Source: Pseudomonas silvicola
GTDB taxonomy: Bacteria; Pseudomonadota; Gammaproteobacteria; Pseudomonadales; Pseudomonadaceae
Length of the DNA: 64,000 bases
Assembly: GCF_026651855.1 (NCBI RefSeq)
Contig: NZ_CP093280.1
Coordinates: 2,892,001-2,956,000, forward strand
Reading direction: 5' to 3'
How positions within the stretch are numbered: position 1 is the stretch's first letter; each line of letters begins with the position of its first letter. Of the stretch, positions 1-64,000 are shown piece after piece. The translations under genes and the position numbers were made by a program. Below the pieces are notes generated by a model, which was not told the DNA's origin, did no database searches, and saw nothing but the letters and a program-made list of their open reading frames with translations.

Positions 1-338
1 CATTCGTGCACGCCGGTCCACCCGGCCTTGCCGTCGGAAAACTGCTTCCGGGTGTCGTTGTCCAGGTACTGGTAGCCCGGCAGCAGCCCGGTCCAGCTGC
101 CCAGGCCGGGGTACAGGCTCAGGTAGCCGAGGGCGAAGACGATGGTGCCCACGAACAGCAGGAACCACCATTTGGGCAGCGGGTTGTCGTATTCCTCGAT
201 GCCATCGAAGGAGTGGCCCACCGTTTCCTCGGTGGCCTCGCTGCGCTGGCCGCGGCGGGTCGAGAACAGCAGCCAGGTCAGGGCCACGATAGTGCCCAGG
301 GTCAGGACGGTTACGTACAGGCTCCAAAACGTTGTCAT
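1..338 (-). CDS. ccoP: Cytochrome c oxidase cbb3-type subunit III (CcoP), partial
   Basis: This is the N-terminal 112 or so residues of the diheme subunit of cbb3 oxidase; the rest lies beyond the left edge. In the family, CcoP passes electrons from soluble cytochrome c to CcoO and then to CcoN in the inner membrane. Visible here are a short N-terminal membrane helix ([20 protein letters not shown]), then a charged linker and a second hydrophobic stretch around [20 protein letters not shown]. The heme-binding CxxCH motifs fall outside the window. The ATG overlaps the ccoQ stop in an ATGA, so it is translationally coupled as the last gene of ccoNOQP. The assignment rests on operon position plus the N-terminal sequence. 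Confidence 0.93.
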
Positions 339-538
339 TGCTTGTCACTCCTGGACGCGCGCGCTTGCGCCTGGGCTTGTTCTACCTTGGCGATGGCGTC
401 GGGGTCGTCGGCGAACGGCAGCAAGGTGGCTTCGTCGAAGTCCTTCTTGCGCCGGCTGCTGAACACCCACAACGCCAGGCCGATGAAGGCCACCATCACC
501 ACGACGGTGCCCAGGCCTCGGATGGTTCCGATATCCAT
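335..538 (-). CDS. ccoQ: Cbb3-type oxidase small subunit CcoQ
   Basis: A 67-residue single-helix membrane protein in the usual CcoQ position between ccoO and ccoP. In the family it stabilises the assembled cbb3 complex. One membrane helix (about residues 8-26, [18 protein letters not shown]) is followed by a basic cluster and an acidic tail containing [12 protein letters not shown], a typical Pseudomonas CcoQ segment. I chose the ATG giving MDIG. A GTG three codons upstream (ending at 547) overlaps the ccoO stop as GTGA and could be the real, coupled start. The stop overlaps the ccoP ATG. Confidence 0.9.
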
Positions 539-543
539 GTGCG

Positions 544-1152
544 TCACCGTTTGCTTTTGATGAGGGTGCCAAGGCCTTGCAGGTAGGCCACCAGTGCGTC
601 CATTTCGGTCTTGCCCTTGACGGCCGCTTCGGCGCCGGCGATATCGGCGTCGGTATAGGGCACGCCCAGCTCGCGCATCACTTGCATCTTGCGCGCTGTC
701 AGCTTGCCGTCCAGGCGGTTTTCCACCAGGAACGGGTAGGCCGGCATCACCGACTCGGGCACCACGTTGCGCGGGTTGTACAGGTGCGCGCGGTGCCAGT
801 CATCGGAGTAGCGGCCACCCACCCGGGCCAGGTCCGGGCCTGTGCGTTTGGAACCCCACAGGAAGGGGTGGTCCCATACGCTTTCACCGGCCACCGAGTA
901 GTGGCCGTAGCGCTCGGTCTCGGCGCGGAACGGGCGGATCATCTGCGAATGGCAGCCTACGCAGCCGTTGGCGATGAACACGTCGCGGCCTTCCAGCTCC
1001 AGGGCCGGGCGTGGCTTCATGCCTTCGATGGGCTTGTTGGTCACGTCCTGGAAAAACAGCGGGACGATCTGGGTCAGGCCGCCGATGCTCACGGCAATGA
1101 CCATGAAGAAGGCCAGCAGGCCGATGTTCTTCTCCAGCGTTTCATGTTTCAT
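544..1152 (-). CDS. ccoO: Cytochrome c oxidase cbb3-type subunit II (CcoO)
   Basis: A 202-residue monoheme subunit of cbb3 oxidase. It has one N-terminal membrane anchor (about residues 10-30) followed by a periplasmic cytochrome c domain. The heme c motif CVGCH is present (in [14 protein letters not shown]) and the downstream Met region carries PYPFL and a C-terminal helix with DALVAYLQ, all as in the CcoO/FixO family. The stop of ccoN and the start of ccoO overlap by one base (TGATG on the coding strand), so the two are coupled. The length is the usual one for Pseudomonas CcoO. Confidence 0.96.
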
Positions 1153-2594
1153 CAGTGCGCCCCCACGACAGCGATGCGGGTGGCCGCCTCGGCTTCTTCA
1201 GGGGTGGCGGCACGCACGGTGCGCCACACGTTCCAGGCCATCAGCAACATGCCGCTGGCGAAGAACGAACCGCCCAGCGCGCGTACGATGTAGCCCGGTT
1301 TGCTGGCCTGCAGGGCCTCGACGAAGGAATAGGTGAGGGTGCCGTCATCATTGATGGCACGCCACATCAGGCCCTGGGTGATGCCGTTCACCCACATGGA
1401 GGCGATGTAGAGCACGGTGCCGATGGTGGCCAGCCAGAAATGCGCGTTGATCAGGCCGATGCTGTGCATCTGCGGGCGGCCGAACAGTTTCGGGATCATG
1501 TGGTACACGGCGCCGATGGAAATCATCGCCACCCAGCCCAGTGCCCCGGCGTGCACGTGGCCGATGGTCCAGTCGGTGTAGTGGGACAGCGAGTTCACCG
1601 TCTTGATGGCCATCATCGGGCCTTCGAACGTGGACATGCCATAGAAGGCCAGTGACACCACCAGGAAACGCAGGATCGGGTCGGTGCGCAATTTATGCCA
1701 GGCCCCCGACAGGGTCATCATGCCGTTGATCATGCCGCCCCAGCTGGGCGCCAGCAGGATGATCGACATCACCATGCCCAGCGATTGTGCCCAGTCGGGC
1801 AGGGCGGTGTAGTGCAGGTGGTGCGGGCCGGCCCAGATGTACAGGGTGATCAATGCCCAGAAGTGCACGATGGACAGTCGGTAGGAGTAGATCGGCCGCT
1901 CCGCCTGCTTGGGCACGAAGTAATACATCATGCCCAGGAAACCGGTGGTGAGGAAAAAGCCCACGGCGTTGTGGCCGTACCACCACTGGATCATCGCGTC
2001 CGTGGCGCCGGCGTAGGCCGAGTAGGATTTGAACAGGCTCACAGGCAGCGAGATGTGATTGACGATGTGCAGCATCGCGGTGACCAGGATGAACGCGCCG
2101 TAGAACCAGTTGCCCACGTAGATATGCTTGGTCTTGCGCTTGACGATGGTGCCGAAGAACGTGATGGCGTAGCACACCCAGACAATCGCCAGCAGGATGG
2201 CGATCGGCCATTCCAGCTCCGCGTATTCCTTGGTGGTGGTGTAACCCAGCGGCAGGGTGATGATGGCGCTGACGATGACAGCCTGCCAGCCCCAGAAGGT
2301 GAACGCCGCCAGGCCGTCCGAGATCAGCCGCGTCTGACAGGTCCGCTGTACCACGTAGTAGGACGTGCCGAACAGTGCGCAACCGCCGAAGGCGAAGATC
2401 ACCAGGTTGGTGTGCAAGGGTCGGAGGCGACCGAAGGTGGTCCAGGGCAGGTCGAAGTTCAGTTGCGGCCAGATGAGCTGCGAGGCGATGAACACCCCCA
2501 CGCCCATGCCGACAATTCCCCAGACCACCGTCATGATGGCGAACTGGCGCACCACCTTGTAGTTGTACGCAGTCGGAGCGAGTGCTGTGCTCAT
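1152..2594 (-). CDS. ccoN: Cytochrome c oxidase cbb3-type subunit I (CcoN)
   Basis: A 480-residue catalytic subunit of the high-affinity cbb3 terminal oxidase, which reduces O2 at a heme b3-CuB centre while pumping protons. About 12 membrane helices are visible, with the conserved histidine segments [12 protein letters not shown] (low-spin heme), [10 protein letters not shown] and [15 protein letters not shown] (CuB ligands) and [13 protein letters not shown] (heme ligands). First gene of ccoNOQP, with the start at the ATG giving [16 protein letters not shown] found no perfect TTGAT-N4-ATCAA (Anr/Fnr) box upstream. Pseudomonads often carry two cco operons, one constitutive and one Anr-induced; the lack of a clear box would fit the constitutive type, but that is inference. 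Confidence 0.97.
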
Positions 2595-2921
2595 TGCTGG
2601 TTGTCCACGGTTCAGGTGTTGTTATTAGGGTTGTAAACCGGCGGCAGTATGGAGAATGCGTGGGGGCGATGCAATAGTTGCTAGCAATCATGGCTAGCAA
2701 TTATTGCGAGCGCTCCGAGGTCCACCTGGCGGGCCCTCCAGCGAACCGGGAGCCTTGCCGGAGTCGACGGCGCCGGTGTTTCCCAACATGCGGAAACACA
2801 TTCGCCGAGCCCACTTTTTCATCCGTTTGAGCTTAGTCGCTGGCGGGCGAGTTGTCCCTTGGCCCACAAGGCGCTGGCCACTCGTTATGATGGCGGATGA
2901 TTCTTTTTGAGTGGGCAAAGC
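2595..2921. other. Divergent intergenic region between ccoN and the hydrolase
   Basis: About 327 bases without a convincing gene. The part nearest ccoN holds a perfect palindrome TTGCTAGCAA (2678-2687) and a second copy of its right part, GCTAGCAAT, 13 bases further on (2693-2701). The pair is framed by GCAATA (2671-2676) and TATTGC (2702-2707). The rest contains only weak promoter-like sequence. Both flanking genes read away from this region, so it must carry both promoters. Confidence 0.6.
2671..2707. promoter_or_regulatory. Repeated GCTAGCAAT motifs upstream of ccoN, possible operator
   Basis: A 10-bp perfect palindrome TTGCTAGCAA lies next to a second GCTAGCAAT in direct orientation at 13-bp spacing, enclosed by the inverted hexamers GCAATA and TATTGC. 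It lies about 85-110 bases upstream of the ccoN start codon, a plausible regulator site. It does not match the Anr/Fnr consensus. The binding protein is unknown to me. Confidence 0.35.
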
Positions 2922-3659
2922 ATGAAACACGCACATCGTTGCCACATTGACGCAGATCAGCTGGCCGCACTGGCGCAGGACCAGGGCTGGCTATGGACGC
3001 CGCCGCGGGGCCAGGCCGTGGCCTGCCTGATTCTGGCTCATGGTGCCGGGGCACCCATGGACAGCGGCTTCATGAACCTGATGGCCGGTAAGCTGGCCGC
3101 CCGTGGGGTAGGGGTGGTGCGTTTCGAATTCCCCTACATGGCCCAGCGCCGAATCGATGGCAGCAAGCGGCCGCCCAACCCCAAACCCAAACTGCTGGAG
3201 TGCTGGCGCCAGGTGTATGAGCAGGTTGAACCCCTGGTGCAGGGCACCCTGGCGATTGGCGGCAAGTCCATGGGCGGGCGCATGGCCAGCCTGTTGGCCG
3301 ATGAACTGGGCGCCAGCGCGTTGGTGTGCCTGGGGTACCCGTTCTATGCCGCCGGCAAGCCGGAGAAACCACGTACCGAGCACTTGGCGGACTTGCGCAC
3401 GCCGACGCTGATTGTCCAGGGCGAGCGGGACGCCCTGGGCAATCGGTTGGCGGTCGAGGGGTATGCATTATCCCGGCACATCGAATTGTGCTGGCTGGTG
3501 GCGGGAGACCATGACCTGAAGCCGTTGAAGGCCTCAGGGTTCAGCCATGAGCAGCACCTGGAGGCGGCGGCGGAGGCGGTGGCGGGGTTTCTGCAGTCCG
3601 ACGTCAGCAGCGGGCCTGGCGGCGCGCACGGCGTACCGGCTGCACCGCGGCGCCTGTGA
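2922..3659 (+). CDS. Alpha/beta hydrolase, Tex30/KANL3-like
   Basis: A 245-residue cytoplasmic alpha/beta-fold protein. The nucleophile elbow GGKSMGG places Ser116 as the likely nucleophile; an Asp in VQGERDALGN and a His in AGDHDLKP complete a plausible triad. The early segment LILAHGAGAPMDSGFM is the oxyanion loop typical of the Tex30/KANL3 (dienelactone-hydrolase-like) family. The substrate is unknown for the family in bacteria. I chose the ATG giving MKHAHRCH; an in-frame TTG 15 bases upstream is less likely. It is convergent with the downstream aer gene. The C-terminal tail after LQSD is Gly/Ala/Pro-rich and looks dispensable. Confidence 0.88.
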   Translation: MKHAHRCHIDADQLAALAQDQGWLWTPPRGQAVACLILAHGAGAPMDSGFMNLMAGKLAARGVGVVRFEFPYMAQRRIDGSKRPPNPKPKLLECWRQVYEQVEPLVQGTLAIGGKSMGGRMASLLADELGASALVCLGYPFYAAGKPEKPRTEHLADLRTPTLIVQGERDALGNRLAVEGYALSRHIELCWLVAGDHDLKPLKASGFSHEQHLEAAAEAVAGFLQSDVSSGPGGAHGVPAAPRRL

Positions 3660-3663
3660 CGCG

Positions 3664-3698
3664 GTCGGGTCCGCCGCCATGCGGCGGCGGTGACCCGG
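3664..3698. terminator. GC-rich hairpin between convergent genes
   Basis: A strong inverted repeat (arms built on CGGGTC / GACCCG and CGCCGC / GCGGCG) lies between the stops of the hydrolase and aer. There is no T-run, so it may only weakly terminate or protect both transcripts' 3' ends. Confidence 0.35.
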
Positions 3699-3707
3699 CA
3701 GCGTGGG

Positions 3708-5273
3708 TCAGCGGTTGAAGCGCTCCACCAGCGAATACTGGCTGTGGGCAGTGCGCGTCAGTTCCTCGCTCAGCAGCGCCGAGCTCTGCGCTTGCTCGCT
3801 GGTCTGGTCGGCCAGGTTGGCGATGGTGCTGATGTTGCGGCTGATCTCTTCGGCCACGGCGGTCTGCTCTTCGGTGGCGGCGGCGATCTGGGTGGTCATG
3901 TCGGTGATGTTGGCCACCGCTTCGCTGATGCCCACCAGTGCCTGGTCGGCTTCCAGGACCCGCGCCACGCCTTCCTCGGCCTGGCGGTGGCCGGCGTCCA
4001 TGGTTTGCACGGCGTTGCTGGCGGTCTGTTGCAGCTTGGCGATCAGGGCGTGGATCTGCCCGGTGGATTCGCTGGTGCGCTGGGCCAGTTGCCGCACTTC
4101 ATCGGCTACCACGGCGAAACCACGGCCCATCTCGCCGGCGCGAGCGGCCTCGATGGCGGCGTTCAGCGCCAGCAGGTTGGTCTGGTCGGCAATGCCTTTG
4201 ATCACGTCGACCACACCGCCGATTTCATCGCTGTCCTTGGCCAGTTGGGTCACCGTCTGGCCGGTTTCGCCCACCACCACCGACAGGCGCTGGATGGCTT
4301 CGCGGGTTTCCCCCGCGATGCTGCGGCCCTGGCTGGTCAACAGATTGGCCTGTTGGGTGGCGTCGGCGGTCCGTTGAACGTGGCTGGCCACTTCCTGGGT
4401 AGTCGCGGCCATCTGGTTGACAGCGGTGGCCACCTGTTCGGTTTCCACGCGCTGACGCTCCAGGCCTTCGGAGCTCTTGTGGGCCAGGCTATCGGACTGG
4501 GTAGCCTGGTCGTTGAGGTGCTCGGCAGTGTCCTGCAGGCGGGTCAGGCAGGTTTTCAGGCGCGCGTCCTGGCTCAGAATGGACATTTCCAGGCGGGCCT
4601 GGGCGCCGCGGCTGTCGGTGTACATCTGCGCGATCAATGGGTCGGACGTGGTCTGTTCTGCCAGGCGCAGCAGGCGCTTGATGCCACGTTGTTGCCAGCT
4701 CAGGCCCACCAGGCCCAGCGGTACCGAGAGCACCGCGGCCACGGCGAAGCCCCAGGAGGTGCCCAGCCAGCTGCCAATGCCGAAGCCGACCTGGCTGACC
4801 AGGATGAACGGCAGCCAGTCCTGGACCACGGGCAGCCACTGGTCACGACGCGGCACGGCGGGTTTGCCCTGGTTCAGGCGCTCGTAAAGGCTTTGGGCCC
4901 GGCGGATCATTTCGGCGGTGGGCTTGACCCGCACCGACTCGTAGCCCACGACCTGGTTGTTCTCGAAAATAGGCGTGACGTAAGCGTTCACCCAGTAGAA
5001 GTCGCCATTCTTGCAACGGTTCTTGACGATACCCATCCACGGTTGACCTTGGCGTAGGGTAGCCCACATGTGCTCGAACACGGCCTGCGGCACATCGGGG
5101 TGGCGCACCGTGTTGTGGGGTGCACGAATCAACTCCTCACGGGAAAACCCACTGATATCGACGAAAGCATCGTTGCAATAGGTGATCACGCCTTTGGCGT
5201 CGGTGGTGGAGATCAGGCGCTGTTGGGCTGGGAAGGTCCGTTCGCGCTGGGTGACTGGCTGGTTGTTACGCAT
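3708..5273 (-). CDS. aer: Aer-type PAS-containing methyl-accepting chemotaxis receptor
   Basis: A 521-residue energy-taxis receptor. An N-terminal PAS domain (about residues 10-120; [40 protein letters not shown]) has the features of Aer-type FAD-binding PAS domains. A hydrophobic hairpin (about 150-190) anchors it in the membrane without a large periplasmic loop. The C-terminal half is a coiled-coil signalling domain containing the hairpin tip [20 protein letters not shown]. In the family it senses redox state or electron-transport flux and signals to CheA. The frame runs 60 codons further upstream, but the ATG giving MRNNQPVTQ matches the usual Aer length and the start of the PAS domain. 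It is a neighbour of acnA and of the cbb3 oxidase, both tied to respiratory metabolism. Confidence 0.93.
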
Positions 5274-5475
5274 GGCAAGTGGATTCCGCAAGGCTTTCAC
5301 AGGTTGTCGGCCGTTCGGAGGTGAAATTGAATCTATATTTTTTTGCGGGTGGCGATGAGCGGGAGGGGAAGTGCCTGGCTTGAGGGATCGCTGGGCCTGG
5401 TAGGGCATGGCGTTGGGTGTTCGGCGGTCTTGAGCCCCGCCATGCACCTGCAAGCCACACCCCTGACCAGGGCTG

Positions 5476-8217
5476 TTACCCAGCGATCAACTGCCGCAAC
5501 ACATAATGCAGGATCCCTCCGGCCTTGAAGTACTCCACCTCATTGAGCGTGTCGATGCGGCATAGCACCGTGACTTTCTCGGTTTCACCACCTTCGCGGG
5601 TGATACGCAATTCAAGGTCCATGCGCGGTTTCAATGGCAGCCCTTCGAGCCCGGTGATATCCAGCGTTTCGCGGCCCGTCAGGCCCAGGGACTTGCGGCT
5701 CTGGCCATTCTTGAACTGCAGGGGCAATACGCCCATGCCCACCAGGTTGGAGCGGTGAATACGTTCGAAGCTTTCAGCGATCACCGCTTTCACCCCCAGC
5801 AGGTTGGTGCCCTTGGCCGCCCAGTCGCGGCTGGAACCGGTGCCGTATTCCTGGCCGGCGATCACCACCAGCGGCGTACCGTCAGCCTGGTATTTCATGG
5901 CGGCGTCGTAGATGGCCAGCTTTTCATCGGTGGGAATGTACAGGGTGTTGCCGCCTTCTTCGCCGCCGAGCATTTCGTTGCGGATGCGGATGTTGGCGAA
6001 GGTACCGCGCATCATCACTTCATGGTTGCCCCGGCGTGAGCCATAGGAGTTGAAGTCCCTCGGTTGCACGCCTTTTTCCTGCAGGTAGCGGCCAGCAGGG
6101 CTGTTGGCCTTGATGTTGCCGGCGGGGGAGATGTGGTCGGTGGTCACCGAATCACCCAGCAGCGCCAGGATGCGCGCGCCGTGCACGTCGGTGATGTCCT
6201 TCAGCGGCGCGGTGATGTCGTCGAAGAAAGGTGGATGCTGGATGTAGGTGGAGTCGTCCTGCCACACATAGGTCGCGGCCTGGGGCACTTCGATGGCTTG
6301 CCATTGGGCGTCGCCCGCGAAGACCTCGGCGTATTCCTTGTGGAACATGGCGGTATCGACGCTGCGCACGGCCTCGGCGATTTCCTGCTGGCTGGGCCAG
6401 ATATGCCGCAGGTACACCGGTTGCCCGTCGCTGCCGGTGCCCAGGGGCTCGCGGCTGAGGTCAATGGTCACGCTGCCGGCCAGGGCATAGGCCACCACCA
6501 GGGGCGGGGACGCCAACCAGTTGGTTTTCACCAGCGGGTGCACGCGCCCTTCGAAGTTGCGGTTGCCAGACAATACCGAGGCCACGGTCAGGTCCGCCTG
6601 CTGGATGGCCTTTTCAATGGGTTCATCCAGCGGGCCGGAGTTGCCGATGCAGGTGGTACAGCCATAGCCCACCAGGTCGAAGCCCAGTTTGTCCAGGTAC
6701 GGGGTCAGGCCAGCGGCCTTGTAGTAGTCGGTCACCACCTTCGAACCAGGCGCCAATGACGTCTTGACCCACGGCTTGCAGCCGAGGCCCTTTTCGACTG
6801 CCTTTTTCGCTACCAGCCCGGCGGCCATCATCACGCTGGGGTTGGAGGTATTGGTGCAGGAAGTAATCGCCGCGATCACCACGGCACCGTCCTTGAGCCG
6901 GTGGTTCTGGCCTTGCCAGCTGTACTGCGCTTCACCCGCCTGGGCCGCATTGCCCACGGCCACGCCACCGCCACCTTCACTCTCCAGGCGGCCTTCCTCC
7001 TTGTTGGAGGGTTTCATCTGCAGGCCGACGAAATCCTGGAAGGCTTGCGGTACCTTGGCCAGGGGGACCCGGTCCTGTGGGCGTTTGGGGCCGGCGAGGC
7101 TGGCTTCCACTTCACCCATGTCCAGCGCCAGGCTGTCGGTGAATTGCGGTTCCTGGCCGGGCAGGCGCCAAAGGCCCTGGGCCTTGCAGTACGCCTCCAC
7201 CAGTTTCACCGTGGCGGCCGGGCGCCCGGACAGGCGCAGGTAGTCCAGGGTCACGTCGTCTACCGGGAAAAAACCGCAGGTGGCGCCGTATTCGGGGGCC
7301 ATGTTGGCGATGGTGGCGCGGTCGGCCAACGGCAGGTCAGCCAGCCCGTCGCCATGGAATTCGACGAATTTGCCCACCACGCCTTTCTTGCGCAGCATCT
7401 GGGTGACGGTCAGCACCAGGTCAGTGGCGGTGATGCCTTCGCGCAGCTTGCCGGTGAGCTTGAAGCCGATGACCTCCGGAATCAGCATCGACACCGGCTG
7501 GCCGAGCATGGCCGCCTCCGCCTCGATGCCCCCCACGCCCCAGCCCAGCACGCCCAGGCCGTTGATCATGGTGGTATGCGAATCGGTGCCTACCAGGGTG
7601 TCGGGGAAGGCATAAGTGCGGCCGTCTTCTTCCTTGGTCCACACGGTACGGCCCAGATACTCCAGGTTCACCTGGTGGCAGATGCCGGTGCCGGGTGGCA
7701 CCACGCTGAAGTTGTCGAACGCGTTCTGGCCCCAGCGCAGGAAGGCATAGCGCTCGCCGTTGCGCTGCATTTCGATATCGACGTTTTCGCCGAAGGCCTG
7801 GTCGGTGCCGTATTTGTCGACCATTACCGAGTGGTCGATCACCAGGTCCACGGGTGACAGTGGGTTGATGCGCTGCGGGTCGCTGCCGGCCTTGGCCACG
7901 GCAGCACGCATGGCCGCCAGGTCGACCACGGCGGGTACCCCGGTGAAGTCCTGCATCAACACGCGGGCTGGGCGATACTGGATCTCCCGGTCGCTGCGTT
8001 TGTCGCGCAGCCAGCCGGCCAGTGCCTTGAGGTCGTCACCGGTGACAGTGGTGCCGTCTTCCCAGCGCAGCAGGTTTTCCAGCAACACTTTCAACGACAT
8101 GGGCAAGGCATGCAGGTCGCCCAGGCTCTTGGCGGCTTCGGGCAGGCTGAAATAGTGGTACTCAAGGTCATCGATCTGCAGCGCCTTGAGGGTCTTCAGG
8201 CTATCAAGCGAGGGCAT
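5476..8217 (-). CDS. acnA: Aconitate hydratase A (AcnA)
   Basis: A 913-residue [4Fe-4S] aconitase of the AcnA/IRP1 type that interconverts citrate and isocitrate via cis-aconitate. Iron-sulfur ligands are visible in [11 protein letters not shown] and in [12 protein letters not shown]; substrate-binding motifs include [27 protein letters not shown] and [13 protein letters not shown] in the C-terminal swivel domain. The length matches Pseudomonas AcnA. I chose the ATG giving [10 protein letters not shown], since the upstream frame lacks similarity. AcnA enzymes are usually the more oxidation-resistant, stress-associated aconitase. A second, unrelated-type aconitase (AcnB) lies 11 kb away. Confidence 0.97.
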
Positions 8218-8455
8218 GAAATCACTCCTTGGCAGGTGCCGCGCAAGCCGCTTGGCGCAGCTCACGCCGCCTCTGTGAATGTCCGCACGGTCACGGACCT
8301 GGGCAAAAAGCATAGCTAACTATCAATACACTGGACTGCCACAGCGTGTCGCTGGTTCCGAACTTCCTTTATCATGCGCTGTTTTGCGCGGCACGCCAGT
8401 GGCATGCCCGCCATGGCGGTGGCCCAGTGTCGGGCGGCCGTTCCAGGAGTGCTGA

Positions 8456-9538
8456 ATGAATACCCTGTTTATGCATTGTCGCCCGGGCTTCGAAAACGAA
8501 GTCTGTGCTGAAATTTCCGAGCTCGCCGCCTACCTCGACGTGCCCGGTTACGCCAAGGCCAAGCCTGCCAGCGCCTGCGCCGAGTTCATCTGCCATGAAC
8601 CCGACGCCCTGGCGCGGCTGATGGACGAGGTGAACTTCAGTGACCTGATCTTCCTGCGCCAGTGGGCGCGGGGCTCCTTCGTGGAGTTGCCCGAAACCGA
8701 CCGTATCAGCGTGCTGCTGGACGCCCTGGGTGCTTATCCGACCTGCGGCAGCCTGTGGCTGGAAGTGCTGGACACCAATGACGGCAAGGAACTGTCGACC
8801 TTCTGTCGCAAATTCGAAGGACCACTGCGCAAGGCGCTGCTCAAGGCCGGCAAGCTGGTGGATGACGCGGCGCTGCCACGACTGTTGCTGACCTTCAAGA
8901 GTGGCCGGGAAGTATTCCTGGGCCTGGCCGACGCCGACAACTCGGCGATGTGGCCCATGGGCATCCCGCGCCTGAAATTCCCCCGCGAAGCCCCCAGCCG
9001 CTCGACCTTGAAGCTGGAAGAGGCCTGGCACCACTTCATTCCGCGGGATGAGTGGGACGAGCGCCTGAACGGCGACATGACCGGTGTCGACCTGGGCGCC
9101 GCGCCGGGCGGCTGGACCTACCAGCTGGTACGCCGCGGCATGCTGGTGACCGCCATCGACAACGGCCCCATGGCCCAGAGCCTGATGGACACGGGGTTGG
9201 TCACCCACTTGATGGCCGATGGTTTCACCTACAAGCCGCGCCCGCCTGTGGATTGGATGGTCTGCGACATCGTCGAAAAGCCTGCGCGCAGCGCATTCCT
9301 GCTGGAAACCTGGTTGGGCGAAGGCCTGTGCCGTGAAGCGGTGGTGAACCTGAAACTGCCGATGAAACAGCGTTATGCCGAGGTGCGGCGCCTGCTGGAA
9401 CGCATCGCCGACGGTTTCAAGGCCCGTGGCATCGAGGTGGAGATCGGTTGCAAGCAGTTGTACCACGACCGCGAGGAAGTGACCTGCCACCTGCGCCGCC
9501 TGGCCACGCCCGCCAAGAAGCCTGCGCGCAAGGGGTGA
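8456..9538 (+). CDS. rlmM: 23S rRNA (cytidine2498-2'-O)-methyltransferase RlmM
   Basis: A 360-residue SAM-dependent 2'-O-methyltransferase of the RlmM (YgdE) family, which modifies C2498 in the peptidyl-transferase region of 23S rRNA. The N-terminal part is the THUMP-like domain ([20 protein letters not shown]), and the C-terminal Rossmann-type domain carries the SAM motif [16 protein letters not shown]. The K-D-K-E style residues of 2'-O-methyltransferases appear around [13 protein letters not shown] and [11 protein letters not shown]. The start ATG is preceded by AGGAGTGCTGA. It is divergent from acnA and followed 50 bases later by tusA in the same direction. Confidence 0.96.
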
Positions 9539-9588
9539 CCCGCGCGGGGGCTTTGGGCGACAATGCCCGTCAGATTCTGGAGTCTTTT

Positions 9589-9837
9589 ATGTCTGAAACT
9601 ACTGAAATGGCCGTGGACGGCGTGCTTGACGCCACCGGCCTGAATTGCCCTGAACCGGTGATGATGCTGCACCAGCACGTGCGCGACCTGCCGGCGGGGG
9701 GGCTGTTGAAAGTGATTGCTACCGACCCCTCGACCCAGCGCGATATTCCCAAGTTCTGCGTGTTTTTGGGTCATGAGCTGGTAGAGCAGCAGGAAAGCGC
9801 AGGGCACTACCTGTACTGGATTCGCAAGAAAGCCTGA
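9589..9837 (+). CDS. tusA: Sulfurtransferase TusA family protein
   Basis: An 82-residue SirA/TusA-fold protein. The signature [19 protein letters not shown] carries the catalytic Cys of the CPxP motif. In the family TusA accepts persulfide sulfur from IscS and relays it to TusBCD for 2-thiolation of the wobble uridine in tRNA. The frame is open upstream, but the ATG giving [10 protein letters not shown] is preceded by TGGAGTC and yields the normal length. It probably shares a transcript with rlmM; both act on RNA modification. Confidence 0.93.
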
Positions 9838-9862
9838 AGATCACCCGGTGGGGCTGTGAGCA

Positions 9863-10612
9863 TCACAGGCGGTAGAAATCCCGCGCATTGCCCCACAGCA
9901 CCATCTGCGCGCCATCTTCTCCCAGTTCATCGTTGATCATCGCCAGGTCATCGGCCCGAAACGGCCGCGGCGCGCGCGTGGACGGCAGGTCGGTACCAAA
10001 CATCAGCGCATGGGGGTTGGCCGCGTAGAGCGCCTGCAACGCCGGCCCTACCGGAAAATCCACGCGCCCGAACCCGCACGCCTTCACCCGCACCCCGCGC
10101 TCGGCCAGGCGCAGCAGCGTGGGCAAGCCATCGCGGCTCAGGCCCAGGTGGTCGATACTGACTTCCGGCAGGCGCAGCAAGCGCGCCTCCAGCGCGTGCA
10201 GGTCACGAGAGTCGACGTACAGCTCGGCATGCCACCCCAGCAGTTCATGCACGCGCTTGGCAAAGGGTTCCAGCTTGTCCAGTTGTTCGGAACCACCGCG
10301 CTTGAGGTTGAAGCGCAGCGCGCGCACGCCATGGCGGTCCAGGTGCTGCAACTCGTCATCGGTCACCGAGGCGGGTAGCTGGGTGACGCCGACGAAGCCG
10401 GGCCCCAGGCGAGCCAGGGCGTCGAGCAGGTAGCCCTGGTCGAACACCTGGAAGGACCCGGACACCACCGCGCCGCTGCTTACGCCCAGCGGCGTGGCCT
10501 GGGCCAGGTAATCATCCACCGTATAGGTGGGCGGCAAGTAGCCGTCATTGGCGACCAGCGGGAAACGCGGGTCGATGATGTGGCAGTGAGCGTCGAATAC
10601 CTGGCCGGTCAT
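9863..10612 (-). CDS. Amidohydrolase-2 family metal-dependent hydrolase
   Basis: A 249-residue TIM-barrel hydrolase. The N-terminal FDAHCHIIDPRF holds the HxH metal-binding pair; a later His is in SIDHLGLSRDG, and a C-terminal Asp is in LMFGTDLPSTRA, as in the amidohydrolase-2 (PF04909) family of decarboxylases and lactonases. The actual substrate cannot be told. It is convergent with tusA and downstream of a small acidic protein gene in the same orientation (21 bases between them), so the two may be co-transcribed. Confidence 0.88.
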   Translation of the reverse strand: MTGQVFDAHCHIIDPRFPLVANDGYLPPTYTVDDYLAQATPLGVSSGAVVSGSFQVFDQGYLLDALARLGPGFVGVTQLPASVTDDELQHLDRHGVRALRFNLKRGGSEQLDKLEPFAKRVHELLGWHAELYVDSRDLHALEARLLRLPEVSIDHLGLSRDGLPTLLRLAERGVRVKACGFGRVDFPVGPALQALYAANPHALMFGTDLPSTRAPRPFRADDLAMINDELGEDGAQMVLWGNARDFYRL

Positions 10613-10633
10613 GGGTGCGCTCCTGTTCAGGAA

Positions 10634-10996
10634 TCAGCGGGCGATATGGCTGACGTAGGTGCCGGTGCCGTCGAGGATGTTGCGAAGGGTTTCTTCGACT
10701 TCCGGCAGGTCTACCTCGCTGCTGTCATAGTTGATCACCAGTTCCACGTCACCGTTCAATACGTCGGCATCGTCGGCGGCCAGTTCGAACGTCAGGGTCT
10801 TGTCGTCCAGGGTCACCTTGAAGTCGCGCACGTAGCAGGGCTCTTCATCGCCCAGGGTGAATTCCACGTCCTTGTCGTCGGCCAGGCGGGTAATCAGGAT
10901 CATGCCGCCCTTTTCGTCATGGCAGCACACCAGGGCCATGTTGTCTTCTTCGTCGTCGCACGGGTTGACCATCAACTGGCTGGCTTGAAATTGCAT
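10634..10996 (-). CDS. Small acidic conserved protein of unknown function
   Basis: A 120-residue, strongly acidic cytoplasmic protein. There is no signal peptide, membrane segment or obvious catalytic motif. The alternating pattern (MILITRLAD, VEFTLGDEEP, FKVTLDDKTLTFELA, VELVINYD) suggests an all-beta fold. The layout of a GGMILIT strand, a DDKTLTFEL strand and a D-x-ELVINYD strand is loosely reminiscent of Imm10-type proteins, but no toxin gene is nearby, so I do not assign that. I chose the ATG giving MQFQASQLM; four codons upstream is a GTG that is less likely. It is divergent from gdhB. Confidence 0.75.
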   Translation of the reverse strand: MQFQASQLMVNPCDDEEDNMALVCCHDEKGGMILITRLADDKDVEFTLGDEEPCYVRDFKVTLDDKTLTFELAADDADVLNGDVELVINYDSSEVDLPEVEETLRNILDGTGTYVSHIAR

Positions 10997-11335
10997 GATT
11001 ATTACCAAGGTAGGAGGGCAGGTAGCGATTCTGACACTGTTTGCCCAGAATCAGAAACTGGCGTGTGCAACGCCCTGTGTAGCTCGTACGACAACTCCCC
11101 GTTGACCGAATATGTCGCAGCCTCGCAAGTATCCAACAGGTGGCACTGGGTAAGCTGGGCAGTTGAGGGGGTGTTCCATTTTGGTGCAACGTCCAATGCG
11201 CCTTGCAGGCCACCCCCTGTTCCGGCCCCCGGCCGGAATTTCCTCCCCTGTTGCAACGGGTTGGCTATGGTTGATCCCAGCAGGGGAATACACGCGACGC
11301 TTCATTCAAAAACAAGCCCAAGCGGAGTACCACAG
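10997..11335. other. Intergenic region upstream of gdhB
   Basis: About 339 bases without a supported gene, between two divergently read genes. The gdhB side has a GGAG ribosome-binding site at 11324-11327 and a GC-rich perfect inverted repeat, TTCCGGCC-CCC-GGCCGGAA, at 11220-11238, about 100 bases upstream of the start codon. I see no good sigma-70 promoter match. Any control of the catabolic dehydrogenase would have to act here. Confidence 0.5.
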
Positions 11336-14300
11336 ATGGCGTTCTTCACCGCGGCCAGCAAAGCCGACTTCCAGCAACAACTGAAAGCGGCCCTGGCGCA
11401 GCACATCGGCGAGCAGGCACTGCCACAAGTAGCGCTGTTCGCTGATCAGTTCTTCGGCATCATCTCAATGGACGAACTCACCCAGCGCCGCCTCAGCGAC
11501 CTGGCCGGCTGTACCCTCTCGGCCTGGCGCCTGCTGGAGCGGTTCAACCACGCCCAGCCCCAGGTGCGGGTGTACAACCCCGATTACGAACGCCATGGCT
11601 GGCAGTCGACCCACACTGCCGTGGAGGTCCTGCACCACGACCTGCCGTTCCTGGTGGATTCGGTACGCACCGAACTCAACCGCCGCGGCTACAGCATTCA
11701 TACCCTGCAGACCACCGTGCTGAGCGTGCGCCGCGGCGCCGACGGCACCCTGCTGGAGGTGCTGGCGAAGGGCACCCAGGGCGAAGGCGTGCTGCAGGAA
11801 TCGCTGATGTACCTGGAGATCGACCGCTGCGCCAATGCCGCCGAGCTGAATCTGTTGGCCAAGGAACTGGAGCAGGTGCTGGTGGAGGTGCGGGTTGCCG
11901 TCGCTGATTTCGAGCCGATGAAGGCCAAGGTCCGCGAAGTGCTGGCGCTGGTGGACCAGAGTGCCTATGCCGTGGACGAGGGCGAAAAGGCTGAGGTCAA
12001 GACCTTTCTGGAATGGCTGGTGGGCAACCATTTCACCTTCCTGGGCTATGAAGAATTCGTGGTGACCGACGAGGCCGACGGCGGCCACCTGGTGTACGAC
12101 GAGAACAGCTTCCTGGGCCTGACCCGCCTGTTGCGCGCTGGCCTCACCGCCGAAGAGCTGCGCATCGAAGATTACGCCGTCAACTACCTCAATGAACCCC
12201 TGCTGCTGTCCTTCGCCAAGGCCGCGCACCCCAGCCGCGTGCACCGCCCGGCCTACCCCGACTACGTGTCGGTGCGCCAGTTGGACGCCAGCGGCAAGGT
12301 CATCAAGGAATGCCGCTTCATGGGCCTGTACACTTCGTCGGTGTATGGCGAAAGCGTGCGGCAGATCCCGTACATTCGCCGCAAGGTCGCCGAAATCGAG
12401 CACCGCTCCGGCTTCGACCCCAAGGCGCACCTGGGCAAGGAACTGGCCCAGGTAGTGGAAGTGCTGCCCCGCGACGACCTGTTCCAGACCCCGGTGGACG
12501 AACTGTTCAGCACGGTGATGTCCATCGTGCAGATCCAGGAACGCAACAAGATCCGCGTGTTCCTGCGCAAGGACCCCTACGGGCGTTTCTGCTACTGCCT
12601 GGCCTATGTGCCCCGCGACGTCTACTCCACCGAAGTGCGGCAGAAGATCCAGCAGGTATTGATGGAGCGCCTCAAGGCCAGCGACTGCGAATTCTGGACC
12701 TTCTTCTCCGAGTCGGTGCTGGCGCGGGTGCAGTTGATTCTGCGCGTCGACCCGAAAAATCGCATCGACATCGACCCCCTGCAACTGGAAAACGAAGTGG
12801 TGCAGGCCTGCCGTTCGTGGCAGGACGACTACGCCGCGCTCACCGTGGAGGCTTTTGGCGAAGCCCAGGGCACCAACGTGCTGGCTGACTTCCCCAAGGG
12901 TTTTCCCGCCGGCTACCGCGAGCGCTTCGCCGCTCACTCGGCGGTGGTCGACATGCAGCACCTGCAGACCCTCTCGGAAAAGCGCCCGCTGGTGATGAGT
13001 TTCTACCAGCCGCTGGCGCAGACCGGCAAACAGCAGTTGCACTGCAAGCTCTACCACGCCGACACGCCGCTGGCGTTGTCCGACGTGCTGCCTATCCTGG
13101 AAAACCTCGGCCTGCGGGTGCTGGGCGAATTCCCGTATCGCCTGCGCCATACCAATGGCCGCGAGTTCTGGATTCACGACTTCGCCTTCACCGCTGCCGA
13201 AGGCCTGAACCTGGATATCCAGCAGCTCAACGACACCCTGCAGGATGCCTTCGTGCACATCGTGCAGGGCGACGCCGAGAACGACGCGTTCAACCGCCTG
13301 GTGCTGACCGCCGGCCTGCCGTGGCGCGATGTGGCGCTGCTGCGTGCCTATGCCCGCTACCTCAAGCAGATCCGCCTGGGCTTTGACCTGGGCTACATCG
13401 CCAGCACCCTGAACAACCACACCGACATCGCCCGCGAGCTGACCCGGCTGTTCAAGACCCGTTTCTACCTGGCCCGCAAGCTGACCGCCGAAGACCTGGA
13501 CGACAAGCAGCAGCGCCTGGAGCAGGCGATCGTCACCGCCCTGGACGATGTGCAGGTGCTCAACGAAGACCGCATCCTGCGTCGGTACCTGGACCTGATC
13601 AAGGCCACCCTGCGCACCAACTTCTACCAGCCGGATGCCAAGGGCCACGCCAAGTCGTATTTCAGCTTCAAGTTCAACCCCAGGCTGATTCCCGAACTGC
13701 CCAAGCCCGTGCCCAAGTTCGAGATATTCGTCTACTGCCCGCGGGTGGAAGGCGTGCACCTGCGCTTCGGCAATGTTGCCCGTGGTGGCCTGCGCTGGTC
13801 GGACCGTGAGGAAGACTTCCGCACTGAAGTGCTGGGCCTGGTGAAAGCCCAGCAGGTGAAGAACTCGGTGATCGTGCCGGTGGGCGCCAAGGGCGGTTTC
13901 GTACCGCGTCGCTTGCCCCTGGGCGGCAGCCGTGACGATATCCAGAACGAGGCCATCGCCTGCTACCGCCTGTTCATTTCCGGGTTGCTGGACATTACCG
14001 ACAACCTCAAGGAGGGCGGCGTGGTACCGCCGGCCAACGTAGTGCGTCATGACGATGACGACCCCTACCTGGTGGTCGCCGCGGACAAGGGCACCGCGAC
14101 GTTCTCCGACATCGCCAACGGCATCGCCATCGACTATGGCTTCTGGTTGGGCGATGCTTTTGCTTCGGGTGGTTCGGCCGGTTACGACCACAAGAAGATG
14201 GGTATCACCGCCAAGGGTGCCTGGGTGGGGGTGCAACGCCACTTCCGCGAGCGCGGTATCAATGTGCAGCAGGACAGCATCAGCGTGATCGGCGTCGGCG

Positions 14301-16195
14301 ACATGGCGGGCGACGTGTTCGGCAACGGCCTGCTGATGAGCGACAAGCTGCAACTGGTGGCGGCGTTCAACCACCTGCACATCTTCATCGACCCCAACCC
14401 GGACCCGGCCACCAGCTTCGCTGAACGCCAGCGCCTGTTCGACCTGCCGCGCTCGGCCTGGAGCGACTACGACACGTCCATCATGTCCGAAGGCGGCGGT
14501 ATCTTCCCGCGCAGTGCCAAGAGCATTGCCATCAGCCCGCAGATGAAAGCACGCTTCGATATCCAGGCCGACAAATTGACGCCTACCGAGCTGCTGCATG
14601 CGCTGCTGAAGGCGCCGGTGGACCTGCTGTGGAACGGCGGCATTGGCACCTACGTCAAGTCCAGCAAGGAAAGCCACGCCGATGTGGGCGACAAGGCCAA
14701 CGACGCCTTGCGCGTCGATGGCAATGAGCTGCGTTGCAAGGTGGTGGGCGAGGGCGGCAACCTGGGCATGACCCAGTTGGGCCGAGTGGAGTTCGGCCTG
14801 CTGGGCGGCGCCACCAACACCGACTTCATCGACAACGCTGGCGGCGTGGACTGCTCCGACCATGAGGTCAACATCAAGATCCTGCTCAACGAAGTGGTGC
14901 AGGCTGGCGACATGACCGAGAAGCAGCGCAACGTGCTGCTGGGCAGCATGACCGATGAAGTCGGCCACCTGGTGCTGGGCAACAACTACAAGCAGACCCA
15001 GGCCCTGTCCCTGGCGGCGCGCCGTGCCTACGAGCGCATCGCCGAGTACAAGCGCCTGATGGCCGACCTCGAAAGCCGCGGCAAGCTTGACCGCGCCATC
15101 GAGTTCCTGCCCACCGAGGAGCAGTTGCTGGAGCGGGCGGCGGCCAACCAGGGCCTGACCCGCGCTGAACTGTCGGTGCTGATCTCCTACAGCAAGATCG
15201 ACCTCAAGGAAGCGTTGCTCAAGTCCCAGGTACCGGACGATGCCTACCTGACCCGCGACATGGAAACGGCGTTCCCGCCCAGCCTGGTCAACCAGTACGC
15301 CGAGTCCATGCGTCGCCACCGCCTCAAGCGCGAGATCGTCAGCACCCAGATCGCCAACGACCTGGTCAACAACATGGGCATCACCTTCGTGCAGCGCCTG
15401 AAGGAGTCCACTGGCATGAGCCCGGCCAACGTGGCCGGGGCTTACGTGATCGTGCGTGACATCTTCCACCTGCCGCACTGGTTCCGCCAGATCGAGGCGC
15501 TGGACTACCAGGTGTCCGCCGACGTGCAGCTGGCGTTGATGGATGAGCTGATGCGCCTGGGCCGCCGCGCCACGCGCTGGTTCCTGCGCAGCCGCCGCAA
15601 CGAGCAGGACGCTGGCCGCGACGTGGCCCACTTCGGGCCACATATCGCCGCGCTGGGCCTCAAGCTCGATGAGCTGCTGGAAGGGCCGACCCGCGAGCAT
15701 TGGCAGACCCGCTACCAGGGCTACGTCGAAGCCGGTGTGCCGGAGTTGCTGGCCCGCATGGTGGCGGGCACCAGCCATCTGTACACCCTGCTGCCGATCA
15801 TCGAGGCCTCGGACGTCACCGGTCACAATGCCGCCGAAGTGGCCAAGGCGTTCTTCGCCGTGGGCAGCTCGCTGGACTTGAACTGGTACCTGCAGCAGAT
15901 CAGCAGCCTGCCGGTGGAAAACAACTGGCAGGCTCTGGCCCGCGAGGCGTTCCGTGACGATATCGACTTCCAGCAGCGGGCGATCACCATTTCCGTGCTG
16001 CAGATGGCCAATGCCCCCGCGGACATGGACGAGCGCATGGTGTTGTGGCTTGAGCAGCATACGGCCATGGCGGAACGCTGGCGGGCCATGCTCGACGAGC
16101 TCAAGGCCGCAACCGGCACCGATTACGCCATGTATGCGGTGGCGAACCGGGAGTTGATGGACTTGGCCCTGAGCGGCGCTACCGTGGCTGCCTGA
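11336..16195 (+). CDS. gdhB: NAD-specific glutamate dehydrogenase, large (180-kDa class)
   Basis: A 1619-residue catabolic NAD-dependent glutamate dehydrogenase, which deaminates glutamate to 2-oxoglutarate and ammonia. The length matches Pseudomonas GdhB (about 1620). The long N-terminal part (about residues 1-700) carries ACT-like regulatory segments; the catalytic core is in the middle, with FGNVARGGLRWSDR, the lysine-bearing VGAKGGFV, PPANVVRHDDDDPYLVVAADKGTA and the dinucleotide segment around GVGDMAGDVFGNGLLMS. The C-terminal helical region is typical of this class. The frame is open far upstream, but the ATG giving MAFFTAASKADF has a GGAG site and the family length. In P. aeruginosa this class is arginine-inducible and allosterically controlled. 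Confidence 0.97.
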   Translation: MAFFTAASKADFQQQLKAALAQHIGEQALPQVALFADQFFGIISMDELTQRRLSDLAGCTLSAWRLLERFNHAQPQVRVYNPDYERHGWQSTHTAVEVLHHDLPFLVDSVRTELNRRGYSIHTLQTTVLSVRRGADGTLLEVLAKGTQGEGVLQESLMYLEIDRCANAAELNLLAKELEQVLVEVRVAVADFEPMKAKVREVLALVDQSAYAVDEGEKAEVKTFLEWLVGNHFTFLGYEEFVVTDEADGGHLVYDENSFLGLTRLLRAGLTAEELRIEDYAVNYLNEPLLLSFAKAAHPSRVHRPAYPDYVSVRQLDASGKVIKECRFMGLYTSSVYGESVRQIPYIRRKVAEIEHRSGFDPKAHLGKELAQVVEVLPRDDLFQTPVDELFSTVMSIVQIQERNKIRVFLRKDPYGRFCYCLAYVPRDVYSTEVRQKIQQVLMERLKASDCEFWTFFSESVLARVQLILRVDPKNRIDIDPLQLENEVVQACRSWQDDYAALTVEAFGEAQGTNVLADFPKGFPAGYRERFAAHSAVVDMQHLQTLSEKRPLVMSFYQPLAQTGKQQLHCKLYHADTPLALSDVLPILENLGLRVLGEFPYRLRHTNGREFWIHDFAFTAAEGLNLDIQQLNDTLQDAFVHIVQGDAENDAFNRLVLTAGLPWRDVALLRAYARYLKQIRLGFDLGYIASTLNNHTDIARELTRLFKTRFYLARKLTAEDLDDKQQRLEQAIVTALDDVQVLNEDRILRRYLDLIKATLRTNFYQPDAKGHAKSYFSFKFNPRLIPELPKPVPKFEIFVYCPRVEGVHLRFGNVARGGLRWSDREEDFRTEVLGLVKAQQVKNSVIVPVGAKGGFVPRRLPLGGSRDDIQNEAIACYRLFISGLLDITDNLKEGGVVPPANVVRHDDDDPYLVVAADKGTATFSDIANGIAIDYGFWLGDAFASGGSAGYDHKKMGITAKGAWVGVQRHFRERGINVQQDSISVIGVGDMAGDVFGNGLLMSDKLQLVAAFNHLHIFIDPNPDPATSFAERQRLFDLPRSAWSDYDTSIMSEGGGIFPRSAKSIAISPQMKARFDIQADKLTPTELLHALLKAPVDLLWNGGIGTYVKSSKESHADVGDKANDALRVDGNELRCKVVGEGGNLGMTQLGRVEFGLLGGATNTDFIDNAGGVDCSDHEVNIKILLNEVVQAGDMTEKQRNVLLGSMTDEVGHLVLGNNYKQTQALSLAARRAYERIAEYKRLMADLESRGKLDRAIEFLPTEEQLLERAAANQGLTRAELSVLISYSKIDLKEALLKSQVPDDAYLTRDMETAFPPSLVNQYAESMRRHRLKREIVSTQIANDLVNNMGITFVQRLKESTGMSPANVAGAYVIVRDIFHLPHWFRQIEALDYQVSADVQLALMDELMRLGRRATRWFLRSRRNEQDAGRDVAHFGPHIAALGLKLDELLEGPTREHWQTRYQGYVEAGVPELLARMVAGTSHLYTLLPIIEASDVTGHNAAEVAKAFFAVGSSLDLNWYLQQISSLPVENNWQALAREAFRDDIDFQQRAITISVLQMANAPADMDERMVLWLEQHTAMAERWRAMLDELKAATGTDYAMYAVANRELMDLALSGATVAA

Positions 16196-16207
16196 CGCTA
16201 CTCTGCC

Positions 16208-16235
16208 GCCGTCGCGCAGCCCGTTGCGCGACGGC
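16208..16235 (+). terminator. Hairpin after gdhB
   Basis: A perfect 11-bp inverted repeat, GCCGTCGCGCA and TGCGCGACGGC with a 6-base loop, begins 12 bases past the gdhB stop codon. No T-run follows, so it is either a weak or factor-assisted terminator or a 3'-end protector. Confidence 0.5.
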
Positions 16236-16392
16236 ATTCATGTCTGAAGGAGCTGGCAAGCAGCTCCCGCCAGTGAGCACTGCCCCCGCTGTCCACTTTC
16301 AGTGGGGCTGTTTCACTCTGTCTTTCACGTTGCCCCGGGCCTACCTTCCCCGTTACACCGAATGCACGGTGGCCAACGACGGGAACGAGATC

Positions 16393-16848
16393 ATGGAAGA
16401 TATCAAGGGCAGATCTTTTATCGGCAAACTTTTTTGCACCTCGCCGCCTTATAAAGGCGAGGTGGGGTGGTCCGATTCGATACTGCACACCGAGACGGGC
16501 TGGTTGGTCGTGGGTGAAACCGCAGAGCCGCTGCAGTTGCGTTTTCACTATATCGAATCGCCGACAGCTGATCGTCTTCATTACGAGATTCATGCCCACA
16601 ACAATGAATATTTCCCTGGCGCCAAACTGGGTCTTAGCCTGAATCATTATCTAGGGCTATACACAGTTGCTGACGTCAGAGACCACTGGAAACTCGAACC
16701 GCTGGGTGAGTGGGTCATAGGCGAGAATATTCATTTTAACCTGCGTGACAATCTCGGGCAGCGGGTGGGTATTTACCGAGACACCTACCTGAATGTCCGG
16801 GCGCCTGAAGCGGCCCAATTCAAGGCGCAAGTCATTCAGTTGCTGTAG
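16393..16848 (+). CDS. Unknown small protein, paralog 1 of a four-member local family
   Basis: A 151-residue soluble protein that I do not recognise. It shares a clear scaffold with the next three genes: M-x-x-I/L-x-G-x-SF near the N terminus, GWLV, a beta-like LRFHYIE, DRLHYEI, LGLSLNHYLGLY, a Trp-containing HWKLEPL, and RDNLGQRV. Relative to its paralogs it lacks about 25-30 residues just before the C-terminal strand (QFKAQVIQLL), as if an internal segment had been lost. No signal peptide or membrane helix. I chose the ATG giving MEDIKGRSF, which aligns with the paralogs, although the frame extends upstream. Base composition is more AT-rich than gdhB, suggesting acquisition or relaxed constraint. 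Confidence 0.75.
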   Translation: MEDIKGRSFIGKLFCTSPPYKGEVGWSDSILHTETGWLVVGETAEPLQLRFHYIESPTADRLHYEIHAHNNEYFPGAKLGLSLNHYLGLYTVADVRDHWKLEPLGEWVIGENIHFNLRDNLGQRVGIYRDTYLNVRAPEAAQFKAQVIQLL

Positions 16849-16962
16849 GTAGTTATTGATGGTCCTGAAGATTTCAGGGGTGCTAGATTGAATATGTCTC
16901 TGCATATTTGAGAGGCCGGTACAGGAAATAACGTCAGAACGTCATATGACCAGGAGGTCGAC

Positions 16963-17478
16963 ATGAATCAATTGGAAGGGAAATCTTTTGTTGCCAGTGT
17001 ATCCATTGCAACGCCGATGTTCGCGGGACCTGTTGTAGTGTCGGAGTACGACAATTTATTGGGGAGTGGCTGGTTGATGGCAGGGGAAAAGGGCGCGCTT
17101 CCCGTTTCTCTGCAGTTCGATTACCAGCAGCATGGCGAAGACCGCATCATGTATCGCATCAAGGCAGGGCCGGATGCCGGAAAACGCGCGGGTGATACAT
17201 TGGGGCTCAGCCGTAATGACTACCTGGGGCTTTATCGCGAGGCAGAGGTGACGGAAGGCTGGAAAATGGAGCTGATCGACTATAACGAGGCCGCCGGGCA
17301 GTTGAGGTTCTTCCTGCGCGATCATGAGGGGCATCGCGTCGCGGTCCCCTTGCGAGTCTGTACGCCGTATCCGAAATTCGATTCGCCGGTTCAATGCCGT
17401 CAGGAGCGCTTTCTCATCGCGGGGAAGCGGGAAGGCACCGTGCTTGAGTTTACTGCCACGATAGAAAACTTCCTGTGA
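16963..17478 (+). CDS. Unknown small protein, paralog 2
   Basis: A 171-residue soluble protein of the same unrecognised family. Shared landmarks: LEGKSFVASV, SGWLM, VSLQFDYQ, DRIMYRI, LGLSRNDYLGLY, GWKMELI, RDHEGHRV, and the C-terminal strand EFTATIEN. It has the full-length form with the insert (YPKFDSPVQCRQERFLIAG) that paralog 1 lacks. It deviates from the family at RDN-GQ, which here reads RDHEGH. The start ATG follows a very strong site, AGGAGG, 6 bases upstream. It begins 114 bases after paralog 1, probably in one operon. Confidence 0.75.
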   Translation: MNQLEGKSFVASVSIATPMFAGPVVVSEYDNLLGSGWLMAGEKGALPVSLQFDYQQHGEDRIMYRIKAGPDAGKRAGDTLGLSRNDYLGLYREAEVTEGWKMELIDYNEAAGQLRFFLRDHEGHRVAVPLRVCTPYPKFDSPVQCRQERFLIAGKREGTVLEFTATIENFL

Positions 17479-17539
17479 CGGAAAGGGCCGCCGTGGATAT
17501 TCCACGCGGTCCGCCATCCACGGGTACAAGGAGGTCGTC

Positions 17540-18082
17540 ATGGAGCAACTCAAAGGACTGTCGTTCACCGCGAACGTGTATTGCGAGACACCGGGCTACG
17601 AAGGGGTGCTGGGTTATACTTCGTCCAGGGAACCAGGGCAGAGTGGCTGGCTGGTCAGGCGTGATGGCAGTGCGGGAACACTGTTACTGCGCTTCGATTA
17701 CCTCGAGCACACGCTTGATCGAATTCACTACAACATCACAGCGGCACCGGGCGGCGACTACGGTGATGCCAGGCTCGGCATCAATGCACGAGGCTATCTG
17801 GGCTTTTATTACCTGGCCTCGGTCGCGCCATTCTGGGAAGCAGAAATACTTGAGTACGACGAGCAAGAGCGGGTGTTTTCCTTCACCTGGCGCGACAACC
17901 TTGGGCAATGCGTCTCGATCACTCAAGAAGGCCTGCCCCTCAAGCCAGCCTACCCGGGTGCCAGGCCTGCTGTCGCACAGTACCTGTGCGTGAACCGGGA
18001 GGGCGCGTGGCCGTTGAGGTTCCGCGCACAGATCGTGCAGCAACTGTGGCCGGTGGAACGCCCCACCATCAATATTCGATAA
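17540..18082 (+). CDS. Unknown small protein, paralog 3
   Basis: A 180-residue soluble member of the local family. Landmarks: LKGLSFTANVYC, SGWLV, LLRFDYLE, DRIHYNI, LGINARGYLGFY, FWEAEIL, WRDNLGQCV and FRAQIVQQ. The insert contains a YLCVN segment that recurs as FLCLN in paralog 4, which makes these two the closest pair. The start follows AGGAGG at the same spacing as paralog 2, and the gap from paralog 2 is 61 bases, so co-transcription is likely. A short unrelated tail (VERPTINIR) extends past the family end. Function unknown. Confidence 0.75.
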   Translation: MEQLKGLSFTANVYCETPGYEGVLGYTSSREPGQSGWLVRRDGSAGTLLLRFDYLEHTLDRIHYNITAAPGGDYGDARLGINARGYLGFYYLASVAPFWEAEILEYDEQERVFSFTWRDNLGQCVSITQEGLPLKPAYPGARPAVAQYLCVNREGAWPLRFRAQIVQQLWPVERPTINIR

Positions 18083-18135
18083 TGCTGCGGGGCGTGACCC
18101 CAGTCTCGCAGCTCCCTGTGTGCACTGCAGCTGAA

Positions 18136-18169
18136 GGAAAACCCCACTCATTGATGAATGGGGTTTTCC
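18136..18169. terminator. Bidirectional terminator between paralogs 3 and 4
   Basis: A perfect 11-bp stem, GGAAAACCCCA / TGGGGTTTTCC, with a 12-base loop sits between the two convergent genes. A-rich and T-rich stem bases on each side allow intrinsic termination in both directions. Confidence 0.7.
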
Positions 18170-18188
18170 ATTGATCGACAGTGGGTTT

Positions 18189-18683
18189 TCAAATGAATGT
18201 GATGTTCCGTGCGCGGAAGGTGAGCGGCACGGCATCGTCATGATTCAAGCAGAGGAACTGGGCATCATGGTGACGACCTTCCGCATCGGGCAGGTAACCA
18301 CCCAGCGGGTAATACCTGCGCATCGACACCACCTGTCCCAAATTATCTCTCCATCGAAAATTCAACGCCTGGCCTGGTTCCCATTCGCTGTTCAGAGGCT
18401 CCATTTTCCAAAAGGCCGAGACCGCGGCGATCTTGTAGAGCCCTATATAGGAGTTGGTGCTGATACCGACCCGGCTGCCCTCGAAGGTACCGCGGGCCAT
18501 GCTGATGTTGTAATGAAGTCGGTTTTCGGTGCGCTCGATATACTCGAAGTTAAACATGAGGCCGCCACTTTGGTTGGCGTCGGTGACCAGCCAGCCTTGG
18601 GTCTCATGGGTCAGTCCATAGAATTGATCATCGGTGAAGCAGTCGATGACTGCGCTGAATGAGCGGTCTGGAATATTCTTCAT
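18189..18683 (-). CDS. Unknown small protein, paralog 4 (opposite strand)
   Basis: A 164-residue soluble member of the same family, read toward the other three. Landmarks: PDRSFSAVIDC, QGWLVTD, LMFNFEYIE, NRLHYNI, VGISTNSYIGLY, FWKMEPL, RWRDNLGQVV, FLCLN and FRARNITFI. Compared with paralog 3 the N-terminal third is shorter. The ATG giving MKNIPDRSF is preceded by AGGAGG; the frame runs 25 codons further upstream without family similarity. The family has no visible catalytic triad, metal site or export signal. A beta-rich sandwich or barrel is a guess from the alternating hydrophobic pattern. Confidence 0.75.
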   Translation of the reverse strand: MKNIPDRSFSAVIDCFTDDQFYGLTHETQGWLVTDANQSGGLMFNFEYIERTENRLHYNISMARGTFEGSRVGISTNSYIGLYKIAAVSAFWKMEPLNSEWEPGQALNFRWRDNLGQVVSMRRYYPLGGYLPDAEGRHHDAQFLCLNHDDAVPLTFRARNITFI

Positions 18684-18996
18684 GGTTGCCTCCTGGCAAA
18701 AGTACTTAGCGGTGGGATCTGCATGAGGCGATTGATGCCTCAGGTGTGGCATTGCCATGGAAGATAGATCTGCTGGTTCTTTTGGTTCAGGAGGAATTGT
18801 CTCCTTGGCTTTCTATGTTGTAGTGCGATGGCAGGTCATGGCGGCTGGCAGTCGTTGCTGTGTTTTCATGTTGTTTGCCAGCAGCCATGCTTGCCGTCAC
18901 CTGATCTTCCATCCAGCACCTGATGCGGACTGCTCAAGCAGCGCGCAAAAAAAAACCGCCCACGCATGTGGACGGTTTTTTCAGTACCGGTCGGGC
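18684..18996. other. Intergenic region between paralog 4 and acnB
   Basis: About 313 bases. The left end holds the ribosome-binding site and presumably the promoter of paralog 4; the right end holds the acnB terminator. Between them the sequence is relatively AT-rich and I see no supported gene or repeat. Confidence 0.5.
18947..18982 (-). terminator. acnB terminator
   Basis: On the coding strand a hairpin built on CCGTCCAC / GTGGGCGG (one imperfect pair) is followed by a run of nine T. It lies 14 bases past the acnB stop. A shorter T-run exists on the other strand too. Confidence 0.8.
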
Positions 18997-21606
18997 TTAG
19001 GCCTGAACCACCGGAATGTTCGCGTTGGCAGCTGCCTCGCGGAATTCGGCGATCTGGTCGAAGCTCAGGTAGCGGTAAACGTCGGCAGCCATGCTGTCGA
19101 TGTTCTTCGCGTACTCCATGTACTCCTCGACGGTTGGCAGCTTGCCCAGGATCGAGGCAACGGCGGCCAGTTCGGCGGAGGCCAGGAACACGTTGGCACC
19201 ATCGCCCAGACGGTTCGGGAAGTTACGGGTGGAGGTCGAGACCACGGTGCTGTTCGGCTCCACGCGTGCCTGGTTGCCCATGCACAGCGAGCAGCCTGGC
19301 ATTTCCATGCGCGCGCCAGCCTTGCCGTAGATGCCGTAGTAGCCTTCCTCGGTCAGCTGGTGAGCGTCCATCTTGGTCGGCGGCGACAGCCACAGGCGGG
19401 TTGGCAGTTGGCCTTTGACCTGGTCCAGCAGTTTGCCGGCGGCGCGGAAGTGACCGATGTTGGTCATGCACGAACCGATGAACACTTCGTCGATCTTCTG
19501 GCCTTGAACGGTGGACAGCAGGCGCGCGTCGTCCGGGTCGTTCGGGGCGCAGAGGACGGGCTCCTTGACGTCGGCCAGGTCGATTTCGATGACCTCGGCG
19601 TATTCGGCATCGGCGTCGGCCGACAGCAGCTCAGGGTTGGCCAGCCAGGCTTCCATGGCCTGTGCGCGACGTTCCATGGTGCGGGCATCGCCGTAGCCTT
19701 CGCTGATCATCCAGCGCAGCAGGGTGATGTTCGACTTCAGGTACTCGGCGATGGCCTTTTCCGGCAGCTTGATGGTGCAACCGGCGGCGGAACGCTCGGC
19801 CGAGGCGTCGGACAGTTCGAATGCCTGTTCAACGGTGAGCTCGTCCAGGCCTTCGATTTCCAGGATACGACCCGAGAAGGCGTTGATCTTGCCTTTCTTC
19901 TCGACGGTCAGCAGGCCTTTCTGGATGCCGTAGTAAGGGATGGCATGTACCAGGTCACGCAGGGTGATGCCCGGTTGCAGTTTGCCCTTGAAGCGCACCA
20001 GTACCGACTCCGGCATGTCCAGCGGCATGACGCCGGTGGCAGCGGCGAAGGCGACCAGGCCGGAACCGGCCGGGAACGAGATGCCGATCGGGAAGCGGGT
20101 GTGCGAGTCGCCGCCGGTGCCGACGGTGTCAGGCAGCAGCATGCGGTTCAGCCAGCTGTGGATGATGCCGTCGCCTGGGCGCAGGGACACGCCGCCACGG
20201 GTGCGGATGAAGTCCGGCAGGGTGTGGTGGGTGACCACGTCGATCGGCTTCGGATAGGCGGCGGTGTGGCAGAACGACTGCATGACCAGGTCGGCGGAGA
20301 AGCCCAGGCAGGCCAGGTCTTTCAGCTCGTCGCGGGTCATCGGGCCGGTGGTGTCCTGGGAACCCACGGTGGTCATCTTCGGTTCGCAGTAGGTGCCAGG
20401 GCGCACGCCCTTGCCTTCCGGCAGGCCGCAGGCCTTGCCGACCATCTTCTGCGCCAGGGTGAAACCCTTGCCGGTGTCGACCGGGGCTTCCGGCAGCTTG
20501 AACAGGTCAGTCGGGCCCAGGCCCAGCTCTGCGCGGGCTTTTTCGGTCAGGCCACGGCCGACGATCAGCGGAATACGGCCGCCAGCGCGGACTTCGTCCA
20601 GCAGCACGGGGGTTTTCAGTTCGAAGGTGGTGATGACTTCGTCGCTGTCATGCTTGCAGACCTTGCCAGCGTGCGGGTACAGGTCGATCACGTCGCCCAT
20701 GTTGATGTTCGAGACATCGAATTCGATCGGCAGGGCGCCGGCGTCTTCCATGGTGTTGTAGAAGATCGGGGCGATCTTTGAGCCGAAGCAGAAACCACCG
20801 GCGCGCTTGTTCGGCACGTAAGGGATATCGTCGCCGAAGAACCACAGCACCGAGTTGGTCGCCGATTTACGCGACGAACCGGTACCGACCACGTCACCGA
20901 CGTAGGCGATCGGGAAGCCTTGGCCACGCATTTCTTCGATCTGCTTCATCGGGCCGATGGAGCCTTGCACGTCCGGCACGATACCGTCGCGGGCCATTTT
21001 CAGCATGGCCAGGGCGTGCAGCGGGATGTCCGGGCGCGACCAGGCGTCAGGCGCCGGGGACAGGTCGTCGGTGTTGGTTTCGCCGGTCACCTTGAACACG
21101 CGCAGGCTGATCTTGTCGGCCAGGGTAGGGCGCTTCTTGAACCACTCGCCGTCAGCCCAGGACTCGATCACGGCCTTGGCGTGGGTGTTGCCGTTCTTGG
21201 CTTTTTCGGCCACGTCGTGGAAGGCGTCGAACATCAACAGGGTGTGCTTGAGCTGCTCGGCCGCGACCGGGGCCAGCTCGGCGCTGTCCAGCAGCTCGAC
21301 CATGGTGGCGATGTTGTAGCCGCCCTGCATGGTGCCCAGCAGCTCAACGGCGCGCTTCTTGTCGATCAGCGGGGAGGTGGCTTCGCCTTTGGCGATGGCG
21401 GAAAGGAAACCGGCCTTCACGTAGGCTGCTTCGTCCACGCCTGGCGGCACGCGGTTGGTGATCAGGTCGACGAGGAAGGCTTCTTCGCCAGCGGGAGGAT
21501 TCTTCAGCAGCTCGACCAGGCCGGCTGTCTGTTCGGCGTTAAGCGGCTGGGGCACGATACCCTGGGCGGCACGCTCTTCGATGTGTTTGCGGTAGGCTTC
21601 AAGCAC
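18997..21606 (-). CDS. acnB: Bifunctional aconitate hydratase 2 / 2-methylisocitrate dehydratase (AcnB)
   Basis: An 869-residue AcnB-type aconitase, the main vegetative TCA aconitase in gamma-proteobacteria, which also hydrates 2-methyl-cis-aconitate. Order of domains: N-terminal HEAT-like region ([13 protein letters not shown]), swivel domain ([17 protein letters not shown]), then the catalytic iron-sulfur core with [29 protein letters not shown] and [12 protein letters not shown], which supply the cluster cysteines. I chose the GTG at 21606, which has AGGG 8 bases upstream and gives the usual length; an in-frame ATG five codons earlier coincides with that site. It has a long structured leader upstream. 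Confidence 0.97.
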
Positions 21607-22003
21607 AGTTATTACCCTCATCAGTGGTCCCTGTCCGGGACGCTCATCCAGTCATTCCCGCGCCCATGCGCTGCACGGCTTTCCCGCCGTCGAGGCCGGG
21701 GCTGCAGGAATTCCTTGTAGAAGCTGCTTTCAAAGTTTTACGCCTCCAGAACGGGGAGCTGATGAGGGCTGGCGCCAGGTATCTTTGCCTGAAAATACCT
21801 GCGCCAACGCCGTTCTGTCGGATAACTGTGCTCGTGACGCTTTGAAAACAGCTTCTAGCGGACATTGGTGCCTAAAAAGGCAGCGTGATTCTACGGCAAA
21901 AAAACAAGAAAGGTAAGTTAAGCCCTACCACTTCAGGGGTGATCATCCTTAGACAAAGGGCTAACATGGCCGCCTGTCTTACTTTTCAAAGCGTTGCCAA
22001 GCC
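21607..22003. other. Divergent region between acnB and the DUF1289 gene
   Basis: About 397 bases without a supported gene. It contains a 140-bp nested palindrome (listed separately) and, nearer the DUF1289 gene, an AT-richer stretch with ATTCTACGGC and AAGAAAGGTAAGTTAAGC but no clear promoter match. Both genes start from this region. Confidence 0.5.
21718..21857. repeat. 140-bp triple-nested inverted repeat upstream of acnB
   Basis: Three concentric inverted repeats share one centre. The outer arms at 21718-21735 and 21840-21857 are 18 bp with one mismatch (TAGAAGCTG...CAAAG). The middle arms at 21747-21754 and 21810-21817 (CAGAACGG / CCGTTCTG) are perfect. The inner arms at 21771-21782 and 21795-21805 (GGCGC-C-AGGTAT / ATACCTGCGCC) have one bulge. 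Transcribed, this would form a long interrupted hairpin in or near the acnB leader. It could be a miniature mobile palindrome or a structured leader RNA. Confidence 0.6.
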
Positions 22004-22474
22004 ATGTCCAACCAGTCCATCAAGACCCCCTGTGTAGGCCTCTGTTCCACGGTTTACGGGGACCTTGTGTGCCGCGGCTGCAAGCGCTTCCACCACGAGG
22101 TCATCCACTGGAACGGTTACGACGACGAGGCCAAGCGCGCGGTGTGGCTGCGCCTGGAACAGTTGCTGGTGCAGGTGATGGTGGCCAAGCTGGAAGTCTT
22201 CGACAAGGACAAGCTGCGCCAACAGCTGGAACAACGCAAGATCCGTTTCGTGGCGCACCAGTCCGAATACTGCTGGGCCTACCAGTTGATCGCCCGTGGC
22301 GCGCGGGTCATCAACCAGCTGGAGGCGTATGGCATGGCTTTGCTGCCGGAATTCCGCGACTGGGAGCTACCGGAATTGCGCGACGCCATTGATCGGGAAT
22401 TTTTCCTGCTGTCCGAGGCGCATTACGAGCGCTACATCGCACCGGGGTTTCTCCAGGATACGTTTGCTGGCTGA
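22004..22474 (+). CDS. DUF1289 family protein
   Basis: A 156-residue protein with an N-terminal DUF1289 module: TPCVGLCSTVYGDLVCRGCKRFHHEVIHW, four closely spaced cysteines followed by a His/Trp segment, which look suited to a metal or Fe-S centre. After it comes a helical region of about 100 residues with a LEVFDKDKLRQQLEQR stretch. Family function is not established. The ATG giving MSNQSIKTP sits right where the Cys module begins. It is divergent from acnB and followed by a REP-type palindrome. Confidence 0.88.
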   Translation: MSNQSIKTPCVGLCSTVYGDLVCRGCKRFHHEVIHWNGYDDEAKRAVWLRLEQLLVQVMVAKLEVFDKDKLRQQLEQRKIRFVAHQSEYCWAYQLIARGARVINQLEAYGMALLPEFRDWELPELRDAIDREFFLLSEAHYERYIAPGFLQDTFAG

Positions 22475-22489
22475 ATCCTGCAGGATGGC

Positions 22490-22586
22490 TACTGGCCTCA
22501 TCGCGAGCAAGCTGTGCTCCCACCGTGTTCACCTTGATTAAGTGTGAACGCTGTGGGAGCACAGCTTGCTCGCGACGAGGCCGGTA
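22490..22586. repeat. REP-type palindrome (REPIN-like)
   Basis: A 97-bp near-perfect inverted repeat: 34-base arms at 22490-22523 and 22553-22586 differ at only two positions. They contain the REP-like core TCGCGAGCAAGCTGTGCTCC, and an inner short stem GTTCAC / GTGAAC encloses the loop. It lies between two convergent genes, the usual place for these dispersed extragenic palindromes of Pseudomonas, which are mobilised by RAYT transposases encoded elsewhere. Confidence 0.85.
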
Positions 22587-22597
22587 GATACACCGCC

Positions 22598-23458
22598 TCA
22601 CCCCCGCGCCAACTCCTCAAGGTGCGCGATGATCTCGTCGGTCTTGAGCACCAGCACGTCACTCTCCAGCGTGTCGAGCACTACTTCGGCGGTGTTGCCG
22701 ATCAGCGCGCCCGCCACCCCGGTGCGCGCCACCGTGCCGATCACCGTCACGGCGGCCTTGAGTTTCTGCGCGGTAAATGGAATCAGCACATCCGCCGGCC
22801 CCTCGGCGATGTGCAGGTGCGCATGGTCGATATCGAATTCGGTCTGGAACGCCAGGCATTGTTCCCGATAACGCGCTTCGATGGTTTCGGAACGCTGAAA
22901 TGTGGGGTCTGGCGCCGACAGCATGGGGGAGGGGTGGGCGGCGATCACATGCAGGTCGCCCTTGGCCAGGCGGGCGATGTCGAAACCGTGCTCGATAATC
23001 GACGCATGCAGGTGCCGGTGCTCGCCGTCAGCATTGCCCACGTCCACCGCCGCCAGGATCACCCCGTGGCTCCAGGGCCGCTCGCTCTTGACCATCAGTA
23101 CCGCGCACGGGCATTGGCGCAGCAGCTTCCAGTCGGTGGGGGTCAGCAGAAAGCGTTTCAGCGCGCTTTCGTGAACGTGCTGCTTGATCACCAGGCCGCA
23201 GCCTTCGGCTTGCTGCACCTTGATGATGGTCTTTTCCAGGCTGCCTTCCCAGGCCTGCTCGGCGCTGGCACTGAAGCCGTTGTCGTGAAGCTGGGTCTTG
23301 AGCAGGCTCAGCAGGGCGCTATGGTCCTGGTGGTGGTCGCACATCAACAGGTGCAGGTGGGCCTGGGTCACACCGGCAATCAACTTCGCGCGGGTCAGCG
23401 CCTGGCTGTGGGCGTGCCCGGGGTCCAGCACCACCAGAAGGCTGCGGATCGCTTGCAT
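22598..23458 (-). CDS. Universal stress protein with two UspA domains
   Basis: A 286-residue tandem UspA protein. The first domain (about 1-145) begins SLLVVLDPGHAHSQAL and ends with LRQCPCAVLMVK; the second (about 150-286) begins GVILAAVDVGNADG and ends with the nucleotide-binding-type segment VIGTVARTGVAGALIGNTAEVVLD followed by DVLVLK. The GxxG-x9-G(S/T/N) pattern in the second domain suggests ATP binding there; the first domain lacks it. Start ATG giving MQAIRSLL. Members are induced by starvation and oxygen limitation and act in the cytoplasm. It is convergent with the DUF1289 gene. Confidence 0.93.
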   Translation of the reverse strand: MQAIRSLLVVLDPGHAHSQALTRAKLIAGVTQAHLHLLMCDHHQDHSALLSLLKTQLHDNGFSASAEQAWEGSLEKTIIKVQQAEGCGLVIKQHVHESALKRFLLTPTDWKLLRQCPCAVLMVKSERPWSHGVILAAVDVGNADGEHRHLHASIIEHGFDIARLAKGDLHVIAAHPSPMLSAPDPTFQRSETIEARYREQCLAFQTEFDIDHAHLHIAEGPADVLIPFTAQKLKAAVTVIGTVARTGVAGALIGNTAEVVLDTLESDVLVLKTDEIIAHLEELARG

Positions 23459-23600
23459 GACGGGTCTCCTGCGAGGTAGGCATGCCACTACTATAGACAG
23501 CCGTCAGTCCGCCGCCCTGTCCTGTATCAAGCATAGCGGCTGGCGCTTGGCCGTGGCGTCCGTATAATCGCCGGCTTTTGCGCCCCTTGAGGAGTCGAGC

Positions 23601-24203
23601 ATGCTGTCTGAAATCCATGAGTTCCTCGGTTGCAGGACGCCGCAGGCCTGGGTCGACGCGGCCCTGGCCGACCAGGAAACCATGCTCGTGGACCACAAGA
23701 ACTGCGAGTTCAAGGCCGCCAGCACGGCATTGAGCCTGATCGCCAAATACTGCACGCACGCCGATCTGATCAACATGATGTCGCGTCTGGCCCGCGAGGA
23801 GCTGGTGCACCACGAGCAGGTCATCCGCTTGATGAAAAAGCGCAAGATCGAGCTGCGTCCACTGTCGGCTGGCCGCTATGCGTCGGGCCTGCGCAAAGTG
23901 GTGCGCAACCATGAGCCGGTGAAGCTGGTGGACACCCTGGTGGTGGGCGCCTTCATCGAAGCGCGCAGTTGCGAACGTTTCGAGGCCCTGGTGCCGCACC
24001 TGGACGAAGAACTGGGGGCGTTCTACCACGGGCTGCTCAAGAGCGAGGCGCGGCACTACCAGGGTTACCTGAAGCTGGCGCATCAATATGGCGAGGCCGA
24101 GGATATTGCCCGCACCGTGGAGAAGGTGCGGGCGGTGGAAGCCGACCTGATCCTCAGCCCTGACGCGGAATTCCGCTTTCACAGCGGCGTGCCCGCCGCC
24201 TGA
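23601..24203 (+). CDS. miaE: tRNA-(ms2io6A)-hydroxylase MiaE
   Basis: A 200-residue non-heme di-iron monooxygenase that hydroxylates the isopentenyl group of ms2i6A37 in tRNA. The ferritin-like helical bundle shows the iron ligands in DHKNCEFKAAS, AREELVHHEQV, FIEARSCERFEAL and LKSEARHYQGY. Length is normal for MiaE. The ATG is preceded by TTGAGGAGTCGAGC. It is divergent from the stress protein. The requirement for O2 fits a role linking tRNA modification to aeration. Confidence 0.95.
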   Translation: MLSEIHEFLGCRTPQAWVDAALADQETMLVDHKNCEFKAASTALSLIAKYCTHADLINMMSRLAREELVHHEQVIRLMKKRKIELRPLSAGRYASGLRKVVRNHEPVKLVDTLVVGAFIEARSCERFEALVPHLDEELGAFYHGLLKSEARHYQGYLKLAHQYGEAEDIARTVEKVRAVEADLILSPDAEFRFHSGVPAA

Positions 24204-24211
24204 TACCCCCC

Positions 24212-24266
24212 CCGAACCCTGTGGGACCGGGCGAAGCTCGGGAAGGCCGCACCACAGGGTCACTGA
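24212..24266. repeat. REP-like imperfect palindrome after miaE
   Basis: ACCCTGTGG on the left and CCACAGGGT on the right bracket a GC-rich centre with ACCGGGCGAAGCTCGGGAAGG. It has the size and position of a Pseudomonas REP sequence, and may also act as the miaE 3' hairpin. The related core GCTTCGCCCGGTCCCAC recurs after the efflux operon near 29.2 kb. Confidence 0.55.
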
Positions 24267-24316
24267 ATTTCCCCCGCCCCTGAACGTCTGAATAATAAGC
24301 AAGCTAACAATTTAAT

Positions 24317-24369
24317 TTGACATTAGCTGCCTAGGCAGTAACATCTTGTATAAATTACTGCCTAGGCAG
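24317..24369 (+). promoter_or_regulatory. Efflux operon promoter with two MarR-type operators
   Basis: Two identical 12-bp perfect palindromes, CTGCCTAGGCAG, lie at 24327-24338 and 24358-24369, centres 31 bp apart (three helical turns). A TTGACA at 24317-24322 and TAACAT at 24339-24344 (16-bp spacer) would place the first operator exactly in the promoter spacer. The second lies just upstream of the regulator's start codon. This is the layout expected for autorepression by a MarR dimer. Confidence 0.8.
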
Positions 24370-24380
24370 GCTTTTGCACG

Positions 24381-24854
24381 ATGAAACATTTCACCCCGGA
24401 AAACTTTCGCACTTGCACCATCGGCTTGCTGCTGGGCCGTGCGTCGTCCGTCAAGGACCGCATCCTGGATACGCACCTGGTCCCCGAAGGGGTCACTGCC
24501 GCGCAGTTCAAGGTGTTGATCATCATCGAGCAGTTCGATGTCGACCGGCCGGCCGAGTTGTGCCGCTACCTGTCGCTGGACAGCGGCTCGATGACGCGCA
24601 TGCTCGACCGACTGGAACAAAAAGGCTTCATCAGCCGTCGACCTTGTGCCGATGATCGCCGTCAGGTACGGGTCACCCTCACACCGGCCGGCCTGGCACT
24701 GGCGGGCAAGTTGCCGGTGGTGGGCGCCGCGGCCATGAACGAGCTGGTAGGCGTGCTCGCCCCGGATGAACTGGAAAGCCTGGAACGAATCTTAACCAAA
24801 GTATTGCTGGCGGCAGGGGACACCCTCACCGCCTTGCGGGTAGGTGCTAAATGA
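24381..24854 (+). CDS. MarR family transcriptional regulator
   Basis: A 157-residue winged-helix repressor. The DNA-binding region covers about residues 40-105, with VTAAQFKVLIIIEQF, LSLDSGSMTRMLDRLEQKGFI and the wing RRPCADDRRQVRVTLTPAGLAL, all typical of MarR. It is the first gene of an efflux operon, overlapping the next gene by ATGA, and sits directly behind two palindromic operators, so it most likely represses its own operon until a phenolic or drug ligand binds. An EmrR/MprA-like role is inferred from the neighbours; it is not proof of orthology. Confidence 0.93.
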   Translation: MKHFTPENFRTCTIGLLLGRASSVKDRILDTHLVPEGVTAAQFKVLIIIEQFDVDRPAELCRYLSLDSGSMTRMLDRLEQKGFISRRPCADDRRQVRVTLTPAGLALAGKLPVVGAAAMNELVGVLAPDELESLERILTKVLLAAGDTLTALRVGAK

Positions 24855-26326
24855 GCGGCAAGTCCTTACGCAACCGGTTCAGCCTGGTGTTCCTGGCCAT
24901 GAGCCTGGCCGGCTGCGCCAACTTCCATGGCCTGACCACCTCAGGTGTGGCCACTGATGCAAAAAACCTTCATGCCGACGCCACGCTCAAGGGCGTGACC
25001 CTGTCGCCGGCTGCCTGGCCCAGGGCCGATTGGTGGAAGAGCCTGGGCGATGACCAGCTCGACGGCCTGATCCGCGAAGCGCTGCGCGACAGCCCCGACA
25101 TGCAGGTGGCCGCGGCCCGTGCTCACCAGGCCGATGCCGCCGCTTACGCCGCCGATGCGGCGCGCATGCCCACCCTGGATGCCCAGGCCGGTGTGACCCG
25201 CGAGCGCCTGCCCAAAGTGCAGGACCCGCAAGGCATCGGCGGCCTGTATGCCACCGTGCGCCAGGCTGACCTGTCGTTCAACTACAACTTCGACCTGTGG
25301 GGCGGTCAGCGTGACGCCTGGGAAGCGGCCCTGGGCCAGGCCCGTGCCGCCGAAGTGGACCGCCAGGCGGCGGCCCTGACCCTGGCCGCCGATGTCGCCC
25401 GTGCCTACAGCAACCTGGGCCAGGCGTACATCATGTACGACCTGGCCCAGGACGACCTCAAGCGCACCCAGCAGATGCTCGAACTGGGCCAGCGACGCCT
25501 GACGGCGGGTATCGACAGCGACTATCAGTTCCAGCAAACCGAAAGCCTGGCCGCCAGCTCCCAGGCGTCGGCCGAAGACGCCGGCAAGCGCTTGCAGAGC
25601 GCCAAGATCGCCCTGGCCGTGCTGTTGGGCAAAGGCCCGGATCGTGCCAACGAAATTGCCCGGCCCAAGGTGTTGCAACCGGCCGCGGTGGCGTTGCCTT
25701 CCGTGCTGCCCGCCGAACTGCTGGGCCGGCGCCCCGACCTGGTGGCTGCCCGCTGGCGCGTGGAGGCCGCGAGCAAGGACGTTGCCGCGAGCAAGACGCG
25801 CTTCTACCCCAACCTCAACCTGAGCGCCGCCGCCGGCACCCAGTCGCTGTTGGGTGATGCCCTGTTCGGCAGCGCCAGCAAGTTCTTCAACATCGCCCCC
25901 ACCGTGTCGCTGCCGATCTTCGACGGTGGCCGCCTGCGCGCCAGCCTCGACGCCACGGACGCCGATTACGACCTGGCCGTGGCGCAGTACAACAAGAGCC
26001 TGGTGAAGGCCCTTGGCGATGTCAGCGACGCGGTCAACCAGTTGCACGCCATCGACCTGCAGATCAAGGCCCAGGCGCGCGCGGCCAGCATTGCCAAGCA
26101 GTCCTTCGACACCGGCACCCTGCGTTACGGCTCGGGTATCGGCAACTACCTGGACGTGCTGACCATCGAGCAGCAATTGCTGCAGGCACAACGACAACTG
26201 GCCAGCCTCAACGCCGAACAGATCGACCTGTCGATCCAGTTGATGCAAGCCCTGGGCGGCGGTTATCAGGGCGAAGACGTCGCCCAGGCCGCCACCACTC
26301 CCGCACACGCAACACAGACTGAATAA
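24851..26326 (+). CDS. Outer-membrane efflux lipoprotein (NodT/OprM type)
   Basis: A 491-residue TolC-like outer-membrane channel. The N terminus is a lipoprotein signal (SLVFLAMSLAGC), with Cys after the LAG lipobox as the lipidation site. Two OEP repeats follow, with the typical LIREALRDSPDMQVAAARAHQADA and LGRRPDLVAARWRVEAASKDV segments and a FFNIAPTVSLPIFDGGRLRASL hairpin. It forms the outer-membrane exit of the EmrAB-type pump encoded next. It starts inside the stop of the regulator (ATGA), and 14 bases separate it from the adaptor gene. Confidence 0.94.
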   Translation: MSGKSLRNRFSLVFLAMSLAGCANFHGLTTSGVATDAKNLHADATLKGVTLSPAAWPRADWWKSLGDDQLDGLIREALRDSPDMQVAAARAHQADAAAYAADAARMPTLDAQAGVTRERLPKVQDPQGIGGLYATVRQADLSFNYNFDLWGGQRDAWEAALGQARAAEVDRQAAALTLAADVARAYSNLGQAYIMYDLAQDDLKRTQQMLELGQRRLTAGIDSDYQFQQTESLAASSQASAEDAGKRLQSAKIALAVLLGKGPDRANEIARPKVLQPAAVALPSVLPAELLGRRPDLVAARWRVEAASKDVAASKTRFYPNLNLSAAAGTQSLLGDALFGSASKFFNIAPTVSLPIFDGGRLRASLDATDADYDLAVAQYNKSLVKALGDVSDAVNQLHAIDLQIKAQARAASIAKQSFDTGTLRYGSGIGNYLDVLTIEQQLLQAQRQLASLNAEQIDLSIQLMQALGGGYQGEDVAQAATTPAHATQTE

Positions 26327-26340
26327 GCTAGGTATCTGTC

Positions 26341-27558
26341 ATGGCTACTGCCTCCGCTACAAATACACCGGACAAGGCTCCGCAATCGGACACCCCCAAC
26401 GCCGGCAACCCGCGCAAGCGCAAAATACTGCTGTTCCTTCTGTTGCTGCTGGTGATCCTGGGTGGCCTCGGCGTATGGGGCTGGTACGAAATGTACGGCC
26501 GCTGGAATGAAAGCACCGATGACGCCTATGTGAACGGCAACGTGGTGGAAATCACTCCGCTGGTCACGGGTACCGTCACCAGCATCGGCGCCGACGACGG
26601 CGACCTGGTACACGCCGGGCAAGTGCTGCTGGAGTTCGACCCGGCCGACGCCAAGGTCAACCTGCAAAGTGCCCAGGCCAACCTGGCCAAGGCCGTGCGC
26701 CAGGTGCGCGGCCTGTACAGCAACGTCGACGGCGCCAAGGCGCAGTTGCTGTCGCGCCAGACCGACCTGAAGAAGGCCCAGGACAACTACGACCGTCGTC
26801 GTACCCTGGCTGCCGGTGGGGCGATTTCCCAGGAAGAGCTGTCCCACGCCCGTGACGACCTGAACGCCGCCCAGGCGGCGGTCGCCAACGCGCAGCAGGG
26901 TTTGAAGAGCAATACCGCGCTGGTGGATGACACCACCGTGGCCACCCACCCGGAAGTGATGGCTGCCGCGGCGCAACTGCGCCAGGCCTACCTGGCCAAT
27001 GCCCGTACCACGCTGATCGCGCCGGTGACCGGCTACGTGGCCAAGCGTACCGTGCAACTGGGCCAGCGTATCCAGCCGGGTACCGCGACCATGGCGGTCA
27101 TTCCCCTGGACCAGGTGTGGGTAGACGCCAACTTCAAGGAAACCCAGCTGAGCAAGATGCGCATCGGCCAGCCGGTGGACATCACCGCCGACCTGTACGG
27201 CAGCGACGTCAAGTTCAGCGGCACCGTGGACAGCCTCGGCGCCGGCACCGGCAGCGCCTTTGCGTTGCTGCCTGCGCAGAACGCCACCGGTAACTGGATC
27301 AAGATCGTTCAGCGGGTACCCGTACGTATCCATCTGAACCCGGATGAGCTGAGCAAGCACCCGCTGCGTATCGGCCTGTCCACCGTGGTCGACGTCAACC
27401 TGCACGACCAGAGCGGCCCGGTACTGGCCCAGCAGCCGCCGCAAAAAGCGTCGTTCAGCACCCAGGTCTACGACCGCCAACTGGGTGAAGCCGACGACAT
27501 GATCAACCGCCTGATCCACGACAACAGCGTTGGCGCCGGCAACACTGCCCAACGTTGA
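26341..27558 (+). CDS. emrA: EmrA-type membrane fusion protein (HlyD family)
   Basis: A 405-residue periplasmic adaptor. A cytoplasmic N-terminal tail is followed by one membrane helix (about 37-58, LLFLLLLLVILGGLGVWGWY). The split lipoyl domain starts at STDDAYVNGNVVEITPLVTG, an alpha-helical coiled coil extends through residues about 115-200, and the beta-barrel contains TLIAPVTGYVAKRTVQLGQ and VPLDQ-like VIPLDQVWVDANFKETQL. It bridges the MFS pump and outer-membrane channel. The gene order regulator-channel-adaptor-pump is one compact operon. Confidence 0.94.
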   Translation: MATASATNTPDKAPQSDTPNAGNPRKRKILLFLLLLLVILGGLGVWGWYEMYGRWNESTDDAYVNGNVVEITPLVTGTVTSIGADDGDLVHAGQVLLEFDPADAKVNLQSAQANLAKAVRQVRGLYSNVDGAKAQLLSRQTDLKKAQDNYDRRRTLAAGGAISQEELSHARDDLNAAQAAVANAQQGLKSNTALVDDTTVATHPEVMAAAAQLRQAYLANARTTLIAPVTGYVAKRTVQLGQRIQPGTATMAVIPLDQVWVDANFKETQLSKMRIGQPVDITADLYGSDVKFSGTVDSLGAGTGSAFALLPAQNATGNWIKIVQRVPVRIHLNPDELSKHPLRIGLSTVVDVNLHDQSGPVLAQQPPQKASFSTQVYDRQLGEADDMINRLIHDNSVGAGNTAQR

Positions 27559-27624
27559 TTCGCCAATCCGCAGGCCCGGTGCGCACGCGCCGGGCCTGAT
27601 CGACTTCTTTTCCGGGGATTTGCG

Positions 27625-29151
27625 ATGAGCAACGCTTCCTTCAAGCCGCCCAGCCTGCTGCTCAGCACCATCGGCCTGTCGCTGGCGACTTTCATGCAGG
27701 TGCTCGACACCACCATCGCCAACGTGGCATTGCCGACCATTTCCGGCAACCTGGGGGTCAGCTCCGAGCAGGGCACCTGGGTCATCACCTCGTTCGCGGT
27801 GAGTAACGCCATCGCCTTGCCGCTGACCGGCTGGCTGAGCCGACGGTTCGGCGAGGTGAAGCTGTTCCTGTGGGCCACCATCCTGTTCGTGCTGGCGTCA
27901 TTCCTGTGCGGTATTTCCACCTCGATGCCCGAGCTGGTCGGCTTCCGCGTGCTCCAGGGCGTGGTGGCAGGTCCCCTGTACCCCATGACCCAGACGCTGC
28001 TGATCGCGGTCTACCCCCCGGCGAAAAGGGGGATGGCACTGGCACTGCTGGCCATGGTGACGGTGGTGGCGCCCATCGCCGGGCCGATCCTGGGAGGCTG
28101 GATCACGGACAGTTACAGCTGGCCGTGGATCTTCTTCATCAACGTGCCCATCGGTATCTTCGCCTGCCTGGTGGTGCGCCAGCAGTTGGCGGCGCGGCCG
28201 GTGGTCACCAGTCGCCAGCCCATGGACTACGTGGGCCTGATTGCCTTGATCATCGGGGTCGGGGCCTTGCAGATCGTGCTCGACAAGGGCAACGACGCTG
28301 ACTGGTTCGAGTCCAACTTCATTATTATCGGCGCAGTGATATCGGCCATTGCCCTGGCGTTCTTCGTGATCTGGGAGCTGACCGACGAGCACCCGGTGGT
28401 GAACCTGAAGCTGTTCAAGTACCGCAACTTCCGTTTCGGCACCATTGTGCTGATATTGGGTTATTCCGGGTTCTTCGGCATCAACCTGATCCTGCCCCAG
28501 TGGTTGCAGACGCAGTTGGGCTACACCGCCACCTGGGCGGGCCTGGCGGTGGCGCCGCTGGGCATATTGCCGGTGCTGATGTCGCCGTTCGTGGGCAAAT
28601 ACGCCACCCGGTTCGACCTGCGGATTCTGGCGGGGCTGGCGTTCCTGGCCATCGGCACCAGTTGTTTCATGCGGGCGGGCTTTACCAATGAGGTGGACTT
28701 CAACCATGTGGCGCTGGTGCAGATGTTCATGGGTATCGGGGTGGCGCTGTTCTTCATGCCGACCTTGACCATCCTGCTCTCGGACCTGCCGCCCGCGCAG
28801 ATCGCTGACGGCTCGGGCCTGGCGACCTTCCTGCGGACCCTGGGCGGCAGCTTCGCCGCCTCGCTGACCACCTGGATCTGGATTCGCCGGGCGGACCAGC
28901 ACCATGCCTACCTGACGGAAAGCATCACGCCGTACGACCCGGCGACCCAGCATGCGATTCAGCAGATGGGCGGGGCGGGGCTCAAGACCTATCAGCAGTT
29001 GGATGGGATTGTCGAGGCGCAGGCCTACATGCTTTCCACCGTGGATTACTTCACGCTGCTGGGCTGGATGTTCATGGGGTTGATTCTGATCGTCTGGCTG
29101 GCCAAACCGCCGTTCAGCGCCAAGGCCGGGCCGGAGGCCGCGGGCCACTGA
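27625..29151 (+). CDS. emrB: EmrB/QacA family MFS multidrug transporter (DHA2)
   Basis: A 508-residue proton-driven exporter with 14 predicted membrane helices, as in the DHA2 family. Motif C-like and motif A-like segments are present: FMQVLDTTIANVALPTI in the first helix (the D1 motif with LDxTIxNVALP), SRRFGEVKLFLWA after helix 2, and VAPIAGPILGGWITDSYSWPWIFFINVPIG. It pumps hydrophobic drugs or uncouplers through the adaptor and channel encoded just upstream. Start ATG giving MSNASFKPPS with a GGGGA site; a REP-like palindrome follows the stop. Confidence 0.95.
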   Translation: MSNASFKPPSLLLSTIGLSLATFMQVLDTTIANVALPTISGNLGVSSEQGTWVITSFAVSNAIALPLTGWLSRRFGEVKLFLWATILFVLASFLCGISTSMPELVGFRVLQGVVAGPLYPMTQTLLIAVYPPAKRGMALALLAMVTVVAPIAGPILGGWITDSYSWPWIFFINVPIGIFACLVVRQQLAARPVVTSRQPMDYVGLIALIIGVGALQIVLDKGNDADWFESNFIIIGAVISAIALAFFVIWELTDEHPVVNLKLFKYRNFRFGTIVLILGYSGFFGINLILPQWLQTQLGYTATWAGLAVAPLGILPVLMSPFVGKYATRFDLRILAGLAFLAIGTSCFMRAGFTNEVDFNHVALVQMFMGIGVALFFMPTLTILLSDLPPAQIADGSGLATFLRTLGGSFAASLTTWIWIRRADQHHAYLTESITPYDPATQHAIQQMGGAGLKTYQQLDGIVEAQAYMLSTVDYFTLLGWMFMGLILIVWLAKPPFSAKAGPEAAGH

Positions 29152-29159
29152 TCGTTGGG

Positions 29160-29245
29160 GCGGCGCTCCCGCGCTTCGCCCGGTCCCACACGGCTCTTGC
29201 TGACCGGGTGAGACCGAGCGAAGCGCGGGAAAAAGGCGGCGCGGT
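29160..29245. repeat. REP-like palindrome between convergent emrB and lpxH
   Basis: Imperfect inverted repeat: left arm CGGCGCTCCCGCGCTTCGCC and right arm with GCGAAGCGCGGG plus GGCGGCGC, around a loop containing CACACGGCTCTTGCTGACC. It fills the whole gap between two convergent genes and resembles the palindrome after miaE. Confidence 0.65.
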
Positions 29246-29965
29246 CTAGAACGGGAACGCCGCCAGCGACATCCCTTGCTCATCCACCTGCAACGCCCAC
29301 CCATCCTTGTCCCAATCCCCCAGTACAATCCGCCGCGCCGGCGCATCGCCTGCGTGCAGCTTGTGGATGGCGGGCCGGTGGGTGTGGCCGTGGATCAAGG
29401 TGGTGACCTTGTGCTCGGCCATCACCCGCGGCACTTCCTCGGGCGTGACGTCGACGATGTCGTTGGCCTTCATGCGGGTTTGCGCGCGGCTTTCACTGCG
29501 CAGCTTGCGTGCCAGCCTGTGGCGGGTGCGCAAGGGCAGGTGGCGCAGGAGGAACAGCGTCAGCGGGTTGCGCAGGATGCGGCGCATGCGCATGTAGCCT
29601 TCGTCGCGGGTGCACAGGCTGTCGCCGTGCATCAACAGTACTGGCTCGCCGTAGAAGTCCACCACGCTGGGGTCGCGCAGCAGCGTCGCGCCCGCCAGCT
29701 TGCAGAAGCGCCGGCCAAGCAGGAAGTCGCGGTTACCGTGCATCAGAAAGATCTTCGTGCCGCTGTCGCTCAGGGCGCGCAGGGCCTCGCCGATCGAAAG
29801 CTGGTAGGGGGTCATGCCATCGTCGCCGATCCAGGCTTCGAAAAAGTCCCCCAGAATATAAAGAGCGCTCGCCGAGCGAGCGCGCCCGGCGAGAAACTCC
29901 AGGAACGCCCGGGTAATGTCCGGACGTTCTTCCTGCAAGTGCAGATCAGAGATCAGCAGAATCAC
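29246..29965 (-). CDS. lpxH: UDP-2,3-diacylglucosamine diphosphatase LpxH
   Basis: A 239-residue calcineurin-like phosphoesterase that cleaves UDP-2,3-diacylglucosamine to lipid X in lipid A synthesis, at the inner face of the inner membrane. The di-metal motifs are all present: SDLHLQ at residues 6-11, [29 protein letters not shown] and HGHTHRP. Length matches LpxH. Its start overlaps the ppiB stop by 4 bases, so it is translationally coupled to ppiB, an arrangement common in Pseudomonas. Confidence 0.96.
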
Positions 29966-30465
29966 TCAATGATCTCGGCTTTCTCGATGACCACGTCTTC
30001 TACCGGTACGTCCTGGTGGCCCGACTTGGAGCCAGTGGCCACGCCCTTGATCTTGTCGACCACGTCGTTGCCTTCGACCACTTCACCGAACACGGCATAG
30101 CCCCAGCCCTGAACGGTCGGTGCGCTGTGGTTCAGGAAGGTGTTGTCGGCGACGTTGATGAAGAACTGCGCCGAAGCCGAATGCGGCTCCATGGTACGGG
30201 CCATGGCAACGGTGTACTTGGCGTTGGAGAGGCCGTTGTTGGCTTCGTTCTGGATGCTTGGGCGCTTGTCTTTCTTTTCCTTCATGCCAGGCTCGAAACC
30301 GCCGCCCTGGATCATGAAGTTGCTGATGACGCGGTGGAACACGGTGTTGGCGTAGTGGCCAGCGTTGACGTATTCGATGAAGTTGGCCACGGTTTTCGGA
30401 GCCTTGTCAGCGTTCAGCTGCAGCACGATGTCGCCGAAGTTGGTAGTCAGTTTTACTTTGGACAT
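29962..30465 (-). CDS. ppiB: Peptidyl-prolyl cis-trans isomerase, cyclophilin type (PpiB)
   Basis: A 167-residue cytoplasmic cyclophilin. The catalytic segments are visible: the Arg and Phe in [14 protein letters not shown], then [17 protein letters not shown] and a conserved core around [15 protein letters not shown]. There is no signal sequence, so it is the cytoplasmic PpiB type rather than periplasmic PpiA. It is divergent from glnS with about 214 bases between, and coupled to lpxH downstream. Confidence 0.96.
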
Positions 30466-30679
30466 TTCAGGATTCGCTCTTCTTTAGAGAATGTGGCGGG
30501 TCATTTATAACCCTGACGCGCAGTTTACAGGTCGCGATACGCATTTCGAGGCTGTTTTTTCGCAGACGGCCGGCGAAACCCGGCAGACTGGCCTGTCAGC
30601 GACTTGACAGCTTCGGCTATGATAAGCGCTTTGATTTAGTCGGCCTACCCATGGCCACAGGTACGTTTTCAAGGATCCT

Positions 30680-32386
<1,707 letters not shown>

Positions 32387-32395
32387 GGAATCATC

Positions 32396-33778
32396 GTGCT
32401 AACGATCTACAACACGCTCACCAAGAGCAAGGAAGTCTTCAAGCCGCTGGACGGCAACAAGGTGCGGATGTACGTGTGCGGCATGACCGTGTACGACTTC
32501 TGCCACATTGGCCATGGTCGCAGCATGATCGCCTTCGACCTGGTGACCCGCTGGCTGCGCCATAGCGGCTACGACCTGACCTATGTGCGCAACATCACCG
32601 ACATCGACGACAAGATCATCAACCGCGCGCGGGACAACGGCGAAAGCTTCGATGCCCTGACCGCGCGCATGATCGACGCGATGCACGAGGATGAAGCGCG
32701 CCTGAACATCCTCAAGCCGGACCTGGAGCCACGTGCCACCGACCACATCGCCGGCATGCATGCGATGATCCAGACCCTGATCGACAAGGGTTTCGCCTAC
32801 GCCCCTGGCAACGGCGACGTGTACTACCGCGTTGGCAAGTTCCAGGGTTACGGCAAGCTGTCGCGCAAGAAGATCGAAGACCTGCGCATCGGTGCCCGCA
32901 TCGAAGTGGACGAGGCCAAGCAGGACCCGCTCGACTTCGTGCTGTGGAAGGGCGTGAAGCCCGGCGAGCCGAGCTGGGAATCGCCATGGGGCCCGGGCCG
33001 GCCGGGCTGGCACATCGAGTGCTCGGTGATGTCGACCTGCTGCCTGGGCGACACCTTCGACATCCACGGCGGTGGCAACGACCTGGAGTTCCCGCACCAC
33101 GAGAACGAGATCGCCCAGAGCGAAGCCGCCACTGGCCAGCAGTACGCCAATGCCTGGATGCACTGCGGCATGATCCGCATCAATGGTGAGAAGATGTCCA
33201 AGTCCCTGGGCAACTACTTCACCATTCGCGACGTGCTGGCCAAGTATCACCCGGAGGTGGTGCGCTACCTGCTGGTGTCCAGCCACTACCGCAGTTCCAT
33301 CAACTACTCCGAGGACAGCCTGCGCGAGTCCAAGGGCGCGCTGGAGCGGTTCTACCATGCGCTCAAGGGCCTGCCGGCGGTGGCTGCCGCCGGTGGCGAG
33401 GATTACGTTCAGCGTTTCACCGACGCCATGAACGACGACTTCGCCACCCCGGAAGCCTGCGCCGTGCTGTTCGACCTGGTGCGCGAGATCAACCGCCTGC
33501 GTGACAGCGATGTCGACGCGGCGGCGGGCCTGGCGGCGCGCCTGCGTGAACTGGGCGGGTTGCTGGGTGTGCTGCAACTGGAAGCCGATGACTTCCTGCG
33601 TGCAGGTGCCGAAGGCAAGGTTGACGCGGCTGAAGTGGAAGCCCTGATTGCCGCGCGGCTGGCGGCGCGGGCCAACAAGGACTGGGCCGAGTCGGACCGC
33701 ATCCGTGACCAGATCACCGCCATGGGCGTGGTGCTGGAAGACGGCAAGGGTGCCACCACCTGGCGCCTGGCGGACTGA
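32396..33778 (+). CDS. cysS: Cysteinyl-tRNA synthetase
   Basis: A 460-residue class I synthetase charging tRNA-Cys. It has the zinc-ligand Cys in [18 protein letters not shown], overlapping the HIGH motif, then [20 protein letters not shown] with further zinc ligands, [10 protein letters not shown], and the C-terminal DALR-type helical domain. The start codon is GTG, 9 bases after the glnS stop; no closer ATG aligns with the family. A strong intrinsic terminator follows. Confidence 0.98.
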
Positions 33779-33796
33779 CCACCGCAGGTTGAAAAA

Positions 33797-33827
33797 GGGG
33801 GGGTGCCGTTGGCACCGCCCCTTTTTT
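33797..33827 (+). terminator. glnS-cysS terminator
   Basis: Perfect GC-rich stem GGGGTGCC / GGCACCGCCCC with a 3-base loop, followed by six T. It lies 18 bases after the cysS stop. Confidence 0.88.
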
Positions 33828-33890
33828 CTGCCTGGGTGCACAGCCCCGTGGCAGTGGTCGCCAGGCCGCGTCCCGGGTACCGCCAGGCCA

Positions 33891-36800
33891 TCAGGCGTAG
33901 CGCCGGCCCTCCAGCGTCGTCAGTTCCATCAATAATCGCCGTTCGTTGCTGCGCCATTGGGTTTCCAACTGCTTGAACTGGTCACCCAACTGCTCGATCG
34001 ACTCCCCAGGCGAGTCCTCGGTCAACTTCAGCACTCGCGATTCGTACTCTGCTTTCAACGCTGCAAAACGCTCGGGATAAGTATCACGCAGGTAGGCCTC
34101 CCAGAAATCCCGGTCTGCCGCATATGACAGGAACGGTTCACCCTGTTCCCCCTGTTGTACATGGCGGCGCGCCTCTTGCAGTTCGCCCGGACGCAGATCA
34201 GCGGTCCCTTCATACAGCATGCGCCCAGGTGGCAGCGGCAGGTTCAACTCCTCAGCCAGGCGCAGGCGGTACGCCAGGCGTACCTCCGCCTGATCGCGCG
34301 CGCCGGCCTGTTGGATGGCAAAACGGTCCAGTTCATGGGAGCGATACAACTGGCGTACCAGACCATCAAGTGCCCGACCTCGCTGTGCGTCTTCAATACC
34401 TGCCAGCGACTGGCGGGTGAACACCTGGATTTCCATCTGGTTGAAGGCCAGCCTGATGCCGTCGGGGCAAGTGGCCTGGTTCAAGAGTTGCTGCAGAGGT
34501 TCTTCGGCCATGCCGTTGAGCAATAGTCGCAGTTCGGGGTCATCGGCGCATGCCTGCAGCACCGTCCAGACCCGTCGGGTCAGCTCGACACGGGTGGTGG
34601 GCTGGCGAAAATCGGCGGTCTGGCGCAGGCGGTCGATCATGTTCAGCAACTGACTGGCATCGTTATCGGCGGCTATCCGTTCCCAGGCCTGACGTCGAGC
34701 GGGCTCGGCCTCGACATCGCCGTGCAGCCATGGCTCGGCGGTAGCAACCTGGGCATCGGCTTCAGCGTGCAAACCCGGGCTGTGCGCGGAGTGCGTGCTG
34801 CTATCTGAGTCCGAACTGTGCGTGTCACTTTGCGACAACTCCAGGATGTCCGCGGGCAAATCCATGTCGAAGGCGTAGGGCCGGTAGTAGGATTCCGAGA
34901 TGTGCGCCCTGCGCATGGTTTCGTGGGTGAGCGGGTTGTTGCGCAGTTCAATGACCGTGTGGCCGGTGTCGGAGCGTCGGTTGGCCAGGATGTGCTCCGG
35001 CAGTTCGGTCAACTGGTTGCGTTCCAGCCCGAGGCGTTCCAGATGGTTGGGGATCAGGTCGCCCAACCATTCCGGCCACTGGCTGATACCGGTATTGTCC
35101 AGGCTCAACCACGCCATGTTGCGGCTGGCAAGCTGACGCGCATTGGTGATGGTGCCCAAGGTGTTGCTGTTCAGCACCAGCGATTCAAGCGAGGGCAGCC
35201 GAGCGAGGGCGTCCAGAGCCGCCTGGTCTATGGTCAGTCCTTGGTCCACCAGGCTCAGGGCCTGCAGGTCGGTCATGCGCTCCAGGGCGGCTGGCAGTTC
35301 GGTCATGGCACGTACGTGCTCGGTCATGATGAGGTTTCGCAGGCGGGGGAAGCGCTGCAGCACGCTATTGATCTGTGCTGCGGTGGCATCGGTTCCGGTG
35401 ATGGTCAGGTGGTGCACGTTCTCGTGGAACCGTTCTGGCAGGGTACCCGGGAAGTCAGCGAGCGCGGCGCCTTCCAGTTCCAGGAAGGGGCGCGCGCCTT
35501 CGACACTGTAGATGCGCCAATACTCGTTGATCGCTTGCGCGGTGCGTTGGCGCACCGCCTGGCGTTGCGCGTCGAGGTGGCTGGAAGATGAGGAGGTTGC
35601 CATCCAGTCGTCCAGGGCCTGTTGCAGTTCTCGCCTGTCGCGCAGCAGCACCTGCAGCTCTTCTTCGGGCAGGTCCGTGTCGAAAATGAAACGGCTGCCC
35701 GCCTGTTCGCCCATTCGCGCGGTGATCATGGTGTCCCGTGGCAGAGGATTGTCACGCACGATCACGCGTGTCTGGTGCGCGCTGCCCACTGGGTTTTCGA
35801 GGAGCGCGGCGGGCAGTTCCCTGATCTGATTGCCGCGCACCGAGAGTTGCGCGGTGCGATCCAGTACACCGGGGCTGAACCAGTCGGGTCGCAGCACACT
35901 CCATTGGTCTGCCGTGCGGTCCAGCCCCAGGAAGTCCAACTGCAGGCCTTCAAGGTTCAGCTGGGTGTAAAACGGGTTGCCGCTCAAATCCAGGTGGCGT
36001 AGCCGTGGCAGGCGGCGTATCGAGGCCAGGGTTGATTCCTGCACGGCCAGGCGCAGGTCCGTCAGCCGTAGTTCGGTCAGGCCGGGGTATTGGTCTGCAA
36101 TCAGAGCGGGCCAGTCGCGGAACCAGGCGAATCCCGGCGCCACGGTGCCTTCTACCGACAGCGCGGTCACGGCCGGGAAGCGCTGCAATAGCTGCTGCAC
36201 GGCGGTGCGTTCGGCCTGGATCGCCGCTTCCAGTTCATTGGTCAGCAGGTTGGCAAAGTCCGGGGGGGCCTCGGTGTTCATGCGCAGGCCCCGCAGGCTG
36301 AGGCGCTCGACACGCTCGGCAAGGAACGTGGGTAGCCGAGCTGGAAAGTCGCTCAAGTACACGTATTCAAGGCGAAGCTCGCTGGCCCCGCGGCCGGTTT
36401 CGCGCAGCGCACTGCTCCGCCAGAAATGCCACAGGGCATCGCCAATGCGTTGTCGACTGCTGGCCCGCACTGGGTCCAGCGAGGGAAGGGCGGCAGACTC
36501 CATCACCCATTCGTCGAGCGTGGCCCGCAGCTGTTGCTGCTCATCGAGCAGGCGGTTCAGGTGGGCGTCGATGGTCTCGCGGTCAAGCCCTGCGTGGTAA
36601 AGCTCTTCCAGCAAGGTTCGGGCGTGGGCGTTGAAGGCCGCTTCAAGTTCCAGAATGCGGATTTTATCCAGCAGGCTGTCTTCGGTGATGATTCGTCCAG
36701 GCCGAGCCGGTCCTTGCAGGGGCATGCCCGCCCTGCCTTCCGCCAATCCCATCGGTGACCTGGTGCCCGGCTTTTCGGGGGCCATGTGCAATAGCTCACG

Positions 36801-39788
36801 GGCTGTGTGGCGGGGCAGCAGCGGTGCATCGCGCACCGTTTGTTGCAGTGCGTGTTGCTGGTTGGCGCCGGGGAAGCCGAGTTCCGCCCGCTGGGCGTCC
36901 GGCAAGGCGTGCAGCACGGCGCCATATACATCGTCCCGACCATGCAGGTGGCGATTGTCACTGTCGCGGGTTTCGTACTGGCCGGCGTCCTTGATCAACA
37001 CCTTGTCGATGGCCGCTGTGTCGGTACCTACCTGGTCCAGAACATCGCCGTGGAAAGATCCATCGCGCACGCGAATCCGTACCTCTGGGGACCAGCCCGG
37101 CAATGCTTCGATGCTGTGCAGTTTGATGATCTCGGCGTCCGCGTTGGGGCCCGTGTCCAGGTAAAGGCCTTCGTAGGCCCGCGTCAGGCGAAGCGTCTCC
37201 CGGTAGAAGCGGGCTTCGGCGACCACGCGTTCGGGCAGTGTGCCCTGGGTCTGCAGCACGTGGCGCTCCTGCGCGGTGAGATGGGCCGCCAACTCATCGG
37301 TGACCGAGCGGGGCAGGTCGTGGAATTGCTGCTGGATCCGCAGGGCCATGGCATCGTCGCTGGCTTGCATGGCCTGGTAACGCTGTTCGAACAGGCGGCC
37401 CCTGTTCTGTCGTGCGCGGCTGGCCAACTGTCGGCGAAGCTCGCGGGCACGGGCCGTGGTGCTCAGCCTGCCAGCACCGAAGTCTTCGCGCAGCAGCGCC
37501 TTGATTTCGGCTTCGCCAAGTTGGTCAAGTACCGAGCGGAGGGGGTCACTGCCGTCCACCACTCGAATGCTGTGACCGCTGCCTAACCGGGCACCAAACG
37601 TCCGCAGCGTGTTTCCCTGAGTGTCTACCCATTCCAGCTGACGCCCCGCTGGCCACCCGGGTGTCTCACTCAACAGCTGCAACTGCAGGGGGCCGTCGCT
37701 CACGGTCATGCCCGATTCGAGCTGGTCGATGAAACTTTCCAATTCCTGGTTCAGGCGAAAGCGCTGCAAGGAATCGTCGAGAAGCGCCGGTGGTCGCTCC
37801 CCTTCGGAAAGTGAGCGGCGCAGCACGGCCTCATGAGTGTCGCTGACTCGCAGGATACGCTGACCGGCTTCGTCGCTGAGGCCGTCGGTCATCGGGCCCA
37901 GGCGTCGGAACAGTTCACTACCTTCCCAGTCCTGAGGGCGGTCGAGCTCATGCAGCCAGGCGCCTTTGCCATTGTGACGCAGAGGGGGCCCGTACGCGTC
38001 CGAGCGCTCGGGGTGCGCCAGGCGATAAGGGGTCGGCTTGACCCGGTAGGTACGGCCGTCCTTGGGCAGCCATAGTCTGCCACCATATTCATACAGGCCC
38101 AGCTCATTGGGTTTCAACGCCGCGGGCAGCACCACGTCGTGGTGGAAGGGCGCAAGGTCCGGCTTCCACAACCGCCTGGTGCCGTCGGGCAGGGTGACGG
38201 GGCGCATGGCCTTCACCGGCTCGGGCACGCTCACCCCGGGCAGGTCGGCGGCCAGCCCGGCACCGCCCGCAGCCATCAGGGTGATCATCGCCAGGTTGTC
38301 CACCACGCCCATCAGGTAGCCGAAGGCGCTGTCCTGATCGCCCTTGACCAGTGCGTCGAAACCTTCATAGGTGCTGTAGCACAACTGCGCGGCGGTCACC
38401 GCGAGCATGATCTCACCCACGCCCGGTACCACGAACGCCGCGACGTTCAGGGCGTCGAAAAACTTGTCTTCGAAATACTGCAGTCTGGCGTCGCGGGTTT
38501 TCTGGTCTTCGTCGGCGGTGGGGACCAGGTGAAAACGGGCATCGTCCTTGAGCGTGGCAACCTTGCGGTCGTGCAGCGCTTCCAGCCAATAGGTGTCGAA
38601 GGGCGTCGTGCTCAGGTGGATGGCGGCGTTCTTGTTCAGCCTGGTCTCGTACCAGCCTTGGGCACTGTTCCACACTTTGGGGTATAGGGTTTGCTGCAGC
38701 CGAGCGAACACTCGGTTGCGCTCACGCGCCGGAACCAGGGTGGCGAAAAACCGTTGGTATGCCGGTTCGATCAGGCGGTCACGCAGCGCCTGCATGAGGG
38801 CCAGGCGGGAAGGGTAACGCTTGAGCGGGGCCACAGGGTCGTCGGGGATGTAAGCGACGATGGGTTCAAGGCCGTCTGAACGCCGTGTGTCGTGGATCAG
38901 CATCACCCCTGTCAATGGCGTGTCGAAGAGGCTGAGGTGGCTGAACGAAGTATATGGCGAGCTGGCCGTCAGGCCGGTCAACCGTCGATGCAGGTCGACA
39001 TCGATATCGCCCTTGAGCAAGGCCACGTGGGCGTGCACGTGCAGCGTTGCACGCTCCAGCAGTTTGACTCGCGCGGCCACCTCAGCGCGGCCTGTACCCG
39101 GGGCGTCACCCGGGCGCTGCAGCCACTGCAATAGCAGGTCGATGTGGTCCTGGTACTGTTGGCCCAGGTCCAGGTCGCGGCACAGGCTGGCAAATTCATG
39201 CGGCTCGATGCTCAGGCGTTTGCCACGGATGGCCAGCACTTCCAGGGGGTAGTCTTCATACAGCCCGGCGCGGATGGCGCCGTCGTCCATGCCGCCGACT
39301 GCGGCGTCCATGGCTTCGAAATTCTGCATCGCGGCTTGCAAAAGCGTACTGGTCGCGGCTTTGCGGGCGTTCTGCAACTGCACCATCGGGTCTTTGGAGG
39401 CACCGGCGAATGAGTTGTCGACCACGGCGTGGCGGGCGTGGAACAGGTACGTGCCGGTGACATCGAGTTTCACGCCGAAGCGTTTTTCGAGTTCGGCTTC
39501 GAGTTTGGAGCGGGCGAAGCCTTCGGGGGATGGCAGCAGGTCGAAGATTTCGTTGACCTCGCGCAGGCTGACCCGATAGTCGGTGTAGCTGACGGCGAGT
39601 TGTTCGATCACCTCGGGCATGTCCTTGCGGCCTTTCACGTACCAGGCGGGGCTCGAAGCCCCCGCTGTCCGCATCCGGGCATGGATGTCGTTACCGGCGT
39701 GGAGCAGCCAGGTGGGAACCGCATTTTTCACGATGTCGTAATGGGCGGCAGTGGGGTTGGCCGTGGGGGCAGGTGGTGGCGCGGTCAT
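33891..39788 (-). CDS. Giant LRR protein with C-terminal NEL-type E3 ubiquitin ligase region
   Basis: A 1965-residue protein resembling the Pseudomonas dermonecrotic-toxin/NEL proteins. The N-terminal about 1080 residues match the DUF6543-like region, including two hydrophobic stretches near residues 450 and 500 (AAFVVPGVGEIMLAVTAAQ, MVVDNLAMITLM-like). Two similar leucine-rich modules follow, about 1087-1375 and 1385-1650; each opens with a LDDW/LDEW helix and closes with an NPL-x3-T...FD-x-DLP signature. After a Ser/Asp/His-rich linker (about 1655-1670) comes the NEL region, with Cys1747 in LQACADDPELR, matching the C-x-D active site of IpaH/SspH ligases. No Sec signal. In the family these act in eukaryotic host cells after type III delivery, but no secretion or chaperone gene is nearby. 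It ends close to cysS and looks monocistronic. Confidence 0.88.
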   Translation of the reverse strand: MTAPPPAPTANPTAAHYDIVKNAVPTWLLHAGNDIHARMRTAGASSPAWYVKGRKDMPEVIEQLAVSYTDYRVSLREVNEIFDLLPSPEGFARSKLEAELEKRFGVKLDVTGTYLFHARHAVVDNSFAGASKDPMVQLQNARKAATSTLLQAAMQNFEAMDAAVGGMDDGAIRAGLYEDYPLEVLAIRGKRLSIEPHEFASLCRDLDLGQQYQDHIDLLLQWLQRPGDAPGTGRAEVAARVKLLERATLHVHAHVALLKGDIDVDLHRRLTGLTASSPYTSFSHLSLFDTPLTGVMLIHDTRRSDGLEPIVAYIPDDPVAPLKRYPSRLALMQALRDRLIEPAYQRFFATLVPARERNRVFARLQQTLYPKVWNSAQGWYETRLNKNAAIHLSTTPFDTYWLEALHDRKVATLKDDARFHLVPTADEDQKTRDARLQYFEDKFFDALNVAAFVVPGVGEIMLAVTAAQLCYSTYEGFDALVKGDQDSAFGYLMGVVDNLAMITLMAAGGAGLAADLPGVSVPEPVKAMRPVTLPDGTRRLWKPDLAPFHHDVVLPAALKPNELGLYEYGGRLWLPKDGRTYRVKPTPYRLAHPERSDAYGPPLRHNGKGAWLHELDRPQDWEGSELFRRLGPMTDGLSDEAGQRILRVSDTHEAVLRRSLSEGERPPALLDDSLQRFRLNQELESFIDQLESGMTVSDGPLQLQLLSETPGWPAGRQLEWVDTQGNTLRTFGARLGSGHSIRVVDGSDPLRSVLDQLGEAEIKALLREDFGAGRLSTTARARELRRQLASRARQNRGRLFEQRYQAMQASDDAMALRIQQQFHDLPRSVTDELAAHLTAQERHVLQTQGTLPERVVAEARFYRETLRLTRAYEGLYLDTGPNADAEIIKLHSIEALPGWSPEVRIRVRDGSFHGDVLDQVGTDTAAIDKVLIKDAGQYETRDSDNRHLHGRDDVYGAVLHALPDAQRAELGFPGANQQHALQQTVRDAPLLPRHTARELLHMAPEKPGTRSPMGLAEGRAGMPLQGPARPGRIITEDSLLDKIRILELEAAFNAHARTLLEELYHAGLDRETIDAHLNRLLDEQQQLRATLDEWVMESAALPSLDPVRASSRQRIGDALWHFWRSSALRETGRGASELRLEYVYLSDFPARLPTFLAERVERLSLRGLRMNTEAPPDFANLLTNELEAAIQAERTAVQQLLQRFPAVTALSVEGTVAPGFAWFRDWPALIADQYPGLTELRLTDLRLAVQESTLASIRRLPRLRHLDLSGNPFYTQLNLEGLQLDFLGLDRTADQWSVLRPDWFSPGVLDRTAQLSVRGNQIRELPAALLENPVGSAHQTRVIVRDNPLPRDTMITARMGEQAGSRFIFDTDLPEEELQVLLRDRRELQQALDDWMATSSSSSHLDAQRQAVRQRTAQAINEYWRIYSVEGARPFLELEGAALADFPGTLPERFHENVHHLTITGTDATAAQINSVLQRFPRLRNLIMTEHVRAMTELPAALERMTDLQALSLVDQGLTIDQAALDALARLPSLESLVLNSNTLGTITNARQLASRNMAWLSLDNTGISQWPEWLGDLIPNHLERLGLERNQLTELPEHILANRRSDTGHTVIELRNNPLTHETMRRAHISESYYRPYAFDMDLPADILELSQSDTHSSDSDSSTHSAHSPGLHAEADAQVATAEPWLHGDVEAEPARRQAWERIAADNDASQLLNMIDRLRQTADFRQPTTRVELTRRVWTVLQACADDPELRLLLNGMAEEPLQQLLNQATCPDGIRLAFNQMEIQVFTRQSLAGIEDAQRGRALDGLVRQLYRSHELDRFAIQQAGARDQAEVRLAYRLRLAEELNLPLPPGRMLYEGTADLRPGELQEARRHVQQGEQGEPFLSYAADRDFWEAYLRDTYPERFAALKAEYESRVLKLTEDSPGESIEQLGDQFKQLETQWRSNERRLLMELTTLEGRRYA

Positions 39789-39878
39789 GACAAGGTCCTT
39801 TTGTCCGTTGAGGGGCGCTCAGTTTAAGAGGGCGGTCGCAGGGAAACGGTATCAATGTCTATGTACATGCGCGCAGGC

Positions 39879-40250
39879 TCAGCGGTCTGTCTTGCAGGCG
39901 CGCAGGCGCTTGTACAGGGTGTTGCGACTGACCCCCAGCCGGCGCGCCAGCGGCGAAATGTTGCCGTCGTTGTCACGCAGCAACTCTCCCGGGTCGGGCC
40001 GGGACGAGGGCGCTATCAGGGCGGCGGGGAGCGCCTGCGGTTTTTCGAGAAAGCGCGGCTGGGCTGAGGTGTCGACGTGGCTCCCCGGGGGGGGGCTGCA
40101 ATTGCGTGCGAGCAGGATACCCACCAGCAGGCCACCCAGGATACTGCCCACCACACTGCCGCGGGTCTGTTCGCTGGCCCCGCTGATTGGCTCGGGCATT
40201 GACTGAGGCGTGTGCGCCGCCGCCGGGGTGTTGACCATTCTGCCCGGCAT
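39879..40250 (-). pseudogene. Fragment with Fis-type helix-turn-helix, probable regulator remnant
   Basis: At most 123 residues. The C-terminal 35 (ELLRDNDGNISPLARRLGVS, then RNTLYKRL) are the classic Fis-type helix-turn-helix that ends sigma-54 activators of the AcoR kind. Upstream there is only a short hydrophobic segment (SVVGSILGGLLVGILLA) and low-complexity sequence; no GAF or AAA+ domain. Either this is a small unusual membrane-linked HTH protein or the decayed 3' end of a regulator. I favour the remnant because the adjoining DNA also looks broken and the start codon is arbitrary. Confidence 0.45.
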
Positions 40251-40284
40251 GCTGGTGATCTGGTTTGTTCGCAACCAGGTCGCC

Positions 40285-40460
40285 CAGCCCGTGTGCAATG
40301 GACACCTACCGGCACCCACGTGCCTGACTACCCGCGCCTGGCCCAGCTGTGGTGGGGCCAGCCGGGCGCGCCGAAACCGAAGTTGGCCAACGAGAAGCCT
40401 CAGGGTGAAACCGTGAGCTATGCCCAGTGGCTCACGTCCTGGGAGGCGGCGCGCAAGTAA
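40285..40460 (+). pseudogene. Short coding remnant, possibly C terminus of a solute-binding protein
   Basis: A reading frame with protein-like composition (TPTGTHVPDYPRLAQLWW, then ETVSYAQWLTSWEAARK) ends at a stop at 40458-40460 with no start codon in place. The neighbouring frame just upstream (40230-40290) reads like a membrane-protein end (ILPGMLVIWFVRNQVA). Together these look like two decayed ends of a transport operon fused by deletion. The identity is a guess based on style; no long match can be claimed. Confidence 0.35.
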
Positions 40461-40475
40461 CCGATGGCGCACATG

Positions 40476-40516
40476 AAAACGCCGCGGCCCCGGGTTCAGG
40501 GCTGCGGCGTTTTTTC
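40476..40516. terminator. Terminator downstream of folD and the remnant
   Basis: Stem AAAACGCCGC / GCGGCGTTTT with a GC-rich interior and a six-T run on the plus strand. It can serve the leftward folD transcript and the rightward remnant. Confidence 0.7.
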
Positions 40517-40531
40517 GGGCCGGGGTGTCAC

Positions 40532-41386
40532 TCAGGCATGCAGCGTTTCGCAGGCATACAGGGTGTTTTCCAGCAGGCAGGCGCGGGTCATGGGGCCGAC
40601 GCCACCCGGTACCGGGGTAATCCAGCCGGCGCGGGGCAGGGCGGTGTCGTACACCACGTCGCCCACCAGCTTGCCATCGGCCTGGCGGTTGATGCCCACG
40701 TCGATGACGATGGCGCCTTCCTTGATCCACTCACCCTTGACCAGCCCGGGCTTGCCGGCGGCCACCACCACCAGGTCGGCGCGGCCGACGTGGCCGGCCA
40801 GGTCCTGGGTGAAACGGTGAGTCACCGTCACGGTGCAGCCGGCCAGCAGCAGTTCCATGGCCATCGGGCGGCCGACGATGTTGGAGGCGCCCACCACCAC
40901 GGCGTTCATGCCGTAGAGGTCCTGTCCGGTGCTTTCCAGCAAGGTCATGATGCCTTTCGGGGTGCAGGGGCGCAGCAGCGGAATCCGTTGTGCCAGGCGG
41001 CCGACGTTATAAGGGTGGAAACCGTCCACATCCTTGTCCGGGCGGATGCGTTCGAGCAGCCTGGAGGCGTCCAGGTGCTCCGGCAGGGGCAGTTGCAGCA
41101 GGATGCCGTCGATGTTCGAATCATCGTTCAGACGGTCGATCAGGCTTTCCAGCTCGTGCTGGGTGGTCTGGGCAGGAAGGTCGAAGGCTTGGGACAGAAA
41201 GCCTACCTCTTCACAGTCTTTACGCTTGTGCGAGACATAAACCTGGGAGGCAGGATCGCTGCCGACCAGGATCACGGCGAGGCCGGGGGTGCGAAGGCCT
41301 TGCTGGCGGCGCTCGGTGACCCGTTGGGCGATCTGCTGGCGCAGGCTAGCGGCGATCGCCTTGCCGTCGATTAGTTGTGCAGTCAT
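40532..41386 (-). CDS. folD: Bifunctional methylenetetrahydrofolate dehydrogenase / cyclohydrolase FolD
   Basis: A 284-residue enzyme that oxidises 5,10-methylene-THF to methenyl-THF with NADP and hydrolyses it to 10-formyl-THF. Visible motifs are [14 protein letters not shown] with the catalytic Lys, QLPLPEHLD, the Rossmann segment [18 protein letters not shown] and the signature [19 protein letters not shown]. Length is normal. It is divergent from the tRNA-Arg gene and followed by the bidirectional terminator. Confidence 0.97.
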
Positions 41387-41517
41387 GACGCGTGATTAAC
41401 CATCGAGAGGGAAGAAAAGGTGCGGGTATTCTCGCATGCTATAGAAGCAGGGCAAAGGCGCTTGGTCCGACGATTCCGCTAACCCCTTAAAAAAAATGAA
41501 TTTTTTCAAGAAAACAG

Positions 41518-41546
41518 TTGACGCCCCTCCAGGGCGTCTATAACAT
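41518..41546 (+). promoter_or_regulatory. Putative promoter of the tRNA cluster
   Basis: TTGACG (41518-41523) and TAACAT (41541-41546) are 17 bp apart; a better hexamer TATAAC overlaps at 41539-41544 but with a 15-bp spacer. A 7-bp perfect inverted repeat, GACGCCC / GGGCGTC, fills the space between the two elements. The upstream stretch is A/T-rich (run of A then T at about 41489-41508), resembling an UP element. It implies a leader of about 110 bases before tRNA-Arg. Confidence 0.5.
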
Positions 41547-41665
41547 TCGTCGCACTTGTCGGGCAGAGCCTAGCACTGGTGAAAAAGGTCAGGCAGAGTT
41601 AGTGGTTTAACTCAGCAGGACTGAAGCTTAAAATTTGTAGTCGTCCCCGAGTGCAAATTAAATAA

Positions 41666-41742
41666 GCGCCCGTAGCTCAGCTGGATAGAGCATCCGCCTT
41701 CTAAGCGGATGGTCGCAGGTTCGAGTCCTGCCGGGTGCGCCA
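41666..41742 (+). tRNA. tRNA-Arg (anticodon TCT)
   Basis: A 77-base cloverleaf including encoded CCA. Acceptor arm GCGCCCG pairs with CGGGTGC (one GT pair), D-loop GCTCAGCTGGATAGAGC, anticodon arm CCGCC-TTCTAAG-CGG with TCT, and T-arm GCAGG-TTCGAGT-CCTGC. First gene of the four-tRNA cluster. Confidence 0.97.
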
Positions 41743-41774
41743 TTAGGCAGCTTTGGCACAAGTAGCGCAATATG

Positions 41775-41850
41775 GTGGGCGTAGCTCAGTTGGTAGAGCA
41801 CAGGATTGTGACTCCTGTTGTCGTGGGTTCGATCCCCATCGTCCACCCCA
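41775..41850 (+). tRNA. tRNA-His (anticodon GTG), copy 1
   Basis: A 76-base gene beginning GTGGGCGTAGCTC and ending with encoded CCA. Anticodon GTG in CAGGATTGTGACTCCTG; T-arm GTGGG-TTCGATC-CCCAT. Identical over its whole length to the second tRNA-His of the cluster. Confidence 0.97.
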
Positions 41851-41857
41851 TATTTCG

Positions 41858-41892
41858 AAAGGCGCCTGATGAAAGTCTGGCGCCTTTGCTTT
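41858..41892 (+). terminator. Terminator-like hairpin after tRNA-His copy 1
   Basis: AAAGGCGCC / GGCGCCTTT stem with a 12-base loop, then GCTTT. It lies within the tRNA cluster and could partly terminate or mark a processing point. A close variant with a better T-run follows tRNA-His copy 2. Confidence 0.6.
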
Positions 41893-41905
41893 AAAAGCTT
41901 CAAAA

Positions 41906-41990
41906 GCGGACGTGGTGAAATTGGTAGACACACTGGATTTAGGTTCCAGCGGCGCAAGCTGTAAGAGTTCGAGTCTCTTCGTCCGCACCA
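41906..41990 (+). tRNA. tRNA-Leu (anticodon TAG)
   Basis: An 85-base class II tRNA with a long variable arm. Acceptor GCGGACG / CGTCCGC, anticodon arm CTGGA-TTTAGGT-TCCAG giving TAG, T-arm AAGAG-TTCGAGT-CTCTT, encoded CCA. Confidence 0.97.
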
Positions 41991-42044
41991 TTCAAGCTGT
42001 ATCGCCTCGTTTGCTGTTGGGGCACTGGTAACACCCGCGTTATG

Positions 42045-42120
42045 GTGGGCGTAGCTCAGTTGGTAGAGCACAGGATTGTGACTCCTGTTGTCGTGGGTTC
42101 GATCCCCATCGTCCACCCCA
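42045..42120 (+). tRNA. tRNA-His (anticodon GTG), copy 2
   Basis: 76 bases, identical to copy 1. The shared identity extends into the bases just before (TATG) and after (CATAT) the gene, then into the hairpin, so the tandem copy arose by duplication of a tRNA-His-plus-hairpin unit. E. coli has tRNA-Pro at this place in its Arg-His-Leu-Pro operon. Confidence 0.97.
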
Positions 42121-42130
42121 TATCTCATGA

Positions 42131-42164
42131 AAAAGGCGCCTGATGCGAGTCAGGCGCCTTTTTT
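42131..42164 (+). terminator. Terminator of the tRNA cluster
   Basis: Perfect stem GGCGCCTGA / TCAGGCGCC with a 6-base loop flanked by four A and six T. A strong intrinsic terminator ending the Arg-His-Leu-His transcript. Confidence 0.92.
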
Positions 42165-42277
42165 GTTTTCTGGGTTTGGGTTCGGGGTGTTTTCGAGGCC
42201 GAGCGCCGCGCGGGCGGCCCTCGGCCTCAAGGGCGCCAGAGATCCCAAGCCATGCACCCAGTCCGCCCATCACCCAC

Positions 42278-42308
42278 AAAAAAGCCCGCCTCTCACAAGG
42301 CGGGCTTC
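42278..42308 (-). terminator. Terminator of the small lipoprotein gene
   Basis: On the coding strand GCCCGCC / GGCGGGC with an 8-base loop is followed by six T. It begins about 18 bases past the lipoprotein stop codon. Confidence 0.85.
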
Positions 42309-42326
42309 TTCATTTCCATCATCGAC

Positions 42327-42458
42327 TCAGCGATACCATCCGTGGTGATAACCCCCGCCACCATGCCCATGGTCAGGGAAGATAATGCACCCGGAGGTGC
42401 TCAGGATGGCCAGGGCGGCCACGGCAGCCACAGTCAGTTTGGTCAGTTTGTTGATCAC
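42327..42458 (-). CDS. Small Gly/His-rich lipoprotein
   Basis: A 43-residue predicted lipoprotein. Positively charged start (INKLTKLTV), hydrophobic core AAVAALAIL, then STSGC with Cys25 as the lipidation site; only about 18 residues remain in the mature form, rich in His, Gly and aromatic residues (HGHGGGGYHHGWYR). I chose the GTG start at 42458 because AGGAGA lies five bases upstream; an ATG 17 codons earlier would add a non-signal extension. Similar tiny lipoproteins are common in Pseudomonas, and metal binding by the His tail is possible but untested. Confidence 0.75.
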   Translation of the reverse strand: MINKLTKLTVAAVAALAILSTSGCIIFPDHGHGGGGYHHGWYR

Positions 42459-42800
42459 GGTTGTCTCCTGGTGTCGGGGGTAATGCACCCGTACTGATGA
42501 ATCAGACACCGAAAATTTGTAACTGTTTGTCTACGAACGTAAATATTTCGAAAAGATACGTCAGTCAATGTCAATCGGCTGAACCTTGCGCCTGTGCCGC
42601 CCGTCGCGGGCGAAAAGGCCCGTCGGCGACCCTGCAAGCCTCTGCCAAGCCCTTTGTGGCCGGGCTTTGGCGGTGGTTTCGCAACTCCTTTTTCCAAGCT
42701 GTCTTGCACAGGGTGACTTCTTGTGTTCGACCCTCTAGAATGCATGCCCTTGATTGGGGTCGGAAATGGCCGGCTAACGTCTGTGCAACGAGGAAAATCC
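42459..42800. other. Intergenic region upstream of tig
   Basis: About 342 bases between the divergent lipoprotein gene and tig. The lipoprotein side is AT-rich (around 42500-42570) and presumably holds its promoter. A TCTAGAAT near 42735 could serve as a -10 region for tig, but I see no matching -35. No gene or repeat found. Confidence 0.5.
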
Positions 42801-44111
42801 ATGCAAGTTTCTGTTGAAAACACTTCCGCTCTCGAGCGCCGCATGACCATCGGCGTGCCTGCCGAGCGCATCGAGACCGAAGTCAACAAGCGTCTGCAAC
42901 AGACTGCCCGTCGCGCTAAGGTTCCAGGCTTCCGTCCTGGCAAAGTGCCGATGAGCGTGATTCGTCAGCGCTACGAAGATTCCGCACGTCAGGAAGCCCT
43001 GGGCGACCTGATTCAGGCGACTTTCTACGAAGCCGTGGTTGAGCAGAAGCTGAATCCAGCCGGTGCCCCGGCTGTCGAGCCTAAAGTGTTCGAAAAGGGC
43101 AAGGACCTGGAATACATCGCGACTTTCGAAGTATTCCCGGAGTTCGCCGTCGCAGGTTTCGAGTCCATCAACGTCGAGCGCCTGAGCGCCGAAGTGGCTG
43201 ATGCCGACCTGGACAACATGCTGGAAGTGCTGCGCAAGCAGAACGTGCGTTTCGAAGCTGCCGACCGCGCCGCTGCGAACGAAGACCAGCTGAACATCGA
43301 TTTCGTCGGCAAGGTCGACGGTGAAGTCTTCGCCGGTGGTTCGGCCCAGGGCACCCAGCTGGTGCTGGGTTCCGGCCGCATGATCCCGGGCTTCGAAGAT
43401 GGCCTGGTTGGCGCCAAGGCCGGTGAAGAGCGCGTGCTGAACGTGACCTTCCCAGAGGACTACCAGAACCTGGACCTGGCCGGCAAGGCCGCCGAGTTCA
43501 CCGTCAAGGTCAACAGCGTTTCCGCGCCGACCCTGCCTGAGCTGAACGAAGCGTTCTTCAACCAGTTCGGTATCAAGGAAACCGGTCTGGAAGGTTTCCG
43601 CGCCGAAGTTCGCAAGAACATGGAGCGCGAGCTGCGCCAGGCCATCAAGACCAAGGTGAAGAACCAGGTCATGGACGGTCTGCTGGCTGCCAACCCGATC
43701 GAAGTGCCAAAGGCTCTGCTGGAAAACGAAGTGAACCGCCTGCGCGTTCAAGCCGTTCAACAGTTCGGTGGCAACATCAAGCCAGACCAACTGCCGGCCG
43801 AGCTGTTCGAAGAACAAGCCAAGCGCCGCGTTGTCCTGGGCCTGATCGTCGCCGAAGTGGTCAAGGCCAACGAGCTGAAGCCGGACGAAGCCCGCGTACG
43901 TGAGCTGATCCAGGAAATGGCCTCGGCCTACCAGGAGCCAGAGCAGGTCGTGGCGTGGTACTACAAGAACGACCAGCAACTGAACGAAGTGCGTTCGGTT
44001 GTGCTTGAAGAGCAAGTTGTGGATACTGTTCTGCAGAAAGCTAGTGTGACCGACAAAGCGGTCTCCTACGAAGAAGCGGTAAAGCCGGCTGAAGCTCCAC
44101 AAGCCGACTGA
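42801..44111 (+). CDS. tig: Trigger factor (ribosome-associated chaperone and PPIase)
   Basis: A 436-residue trigger factor. The N-terminal ribosome-binding domain holds the signature [17 protein letters not shown], the equivalent of GFRxGKxP that docks on ribosomal protein L23. The middle FKBP-type PPIase domain (about 150-245) contains [24 protein letters not shown], followed by the long helical C-terminal chaperone body ([16 protein letters not shown] onward). I chose the ATG giving MQVSVENTS preceded by GAGGAAAATCC. It starts the classic tig-clpP-clpX-lon-hupB-ppiD block. Confidence 0.98.
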
Positions 44112-44203
44112 TCCCCTTCCAGCGTTGGAACACCACCATAAGCCAGCCTTCGCGCTGGCTTATGCGTATTCAAGACATGACTATTTGGGAGTGAGTGCGA
44201 GAC

Positions 44204-44845
44204 ATGTCCCGCAATTCTTATATTCAGCAGAGTTCTGACATCCAGGCCGCAGGCGGCCTGGTCCCGATGGTTGTCGAGCAATCGGCTCGTGGCGAACGCG
44301 CCTACGACATCTACTCGCGCCTTCTGAAGGAGCGGGTGATTTTCCTGATTGGCCCTGTGGAAGATTACATGGCCAACCTGGTATGCGCGCAGTTGCTGTT
44401 CCTTGAAGCGGAAAACCCGGACAAGGATATCCATCTCTACATCAACTCCCCAGGCGGTTCGGTGACAGCTGGCATGTCGATCTACGACACCATGCAGTTC
44501 ATCAAGCCGGACGTGTCCACCACCTGCATCGGCCAAGCCTGCAGCATGGGTGCGTTCCTGCTTGCCGGTGGCGCCAAGGGCAAGCGTTTCTGCCTGCCGA
44601 ACTCGCGGGTGATGATTCACCAGCCGTTGGGCGGTTTCCAGGGGCAGGCGTCGGATATCGACATTCATGCCCGTGAAATCCTGTCGATCCGCCAGCGCCT
44701 GAACGAACTGCTGGCCTTCCACACCGGCCAGACGCTGGAGCAGATCGAGCAGGACACCAACCGCGACAACTTCATGAGCGCCGAGCGTGCGGCCGAATAC
44801 GGCCTGGTCGATTCGGTGATCAACAAGCGTCAGATGCCCGCGTAA
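44204..44845 (+). CDS. clpP: ATP-dependent Clp protease proteolytic subunit ClpP
   Basis: A 213-residue serine protease that forms the tetradecameric chamber of ClpXP and ClpAP. Catalytic Ser is in [12 protein letters not shown], His in [11 protein letters not shown], and the Asp follows in the [16 protein letters not shown] region after the RDNFMSA segment. A short N-terminal propeptide region precedes [23 protein letters not shown]. The ATG giving MSRNSYIQQ is three codons inside the open frame and aligns with other Pseudomonas ClpP. It lies 92 bases after tig and 107 before clpX. Confidence 0.98.
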
Positions 44846-44952
44846 GCAAGGCAAATGCCAGGTGGTTGGCACAACCGGCCACCTGTGGACTTGAAAAACC
44901 CCGCGATTGCCTTCATCTTGTGTGGCAAGCCTATCGGATTTGGATCGATCGA

Positions 44953-46236
44953 ATGACTGACACCCGCAACGGCGAGGACAACGGCAAATTGCTCTATTGC
45001 TCCTTCTGTGGCAAAAGCCAGCATGAAGTGCGCAAATTGATTGCCGGCCCCTCGGTCTTTATCTGCGACGAGTGCGTCGACCTGTGCAACGACATCATCC
45101 GCGAGGAGGTGCAGGAAGCCCAGGCAGAAAGCAACGCGCATAAATTGCCTTCGCCTAGAGAAATCAGCGGCATCCTGGATCAGTACGTCATTGGTCAGGA
45201 ACGCGCGAAAAAGGTTCTGGCGGTAGCGGTGTACAACCACTACAAGCGCCTCAATCAACGTGACAAGAAGAACGACGACGTCGAGCTGGGCAAGAGCAAC
45301 ATCCTGCTCATCGGCCCGACCGGTTCGGGCAAGACGCTGCTGGCCGAGACACTGGCCCGCTTGCTCAACGTGCCGTTCACCATCGCTGACGCCACCACGC
45401 TTACCGAAGCGGGTTATGTCGGCGAGGACGTTGAAAACATTATTCAAAAGCTGTTGCAGAAGTGCGACTACGATGTCGAGAAGGCCCAGATGGGCATCGT
45501 CTACATCGACGAGATCGACAAGATCTCGCGCAAGTCCGACAACCCGTCCATCACTCGTGATGTCTCGGGCGAGGGCGTGCAGCAGGCATTGCTGAAGCTG
45601 ATCGAGGGCACCGTGGCCTCGGTACCGCCGCAGGGCGGTCGCAAGCATCCTCAGCAGGAGTTCCTGCAGGTCGATACCCGTAACATCCTGTTCATCTGCG
45701 GTGGTGCGTTCTCGGGCCTCGAAAAGGTCATTCAGAACCGCTCCACGGCCGGCGGCATCGGTTTCAACGCCGAAGTGCGCAGCAAGCAGGAAGGCAAGAA
45801 AGTGGGCGAGTCCCTGCGTGAAGTCGAGCCTGACGACCTGGTCAAGTTCGGTCTGATCCCGGAATTCGTCGGCCGTCTGCCGGTGCTGGCAACCCTCGAC
45901 GAGCTGGACGAAGCTGCGCTGATGCAGATTCTGACCGAGCCGAAGAACGCCCTCACCAAGCAATACGCCAAGCTGTTCGAAATGGAAGGCGTGGACCTGG
46001 AGTTCCGCACCGATGCGCTGAAGTCCGTGGCCCATCGCGCGCTGGAACGCAAGACCGGTGCCCGTGGCCTGCGTTCGATCCTCGAAGGTGTGTTGCTGGA
46101 TACCATGTACGATATCCCTTCGCAGACTGACGTCAGTAAAGTGGTGATCGACGAAAGCGTTATCGAAGGCAAGTCCAAGCCACTGTTAATCTACGAAAAC
46201 AGTGAGACACCGGCAAAGGCTGCGCCAGACGCATAA
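44953..46236 (+). CDS. clpX: ATP-dependent Clp protease ATP-binding subunit ClpX
   Basis: A 427-residue AAA+ unfoldase that delivers substrates to ClpP. An N-terminal zinc-binding domain with four cysteines ([16 protein letters not shown]) is followed by Walker A GPTGSGKT, the pore-loop GYVGEDVE segment, Walker [10 protein letters not shown] and sensor region [12 protein letters not shown]; the ClpP-docking loop lies in between. The ATG giving MTDTRNGED fits family length, although the frame is open upstream. A terminator follows, so lon is separately transcribed. Confidence 0.98.
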
Positions 46237-46258
46237 GTCGTACTGCGGCTAGAAACAG

Positions 46259-46286
46259 GAAGGGGCCTTCGGGCCCCTTTGCTTTT
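46259..46286 (+). terminator. clpX terminator
   Basis: Stem AAGGGGCC / GGCCCCTT with a TTCG loop, then TTGCTTTT. It lies 22 bases past the clpX stop. Confidence 0.85.
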
Positions 46287-46300
46287 CCTGCGCCGCAGCG

Positions 46301-46329
46301 CTTGTTTTTTTTCGGGGCTGCCCCCACAT
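46301..46329 (+). promoter_or_regulatory. Possible heat-shock (sigma-32) promoter of lon
   Basis: CTTGTT (46301-46306) and CCCCCACAT (46321-46329) with a 14-base spacer resemble the sigma-32 pattern CTTGAA-N13-15-CCCCATNT. The position, about 60 bases upstream of the lon ATG, and the known heat-shock control of lon support it; the -35 match is partial. Confidence 0.45.
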
Positions 46330-46387
46330 TGACTACAAGCTCAATTCCATCTGTCTACGGCCCCAGGGCCGCTGTAGAGGCGAAATC

Positions 46388-48784
46388 ATGAAGACAACCA
46401 TCGAATTGCCTCTCCTGCCATTGCGTGATGTCGTTGTGTATCCGCACATGGTGATCCCGCTGTTCGTGGGGCGCGAGAAATCCATCGAAGCCCTCGAGGC
46501 CGCGATGACGGGCGAAAAGCAGATCCTGCTGCTGGCCCAGAAGAACCCAGCCGACGATGACCCAGGCGAAGACGCCCTGTACCGCGTCGGTACCGTCGCC
46601 ACCGTGCTGCAACTGCTCAAGCTGCCCGATGGCACCGTGAAGGTGCTGGTCGAGGGAGAGCAGCGCGGCACCGTCGAGCGTTTCATGGAAGTCGACGGCC
46701 ATTGCCGCGCTGAAGTGCAGCTGATCGACGAAGTCGACGCCCCGGACCGCGAGTCCGAAGTATTCGTGCGCAGCCTGCTGGCCCAATTTGAACAGTACGT
46801 TCAACTGGGCAAGAAAGTGCCTGCCGAAGTGCTGTCCTCCCTCAACAGCATCGATGAGCCCGGCCGCCTGGTGGACACCATGGCCGCGCACATGGCGCTG
46901 AAGATCGAGCAGAAGCAGGAAATCCTCGAAATCATCGACCTGTCTGCCCGGGTCGAACACGTATTGGCGCTGCTGGATGCCGAGATCGACTTGCTGCAGG
47001 TCGAGAAGCGCATCCGTGGCCGCGTGAAAAAGCAAATGGAGCGCAGTCAGCGTGAGTACTACCTGAATGAGCAGATGAAGGCCATTCAGAAAGAACTCGG
47101 TGACAGCGACGAAGGCCACAACGAAGTCGAAGAGCTGAAAAAGCGCATCGAAGCCGCTGGCCTGCCCAAGGATGCCTACACCAAGGCCCAGGCCGAACTG
47201 AACAAGCTCAAGCAGATGTCGCCGATGTCGGCCGAAGCCACCGTGGTGCGCTCTTACATCGACTGGCTGGTTCAGGTGCCGTGGAAGGCTCAGAGCAAGG
47301 TCCGGCTGGACCTGGCTCGTGCCGAGGATATCCTCGATGCCGACCATTACGGCCTGGAAGAGGTCAAGGAACGTATCCTCGAATACCTCGCCGTGCAAAA
47401 GCGTGTGAAGAAGATCCGCGGGCCGGTACTGTGCCTGGTAGGCCCGCCTGGCGTGGGTAAAACCTCGCTGGCCGAATCCATCGCCCACGCCACGAACCGC
47501 AAGTTCGTGCGCATGGCCCTGGGTGGCGTGCGTGACGAAGCCGAGATTCGTGGCCACCGCCGTACCTACATCGGCTCCATGCCGGGTCGCCTGATTCAGA
47601 AGATGACCAAGGTCGGCGTGCGCAACCCGCTGTTCCTGCTTGATGAGATCGACAAGATGGGCAGCGACATGCGCGGTGACCCCGCCTCGGCGCTGCTGGA
47701 AGTGCTCGACCCCGAGCAGAACCACAACTTCAACGACCACTACCTGGAAGTCGACTACGACCTCTCGGACGTGATGTTCCTCTGCACCTCCAACTCCATG
47801 AATATCCCGCCAGCCTTGCTGGACCGCATGGAAGTGATCCGCCTGCCGGGTTACACCGAGGACGAGAAGATCAACATCGCCACCAAGTACCTCACGCCCA
47901 AGCAGATCGCTGCCAACGGCCTGAAGAAAGGTGAGCTGGAAGTGGGCGTGGACGCCATCCGCGACATCATCCGCTACTACACCCGTGAAGCCGGTGTGCG
48001 GGGCCTGGAGCGCCAGATCGCCAAGGTCTGCCGCAAGGTGGTGAAAGAGCATGCCCGCGAGAAGCACTTCTCGGTGAAGGTGACCTCCGATTCGCTCGAG
48101 CACCTGTTGGGCGTGCGCAAGTTCCGCTACGGCCTGGCCGAGCAGCAGGACCAGATCGGCCAGGTGACCGGCCTCGCGTGGACCCAGGTGGGCGGCGAAC
48201 TGCTGACCATCGAGGCCGCCGTGGTTCCGGGCAAGGGCCAGTTGATCAAGACCGGTTCGCTGGGCGACGTCATGGTCGAGTCCATCACCGCGGCCCTGAC
48301 CGTGGTGCGCAGCCGTGCCAAGAGCCTGGGCATTCCCCTGGACTTCCACGAGAAGCGCGACACCCACATCCACATGCCCGAGGGTGCCACACCCAAGGAC
48401 GGCCCGAGTGCCGGCGTCGGCATGTGCACCGCCCTGGTATCGGCCTTGACGCAGATTCCGGTGCGAGCCGATGTGGCCATGACGGGCGAGATCACCCTGC
48501 GGGGGCAGGTGCTGGCCATTGGCGGTCTGAAGGAGAAATTGCTGGCTGCGCACCGTGGTGGAATCAAGACAGTGATCATCCCGGAAGAGAACGTGCGTGA
48601 TTTGAAGGAAATTCCTGACAATATCAAGCAGGATCTTCAGATTAAACCGGTTAAATGGATTGACGAAGTGCTGCAGATTGCGCTGCAATACGCCCCGGAG
48701 CCCTTGCCCGATGTGGCTCCGGAGATAGTCGCCAAGGACGAGAAGCGCGATTCGGATTCCAAGGAAAGAATCAGCACGCACTAG
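46388..48784 (+). CDS. lon: ATP-dependent protease Lon
   Basis: A 798-residue LonA protease. The N-terminal substrate-binding domain ([23 protein letters not shown]) is followed by a coiled-coil, the AAA+ domain with Walker [10 protein letters not shown] and Walker [10 protein letters not shown], and the C-terminal peptidase with the Ser-Lys dyad: Ser in [11 protein letters not shown] and Lys in [14 protein letters not shown]. It degrades misfolded proteins and regulators in the cytoplasm. It starts after its own heat-shock-like promoter and is followed by hupB with a separate promoter. Confidence 0.98.
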
Positions 48785-48810
48785 TACGTATTTTCAGCCG
48801 GGGGGCTTCC

Positions 48811-48840
48811 TTGACAGCTTTTTCAAGCCCTTGTTATAAA
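48811..48840 (+). promoter_or_regulatory. hupB sigma-70 promoter
   Basis: TTGACA (48811-48816), an 18-bp spacer and TATAAA (48835-48840) form a near-consensus promoter about 95 bases upstream of the hupB start. Such strength fits an abundant nucleoid protein. Confidence 0.8.
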
Positions 48841-48932
48841 GCGGCACTTCATGTGTCAGTCGCCTCCCGGCACAGTTTCAGCTTTCACCACATACTTAGA
48901 AACAAACTCATATAGATATAAGGGGACTTAGA

Positions 48933-49205
48933 GTGAACAAGTCGGAACTGATTGATGCTATCGCCGCATCTGCTGATATCCCGAAAGCTGTAGCCGGCCG
49001 CGCGCTGGACGCAGTGATCGACTCCGTCACTGGCGCTCTGAAGGCTGGCGACTCCGTGGTACTGGTTGGTTTTGGTACTTTCTCTGTGACCGATCGCCCA
49101 GCTCGCGTTGGCCGTAACCCACAGACTGGCAAGACCCTGGAAATCGCTGCTGCCAAGAAGCCTGGCTTCAAGGCCGGCAAAGCATTGAAAGAAGCGGTAA
49201 ACTAA
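48933..49205 (+). CDS. hupB: DNA-binding protein HU-beta
   Basis: A 90-residue HU/IHF-family nucleoid protein. The start codon is GTG ([13 protein letters not shown]), preceded by AAGGGGAC. It has the helical N-terminal dimerisation part, then the beta-arm with [27 protein letters not shown] containing the conserved RNPQTG and the Pro that intercalates DNA. It binds DNA non-specifically and bends it. Its place right after lon is conserved in gamma-proteobacteria. Confidence 0.97.
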
Positions 49206-49321
49206 GTTCTTTCACGCCTTTGCCCGACCGGGGCGGGAAAAACTTCCGACCTGGAAGCGGAGCAGCCATGAGCTGGCCTCAAGCCGACGCACGGCGCCGG
49301 TGATTGCTCCGCCAGTTACGA

Positions 49322-49350
49322 GAAGGCGCATCCTCGGATGCGCCTTTCTT
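49322..49350 (+). terminator. Terminator between hupB and ppiD
   Basis: Stem AAGGCGCATCC / GGATGCGCCTT with a short loop, followed by TCTTCT. Likely ends the hupB transcript, leaving partial read-through into ppiD. Confidence 0.75.
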
Positions 49351-49412
49351 CTATCCGGATTCTACCCACTCTCCGCGGTTGCTTAATCAGTACAACCGTT
49401 TCTGGGGGACGC

Positions 49413-51287
49413 ATGCTGCAGAATATCAGGGACAATTCACAAGGCTGGATTGCCAAGACCATCATCGGTGTCATCGTTGCCTTGATGGCACTGACCGGCT
49501 TCGATGCCATTTTCAAAGCCACCAACCACAGCGCCGACGCGGCCAAGGTCAATGGCGATGCCATCACCCAGAGCGAGCTGGCCCAAGCGGTAGAAATGCA
49601 GCGCCGCCAGCTGATGCAACAGCTGGGCAAGGATTTCGACGCTTCGATGCTCGACGAGAAAATGCTGCGTGAAGCGGCCCTCAAGGGCCTGATCGATCGC
49701 AAGCTGCTGATCCAGGGTGCTACCGATGCCAAGTTCAGCTTCTCTGAAGCCGAGCTGGACCAGTTGATCCTGCAAACCCCTGAATTCCAGGTGGACGGCA
49801 AGTTCAGTGCCGACCGTTTCGATGGCGTTATCCGCCAGATGGGGTACTCGCGCCTGCAATTCCGCCAGATGATGGCCCAGGAAATGCTGGTTGGCCAACT
49901 GCGTGCCGGTGTCGCCGGCAGTAGCTTCGTCACCGACGCCCAGGTGCAGGCGTTTGCCCGTCTTGAGAAACAGACCCGTGATTTCGCCACCCTGACCTTC
50001 AAGGCCGACCCGGCCGCGGTCAAGGTCAGCGACGATGAAATCAAGGCGCATTATGACGAGCACGCCAAGGAATTCATGAGCCCGGACCAGGTGGTCGTCG
50101 ACTACGTGGAACTGAAGAAGTCGTCGTTCTTCGACAAGGTCACCGTCAAGGACGAAGACCTGCAGGCTGCCTACAAGGCCCAGACCGCTGCCCTGTCGGA
50201 GCAGCGTCGTGCTGCTCACATCCTCATCGAAGTGAACGCCAAGACCACCGATGCCCAGGCCAAGGCCAAGATCGAAGAGATTCAGGCGCGCCTGGCCAAG
50301 GGTGAAGACTTCGCCAAGCTGGCCAAGGAGTTCTCCCAGGACCCTGGTTCTGCCAGCAACGGCGGTGACCTGGGCTACGCGGGCAAAGGCGTTTATGACC
50401 CGGCGTTCGAAGCGTCGCTGTACTCGCTGAACAAGGACCAGGTGTCGGCACCGGTTCGCTCCCAGTTCGGCTGGCACCTGATCAAGCTGCTAGGCGTGGA
50501 AGCACCCAACGTGCCGACCTTCGCCAGCCTGAAGGACAAGCTGACCCGGGACGCGAAAACCGCCCAGGTCGAGCAGATGTACGTGGACGCGGCCAAGAAG
50601 TTGGAAGACTCGGCCTTCGAAGCGTCGGACCTGGTACAGCCCGCCTCTGATCTGGGCCTGAAGGTACAGACCTCGGCACCGTTTGGCCGTGAAGGCGGCA
50701 GCGAAGGCGTGACCGCCAACCGTGCCGTGATCCAGGCAGCGTTCAGCCCTGAAGTGATGGACGAAGGCGCCAACAGTTCGGCCATCGAGCTGGACCCGGA
50801 AACCACCGTGGTGGTTCACGTCAAGGAACACCGCAAGCCGGCACAACTGCCGCTTGAGGCCGTTGCCGATGCCATTCGCAAGCACCTGGCGCAGGTCAAG
50901 GCCAGCGCCGCGGTGAAAGCCAAGGCCGATGCACTGGTGACTGGCCTGCGTGGCGGCACCGTGCCGTTGGCAGCGAGCCAGGATGGTCAGGCTTGGAAAG
51001 TCCAGGAAGCCGCTACCCGCAACCAGGAGGGCGTTGACCCAGCCGTGTTGCAGGACGTGTTCCGCATGACCAAGCCTCAGGGCAAGGACAAGCCGGTCTT
51101 CGACAGCGTCAGCCTGTCGGATGGCAGCTACGTGGTGGTGCGCCTGAATGGTGTCAACGAAGCGGCCGCCGCTTCCGATGCCGAGAAAGCCCAGTACCGT
51201 CGCTTCCTCGCTTCCCGTGCGGGGCAGCAGGACTTCGCGGCGTACCGCAAGGCGCTGGAAACCAAGGCGGACATCACGCGCTACTAA
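49413..51287 (+). CDS. ppiD: Periplasmic folding chaperone / PPIase PpiD
   Basis: A 624-residue inner-membrane-anchored SurA-like chaperone. One N-terminal membrane helix (about 14-34, IAKTIIGVIVALMALTGFDAIF) is followed by a SurA N-like chaperone region (residues about 40-200) and a parvulin PPIC domain (about 265-365), with AAHILIEVN, EDFAKLAKEFSQDPGSA and GGDLGYAGKG, then a C-terminal region of SurA-like fold. It assists folding of secreted proteins leaving the Sec translocon. The start ATG giving MLQNIRDNS is preceded by TGGGGGACG. Confidence 0.96.
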   Translation: MLQNIRDNSQGWIAKTIIGVIVALMALTGFDAIFKATNHSADAAKVNGDAITQSELAQAVEMQRRQLMQQLGKDFDASMLDEKMLREAALKGLIDRKLLIQGATDAKFSFSEAELDQLILQTPEFQVDGKFSADRFDGVIRQMGYSRLQFRQMMAQEMLVGQLRAGVAGSSFVTDAQVQAFARLEKQTRDFATLTFKADPAAVKVSDDEIKAHYDEHAKEFMSPDQVVVDYVELKKSSFFDKVTVKDEDLQAAYKAQTAALSEQRRAAHILIEVNAKTTDAQAKAKIEEIQARLAKGEDFAKLAKEFSQDPGSASNGGDLGYAGKGVYDPAFEASLYSLNKDQVSAPVRSQFGWHLIKLLGVEAPNVPTFASLKDKLTRDAKTAQVEQMYVDAAKKLEDSAFEASDLVQPASDLGLKVQTSAPFGREGGSEGVTANRAVIQAAFSPEVMDEGANSSAIELDPETTVVVHVKEHRKPAQLPLEAVADAIRKHLAQVKASAAVKAKADALVTGLRGGTVPLAASQDGQAWKVQEAATRNQEGVDPAVLQDVFRMTKPQGKDKPVFDSVSLSDGSYVVVRLNGVNEAAAASDAEKAQYRRFLASRAGQQDFAAYRKALETKADITRY

Positions 51288-51305
51288 GCCTGTGACAGCC
51301 CCATG

Positions 51306-51333
51306 AAAAAAGGCCGCGCAAGCGGCCTTTTTT
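51306..51333 (+). terminator. ppiD terminator
   Basis: Stem GGCCGC / GCGGCC with a short loop, flanked by six A and six T, 18 bases past the ppiD stop. It can work in both directions but suits ppiD best. Confidence 0.88.
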
Positions 51334-51397
51334 CATGGTTCGGGTTTGTCCTCTTCCCGAGTTGCGCCCGTTCCCGCGCAGGAATGAGGGGATGCTG

Positions 51398-52153
51398 TCA
51401 GGAAGGGTGGCGCAGCAGGTAACTGTCCATGATCCACCCATGCCGCACGCGGGCTTCTTCCCGGACCCGAACGATCTCGTCGGCCACTTCATCCAGCGGC
51501 CCGGCAACCAGCAACTCATCCGCCGACCCTACGTAAGCCCCCCACCAGATGTGCAGCCCTTGGCCGCGCAAGCGGTTGAACGCCTGGTGTGCGTCCAGCA
51601 TCACCACCTGGCTGTCTCCGGCCTCGATGCGTGCCGGCAACTGGCGCCCAGGGCTGATCTGCACCGAGCCGCCGATTTCATTCAGCGGCACCTTGTGGCT
51701 GGCCGTCAGCGCTTGCACCGAGGTGATACCAGGGATCACTTCGTAATCGAATACCTGGCGCCCCTCCGCCAGGATCGCCTGCAGGATGCGCAGCGTGCTG
51801 TCGTACAGCGCCGGGTCGCCCCACACCAGAACGCCGGCGCATTCACCGTCGTCCATGTGCTGGGCAATCATGTCCTCGAACACCTGCTGCTTGTCGGCGT
51901 TGAGTTGCCGGACAGCCCCGGTGTAGCTGTTGCCATCGGGGCCACGCTCCGGGTTGGCAGCCTCCACGAAGCGCCACGGCCGTTCGGTGGCCAGGCGTGC
52001 GCACAGCTCGCGGCGCACATCGCCCAGGCCTTGCTTGGCCGGCCCCTTGTCGAAGAGAAAGAATACGTCGGCGCGGTTCAGCGCCTTCACCGCTTGCAGG
52101 GTCAGGTGGTCGGGGTGACCGGCGCCAATGCCGATGACCAGAATGGTTTTCAT
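51398..52153 (-). CDS. cobF: Precorrin-6A synthase (deacetylating), CobF
   Basis: A 251-residue SAM-dependent tetrapyrrole methylase. CobF methylates C-1 of precorrin-5 and releases acetate in the aerobic cobalamin pathway. Motifs: N-terminal VIGIGAGHPDHLTLQAV, the P-loop-like GVLVWGDPALYDSTLRIL and VIPGITSVQALTASHKVPL, as in CobF rather than CobM/CobJ. It starts 10 bases after the ABC ATPase stop, so it is the last gene of the riboswitch-controlled operon. No other cob gene is in the window, so the rest of the pathway lies elsewhere. Confidence 0.92.
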   Translation of the reverse strand: MKTILVIGIGAGHPDHLTLQAVKALNRADVFFLFDKGPAKQGLGDVRRELCARLATERPWRFVEAANPERGPDGNSYTGAVRQLNADKQQVFEDMIAQHMDDGECAGVLVWGDPALYDSTLRILQAILAEGRQVFDYEVIPGITSVQALTASHKVPLNEIGGSVQISPGRQLPARIEAGDSQVVMLDAHQAFNRLRGQGLHIWWGAYVGSADELLVAGPLDEVADEIVRVREEARVRHGWIMDSYLLRHPS

Positions 52154-52163
52154 CAAACGTGCC

Positions 52164-52925
52164 TCAGGGCAGATATTGGATATGCGGGCGACCGTGGTGC
52201 GCGGATAAGCTTACCTCGGCACGCACGCCGTACACGCGGGCGATCAGCGGTGCCGTCAGGACTTGCTCAGGGCTGCCGTCGGCGACCACTCGGCCCTGGT
52301 GCAGCATCACTAGGCGGTCACAGTACATCGCCGCCAGGTTCAAGTCGTGCAAGGCCATCACGCAGGTGACCGGCAGCGTGTTGATCAATTGCAGCAGTTG
52401 CAACTGGTGTTGGATGTCCAGGTGGTTGGTGGGCTCGTCCAGCAGCAGCTCGCTCGGGCACTGGGCCAGGGCCCGGGCGATCTGCGTGCGCTGGCGTTCG
52501 CCACCCGACAGGCTGTGCCAGAACCTATCGCGCAAGGGCGCAAGGCCGGTTTGCGCCAGCACCTGGTCGACGATGCGCTGGTCCTCGGTGGTCCAGGGGG
52601 TAAGCGCGCCGCGGTGCGGGGTGCGGCCCAGGCGCACGATGTCCTGTACCCGTACCTCGACCTCGGTGCCGGCATGCTGCTCGACCATCGCCACGCGCCG
52701 GGCAATGGCCTTGCGCGGCCATTGGCGCAGTGGGCGGCTGTCCAGGCTGACGCTGCCATGGGCAGGCGGGCGCAAGCCGGCCAGCAAACGCAGCAGGGTT
52801 GATTTGCCCGAGCCGTTGGGCCCGATCAGGCCCAGTGTGCCGCGCTCGGGCACCGTCAGGCTGATATCGCCAATGATCATCTGGCCTGCGGCGCTCCAGC
52901 CGACTTGGTCGGCCCGCAGGCTCAT
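52164..52925 (-). CDS. ABC transporter ATP-binding protein, B12/iron-complex type
   Basis: A 253-residue ATPase of the BtuD/FecE group. Walker A GPNGSGKST (about residues 35-43), Q-loop near VAMVEQHAG, signature LSGGERQR, Walker B LLLDEPTNHLD and the switch His in ALHDLNLAAMYCD are all intact. It powers the importer with the permease upstream, whose stop overlaps this start by ATGA. Riboswitch control and cobF in the same transcript point to a cobalamin or corrinoid cargo; iron-siderophore cargo is the alternative for this family. Confidence 0.93.
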   Translation of the reverse strand: MSLRADQVGWSAAGQMIIGDISLTVPERGTLGLIGPNGSGKSTLLRLLAGLRPPAHGSVSLDSRPLRQWPRKAIARRVAMVEQHAGTEVEVRVQDIVRLGRTPHRGALTPWTTEDQRIVDQVLAQTGLAPLRDRFWHSLSGGERQRTQIARALAQCPSELLLDEPTNHLDIQHQLQLLQLINTLPVTCVMALHDLNLAAMYCDRLVMLHQGRVVADGSPEQVLTAPLIARVYGVRAEVSLSAHHGRPHIQYLP

Positions 52926-53962
52926 GCTGACCGCCTGTTGCGGTAAAGCAGGGCTGCGAATACAGGCGCTCCCACCAGCGCGGTGACCACCCCGATGGGC
53001 AGCACCTGGCCCGGCACGATGAGGCGCGAGACGATATCGGCCAGCACCATGAAGTTGGCGCCTAGCAGCACGCAGGCCAACAGCAGCCGCACATGGCGCG
53101 GCCCTACCAGCAAGCGCGCCATGTGCGGCACCACCAGGCCCACGAAGCCCACGGCGCCAACAATGCTGACCAGGCAGGCAGTAACGAGCGCCGTGATGGC
53201 GAACAGCACCAGGCGTACCCGTGCCACCGGCACGCCAAGGCTGGCGGCGGCGTCGTCACCGAAGACGAAAGCGTCCAGGGTGCGGGCACAGCACAGGCAC
53301 ACCACCAGGCCGCCGGTGACCACTGCGGCGGCAAGGCCCACGTCGGTCCAGCGCACTCCGCTGAGGCTGCCCAGCAGCCAGAACATCACGCTGCGGGCCT
53401 GCTCGGCGTTGGCCGACGTAGACACTACCCAGGCGGTCAATGCGTTGAACAGTTGCGCACCCGCTACCCCGGCCAGAATCACCTGGGCCGGGCCGCCCTG
53501 AATACCGGTAGCCAGCAGCAATACCAGGGTGAAGGCCAGGGTGGCGCCCATGAACGCGCCCAGGGAGATACCGATCAGCCCACCGCCCAGGCCCAGCAGC
53601 ATGACCAGCACGGCGCCGGTGGAGGCACCTGCGCTGATGCCCAATACATAAGGTTCGGCCAGCACGTTGCGCAATAGCGCTTGCAGCACGGCGCCGCACA
53701 GCGAAAGGCCGGCACCGCAGCACGCGGCCACCAGGGCGCGGCTGAGGCGGTACTCCCAGATGATGCCTTGCTGGATGCGGGGTATGTCGTAGTGGCCCAT
53801 GCCCATGCCGTTGAGCAGGGCCTTGAAGGTCACCGCCAGGGGAATGTTCAGTTCACCCAACGACACGGCCAGGGTGACCGACAGCGTCAGGCTGGCCAGC
53901 GCCAGCAAGGCCAGCAGCCAGCGCGTCAAGCGCGCGTTGTCGGCTGTCAGGCGGTGGATCAC
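52922..53962 (-). CDS. FecCD/BtuC family ABC transporter permease
   Basis: A 346-residue inner-membrane permease with about ten helices. Family motifs are ALVAACCGAGLSLCGAVLQALLRNVLAEPYVLGIS and, near the C terminus, GAVGFVGLVVPHMARLLVGPRHVRLL, which contacts the ATPase. The final segment IGVVTALVGAPVFAALLYRNR is also typical. It overlaps both neighbours by 4 bases, indicating coupled translation of substrate-binding protein, permease and ATPase. Confidence 0.94.
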   Translation of the reverse strand: MIHRLTADNARLTRWLLALLALASLTLSVTLAVSLGELNIPLAVTFKALLNGMGMGHYDIPRIQQGIIWEYRLSRALVAACCGAGLSLCGAVLQALLRNVLAEPYVLGISAGASTGAVLVMLLGLGGGLIGISLGAFMGATLAFTLVLLLATGIQGGPAQVILAGVAGAQLFNALTAWVVSTSANAEQARSVMFWLLGSLSGVRWTDVGLAAAVVTGGLVVCLCCARTLDAFVFGDDAAASLGVPVARVRLVLFAITALVTACLVSIVGAVGFVGLVVPHMARLLVGPRHVRLLLACVLLGANFMVLADIVSRLIVPGQVLPIGVVTALVGAPVFAALLYRNRRSA

Positions 53963-54990
53963 TGGGTCGGCCCTGCCTTGGCCAGGCCCTGGGCAATGTG
54001 TTCGATGGCGTCGACCACGGCCATGGACGGGTTCAGGCTGTTGGCGTCGACCACGATCAGGCGGCCGTCGCGCACGGCCTTGAGTTCACGGGTCACGGGG
54101 TCGCTGCGCAGGAAGGCCAGTTTCTTGTCCACATCGTCAGCGGGGTACAGGCGGCGCTGCATGCGCGCCACCACGATCACGTCAGGGTCCTTGGCGGCGA
54201 TGCTTTCCCAGCTCACGCCCGGCCATTCTTCGTCGCTGTCGACGATGTTGCGCAGCCCCAGTACTTTGGAAATGTAGCCCGGCGCGCCGTTCCTGCCCGC
54301 CACCCACGGGTCGCCTTCAAGGCGCGTGCTGGAGAACCAGTACAGCACTGACAGCGGTGGGTGCGGCGTGGCATTGGCCAGCTTTACCGCGGCGGTCACA
54401 CGCTCATGCAGGCGCCCGCTCAGTGCCCGGCCGGCGGCCTGCACGTCGAAGATGGACGCCAGCTCGCTGATTTCCTTGTCCACCAGGTCCAGCGAATACA
54501 GCTGGCTGCGGCTACCGTCGGCGTTGGACGTGGCTGTCACGCCCTTGCCGTCGCAATCGCTGGGCGAGACATAAGAGGGAATACCCAGCTTGAGCAACTG
54601 TTCCGGGCTGGCGACCTCGCCCTGAGGGCCGACGTGATAGGTGTACTGAGCGACGACAATGTCCGGCATCGCCTTGGCCACCGACTCGACGCTGGGGGCG
54701 TTGTCAGCCAGGCGCGGCACCTTTGCCCCAGCGGCGGCCAGGGGGGCCGGCAGCGGGCCGAACCACACCCCGGTACCGACCATGCGCGGGCCCAGGCCCA
54801 TGGACAACAACAGCTCGGTGCTGGCCTGGCCCAGGCTCACCGCCCGCTGTGGCGCGGCATCGATGCGCACGCTGTGGCCGCAGTTCTGCAGCGTCAGCGG
54901 GTAGTGGGTGTGGGCACTATCGGCCAGGGCGTGGCTGGCAGCGGCCAGTGACAGGCAGGCAAGGGCAAGGCGGCGTAATGGCATGAACAA
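53959..54990 (-). CDS. Periplasmic substrate-binding protein of a B12-type ABC importer
   Basis: A 343-residue protein with a Sec signal (RRLALACLSLAAASHALA, cleaved after about residue 23) and the bilobal BtuF/FhuD-type fold: N lobe starting YPLTLQNCGHSVRIDAAPQRAVSLG, hinge helix near the middle, and C lobe ending SMAVVDAIEHIAQGLAKA. It captures the cargo and delivers it to the FecCD-type permease. It is the first gene after the cobalamin riboswitch, so regulation by B12 is expected. An ATG two codons in (MPLRR) is an equally possible start. Confidence 0.9.
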   Translation of the reverse strand: MFMPLRRLALACLSLAAASHALADSAHTHYPLTLQNCGHSVRIDAAPQRAVSLGQASTELLLSMGLGPRMVGTGVWFGPLPAPLAAAGAKVPRLADNAPSVESVAKAMPDIVVAQYTYHVGPQGEVASPEQLLKLGIPSYVSPSDCDGKGVTATSNADGSRSQLYSLDLVDKEISELASIFDVQAAGRALSGRLHERVTAAVKLANATPHPPLSVLYWFSSTRLEGDPWVAGRNGAPGYISKVLGLRNIVDSDEEWPGVSWESIAAKDPDVIVVARMQRRLYPADDVDKKLAFLRSDPVTRELKAVRDGRLIVVDANSLNPSMAVVDAIEHIAQGLAKAGPTQ

Positions 54991-55026
54991 CAGCTCCCGG
55001 GATGGCGCGTCCGTTGGGCAAAAGAA

Positions 55027-55130
55027 AGGCTGGCAACAAGGTCTGGCTTTCGGGGTTGCCCGAACACAGTGGCGCGACCGCGCCGGATTCGAACCGGCTT
55101 CCTATTGCAAGCGCGAAAAAACCGGGGAAG
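55027..55130 (-). promoter_or_regulatory. Cobalamin riboswitch
   Basis: On the coding strand the conserved pieces occur in order: GGAAGCCGGT, AATCCGGCGCGGTCGCG, then the B12 box core GCCACTGT, and after a short stem (TTCGGG / CCCCGAA) the closing AAGCCAGACCT. This matches the cobalamin aptamer layout closely. It lies about 40 bases upstream of the substrate-binding protein start, where it can hide the ribosome-binding site when B12 is bound. Ends are approximate. Confidence 0.92.
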
Positions 55131-55168
55131 GGTAGGCTGCATTGCGGCGCAGGGCAAGCGCCGCCGGG

Positions 55169-56089
55169 TCAGCCAAACACCAGCGCCTTCAGCCCACCCT
55201 CTGCCTCGGCATCGGGAAACTCCGGCGGGTTGTCCAGGCGGCACTGGAACGCCAGCCCTGGCGCCTCCTCGGCCATGCTCCGGATCAGGAAGTCCGACCC
55301 CACGGCCGGGTCGTTGACGCAGGCCAGCACCACGCCGCCTTTGGTCAGCAGTTCCGGCAGTTTGCGCAGCACCTTGCGGTAGTCCTGGGTAAGCACGAAG
55401 CTACCTTTCTGGAACGATGGCGGGTCGATGATGACCAGGTCGTAGGGGCCACCGCGCTTGACCTTGCCCCAGGACTTGAACAGTTCGTGGCCCAGGAAGC
55501 TGACACGGTCCAGGTCGTGGCCGTTATGGCGATGGTTGTCGCGGCCGCGGCTCAGGGCAGCGCGCGCCATGTCCAGGTTCACCACGTGCTCGGCGCCGCC
55601 GGCGATGGCGGCCAGGCTGAAGCCGCAGGTGTAGGCGAACAGGTTGAGCACCCGTTTGCCCGCGGCGTGTTCGCGCACCCACTGACGGCCGTAGCGCATG
55701 TCCAGGAACAGACCGATGTTCTGCTTGCGGCCCAGGTCCAGCTGGTAACGCAGGCCGTCTTCGTCGATCAGCCAGCTGTCCACCGGGTCGCCCAAAAGCC
55801 ATTCGGCGCTGCTGTCGGGCAGGTAGCGGTGCTGCACGATCAGGCTATGGGCGTGGGGAGTGGCCTGGGCCAGTTGCAGCAGCATGGGCTTGAGTGCCGC
55901 CAGTTCCTCGGCGGCCGGCTCGCGAAACAGCGACACCAGCAGCACGCCCTGCAGCCAGTCCACGGTGATCTGCTCCAGGCCCGGCCAGCAGCGCCCGCGG
56001 CCGTGGAACAGGCGGCGGGTCTCGGCAAGTGGGTTTTGCAGGGCGCTGGACAAGTGGTGGTGCAACAGAGTGATGGCGTCGGTGTTCAT
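55169..56089 (-). CDS. Class I SAM-dependent methyltransferase, RlmI/RlmK-like
   Basis: A 306-residue protein with a Rossmann-type methyltransferase domain in its C-terminal half: motif I region RVLNLFAYTCGFSLAAIAGGAEHVV, then NLDMARAALSRGRDNHRHNG, and motif IV DLVIIDPPSFQKGSF, whose NPP/DPPS form is typical of RNA m5C/m2G-type enzymes. LDMRYGRQWVRE matches RlmI/RlmK. The N-terminal part lacks the PUA domain of RlmI. The target, probably rRNA, is inferred. Its stop is 39 bases from the riboswitch. Confidence 0.88.
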   Translation of the reverse strand: MNTDAITLLHHHLSSALQNPLAETRRLFHGRGRCWPGLEQITVDWLQGVLLVSLFREPAAEELAALKPMLLQLAQATPHAHSLIVQHRYLPDSSAEWLLGDPVDSWLIDEDGLRYQLDLGRKQNIGLFLDMRYGRQWVREHAAGKRVLNLFAYTCGFSLAAIAGGAEHVVNLDMARAALSRGRDNHRHNGHDLDRVSFLGHELFKSWGKVKRGGPYDLVIIDPPSFQKGSFVLTQDYRKVLRKLPELLTKGGVVLACVNDPAVGSDFLIRSMAEEAPGLAFQCRLDNPPEFPDAEAEGGLKALVFG

Positions 56090-56171
56090 CGAAGGCTTTT
56101 GGCAGGCGGAAACCGCCCATGGTAAACCCCGTGCACGGCCGTGGGAACCGACGGCCGTGCCCTCGCTGGGT

Positions 56172-56672
56172 TTACTGATGCTTGGCTTGCAGTTCCTTGG
56201 CCATTTTCAGGTGTTCCTGAAGCTTGGGCAGGGTGTCTTTGGCAAAGGCCTTGAGCTCGGCCTTGTCGGAGGAGTCGGCCTCTTTCTGGAACAGTTCGAT
56301 GGTGTCCTCGTGGGCTTTCACCTGGTTCTCGGCATAGGCTTTGTCGAACGACTCGTCACGCATCTCCAGCATTTTCTTTTTCGCCTGGTCCACCAGCGTG
56401 GCATCGTCCGGCACGACCAGGTCGAGTTTGTGCGCCACGGCCGCCAGTTTCTGGTTGGCGGCGCCGTGATCCTTGATCATCTGCTGGGCGAAGGCTTTCA
56501 CGTCCGCCGAGGTGCTTTTCTGCAGGGCCAGCTTGCTGGCCTCCACTTCGGTGATGCCACCGGCGGTGGCGTCAGAGACGAAATCACTGGTGGTGGCAGC
56601 CATTGCCGCGCCTGCGAAGGCGCCACCCAGGGTCAGTGCCAGTGCCAGCGTGCCTGCTTTGAATGCGTCCAT
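56172..56672 (-). CDS. DUF4142 family periplasmic protein
   Basis: A 166-residue exported protein. The signal peptide covers about residues 1-24 (AGTLALALTLGGAFAGAAMA). The mature part is a helical bundle with FVSDATAGGITEVEASKLALQKS and VKAFAQQMIKDHGAANQKLAAVA, characteristic of DUF4142, a ferritin-like fold of unknown role often induced by stress. The ATG giving MDAFKAGTL was chosen for the signal peptide; the frame extends upstream without one. Confidence 0.9.
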   Translation of the reverse strand: MDAFKAGTLALALTLGGAFAGAAMAATTSDFVSDATAGGITEVEASKLALQKSTSADVKAFAQQMIKDHGAANQKLAAVAHKLDLVVPDDATLVDQAKKKMLEMRDESFDKAYAENQVKAHEDTIELFQKEADSSDKAELKAFAKDTLPKLQEHLKMAKELQAKHQ

Positions 56673-56864
56673 CGGGTTCTCTCCGTCAATTGTTGTTATT
56701 GCGATGCATGCACCGCTCAGACGGTAGAGCACAGCCGGGGCGCAATGGTTTGACTGCAAGACGGTCACGGCCGACGAGTGGGCGTTCGACGATGGTCTGG
56801 CATCAATGATGCGTATTCATGCGTTAAGCTGATCAGCTAACAAAAGTCGGCATGAGTAACCAGG

Positions 56865-57773
56865 ATGAGCATCAATTTCGACCTGAACGACTTGCAGGCC
56901 TTTCGTGCCGTGGTGGAGCAGGGCAGTTTCCGCAAGGCGGCCGAGGCTATCAGCATTTCCCAGCCGGCCCTGAGCCGACGTATCGAGAAGCTGGAAGGCG
57001 CGCTGAATGTGCGCCTGTTCGACCGCACTACCCGTCGTGTCAGCCTGACCATGGTCGGCCGCGCTTTCGCCCCCAGTGCCGAGCGCCTGCTCAATGACCT
57101 GGACATCGCCTTGCTGGGTATCAGCGAAGTGGCGTCCACGCGGCTGGGCAATGTCACCGTGGCGTGTGTTCCTTCGGCGGCGTACTACTTCATGCCCACC
57201 GTGGTGGCCCGCTACCACAAGCTTTACCCGCGTATCCGCGTGAAGGTGCTGGACGCCAGCGCCAACACCGTGCAGGAAGCGGTGCTCAGCGGCGAGGCCG
57301 ACCTGGGCCTGAGCTTCACGGGCAACCTGCCACCGGAGCTGGAGTTCGAGCTGCTGATTCAGGAGCACTACGTGGCTGCCTGCCGCCGCGACCATCCGTT
57401 GGCCGCCCGTAAACAGCTGACCTGGGCCGAATACTTCGACCAGGACTACATCTCGGTGGACAAGACTTCAGGCAACCGTTTCGTGCTGGACCAGGCGCTG
57501 CTGCACGTGCGCCCGGCCAGGCCGAGCATTTGCGAGACGCGCCATGTGACCACCATGCTGGGCTTGGTGGAGGCGGGGTTGGGAATCGCCGCGGTGCCGT
57601 CCATGGCCCTGCCGCTGGGCGAGCACCAGTGGATGACCAGCATCCCCCTGGTGGAGCCTGCCGTGCAGCGCAGCGTGGGGCTGATCCGCCGCCGGGGCAG
57701 GGCACTGACCCCGGCCGCGCTTGAGCTGGAACAGCTGATTCGCGAGCTGCGCAAACCTCTGGCCGATCAGTGA
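56865..57773 (+). CDS. LysR family transcriptional regulator
   Basis: A 302-residue LysR-type regulator. The winged helix occupies about residues 1-62, with FRAVVEQGSFRKAAEAISIS and QPALSRRIEKLEGALNVRLFDRTTR. The C-terminal effector domain follows, with VPSAAYYFMPTVVARYHKLYPRIRV and TTMLGLVEAGLGIAAVPSMALP. It is convergent with the solute-binding protein gene (7-base overlap of the ends) and likely controls the adjoining transporter pair or a distant operon; the inducer is unknown. Confidence 0.94.
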   Translation: MSINFDLNDLQAFRAVVEQGSFRKAAEAISISQPALSRRIEKLEGALNVRLFDRTTRRVSLTMVGRAFAPSAERLLNDLDIALLGISEVASTRLGNVTVACVPSAAYYFMPTVVARYHKLYPRIRVKVLDASANTVQEAVLSGEADLGLSFTGNLPPELEFELLIQEHYVAACRRDHPLAARKQLTWAEYFDQDYISVDKTSGNRFVLDQALLHVRPARPSICETRHVTTMLGLVEAGLGIAAVPSMALPLGEHQWMTSIPLVEPAVQRSVGLIRRRGRALTPAALELEQLIRELRKPLADQ

Positions 57774-58534
57774 GGCACCGAGTCCAATCCGGTACCGGTG
57801 ACCACTGACTGCGCCTGGGGCGACGCCAGGTAGTCGAGCAACGCCTTGGCCTCCCGCGGGTGCGGGGCACCCACGGGAATGCCGGCCGCGAAGCGGGTGA
57901 CCGACTGAACGGCTTCAGGGATCTTGCCCACGTAGCTCACACCGGCGATCGGCAGCAACTCGCTGACCTGTTGCAGGCCTACCTGGGGCTCGCCTTTGGC
58001 GACTTCACCGGCCACGGGAATGCGTTCGATCATCTTTGCCTTGGGCTTGAGCTGCGCTTCGATACCCAGGCGCTTGAACAGTTGGTCCTGTACATACACG
58101 CCGCTGGCACTGTCGGAATACCCCACCGAGCGAGCATTGAGCAGGGTCTGTCTGAAGGTGTCGACGCTACTGATGTCCGGCTTGGGCTCGCCGGCTTTCA
58201 CCACCAAGCCGATGCGCGAATCGGCCAGTTCCACCCGCGAAGCGGGCAACACCTTGCCTTGCTTGATCAGGTCGTCCAGCGCGTAGCCGACCATGATCAC
58301 CACGTCGGCTTGCTCGCCCCGCGCCAGGCGGTTCGGGATGGCCTCGGCCGCCTTGCCCATGGACGGCCCCAGAATGGTTTCCAGGGTGTCGCCATGCTGG
58401 GCGGCGAACTGCGGCCCCAGCACTTTATAAGCAGCGGTAAAGCCGCCCGACGTCATGACTTTCAGGTCGGCCGCCTGGGCCAGGTTGCAGGCGGCCAGGG
58501 TCATGGCCGCCAGGGTCGTGAGCAATCGTTTCAT
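57767..58534 (-). CDS. ModA-like substrate-binding protein
   Basis: A 255-residue periplasmic protein with a signal peptide (MKRLLTTLAAMTLAACNLAQAA, cleaved near residue 22; the Cys is not in a good lipobox). The fold is ModA-like: LKVMTSGGFTAAYKVLGPQFAAQ, then ADVVIMVGYALDDLIKQGKV, LVVKAGEPKPDISSVDTFRQTLL and SASGVYVQDQLFKRLG. Genuine molybdate transport would need ModB and ModC, which are absent here, and the neighbour is an MFS carrier instead. So the ligand is probably another oxyanion or a small organic acid. Confidence 0.88.
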   Translation of the reverse strand: MKRLLTTLAAMTLAACNLAQAADLKVMTSGGFTAAYKVLGPQFAAQHGDTLETILGPSMGKAAEAIPNRLARGEQADVVIMVGYALDDLIKQGKVLPASRVELADSRIGLVVKAGEPKPDISSVDTFRQTLLNARSVGYSDSASGVYVQDQLFKRLGIEAQLKPKAKMIERIPVAGEVAKGEPQVGLQQVSELLPIAGVSYVGKIPEAVQSVTRFAAGIPVGAPHPREAKALLDYLASPQAQSVVTGTGLDSVPH

Positions 58535-58544
58535 GTCGCGCCCC

Positions 58545-59852
58545 TTATACGGCTGCGCGCAGCTGGGCGCTGCCGCGACGGTACAGGTACAAGGTGGCGC
58601 ACAGGGCGCACAGGGCGGCGAAGCTCATCCAGTAGCCTGGGGCGGCCTTGTCGCCACTGCTGTGGATCAGCGCCGTGGAGATGGCCGGGGTAAAGCCGCC
58701 GAACACCGCCGTCGCCAGGCTGTAGGCCAGGGAGAAGCCGGCCACGCGCACTTCCACGGGCATGATCTCGGTCAACGCCGGAATCATCGCGCCGTTGTAC
58801 ATGCCGTACATGAACGACAGCCACAGCAGGGTTTCCAGCATGTGCGCAAAGCTCGGCGCCTGGGCCAGGAATGACAGCGCCGGGTACGAGGTGGCGATGG
58901 CCAGCACGGTCATCGCCAGCAGCATCGGCTTGCGGCCGATGCGGTCGGAGAGGGCGCCGCCGATGGGCAGCCAGATGAAGTTGGAGACACCCACCAGCAG
59001 GGTCACAATCAGGGCATCGGCGGTGCTCAGGTTCAGCACGTTCTTGCCGAAGGTGGGTGCGTAGACAGTGATCAGGTAGAAAGCAGTGGTGGTCATCGCC
59101 ACCATCAGCATGCCGGCGACCACGATGGTCCAGTTCGCCACCAGGGTGTTGTACACCTCGCGCATCGCCGGGCGATGACGACGGGCGCTGAACTCCTGGG
59201 TTTCTTCCAGCTTGCGACGCAGCAGGAAAATGAAGGGCACGATCATGCAGCCCACGGCGAACGGAATGCGCCAGCCCCAGGCGGCGATGTCATCCCCACT
59301 CATCCACTGGTTCAGGGCATAGCCCAGCGCCGCGGCGACGACAATGGCCACCTGCTGGCTGGCCGACTGCCAACTGGTGTAGAAGCCTTTCTTGCCAGGG
59401 CTGGCCATTTCCGCCAGGTACACCGACACGCCCCCCAGCTCGGCACCTGCGGAGAAACCCTGCAACAGCCGGCCCAGCAACACCAGGGCGGGGGCCAGCA
59501 AGCCGATGGTGTCGTAACCGGGTACCAGGACGATGAGGATGGTGCCGCTGGCCATGATCGACAGCGTCACGATCAGGCCTTTGCGCCGGCCCACATCGTC
59601 GATGTAGGCGCCGAGAATCACCGCCCCCAGCGGACGCATCAGAAAGCCCGCGCCGAACACGGCGAAGGTCATCATCAACGAGGCAAATTCACTGCTGGCG
59701 GGAAAGAATGCGGCGGCGATATGGGTGGCGTAAAACCCGAACAGAAAGAAATCGAACTGTTCCAGGAAGTTGCCAGAGGTAACACGGAATACCGCGCCGG
59801 CTTTGGCGCGAGCGGACGCGGTCGCGCCTTGGGGTAAGGACTGCATGTGCAT
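58545..59852 (-). CDS. MFS transporter, citrate/proton symporter type
   Basis: A 435-residue major facilitator of the metabolite:H+ symporter family (CitA/ProP-like) with 12 helices. Family motifs: [20 protein letters not shown] in helix 1, [22 protein letters not shown] between helices 2 and 3, [26 protein letters not shown] in helix 4 and [14 protein letters not shown] between 8 and 9. Likely cargo is a tri- or dicarboxylate such as citrate or tricarballylate, inferred from the family. It lies 10 bases upstream of the ModA-like gene and is read first, so they form an operon. Confidence 0.88.
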
Positions 59853-59976
59853 CTCCCATCATTTTTATGACACGTGCAACGGGGCACATGGTTTTTTGTA
59901 GGGGGACGATGGTCGCGGAAATATTTTGAAATGATAACTGCATATTTCTCATGGATTGATGCATGGCTGCTATCGG

Positions 59977-60246
59977 TCAGCGCATCAAACGGCCCCGGCG
60001 CAGCCGGATTGGCCCGCTGCCGATGCGGTCGGGGGCCAGGGTGGCCTCGCCCTGAGTGATGCGCAAAACGTCAGCCTGGGCCAGGCACGACGCCACGCGG
60101 CGGATGTCCGGCATCAGGCTGCGCCACAGCGCTTCGTCGGCCGCCAATACTCGGGCCACATCGCTGGGGCAGATCGAGTCTTCAGGCGCGCGCTGGGAAA
60201 GCAGGGCGAAAATGGCCCGGGTGATCAGGCTGTCGTCGATGGTCAT
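59977..60246 (-). CDS. DUF3253 family protein
   Basis: An 89-residue cytoplasmic protein. The pattern IFALLSQRAPEDSICPSDVARVLA followed by WRSLMPDIRRVASCLAQADVLRITQGE is that of DUF3253, which has a winged-helix look: two helices with a Pro-Ser-Asp-Val turn and a beta-hairpin. Function is not established. I chose the ATG giving MTIDDSLITR; the upstream frame is low-complexity shadow. The C terminus is Arg-rich (RLRRGRLMR). Confidence 0.85.
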   Translation of the reverse strand: MTIDDSLITRAIFALLSQRAPEDSICPSDVARVLAADEALWRSLMPDIRRVASCLAQADVLRITQGEATLAPDRIGSGPIRLRRGRLMR

Positions 60247-60298
60247 GGCAGTACTGGGCAGTCGCAAAATGCCTTTGTAACAGAGCTGGGGCGCTGCG

Positions 60299-60724
60299 TC
60301 AGGTTTTCGTGCGCAGGCCATGCGCACCACGGGCCAGCCATACGGCGCCGACCATGACCAGCACAACGGCGATACGCACGGTCCAGGTCTCGGCGCCCAG
60401 CAGCAGGAACAGCCCGGTGGCCATGCCGCAGCCAAGTCCCGCCAGCATGCGGCGGCGGTTATCGGGTAGGCGGCCGCGGCGCACCCGGTGCCAGTACACC
60501 CACCAGAGCGTGGTCACCCCCACCACCGCGCCGAGGATGAACAGCGTCAGGCGGGCCGCCCCTGGCGGGTCGTAATACATGGGCACGGTCAACATGCTGC
60601 CGACGAACAGGGAGCCGACGAATACACCCAGGCCAGCACCGGCGCTGGCAAGCAGCAACAGCACCAGGGCGCACACGTGAAACGGCCAGCGCAGCGGGGC
60701 GGGGCGGTGGGGGATCGAGTCCAT
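60299..60724 (-). CDS. Membrane protein of unknown function
   Basis: A 141-residue integral membrane protein with four helices: CALVLLLLASAGAGLGVFVG, MYYDPPGAARLTLFILGAVVGVTTLWW, AGLGCGMATGLFLLL and VRIAVVLVMVGAVWLA. A basic loop (HRVRRGRLPDNRRRM) between helices 2 and 3 should face the cytoplasm. I see no family signature. The ATG giving MDSIPHRP was chosen over a TTG three codons upstream. It is 53 bases from the DUF3253 gene and 49 bases from the FNT gene, all in the same direction. Confidence 0.8.
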   Translation of the reverse strand: MDSIPHRPAPLRWPFHVCALVLLLLASAGAGLGVFVGSLFVGSMLTVPMYYDPPGAARLTLFILGAVVGVTTLWWVYWHRVRRGRLPDNRRRMLAGLGCGMATGLFLLLGAETWTVRIAVVLVMVGAVWLARGAHGLRTKT

Positions 60725-60772
60725 GATCAGCAATGCTCACTAAACGAGGGCGTGGCCGCGCAGTGTACGCTA

Positions 60773-61576
60773 TCAGCGCTGCACTTCGAGGGGGCTGGCC
60801 TGAGGCGCGCGGGCCGGCCGGGCGAAGGCCACGAAGTAGGCGAGGCCCACGAACACCGCGCCGCCCACCGCATTACCCAGGAACACGGCCACCATGTTGT
60901 CGGCGAATACACCCCAGTTCAGCGCCCCGGCGAAAATCGCGGCGGGAATTACGAACATGTTCGCCACTACGTGCTGGAAACCAATGGCCACGAAACCCAT
61001 GGCCGGGAACCACATGCCCAGGATCTTGCCCGTCACTTCCTTGCTCGCATACGATAGCCACACCGCCAGGCACACCATCCAGTTGCAGCCGATACCGGAG
61101 ACGAATGCGTGGGTGAAGTCGGCGCTGGCCTTGGCGGTGGCGATCGCCAGGGTCTTGGCCAGGAATGGCCCTTCGGTCAGGCCCAGCAGGTGGCCGAAGC
61201 AGTACGCCACGAACAGCGCGCCGGCCAGGTTGGCCAGGGTCACCAGCAGCCAGTTGCGCAGCAGCGCCGCCAATGAGATCTTGCCGCTGAACAAGGCCAT
61301 CGGCAGGGTCATCATGTTGCCGGTGAGCAGCTCGCCACCGCCCAGGATCACCAGGATCAGGCCCAGCGGAAACACGGCCGCGCCCAGCAGGTTGCCCAGC
61401 GACGACCATGGGCCCGGGATCATGGTGCTGACATGAATGTCGAGCAGAAAGCCCAGGGCGATGAAGGCGCCGGCCAGAAAGCCCAGCACCAGGATGGCAG
61501 GCAAGGGCGCCTGGGCTTTGCGGGTACCAGTGTCGATGGCCATTTCGGCGATCTGTTGCGGGGTATTCAAGGACAT
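60773..61576 (-). CDS. Formate/nitrite transporter (FNT) family channel
   Basis: A 267-residue FNT channel with six helices. Landmarks are APLPAILVLGFLAGAFIALGFLL at the first helix, GGGELLTGNMMTLPMALFSGKI with the conserved gating segment after helix 2, SGIGCNWMVCLAVWLSYASKEVTGKI and FQHVVANMFVIPAAI carrying the pore His. The family conducts formate, nitrite or hydrosulfide. Start ATG giving MSLNTPQQIAEMA preceded by a weak site; the frame is open upstream. The substrate cannot be set by sequence alone. Confidence 0.93.
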   Translation of the reverse strand: MSLNTPQQIAEMAIDTGTRKAQAPLPAILVLGFLAGAFIALGFLLDIHVSTMIPGPWSSLGNLLGAAVFPLGLILVILGGGELLTGNMMTLPMALFSGKISLAALLRNWLLVTLANLAGALFVAYCFGHLLGLTEGPFLAKTLAIATAKASADFTHAFVSGIGCNWMVCLAVWLSYASKEVTGKILGMWFPAMGFVAIGFQHVVANMFVIPAAIFAGALNWGVFADNMVAVFLGNAVGGAVFVGLAYFVAFARPARAPQASPLEVQR

Positions 61577-61935
61577 GGGAGCAGACTCGTGAACCGGGTG
61601 GAGGGGATGCGCGTTTTCCGCTTTTCGCCTTCCTGGCCCTGCGACGTTTTGCGACATTGATTGCCGCGAAAGCTAATGGCTGAAGGCCTGCACGTCTAAT
61701 TGCTTGTTTCGATAGCGCCATTGAGCGGGTCGATGGCAGCCCCGAAACGTTCGCCGGCACGTCCACTGCGGCCGGGGGGGCAGTGTGCTGCAGCCCGGGC
61801 AGGGGTAAGATAAACTTCGGCAATGGTGGGGTATGGGGCCCAAACGGGTATAGAATCCCTTATTCTTCAAGAGATTAAACGCTCCGTACGCGGGGCGGGC
61901 TATCTCGGCGATTATTTACAAAGGCAGGCCGGAAC
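61577..61935. other. Divergent intergenic region between the FNT gene and the KaiC-like gene
   Basis: About 359 bases. It holds both promoters, but I find no convincing sigma-70 hexamer pair or palindrome. A TATAGAAT at about 61849-61856 may be a -10 for the KaiC-like gene. No gene is supported. Confidence 0.5.
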
Positions 61936-63378
61936 TTGGAACAGCTAAAACGCCTTGAAAGCGGTATTGAAGGGCTCGACCTTCTGTTGAAGGGCGGCCT
62001 GGTCGCGGGCTCGTCCTACATCGTCCAGGGGCGACCGGGTTCAGGCAAGACCATCCTGGCCAACCAGCTGGGCTTCAACCACGTGCGCAATGGCGGGCGG
62101 GTATTGGTGGCGACGTTGCTGGCCGAGTCCCACGAGCGGCTCTTCCAGTATTTGTCGACCCTGAGCTTCTTCGATGCCAGCCGCATCGGCAACGAGATCC
62201 AGTTCGTCAGCGCTTTCGATACCCTCGAGAACGAAGGGCTGGACGAAGTGGTTAAATTGCTGCGGCGCGAGATCAGCCGGCAGAAGGCGACCGTGCTGAT
62301 CGTCGACGGGCTGCTCAATGCGCGCTCCAAGGCCGAGTCGCAGATAGACACGAAAAAATTCATCTCGGAATTGCAAGGCCACGCCGCTTTCGCCGGCTGC
62401 ACCGTGCTGTTTCTGACCAGTTCCCGGCTCGACGATGGCAGCCCGGAACACACCATGGTCGATGGCGTCATCGAAATGGGTGAAGAGCTGTTCGGCACTC
62501 GTTCGGTACGCCGCATCCAGTTGCGCAAGACCCGCGGAAGCGGTGCCCTGTCTGGCCTGCACGAATGCGAGATCACCGACGATGGCCTGGTGGTGTACCC
62601 GCGCCTGGAAAGCCTCTATAGCCACCCGTCGCGCCCCGACAGTGCCGACCTGACCCGTCTGCCCAGCGGCGTGCCGGCACTGGACAAGCTGATCGGCGGT
62701 GGCCTGCCACGGTCCTCGGTGACCCTGGCCATGGGCCCCTCGGGCATCGGCAAGACCTCGCTGGGTATTCACTTCCTGGGCGCCGGCACCACCGCCGAGC
62801 CGGCGCTGCATTTCGGCTTTTACGAGTCGCCCCAGCGGCTGGCCATCAAGGCTCAGGCGCTGGGCTACGACTTCAAGGCGATGCAGGACGCGGGCGCGCT
62901 GTTCGTGTCCTGGCAGCCCACCACGGAGGGCCTGGTCGATGGCCTGGGTGCGCGGTTGCTCAAGCAGATCGACGAGTACAACATCAAGCGCGTGCTCATC
63001 GACAGCCTGGGCGGCATGACCCGCTGCGCCACCAGCAGCGCACGCCTGACGGAATTCTTCAGCGCCCTGATGGGCGAATTGCGCGCCCGTGGCGTGACCG
63101 TTTTCGTCACGTGGGAAATCCGTGGCCTGTTCGGCCCCGAGATCACTTCGCCCACGCCGGACCTTTCGAGCATTGTCGACAACATCCTGCTGCTGCGCTT
63201 CGTGGAATATGAAGCTGAACTTAAACGCCTGCTGTCCATTCTCAAAGTAAGGGACAGTGTTTATGACCCTTCGCTTCTGGAGCTGGTCATCGACGAGCGT
63301 GGTATCGATCTTAAAAAGGCCTTCAAGCATGCAGAGGCAGTGTTATCCGGCAGCGCCTCGGCGGTCAGCAAGCCTTGA
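61936..63378 (+). CDS. KaiC-like double RecA-fold ATPase
   Basis: A 480-residue protein with two KaiC domains, as in circadian KaiC. Domain 1 (about 1-235): Walker A GRPGSGKT at residues 32-39, an acidic residue at Glu64 in LAESHERL, and Walker B TVLIVDG. Domain 2 (about 245-470): Walker A GPSGIGKT at 267-274, Glu297 in FYESPQRL and Walker B RVLIDS. At the position of KaiC's Ser431/Thr432 autophosphorylation pair this protein has Ser411-Ser412 (in PDLSSIVDN). The start codon is TTG; no ATG precedes the first Walker motif. No KaiB or KaiA is nearby. It is followed after 21 bases by a receiver protein. Confidence 0.9.
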   Translation: MEQLKRLESGIEGLDLLLKGGLVAGSSYIVQGRPGSGKTILANQLGFNHVRNGGRVLVATLLAESHERLFQYLSTLSFFDASRIGNEIQFVSAFDTLENEGLDEVVKLLRREISRQKATVLIVDGLLNARSKAESQIDTKKFISELQGHAAFAGCTVLFLTSSRLDDGSPEHTMVDGVIEMGEELFGTRSVRRIQLRKTRGSGALSGLHECEITDDGLVVYPRLESLYSHPSRPDSADLTRLPSGVPALDKLIGGGLPRSSVTLAMGPSGIGKTSLGIHFLGAGTTAEPALHFGFYESPQRLAIKAQALGYDFKAMQDAGALFVSWQPTTEGLVDGLGARLLKQIDEYNIKRVLIDSLGGMTRCATSSARLTEFFSALMGELRARGVTVFVTWEIRGLFGPEITSPTPDLSSIVDNILLLRFVEYEAELKRLLSILKVRDSVYDPSLLELVIDERGIDLKKAFKHAEAVLSGSASAVSKP

Positions 63379-63399
63379 AGACGCCCGGATCGAGTTGAC

Positions 63400-63777
63400 A
63401 TGAGCACCATCCTGATCGTCGATGACGAATTCATGATTGCCAACATTCTCGAACTGGCGTTCGAGGATGAGGGCTATGAGGTCGTCAAGGCTGCGAACGG
63501 GCGCAAAGGCTTGGAAGTACTTGAGCGCGAGCGCCCGGCGCTGGTCATCACGGATTTCATGATGCCGGTAATGGACGGTCTGGAAATGGCCCGCAAGATC
63601 CGCGAGCATCCGCTGCACAAGCATTTGCCGATCCTTTTGATGAGTGGTGCGCAGGGCAGCATCGGGCGCGCCACGCCCGAGCTGTTCGCCGCTGTGTTCG
63701 ACAAGCCGTTCGAGATCCTCAAGGTCATCGCCAAGGTTCGGGAACTGATCGGGCCACCGGACAACTCACCCCACTGA
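63400..63777 (+). CDS. CheY-like single-domain response regulator
   Basis: A 125-residue receiver domain with no output domain. The acidic pocket is Asp8/Asp9 (ILIVDDEF), the phosphoacceptor is Asp52 (ITDFMMPVMDG), the switch Ser is in LLMSGAQGS and the conserved Lys is in VFDKPFE. It starts 21 bases after the KaiC-like gene, so they almost certainly form one operon. No histidine kinase is nearby; it may take phosphate from a distant kinase, and interaction with the KaiC-like partner is an inference from the operon. Confidence 0.95.
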   Translation: MSTILIVDDEFMIANILELAFEDEGYEVVKAANGRKGLEVLERERPALVITDFMMPVMDGLEMARKIREHPLHKHLPILLMSGAQGSIGRATPELFAAVFDKPFEILKVIAKVRELIGPPDNSPH

Positions 63778-64000
63778 TTGCAGCACGGCCAGCAGACGCT
63801 CGACGATAGCCATCCGATCCTCATTACCCAACGTCAACGGCGGCAGCAGCCGAATGGTCCGGCCGCGGGCCACGTTGATCAACAGCCCGTGCTCAAGGGC
63901 CGCCAGCTTGGCCAGGTGGGCCGCGGGATGTTGCAGCTCGATGCCGATCATCAGGCCGTGGCCACGCACTGCCACCACCCCCGGATGGCCCTTCAAGGCG
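63766..64000 (-). CDS. Class III pyridoxal-phosphate aminotransferase, C-terminal part
   Basis: Only the last 77 or so residues are in the window; the gene continues past the right edge. VVAVRGHGLMIGIELQ and HGLLINVARGRTIRLLPPLTL are the conserved small-domain end of acetylornithine/4-aminobutyrate-type aminotransferases (ArgD/GabT/AstC group), with the substrate-binding Arg in TIRLLPPL. It is convergent with the receiver gene, and the ends overlap by 12 bases. Which substrate it uses cannot be told from this part. Confidence 0.88.
   Translation of the reverse strand, partial: ALKGHPGVVAVRGHGLMIGIELQHPAAHLAKLAALEHGLLINVARGRTIRLLPPLTLGNEDRMAIVERLLAVLQSVG

Follow-up and report, generated by a model that had tools for sequence, protein, structure and literature searches.

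The four genes at 16393-18683 of the window, the whole 64,000-nucleotide stretch of Pseudomonas silvicola DNA analyzed here, encode members of one diverged protein family that sits in a few fixed slots of Pseudomonas genomes, turns over between related genomes, and is under purifying selection. This genomic behavior and a predicted beta-trefoil fold are well supported by computation. As to target and role, we infer, tentatively, a non-exported, slot-bound repertoire of ligand-binding beta-trefoils that would harm grazers upon ingestion or lysis of the cell. The cluster, with gdhB and acnB on either side, comprises the following features.

10646..16195, + strand: left flank gdhB (ORF as called, heuristic start; name from the sequence-only reading that preceded this analysis)
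16393..16848, + strand: gene A, family member of 151 residues, the shortest of A-D near the C-terminus (ORF list, alignment)
16952..16957, + strand: AGGAGG ribosome-binding site of gene B (sequence)
16963..17478, + strand: gene B, family member of 171 residues (ORF list, alignment)
17529..17534, + strand: AGGAGG ribosome-binding site of gene C (sequence)
17540..18082, + strand: gene C, family member of 180 residues (ORF list, alignment)
18136..18169, no strand assigned: probable bidirectional terminator, a hairpin between the convergent genes C and D whose arms hold an A-run and a T-run (fold z-score)
18189..18683, - strand: gene D, family member of 164 residues, predicted beta-trefoil (ORF list, alignment, model)
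18689..18694, - strand: AGGAGG ribosome-binding site of gene D (sequence)
18997..21621, - strand: right flank acnB (name from the same reading)

The ORFs of all four genes were confirmed; that of gene A permits an upstream start at 16240, and the family domain begins at 16393. The AGGAGG motif claimed for three of the four genes is found in front of B, C, and D, in each case 5 bases from the start, and inspection of the sequence showed the hexamer to be absent from the corresponding site 5' of gene A. A bidirectional terminator in the middle of the cluster had also been proposed, and the hairpin at 18136-18169 agrees with it (fold z-score -3.6; 0 of 200 shuffles equally stable); the terminator scan misses this hairpin because it requires a T-run 3' of the stem. 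The longest gdhB-acnB stretch outside the four genes is 313 bp. No tRNA was found in 9000-25000 by a tRNA scan, an Rfam scan gave no lead, and, within the window, neither the tRNA site nor the integrase at the edges that would mark an integrase-borne island was found.

The sequence-only reading had described the four proteins, of 151-180 residues, as an unrecognized paralogous family, and had named a strong Pfam match or a failure to align as grounds for abandoning this view; neither was found. Proteins A-D share 30-42% pairwise identity over aligned columns, their six local alignment scores all lie 21-44 s.d. above 200 shuffles, and 29 columns of the alignment are invariant, with SF, GWL, Y-x-I, Y-x-G-x-Y, and RD among them. 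Pfam returned no match for the four window proteins, and NCBIfam a single one (E 0.12). For 57 members, the matches in both libraries were scattered, down to E 0.0026 in Pfam and to E 0.0076 in NCBIfam, with at most two members per matched family, and sequences in the PDB gave no convincing match. A single-protein pattern scan of genome contigs matched 11 stretches, none of which encodes a relative. The family is thus without a name in Pfam, NCBIfam, PHROGs, and PADLOC-DB. No description of it was found in the literature searched, mostly titles and the beginnings of abstracts, and the available passages of PMC6093933 do not state the product of its pp4398 gene. AidA/PixA and aegerolysin-like toxins, which we considered as candidates, were rejected on finding no supporting profile in Pfam.

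Structure prediction, which had been suggested as a check, was carried out for D and for a distant member with 21% identity to D, and both models resemble beta-trefoils. The AlphaFold model of D (pLDDT 85, pTM 0.82) has strands that fall into three groups of four, as in a twelve-strand beta-trefoil; DSSP assigns 13 strands, of which 151-153 and 155-163 were counted as one. Among the 50 of 858 Foldseek matches listed for D, the confident PDB matches are mostly beta-trefoils, among them Symfoil, IL-1beta, FGF, lysenin, Kunitz-type BbCI, the SSA lectin, macrocypin, and BinAB, all of which we take to be trefoils; the list also includes low-probability non-trefoil chains. The E-values among the matches listed are weak for both models; for D the best is 1.7e-3, and no match reaches 1e-3. 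The model of the distant member (pLDDT 75) has fewer strands than that of D and one poorly predicted stretch; its matches, among the 50 of 232 listed, include fascin, IL-33, and the ryanodine-receptor N-terminal domain. Query TM scores among the matches listed reach 0.57 for D and 0.52 for the distant member, and macrocypin and Kunitz-type inhibitors occur among the structural matches of one or the other. Internal three-fold sequence symmetry was not detected, as hhalign of the three unit profiles scored no better than reversed controls; many trefoils also lack such symmetry. No Pfam profile of trefoil lectins, whether ricin B or of another type, or of mycocypin or Kunitz inhibitors matched the family. 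Overall, a predicted beta-trefoil fold shared by the family is well supported by computation.

The family alignment, likewise proposed earlier, showed variable loops and conserved strands (mean entropy 2.99 and 2.39, respectively; p 0.0002). The hydrophobic core is kept and consists in D of F9, W31, L32, F46, G81, Y83, W92, and F156; together with the variable loops, this core suggests a scaffold for binding and not an enzyme. Several polar positions are fairly conserved among the 89 collected members (N77 in 70, D113 in 70, R112 in 68, S75 in 66, and K93 in 66), which leaves room for an active site. An export signal or strongly hydrophobic N-terminal segment was found in 0 of 89 members by a crude hydropathy test that depends on heuristic start calls, in line with the earlier claim, and a cytosolic location is predicted. 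The high expression expected from the ribosome-binding sites gains indirect support: at least five of the six bases of AGGAGG are present in 44 of 89 members compared with 62 of 408 other called genes, figures that again depend on heuristic start calls.

Mapping of presence and absence across Pseudomonas, also suggested at the outset, showed that the family extends beyond the window cluster: 71 of 398 sampled genomes of the genus carry it, with 1-7 matches per genome, and it is rare outside the genus. Removal of 11 matches from L073-L076, which are repeats of G095, G007, G071, and G885, reduced 100 family matches to 89. Of these, 78 sit between four named pairs of flank genes, which are housekeeping genes common to many species, and seven more adjoin slot II, 2.6 to about 9 kb outside its named flanks; the 25 members labeled II, by locus, comprise 18 between the flanks and seven outside. 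Slot labels change nine times on the tree compared with a mean of 49.4 when shuffled, a clustering to which near-copies contribute, and none of slots II, III, and I forms a single clade; the loci behind the tree and slot counts were hand-chosen from genomes with matches and are not a random sample. Among 50 flank-bounded loci, 18 leave less than 400 bp outside the family. No other gene was called in 31 of the 50, a weak figure, less firm than the 18, given that the gene finder, which scores codon usage, passes only 19 of the 89 family genes. Slot sequence not accounted for amounts to 5.7 kb in L033 and 1.6 kb in L077.

Comparison of the window with four related family-bearing genomes showed that DNA homology stops at 16174-16218, at or near the stop codon of gdhB, and resumes at 18946-19002, at the 3' end of acnB. 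With G791, one close relative, it stops at 16195 and resumes at 18946; DNA identity outside is 93-97%, and inside the cassette C alone can be aligned. The dS values are 1.38 for C, 0.32 for gdhB, and 0.10 for acnB; weaker codon bias could inflate the dS of family genes. G043 has an empty slot (144 bp). Such strongly different contents between near-identical flanks, with homology breaking at the cassette edges, suggest exchange by recombination. Plasmid or phage cargo was considered and rejected, since the product of gene D had no match in plasmids and one relative had none among 50,697 phage records (one query each).

The cluster had been read as an acquisition followed by local duplication. 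Its higher AT content stands, with a GC of 0.49-0.59 across the cluster and 0.61-0.69 within gdhB and acnB in 500-base windows. Low GC is a family-wide trait, however (mean 0.562 over 89 members and 0.626 over their loci), and is therefore no evidence of recent import, an explanation that we rejected. Recent local duplication is not supported either: no pair among A-D exceeds 42% identity, and in the tree C has its partner in the same place of G791 (74% identity, support 100/99) and D pairs weakly with another G791 gene (38% identity, support 95/47), with no resolved partner for A or B. The duplications are thus old, wherever they occurred. Of 14 pairs, hand-picked among close ones and in some cases sharing a member, 12 had a finite dS, and their dN/dS values were 0.10-0.28; the family dS fails to exceed every flank dS in 4 of the 14. 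The members are real genes under purifying selection, and strong positive selection over whole genes was rejected on these values.

We propose that the four genes occupy one slot of a repertoire, kept by Pseudomonas, of beta-trefoil proteins that are small and not exported. Sets of genes are replaced, gained, and lost, most likely as the conserved flanks undergo homologous recombination, with the result that related species hold different members in the same slot. Each member may bind its own glycan or protein, as lectins and trefoil protease inhibitors do; the ligand-binding, lectin-like function raised by the sequence-only reading is compatible with the predicted fold. The protein would build up in the cytosol and act once the cell is eaten or lysed, its putative targets being grazers (protozoa, nematodes, or insects), as with fungal cytoplasmic beta-trefoil lectins. 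In the available passages of PMC3355094, PMC6238071, and PMC9104457, fungal cytoplasmic proteins of the trefoil-lectin kind act in defense. That the family is a bacterial counterpart of the mushroom armory of cytoplasmic trefoil proteins, a hypervariable, slot-bound, lectin- or inhibitor-like repertoire refreshed by core-flank recombination and harming grazers, is an extension that we regard as doubtful.

Several other roles would fit part of these data. Parts of delivered toxins, in which trefoil binding subunits partner an enzyme encoded elsewhere, are suggested by an endonuclease/exonuclease/phosphatase superfamily gene that adjoins members in L044, L093, and L142, and by BinAB among the structural matches listed for D; toxins with trefoil domains, such as BinAB, do exist. 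However, that enzyme gene occurs in 2 of 19 slot III loci plus L142 and in none of the other called genes identified elsewhere, and the members lack an export signal, which makes this role very improbable. A physiological role, as small-molecule or stress-linked binding proteins diversified under relaxed constraint and without a conflict function, would agree with the housekeeping flanks and with family dN/dS values above those of most flank genes (mostly 0.00-0.07; yciC-like 0.07-0.27). Presence in about a sixth of the sampled genomes at variable copy number and near-complete replacement between close relatives would be unusual for housekeeping, and we judge this role unlikely.

Two further explanations place the family in conflicts of the living cell. 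As orphan immunity proteins, each member would neutralize a toxin injected by competitor bacteria and the slots would be immunity arrays; the slots, with tandem arrays of small and diverged cytosolic proteins that differ between species, recall the orphan immunity arrays of other genera, as far as the available passages describe them. Against this, the recurrent and selected neighbors identified include no recognized gene for a toxin, Rhs, VgrG, or secretion, the 18 loci mentioned above have less than 400 bp free of the family, and the sole immunity-family match in Pfam is Imm27, for one member (E 0.49); orphan immunity is accordingly quite unlikely. Alternatively, the members could be cytosolic inhibitors of phage or mobile-element factors (proteases, nucleases, or takeover proteins), their diversity reflecting an arms race with phages. 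They are small, without an export signal, patchy, and turning over in slots, like the cargo of the P. aeruginosa core defense hotspots in the available text of PMC10250203. But among the 57 members, PADLOC-DB gave one match (E 0.046) and PHROGs unconvincing matches (best E 0.0026), no defense gene was recognized among the neighbors identified, and the one member compared with phage records had no match, so that we rate this explanation, too, as unlikely.

Although Pseudomonas is heavily studied, about a sixth of its sampled genomes (71 of 398) carry a family without a name in the libraries searched. That a few fixed chromosomal addresses are occupied mainly by one diversifying family suggests a way for a bacterium to maintain a variable repertoire in which no mobile elements are evident. 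If the members bind glycans or proteases, they would supply new lectins or inhibitors and a bacterial defense against predators, a field in which not many protein factors are known.

The slots resemble type VI orphan immunity arrays, in the available passages on these, in holding tandem, diverged, small cytosolic proteins, and differ in having no toxin or secretion gene recognized among the neighbors identified. Beta-trefoil protease inhibitors (macrocypins, cocaprins, and Kunitz-STI) have the same predicted fold as the family, and macrocypin and Kunitz-type inhibitors appear among its structural matches, but the family has no profile match to such inhibitors and no inhibitory loop was identified; the known ones come from fungi and plants. 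Fungal cytoplasmic beta-trefoil lectins, such as CNL and, by structure, SSA, are likewise small and have the fold predicted for the family. For D, SSA (2x2s) ranks with the best matches listed, at TM scores of 0.57/0.61, yet the identity in the structural alignment is 10%, and the Pseudomonas family is bacterial, with carbohydrate binding that is putative. Finally, the core defense hotspots of P. aeruginosa, in the available text of PMC10250203, also hold variable cargo between fixed core genes, whereas the recognized cargo of the slots described here is mainly one protein family, held between four pairs of flank genes.

The window carries four ORFs between gdhB and acnB, names that we take over from the sequence-only reading, together with a hairpin:

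Gene cluster in the window
16393-16848, + strand, gene A
16963-17478, + strand, gene B
17540-18082, + strand, gene C
18136-18169, hairpin at the convergence point of C and D (z -3.6)
18189-18683, - strand, gene D

Alignment of the four products gave 29 invariant columns, with pairwise identities of 30-42% and alignment scores 21-44 s.d. over those of shuffled sequences, which bears out the earlier observation that the ORFs are homologous; the family is larger, and its genomic behaviour stranger, than that reading saw. The GC content of the cluster is below that of the flanks. AGGAGG lies 5 bases 5' of the start codon in B, C, and D and was not found at that spacing before the start codon of A. 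The hairpin was absent from the terminator scan output.

No Pfam match was found for the A-D proteins, and only one NCBIfam model matched them (E 0.12). When 57 relatives were scanned singly against Pfam, PHROGs, PADLOC-DB, and NCBIfam, weak scattered matches were obtained (best E 0.0026, 0.0026, 0.046, and 0.0076, respectively), with at most two members matching any one library family. The family profile retrieved no convincing relative from the PDB sequences, where the top match, a tail fibre, had E 0.064, and a description of the family was not found in the titles, the starts of abstracts, and the passages of one paper in the open-access literature. An AlphaFold model of D with 15 aligned sequences (pLDDT 85, pTM 0.82) showed strands in three units: 9-17, 20-26, 31-35, and 42-51; 56-62, 71-74, 79-83, and 92-96; and 107-112, 118-122, 142-146, and 151-163 (151-153 and 155-163 taken as one). 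No three-fold sequence symmetry between the units was detectable above control. Among the best 50 of 858 PDB matches, the confident ones were mostly beta-trefoils, including Symfoil, FGF, IL-1beta (TM 0.56/0.59), lysenin, BASI, BbCI, SSA lectin (TM 0.57/0.61), macrocypin, and BinAB; others, among them photosystem, spike, and avidin chains, appeared at low probability. The E-values of these structural matches were modest (best 1.7e-3). Viral matches included fascin-like and FGF proteins, and the model of a distant slot II member, of lower confidence (75; 21 residues <50), matched fascin, the ryanodine-receptor N-terminal domain, IL-33, and, weakly, Kunitz inhibitors. Apart from the low-probability chains, we take the matches named (Symfoil, FGF, SSA lectin, fascin, and so on) to be trefoils.

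With the first profile, built from four sequences, 26 of 199 same-genus genomes matched, and a 57-sequence profile matched 71 of 398, with one to seven matches per matching genome. The genome that holds the window is counted in both figures; besides the four clustered genes it has one further, distant member at C1:20012 (E 8.6e-12). Matches were found in 2 of 148 genomes in the family-level sample (the window's own and one of another genus) and in the window's own genome only in the class-level (1/369) and phylum-level (1/398) samples; weak relatives may be missed because the larger searches score few candidates per genome. Named carriers were Pseudomonas rubra, P. donghuensis HYS, P. inefficax, and 'gamma proteobacterium L18' (4 relatives in 27 matched stretches). 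D had no match in 72,556 plasmid records, and one relative had none in 50,697 phage records.

Searching 58 loci and the window yielded 89 members once four repeated loci were taken out, and 78 of them are bounded by one of four pairs of flank genes:

Fixed slots of the family
Slot I, gdhB/acnB, 15 members
Slot II, piuC/decarboxylase, 18 members
Slot III, hrpB/yciC-like, 28 members
Slot IV, ycgR/bkdR, 17 members

The flank products are an Fe2+-dependent dioxygenase, a pyridoxal-dependent decarboxylase, HrpB helicase, a UPF0259 protein, a PilZ protein, and an Lrp-type regulator; piuC and bkdR are presumably the right short names. Seven further members are close to slot II beyond its named flanks, and the family also occurs at places beyond the four slots (four members neither in nor near them). 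On a maximum-likelihood tree of the 89 members, the place label changed nine times, against a mean of 49.4 after shuffling (as low in 0 of 200 shuffles); slot IV formed one clade (support 100/99), and slots III, II, and I, each taken by itself, required three, five, and five changes. Less than 400 bp besides family genes was present in 16/19 slot III loci and 2/5 slot I loci; slots II and IV hold more free sequence (0/14 and 0/12), some of it occupied by other genes: a Sel1-repeat gene at the slot II locus L066, comparable genes being called at further loci, and, in slot IV, an MFS transporter gene. Since the gene finder misses most family genes, it may overlook other slot genes. Distant members of about 200-280 residues were seen some 0.9-2 kb 5' of acnB in other genomes (L141, L150, L152), which places the family on both sides of acnB. 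L136:4975-6069, adjoining a transporter gene, encodes a 364-residue protein that begins with a family domain and has two more short matches, possibly a double-domain member. A PF03372 endonuclease/exonuclease/phosphatase superfamily gene lies beside members between hrpB and yciC-like in three loci (L044:9132-10205, L142:5506-6600, L093:8580-9677); the L044 product has a hydrophobic N-terminus.

Slot content turns over between close genomes. Window and genome G791 share 93% DNA identity on the gdhB side and 97% on the acnB side; homology ends at 16195 and restarts at 18946, and inside the slot gene C alone is alignable (74%). In G885, G838, and G145, the flanks are 82-93% identical to the window in DNA, with no DNA alignment inside the slot. 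For C against its partner, dS was 1.38; gdhB gave 0.32 and acnB 0.10. Across 14 chosen close pairs, family dS exceeded that of every tested flank gene in ten, two of them saturated, and did not in four; weaker codon bias could partly explain the raised values. Family dN/dS was 0.10-0.28 (12 pairs with finite dS), against 0.00-0.07 for flank genes except yciC-like (0.07-0.27). Slot I is empty in G043, with 144 bp between gdhB and acnB. We infer cassette exchange via homologous recombination in the flanks as the simplest account of this turnover. When acnB was located in the 29 other genomes that matched it best, gdhB was at most about 1.5 kb away in two, both without the family, and was not seen nearby in 27, where one acnB locus is cut by a contig end; the pairing is thus limited to part of the genus. 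In a second family-free genome, besides G043, other DNA fills the gdhB/acnB gap (L125:580-1480); by eye it seems to contain many inverted repeats and simple repeats. The window's genome has one gdhB, judged from the C-terminal part, and a second acnB copy (G000:C1:4452214-4452789; 97% identical to the window's over 192 residues), possibly from a mixed assembly (8.65 Mb, 8% contamination) or a real duplication.

Strand positions were more conserved than loops (mean entropy 2.39 vs 2.99, p 0.0002), and the top conserved positions hold hydrophobic residues or glycine (F9, W31, L32, F46, I60, G81, Y83, W92, G116, F156). At some polar positions (S75, N77, K93, R112, D113) 66-70 of the 89 rows agree, so the members might have an active site; the pattern sits better with variable binding loops carried on a scaffold than with an enzyme. 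By the threshold used, which one neighbouring control protein passed, none of the 89 members has an N-terminal segment of strong hydrophobicity. Close AGGAGG matches were commoner in the family (44/89) than among other called genes (62/408), with starts assigned by rule of thumb.

The fold and slot behaviour of the family are well supported by computation; its proposed function is a reasoned guess, to which we give somewhat less than even chances. The carrier P. donghuensis HYS is virulent to C. elegans, and since the abstracts name other factors, it is no evidence for the family. By analogy, the members may be binding proteins that act once the cell is eaten or lysed. The analogy is with fungi, in which, according to the passages cited, proteins of the cytoplasm, beta-trefoil lectins among them, act against predators such as nematodes (PMC3355094, PMC6238071), and protease inhibitors with the trefoil fold also occur (PMC9104457).
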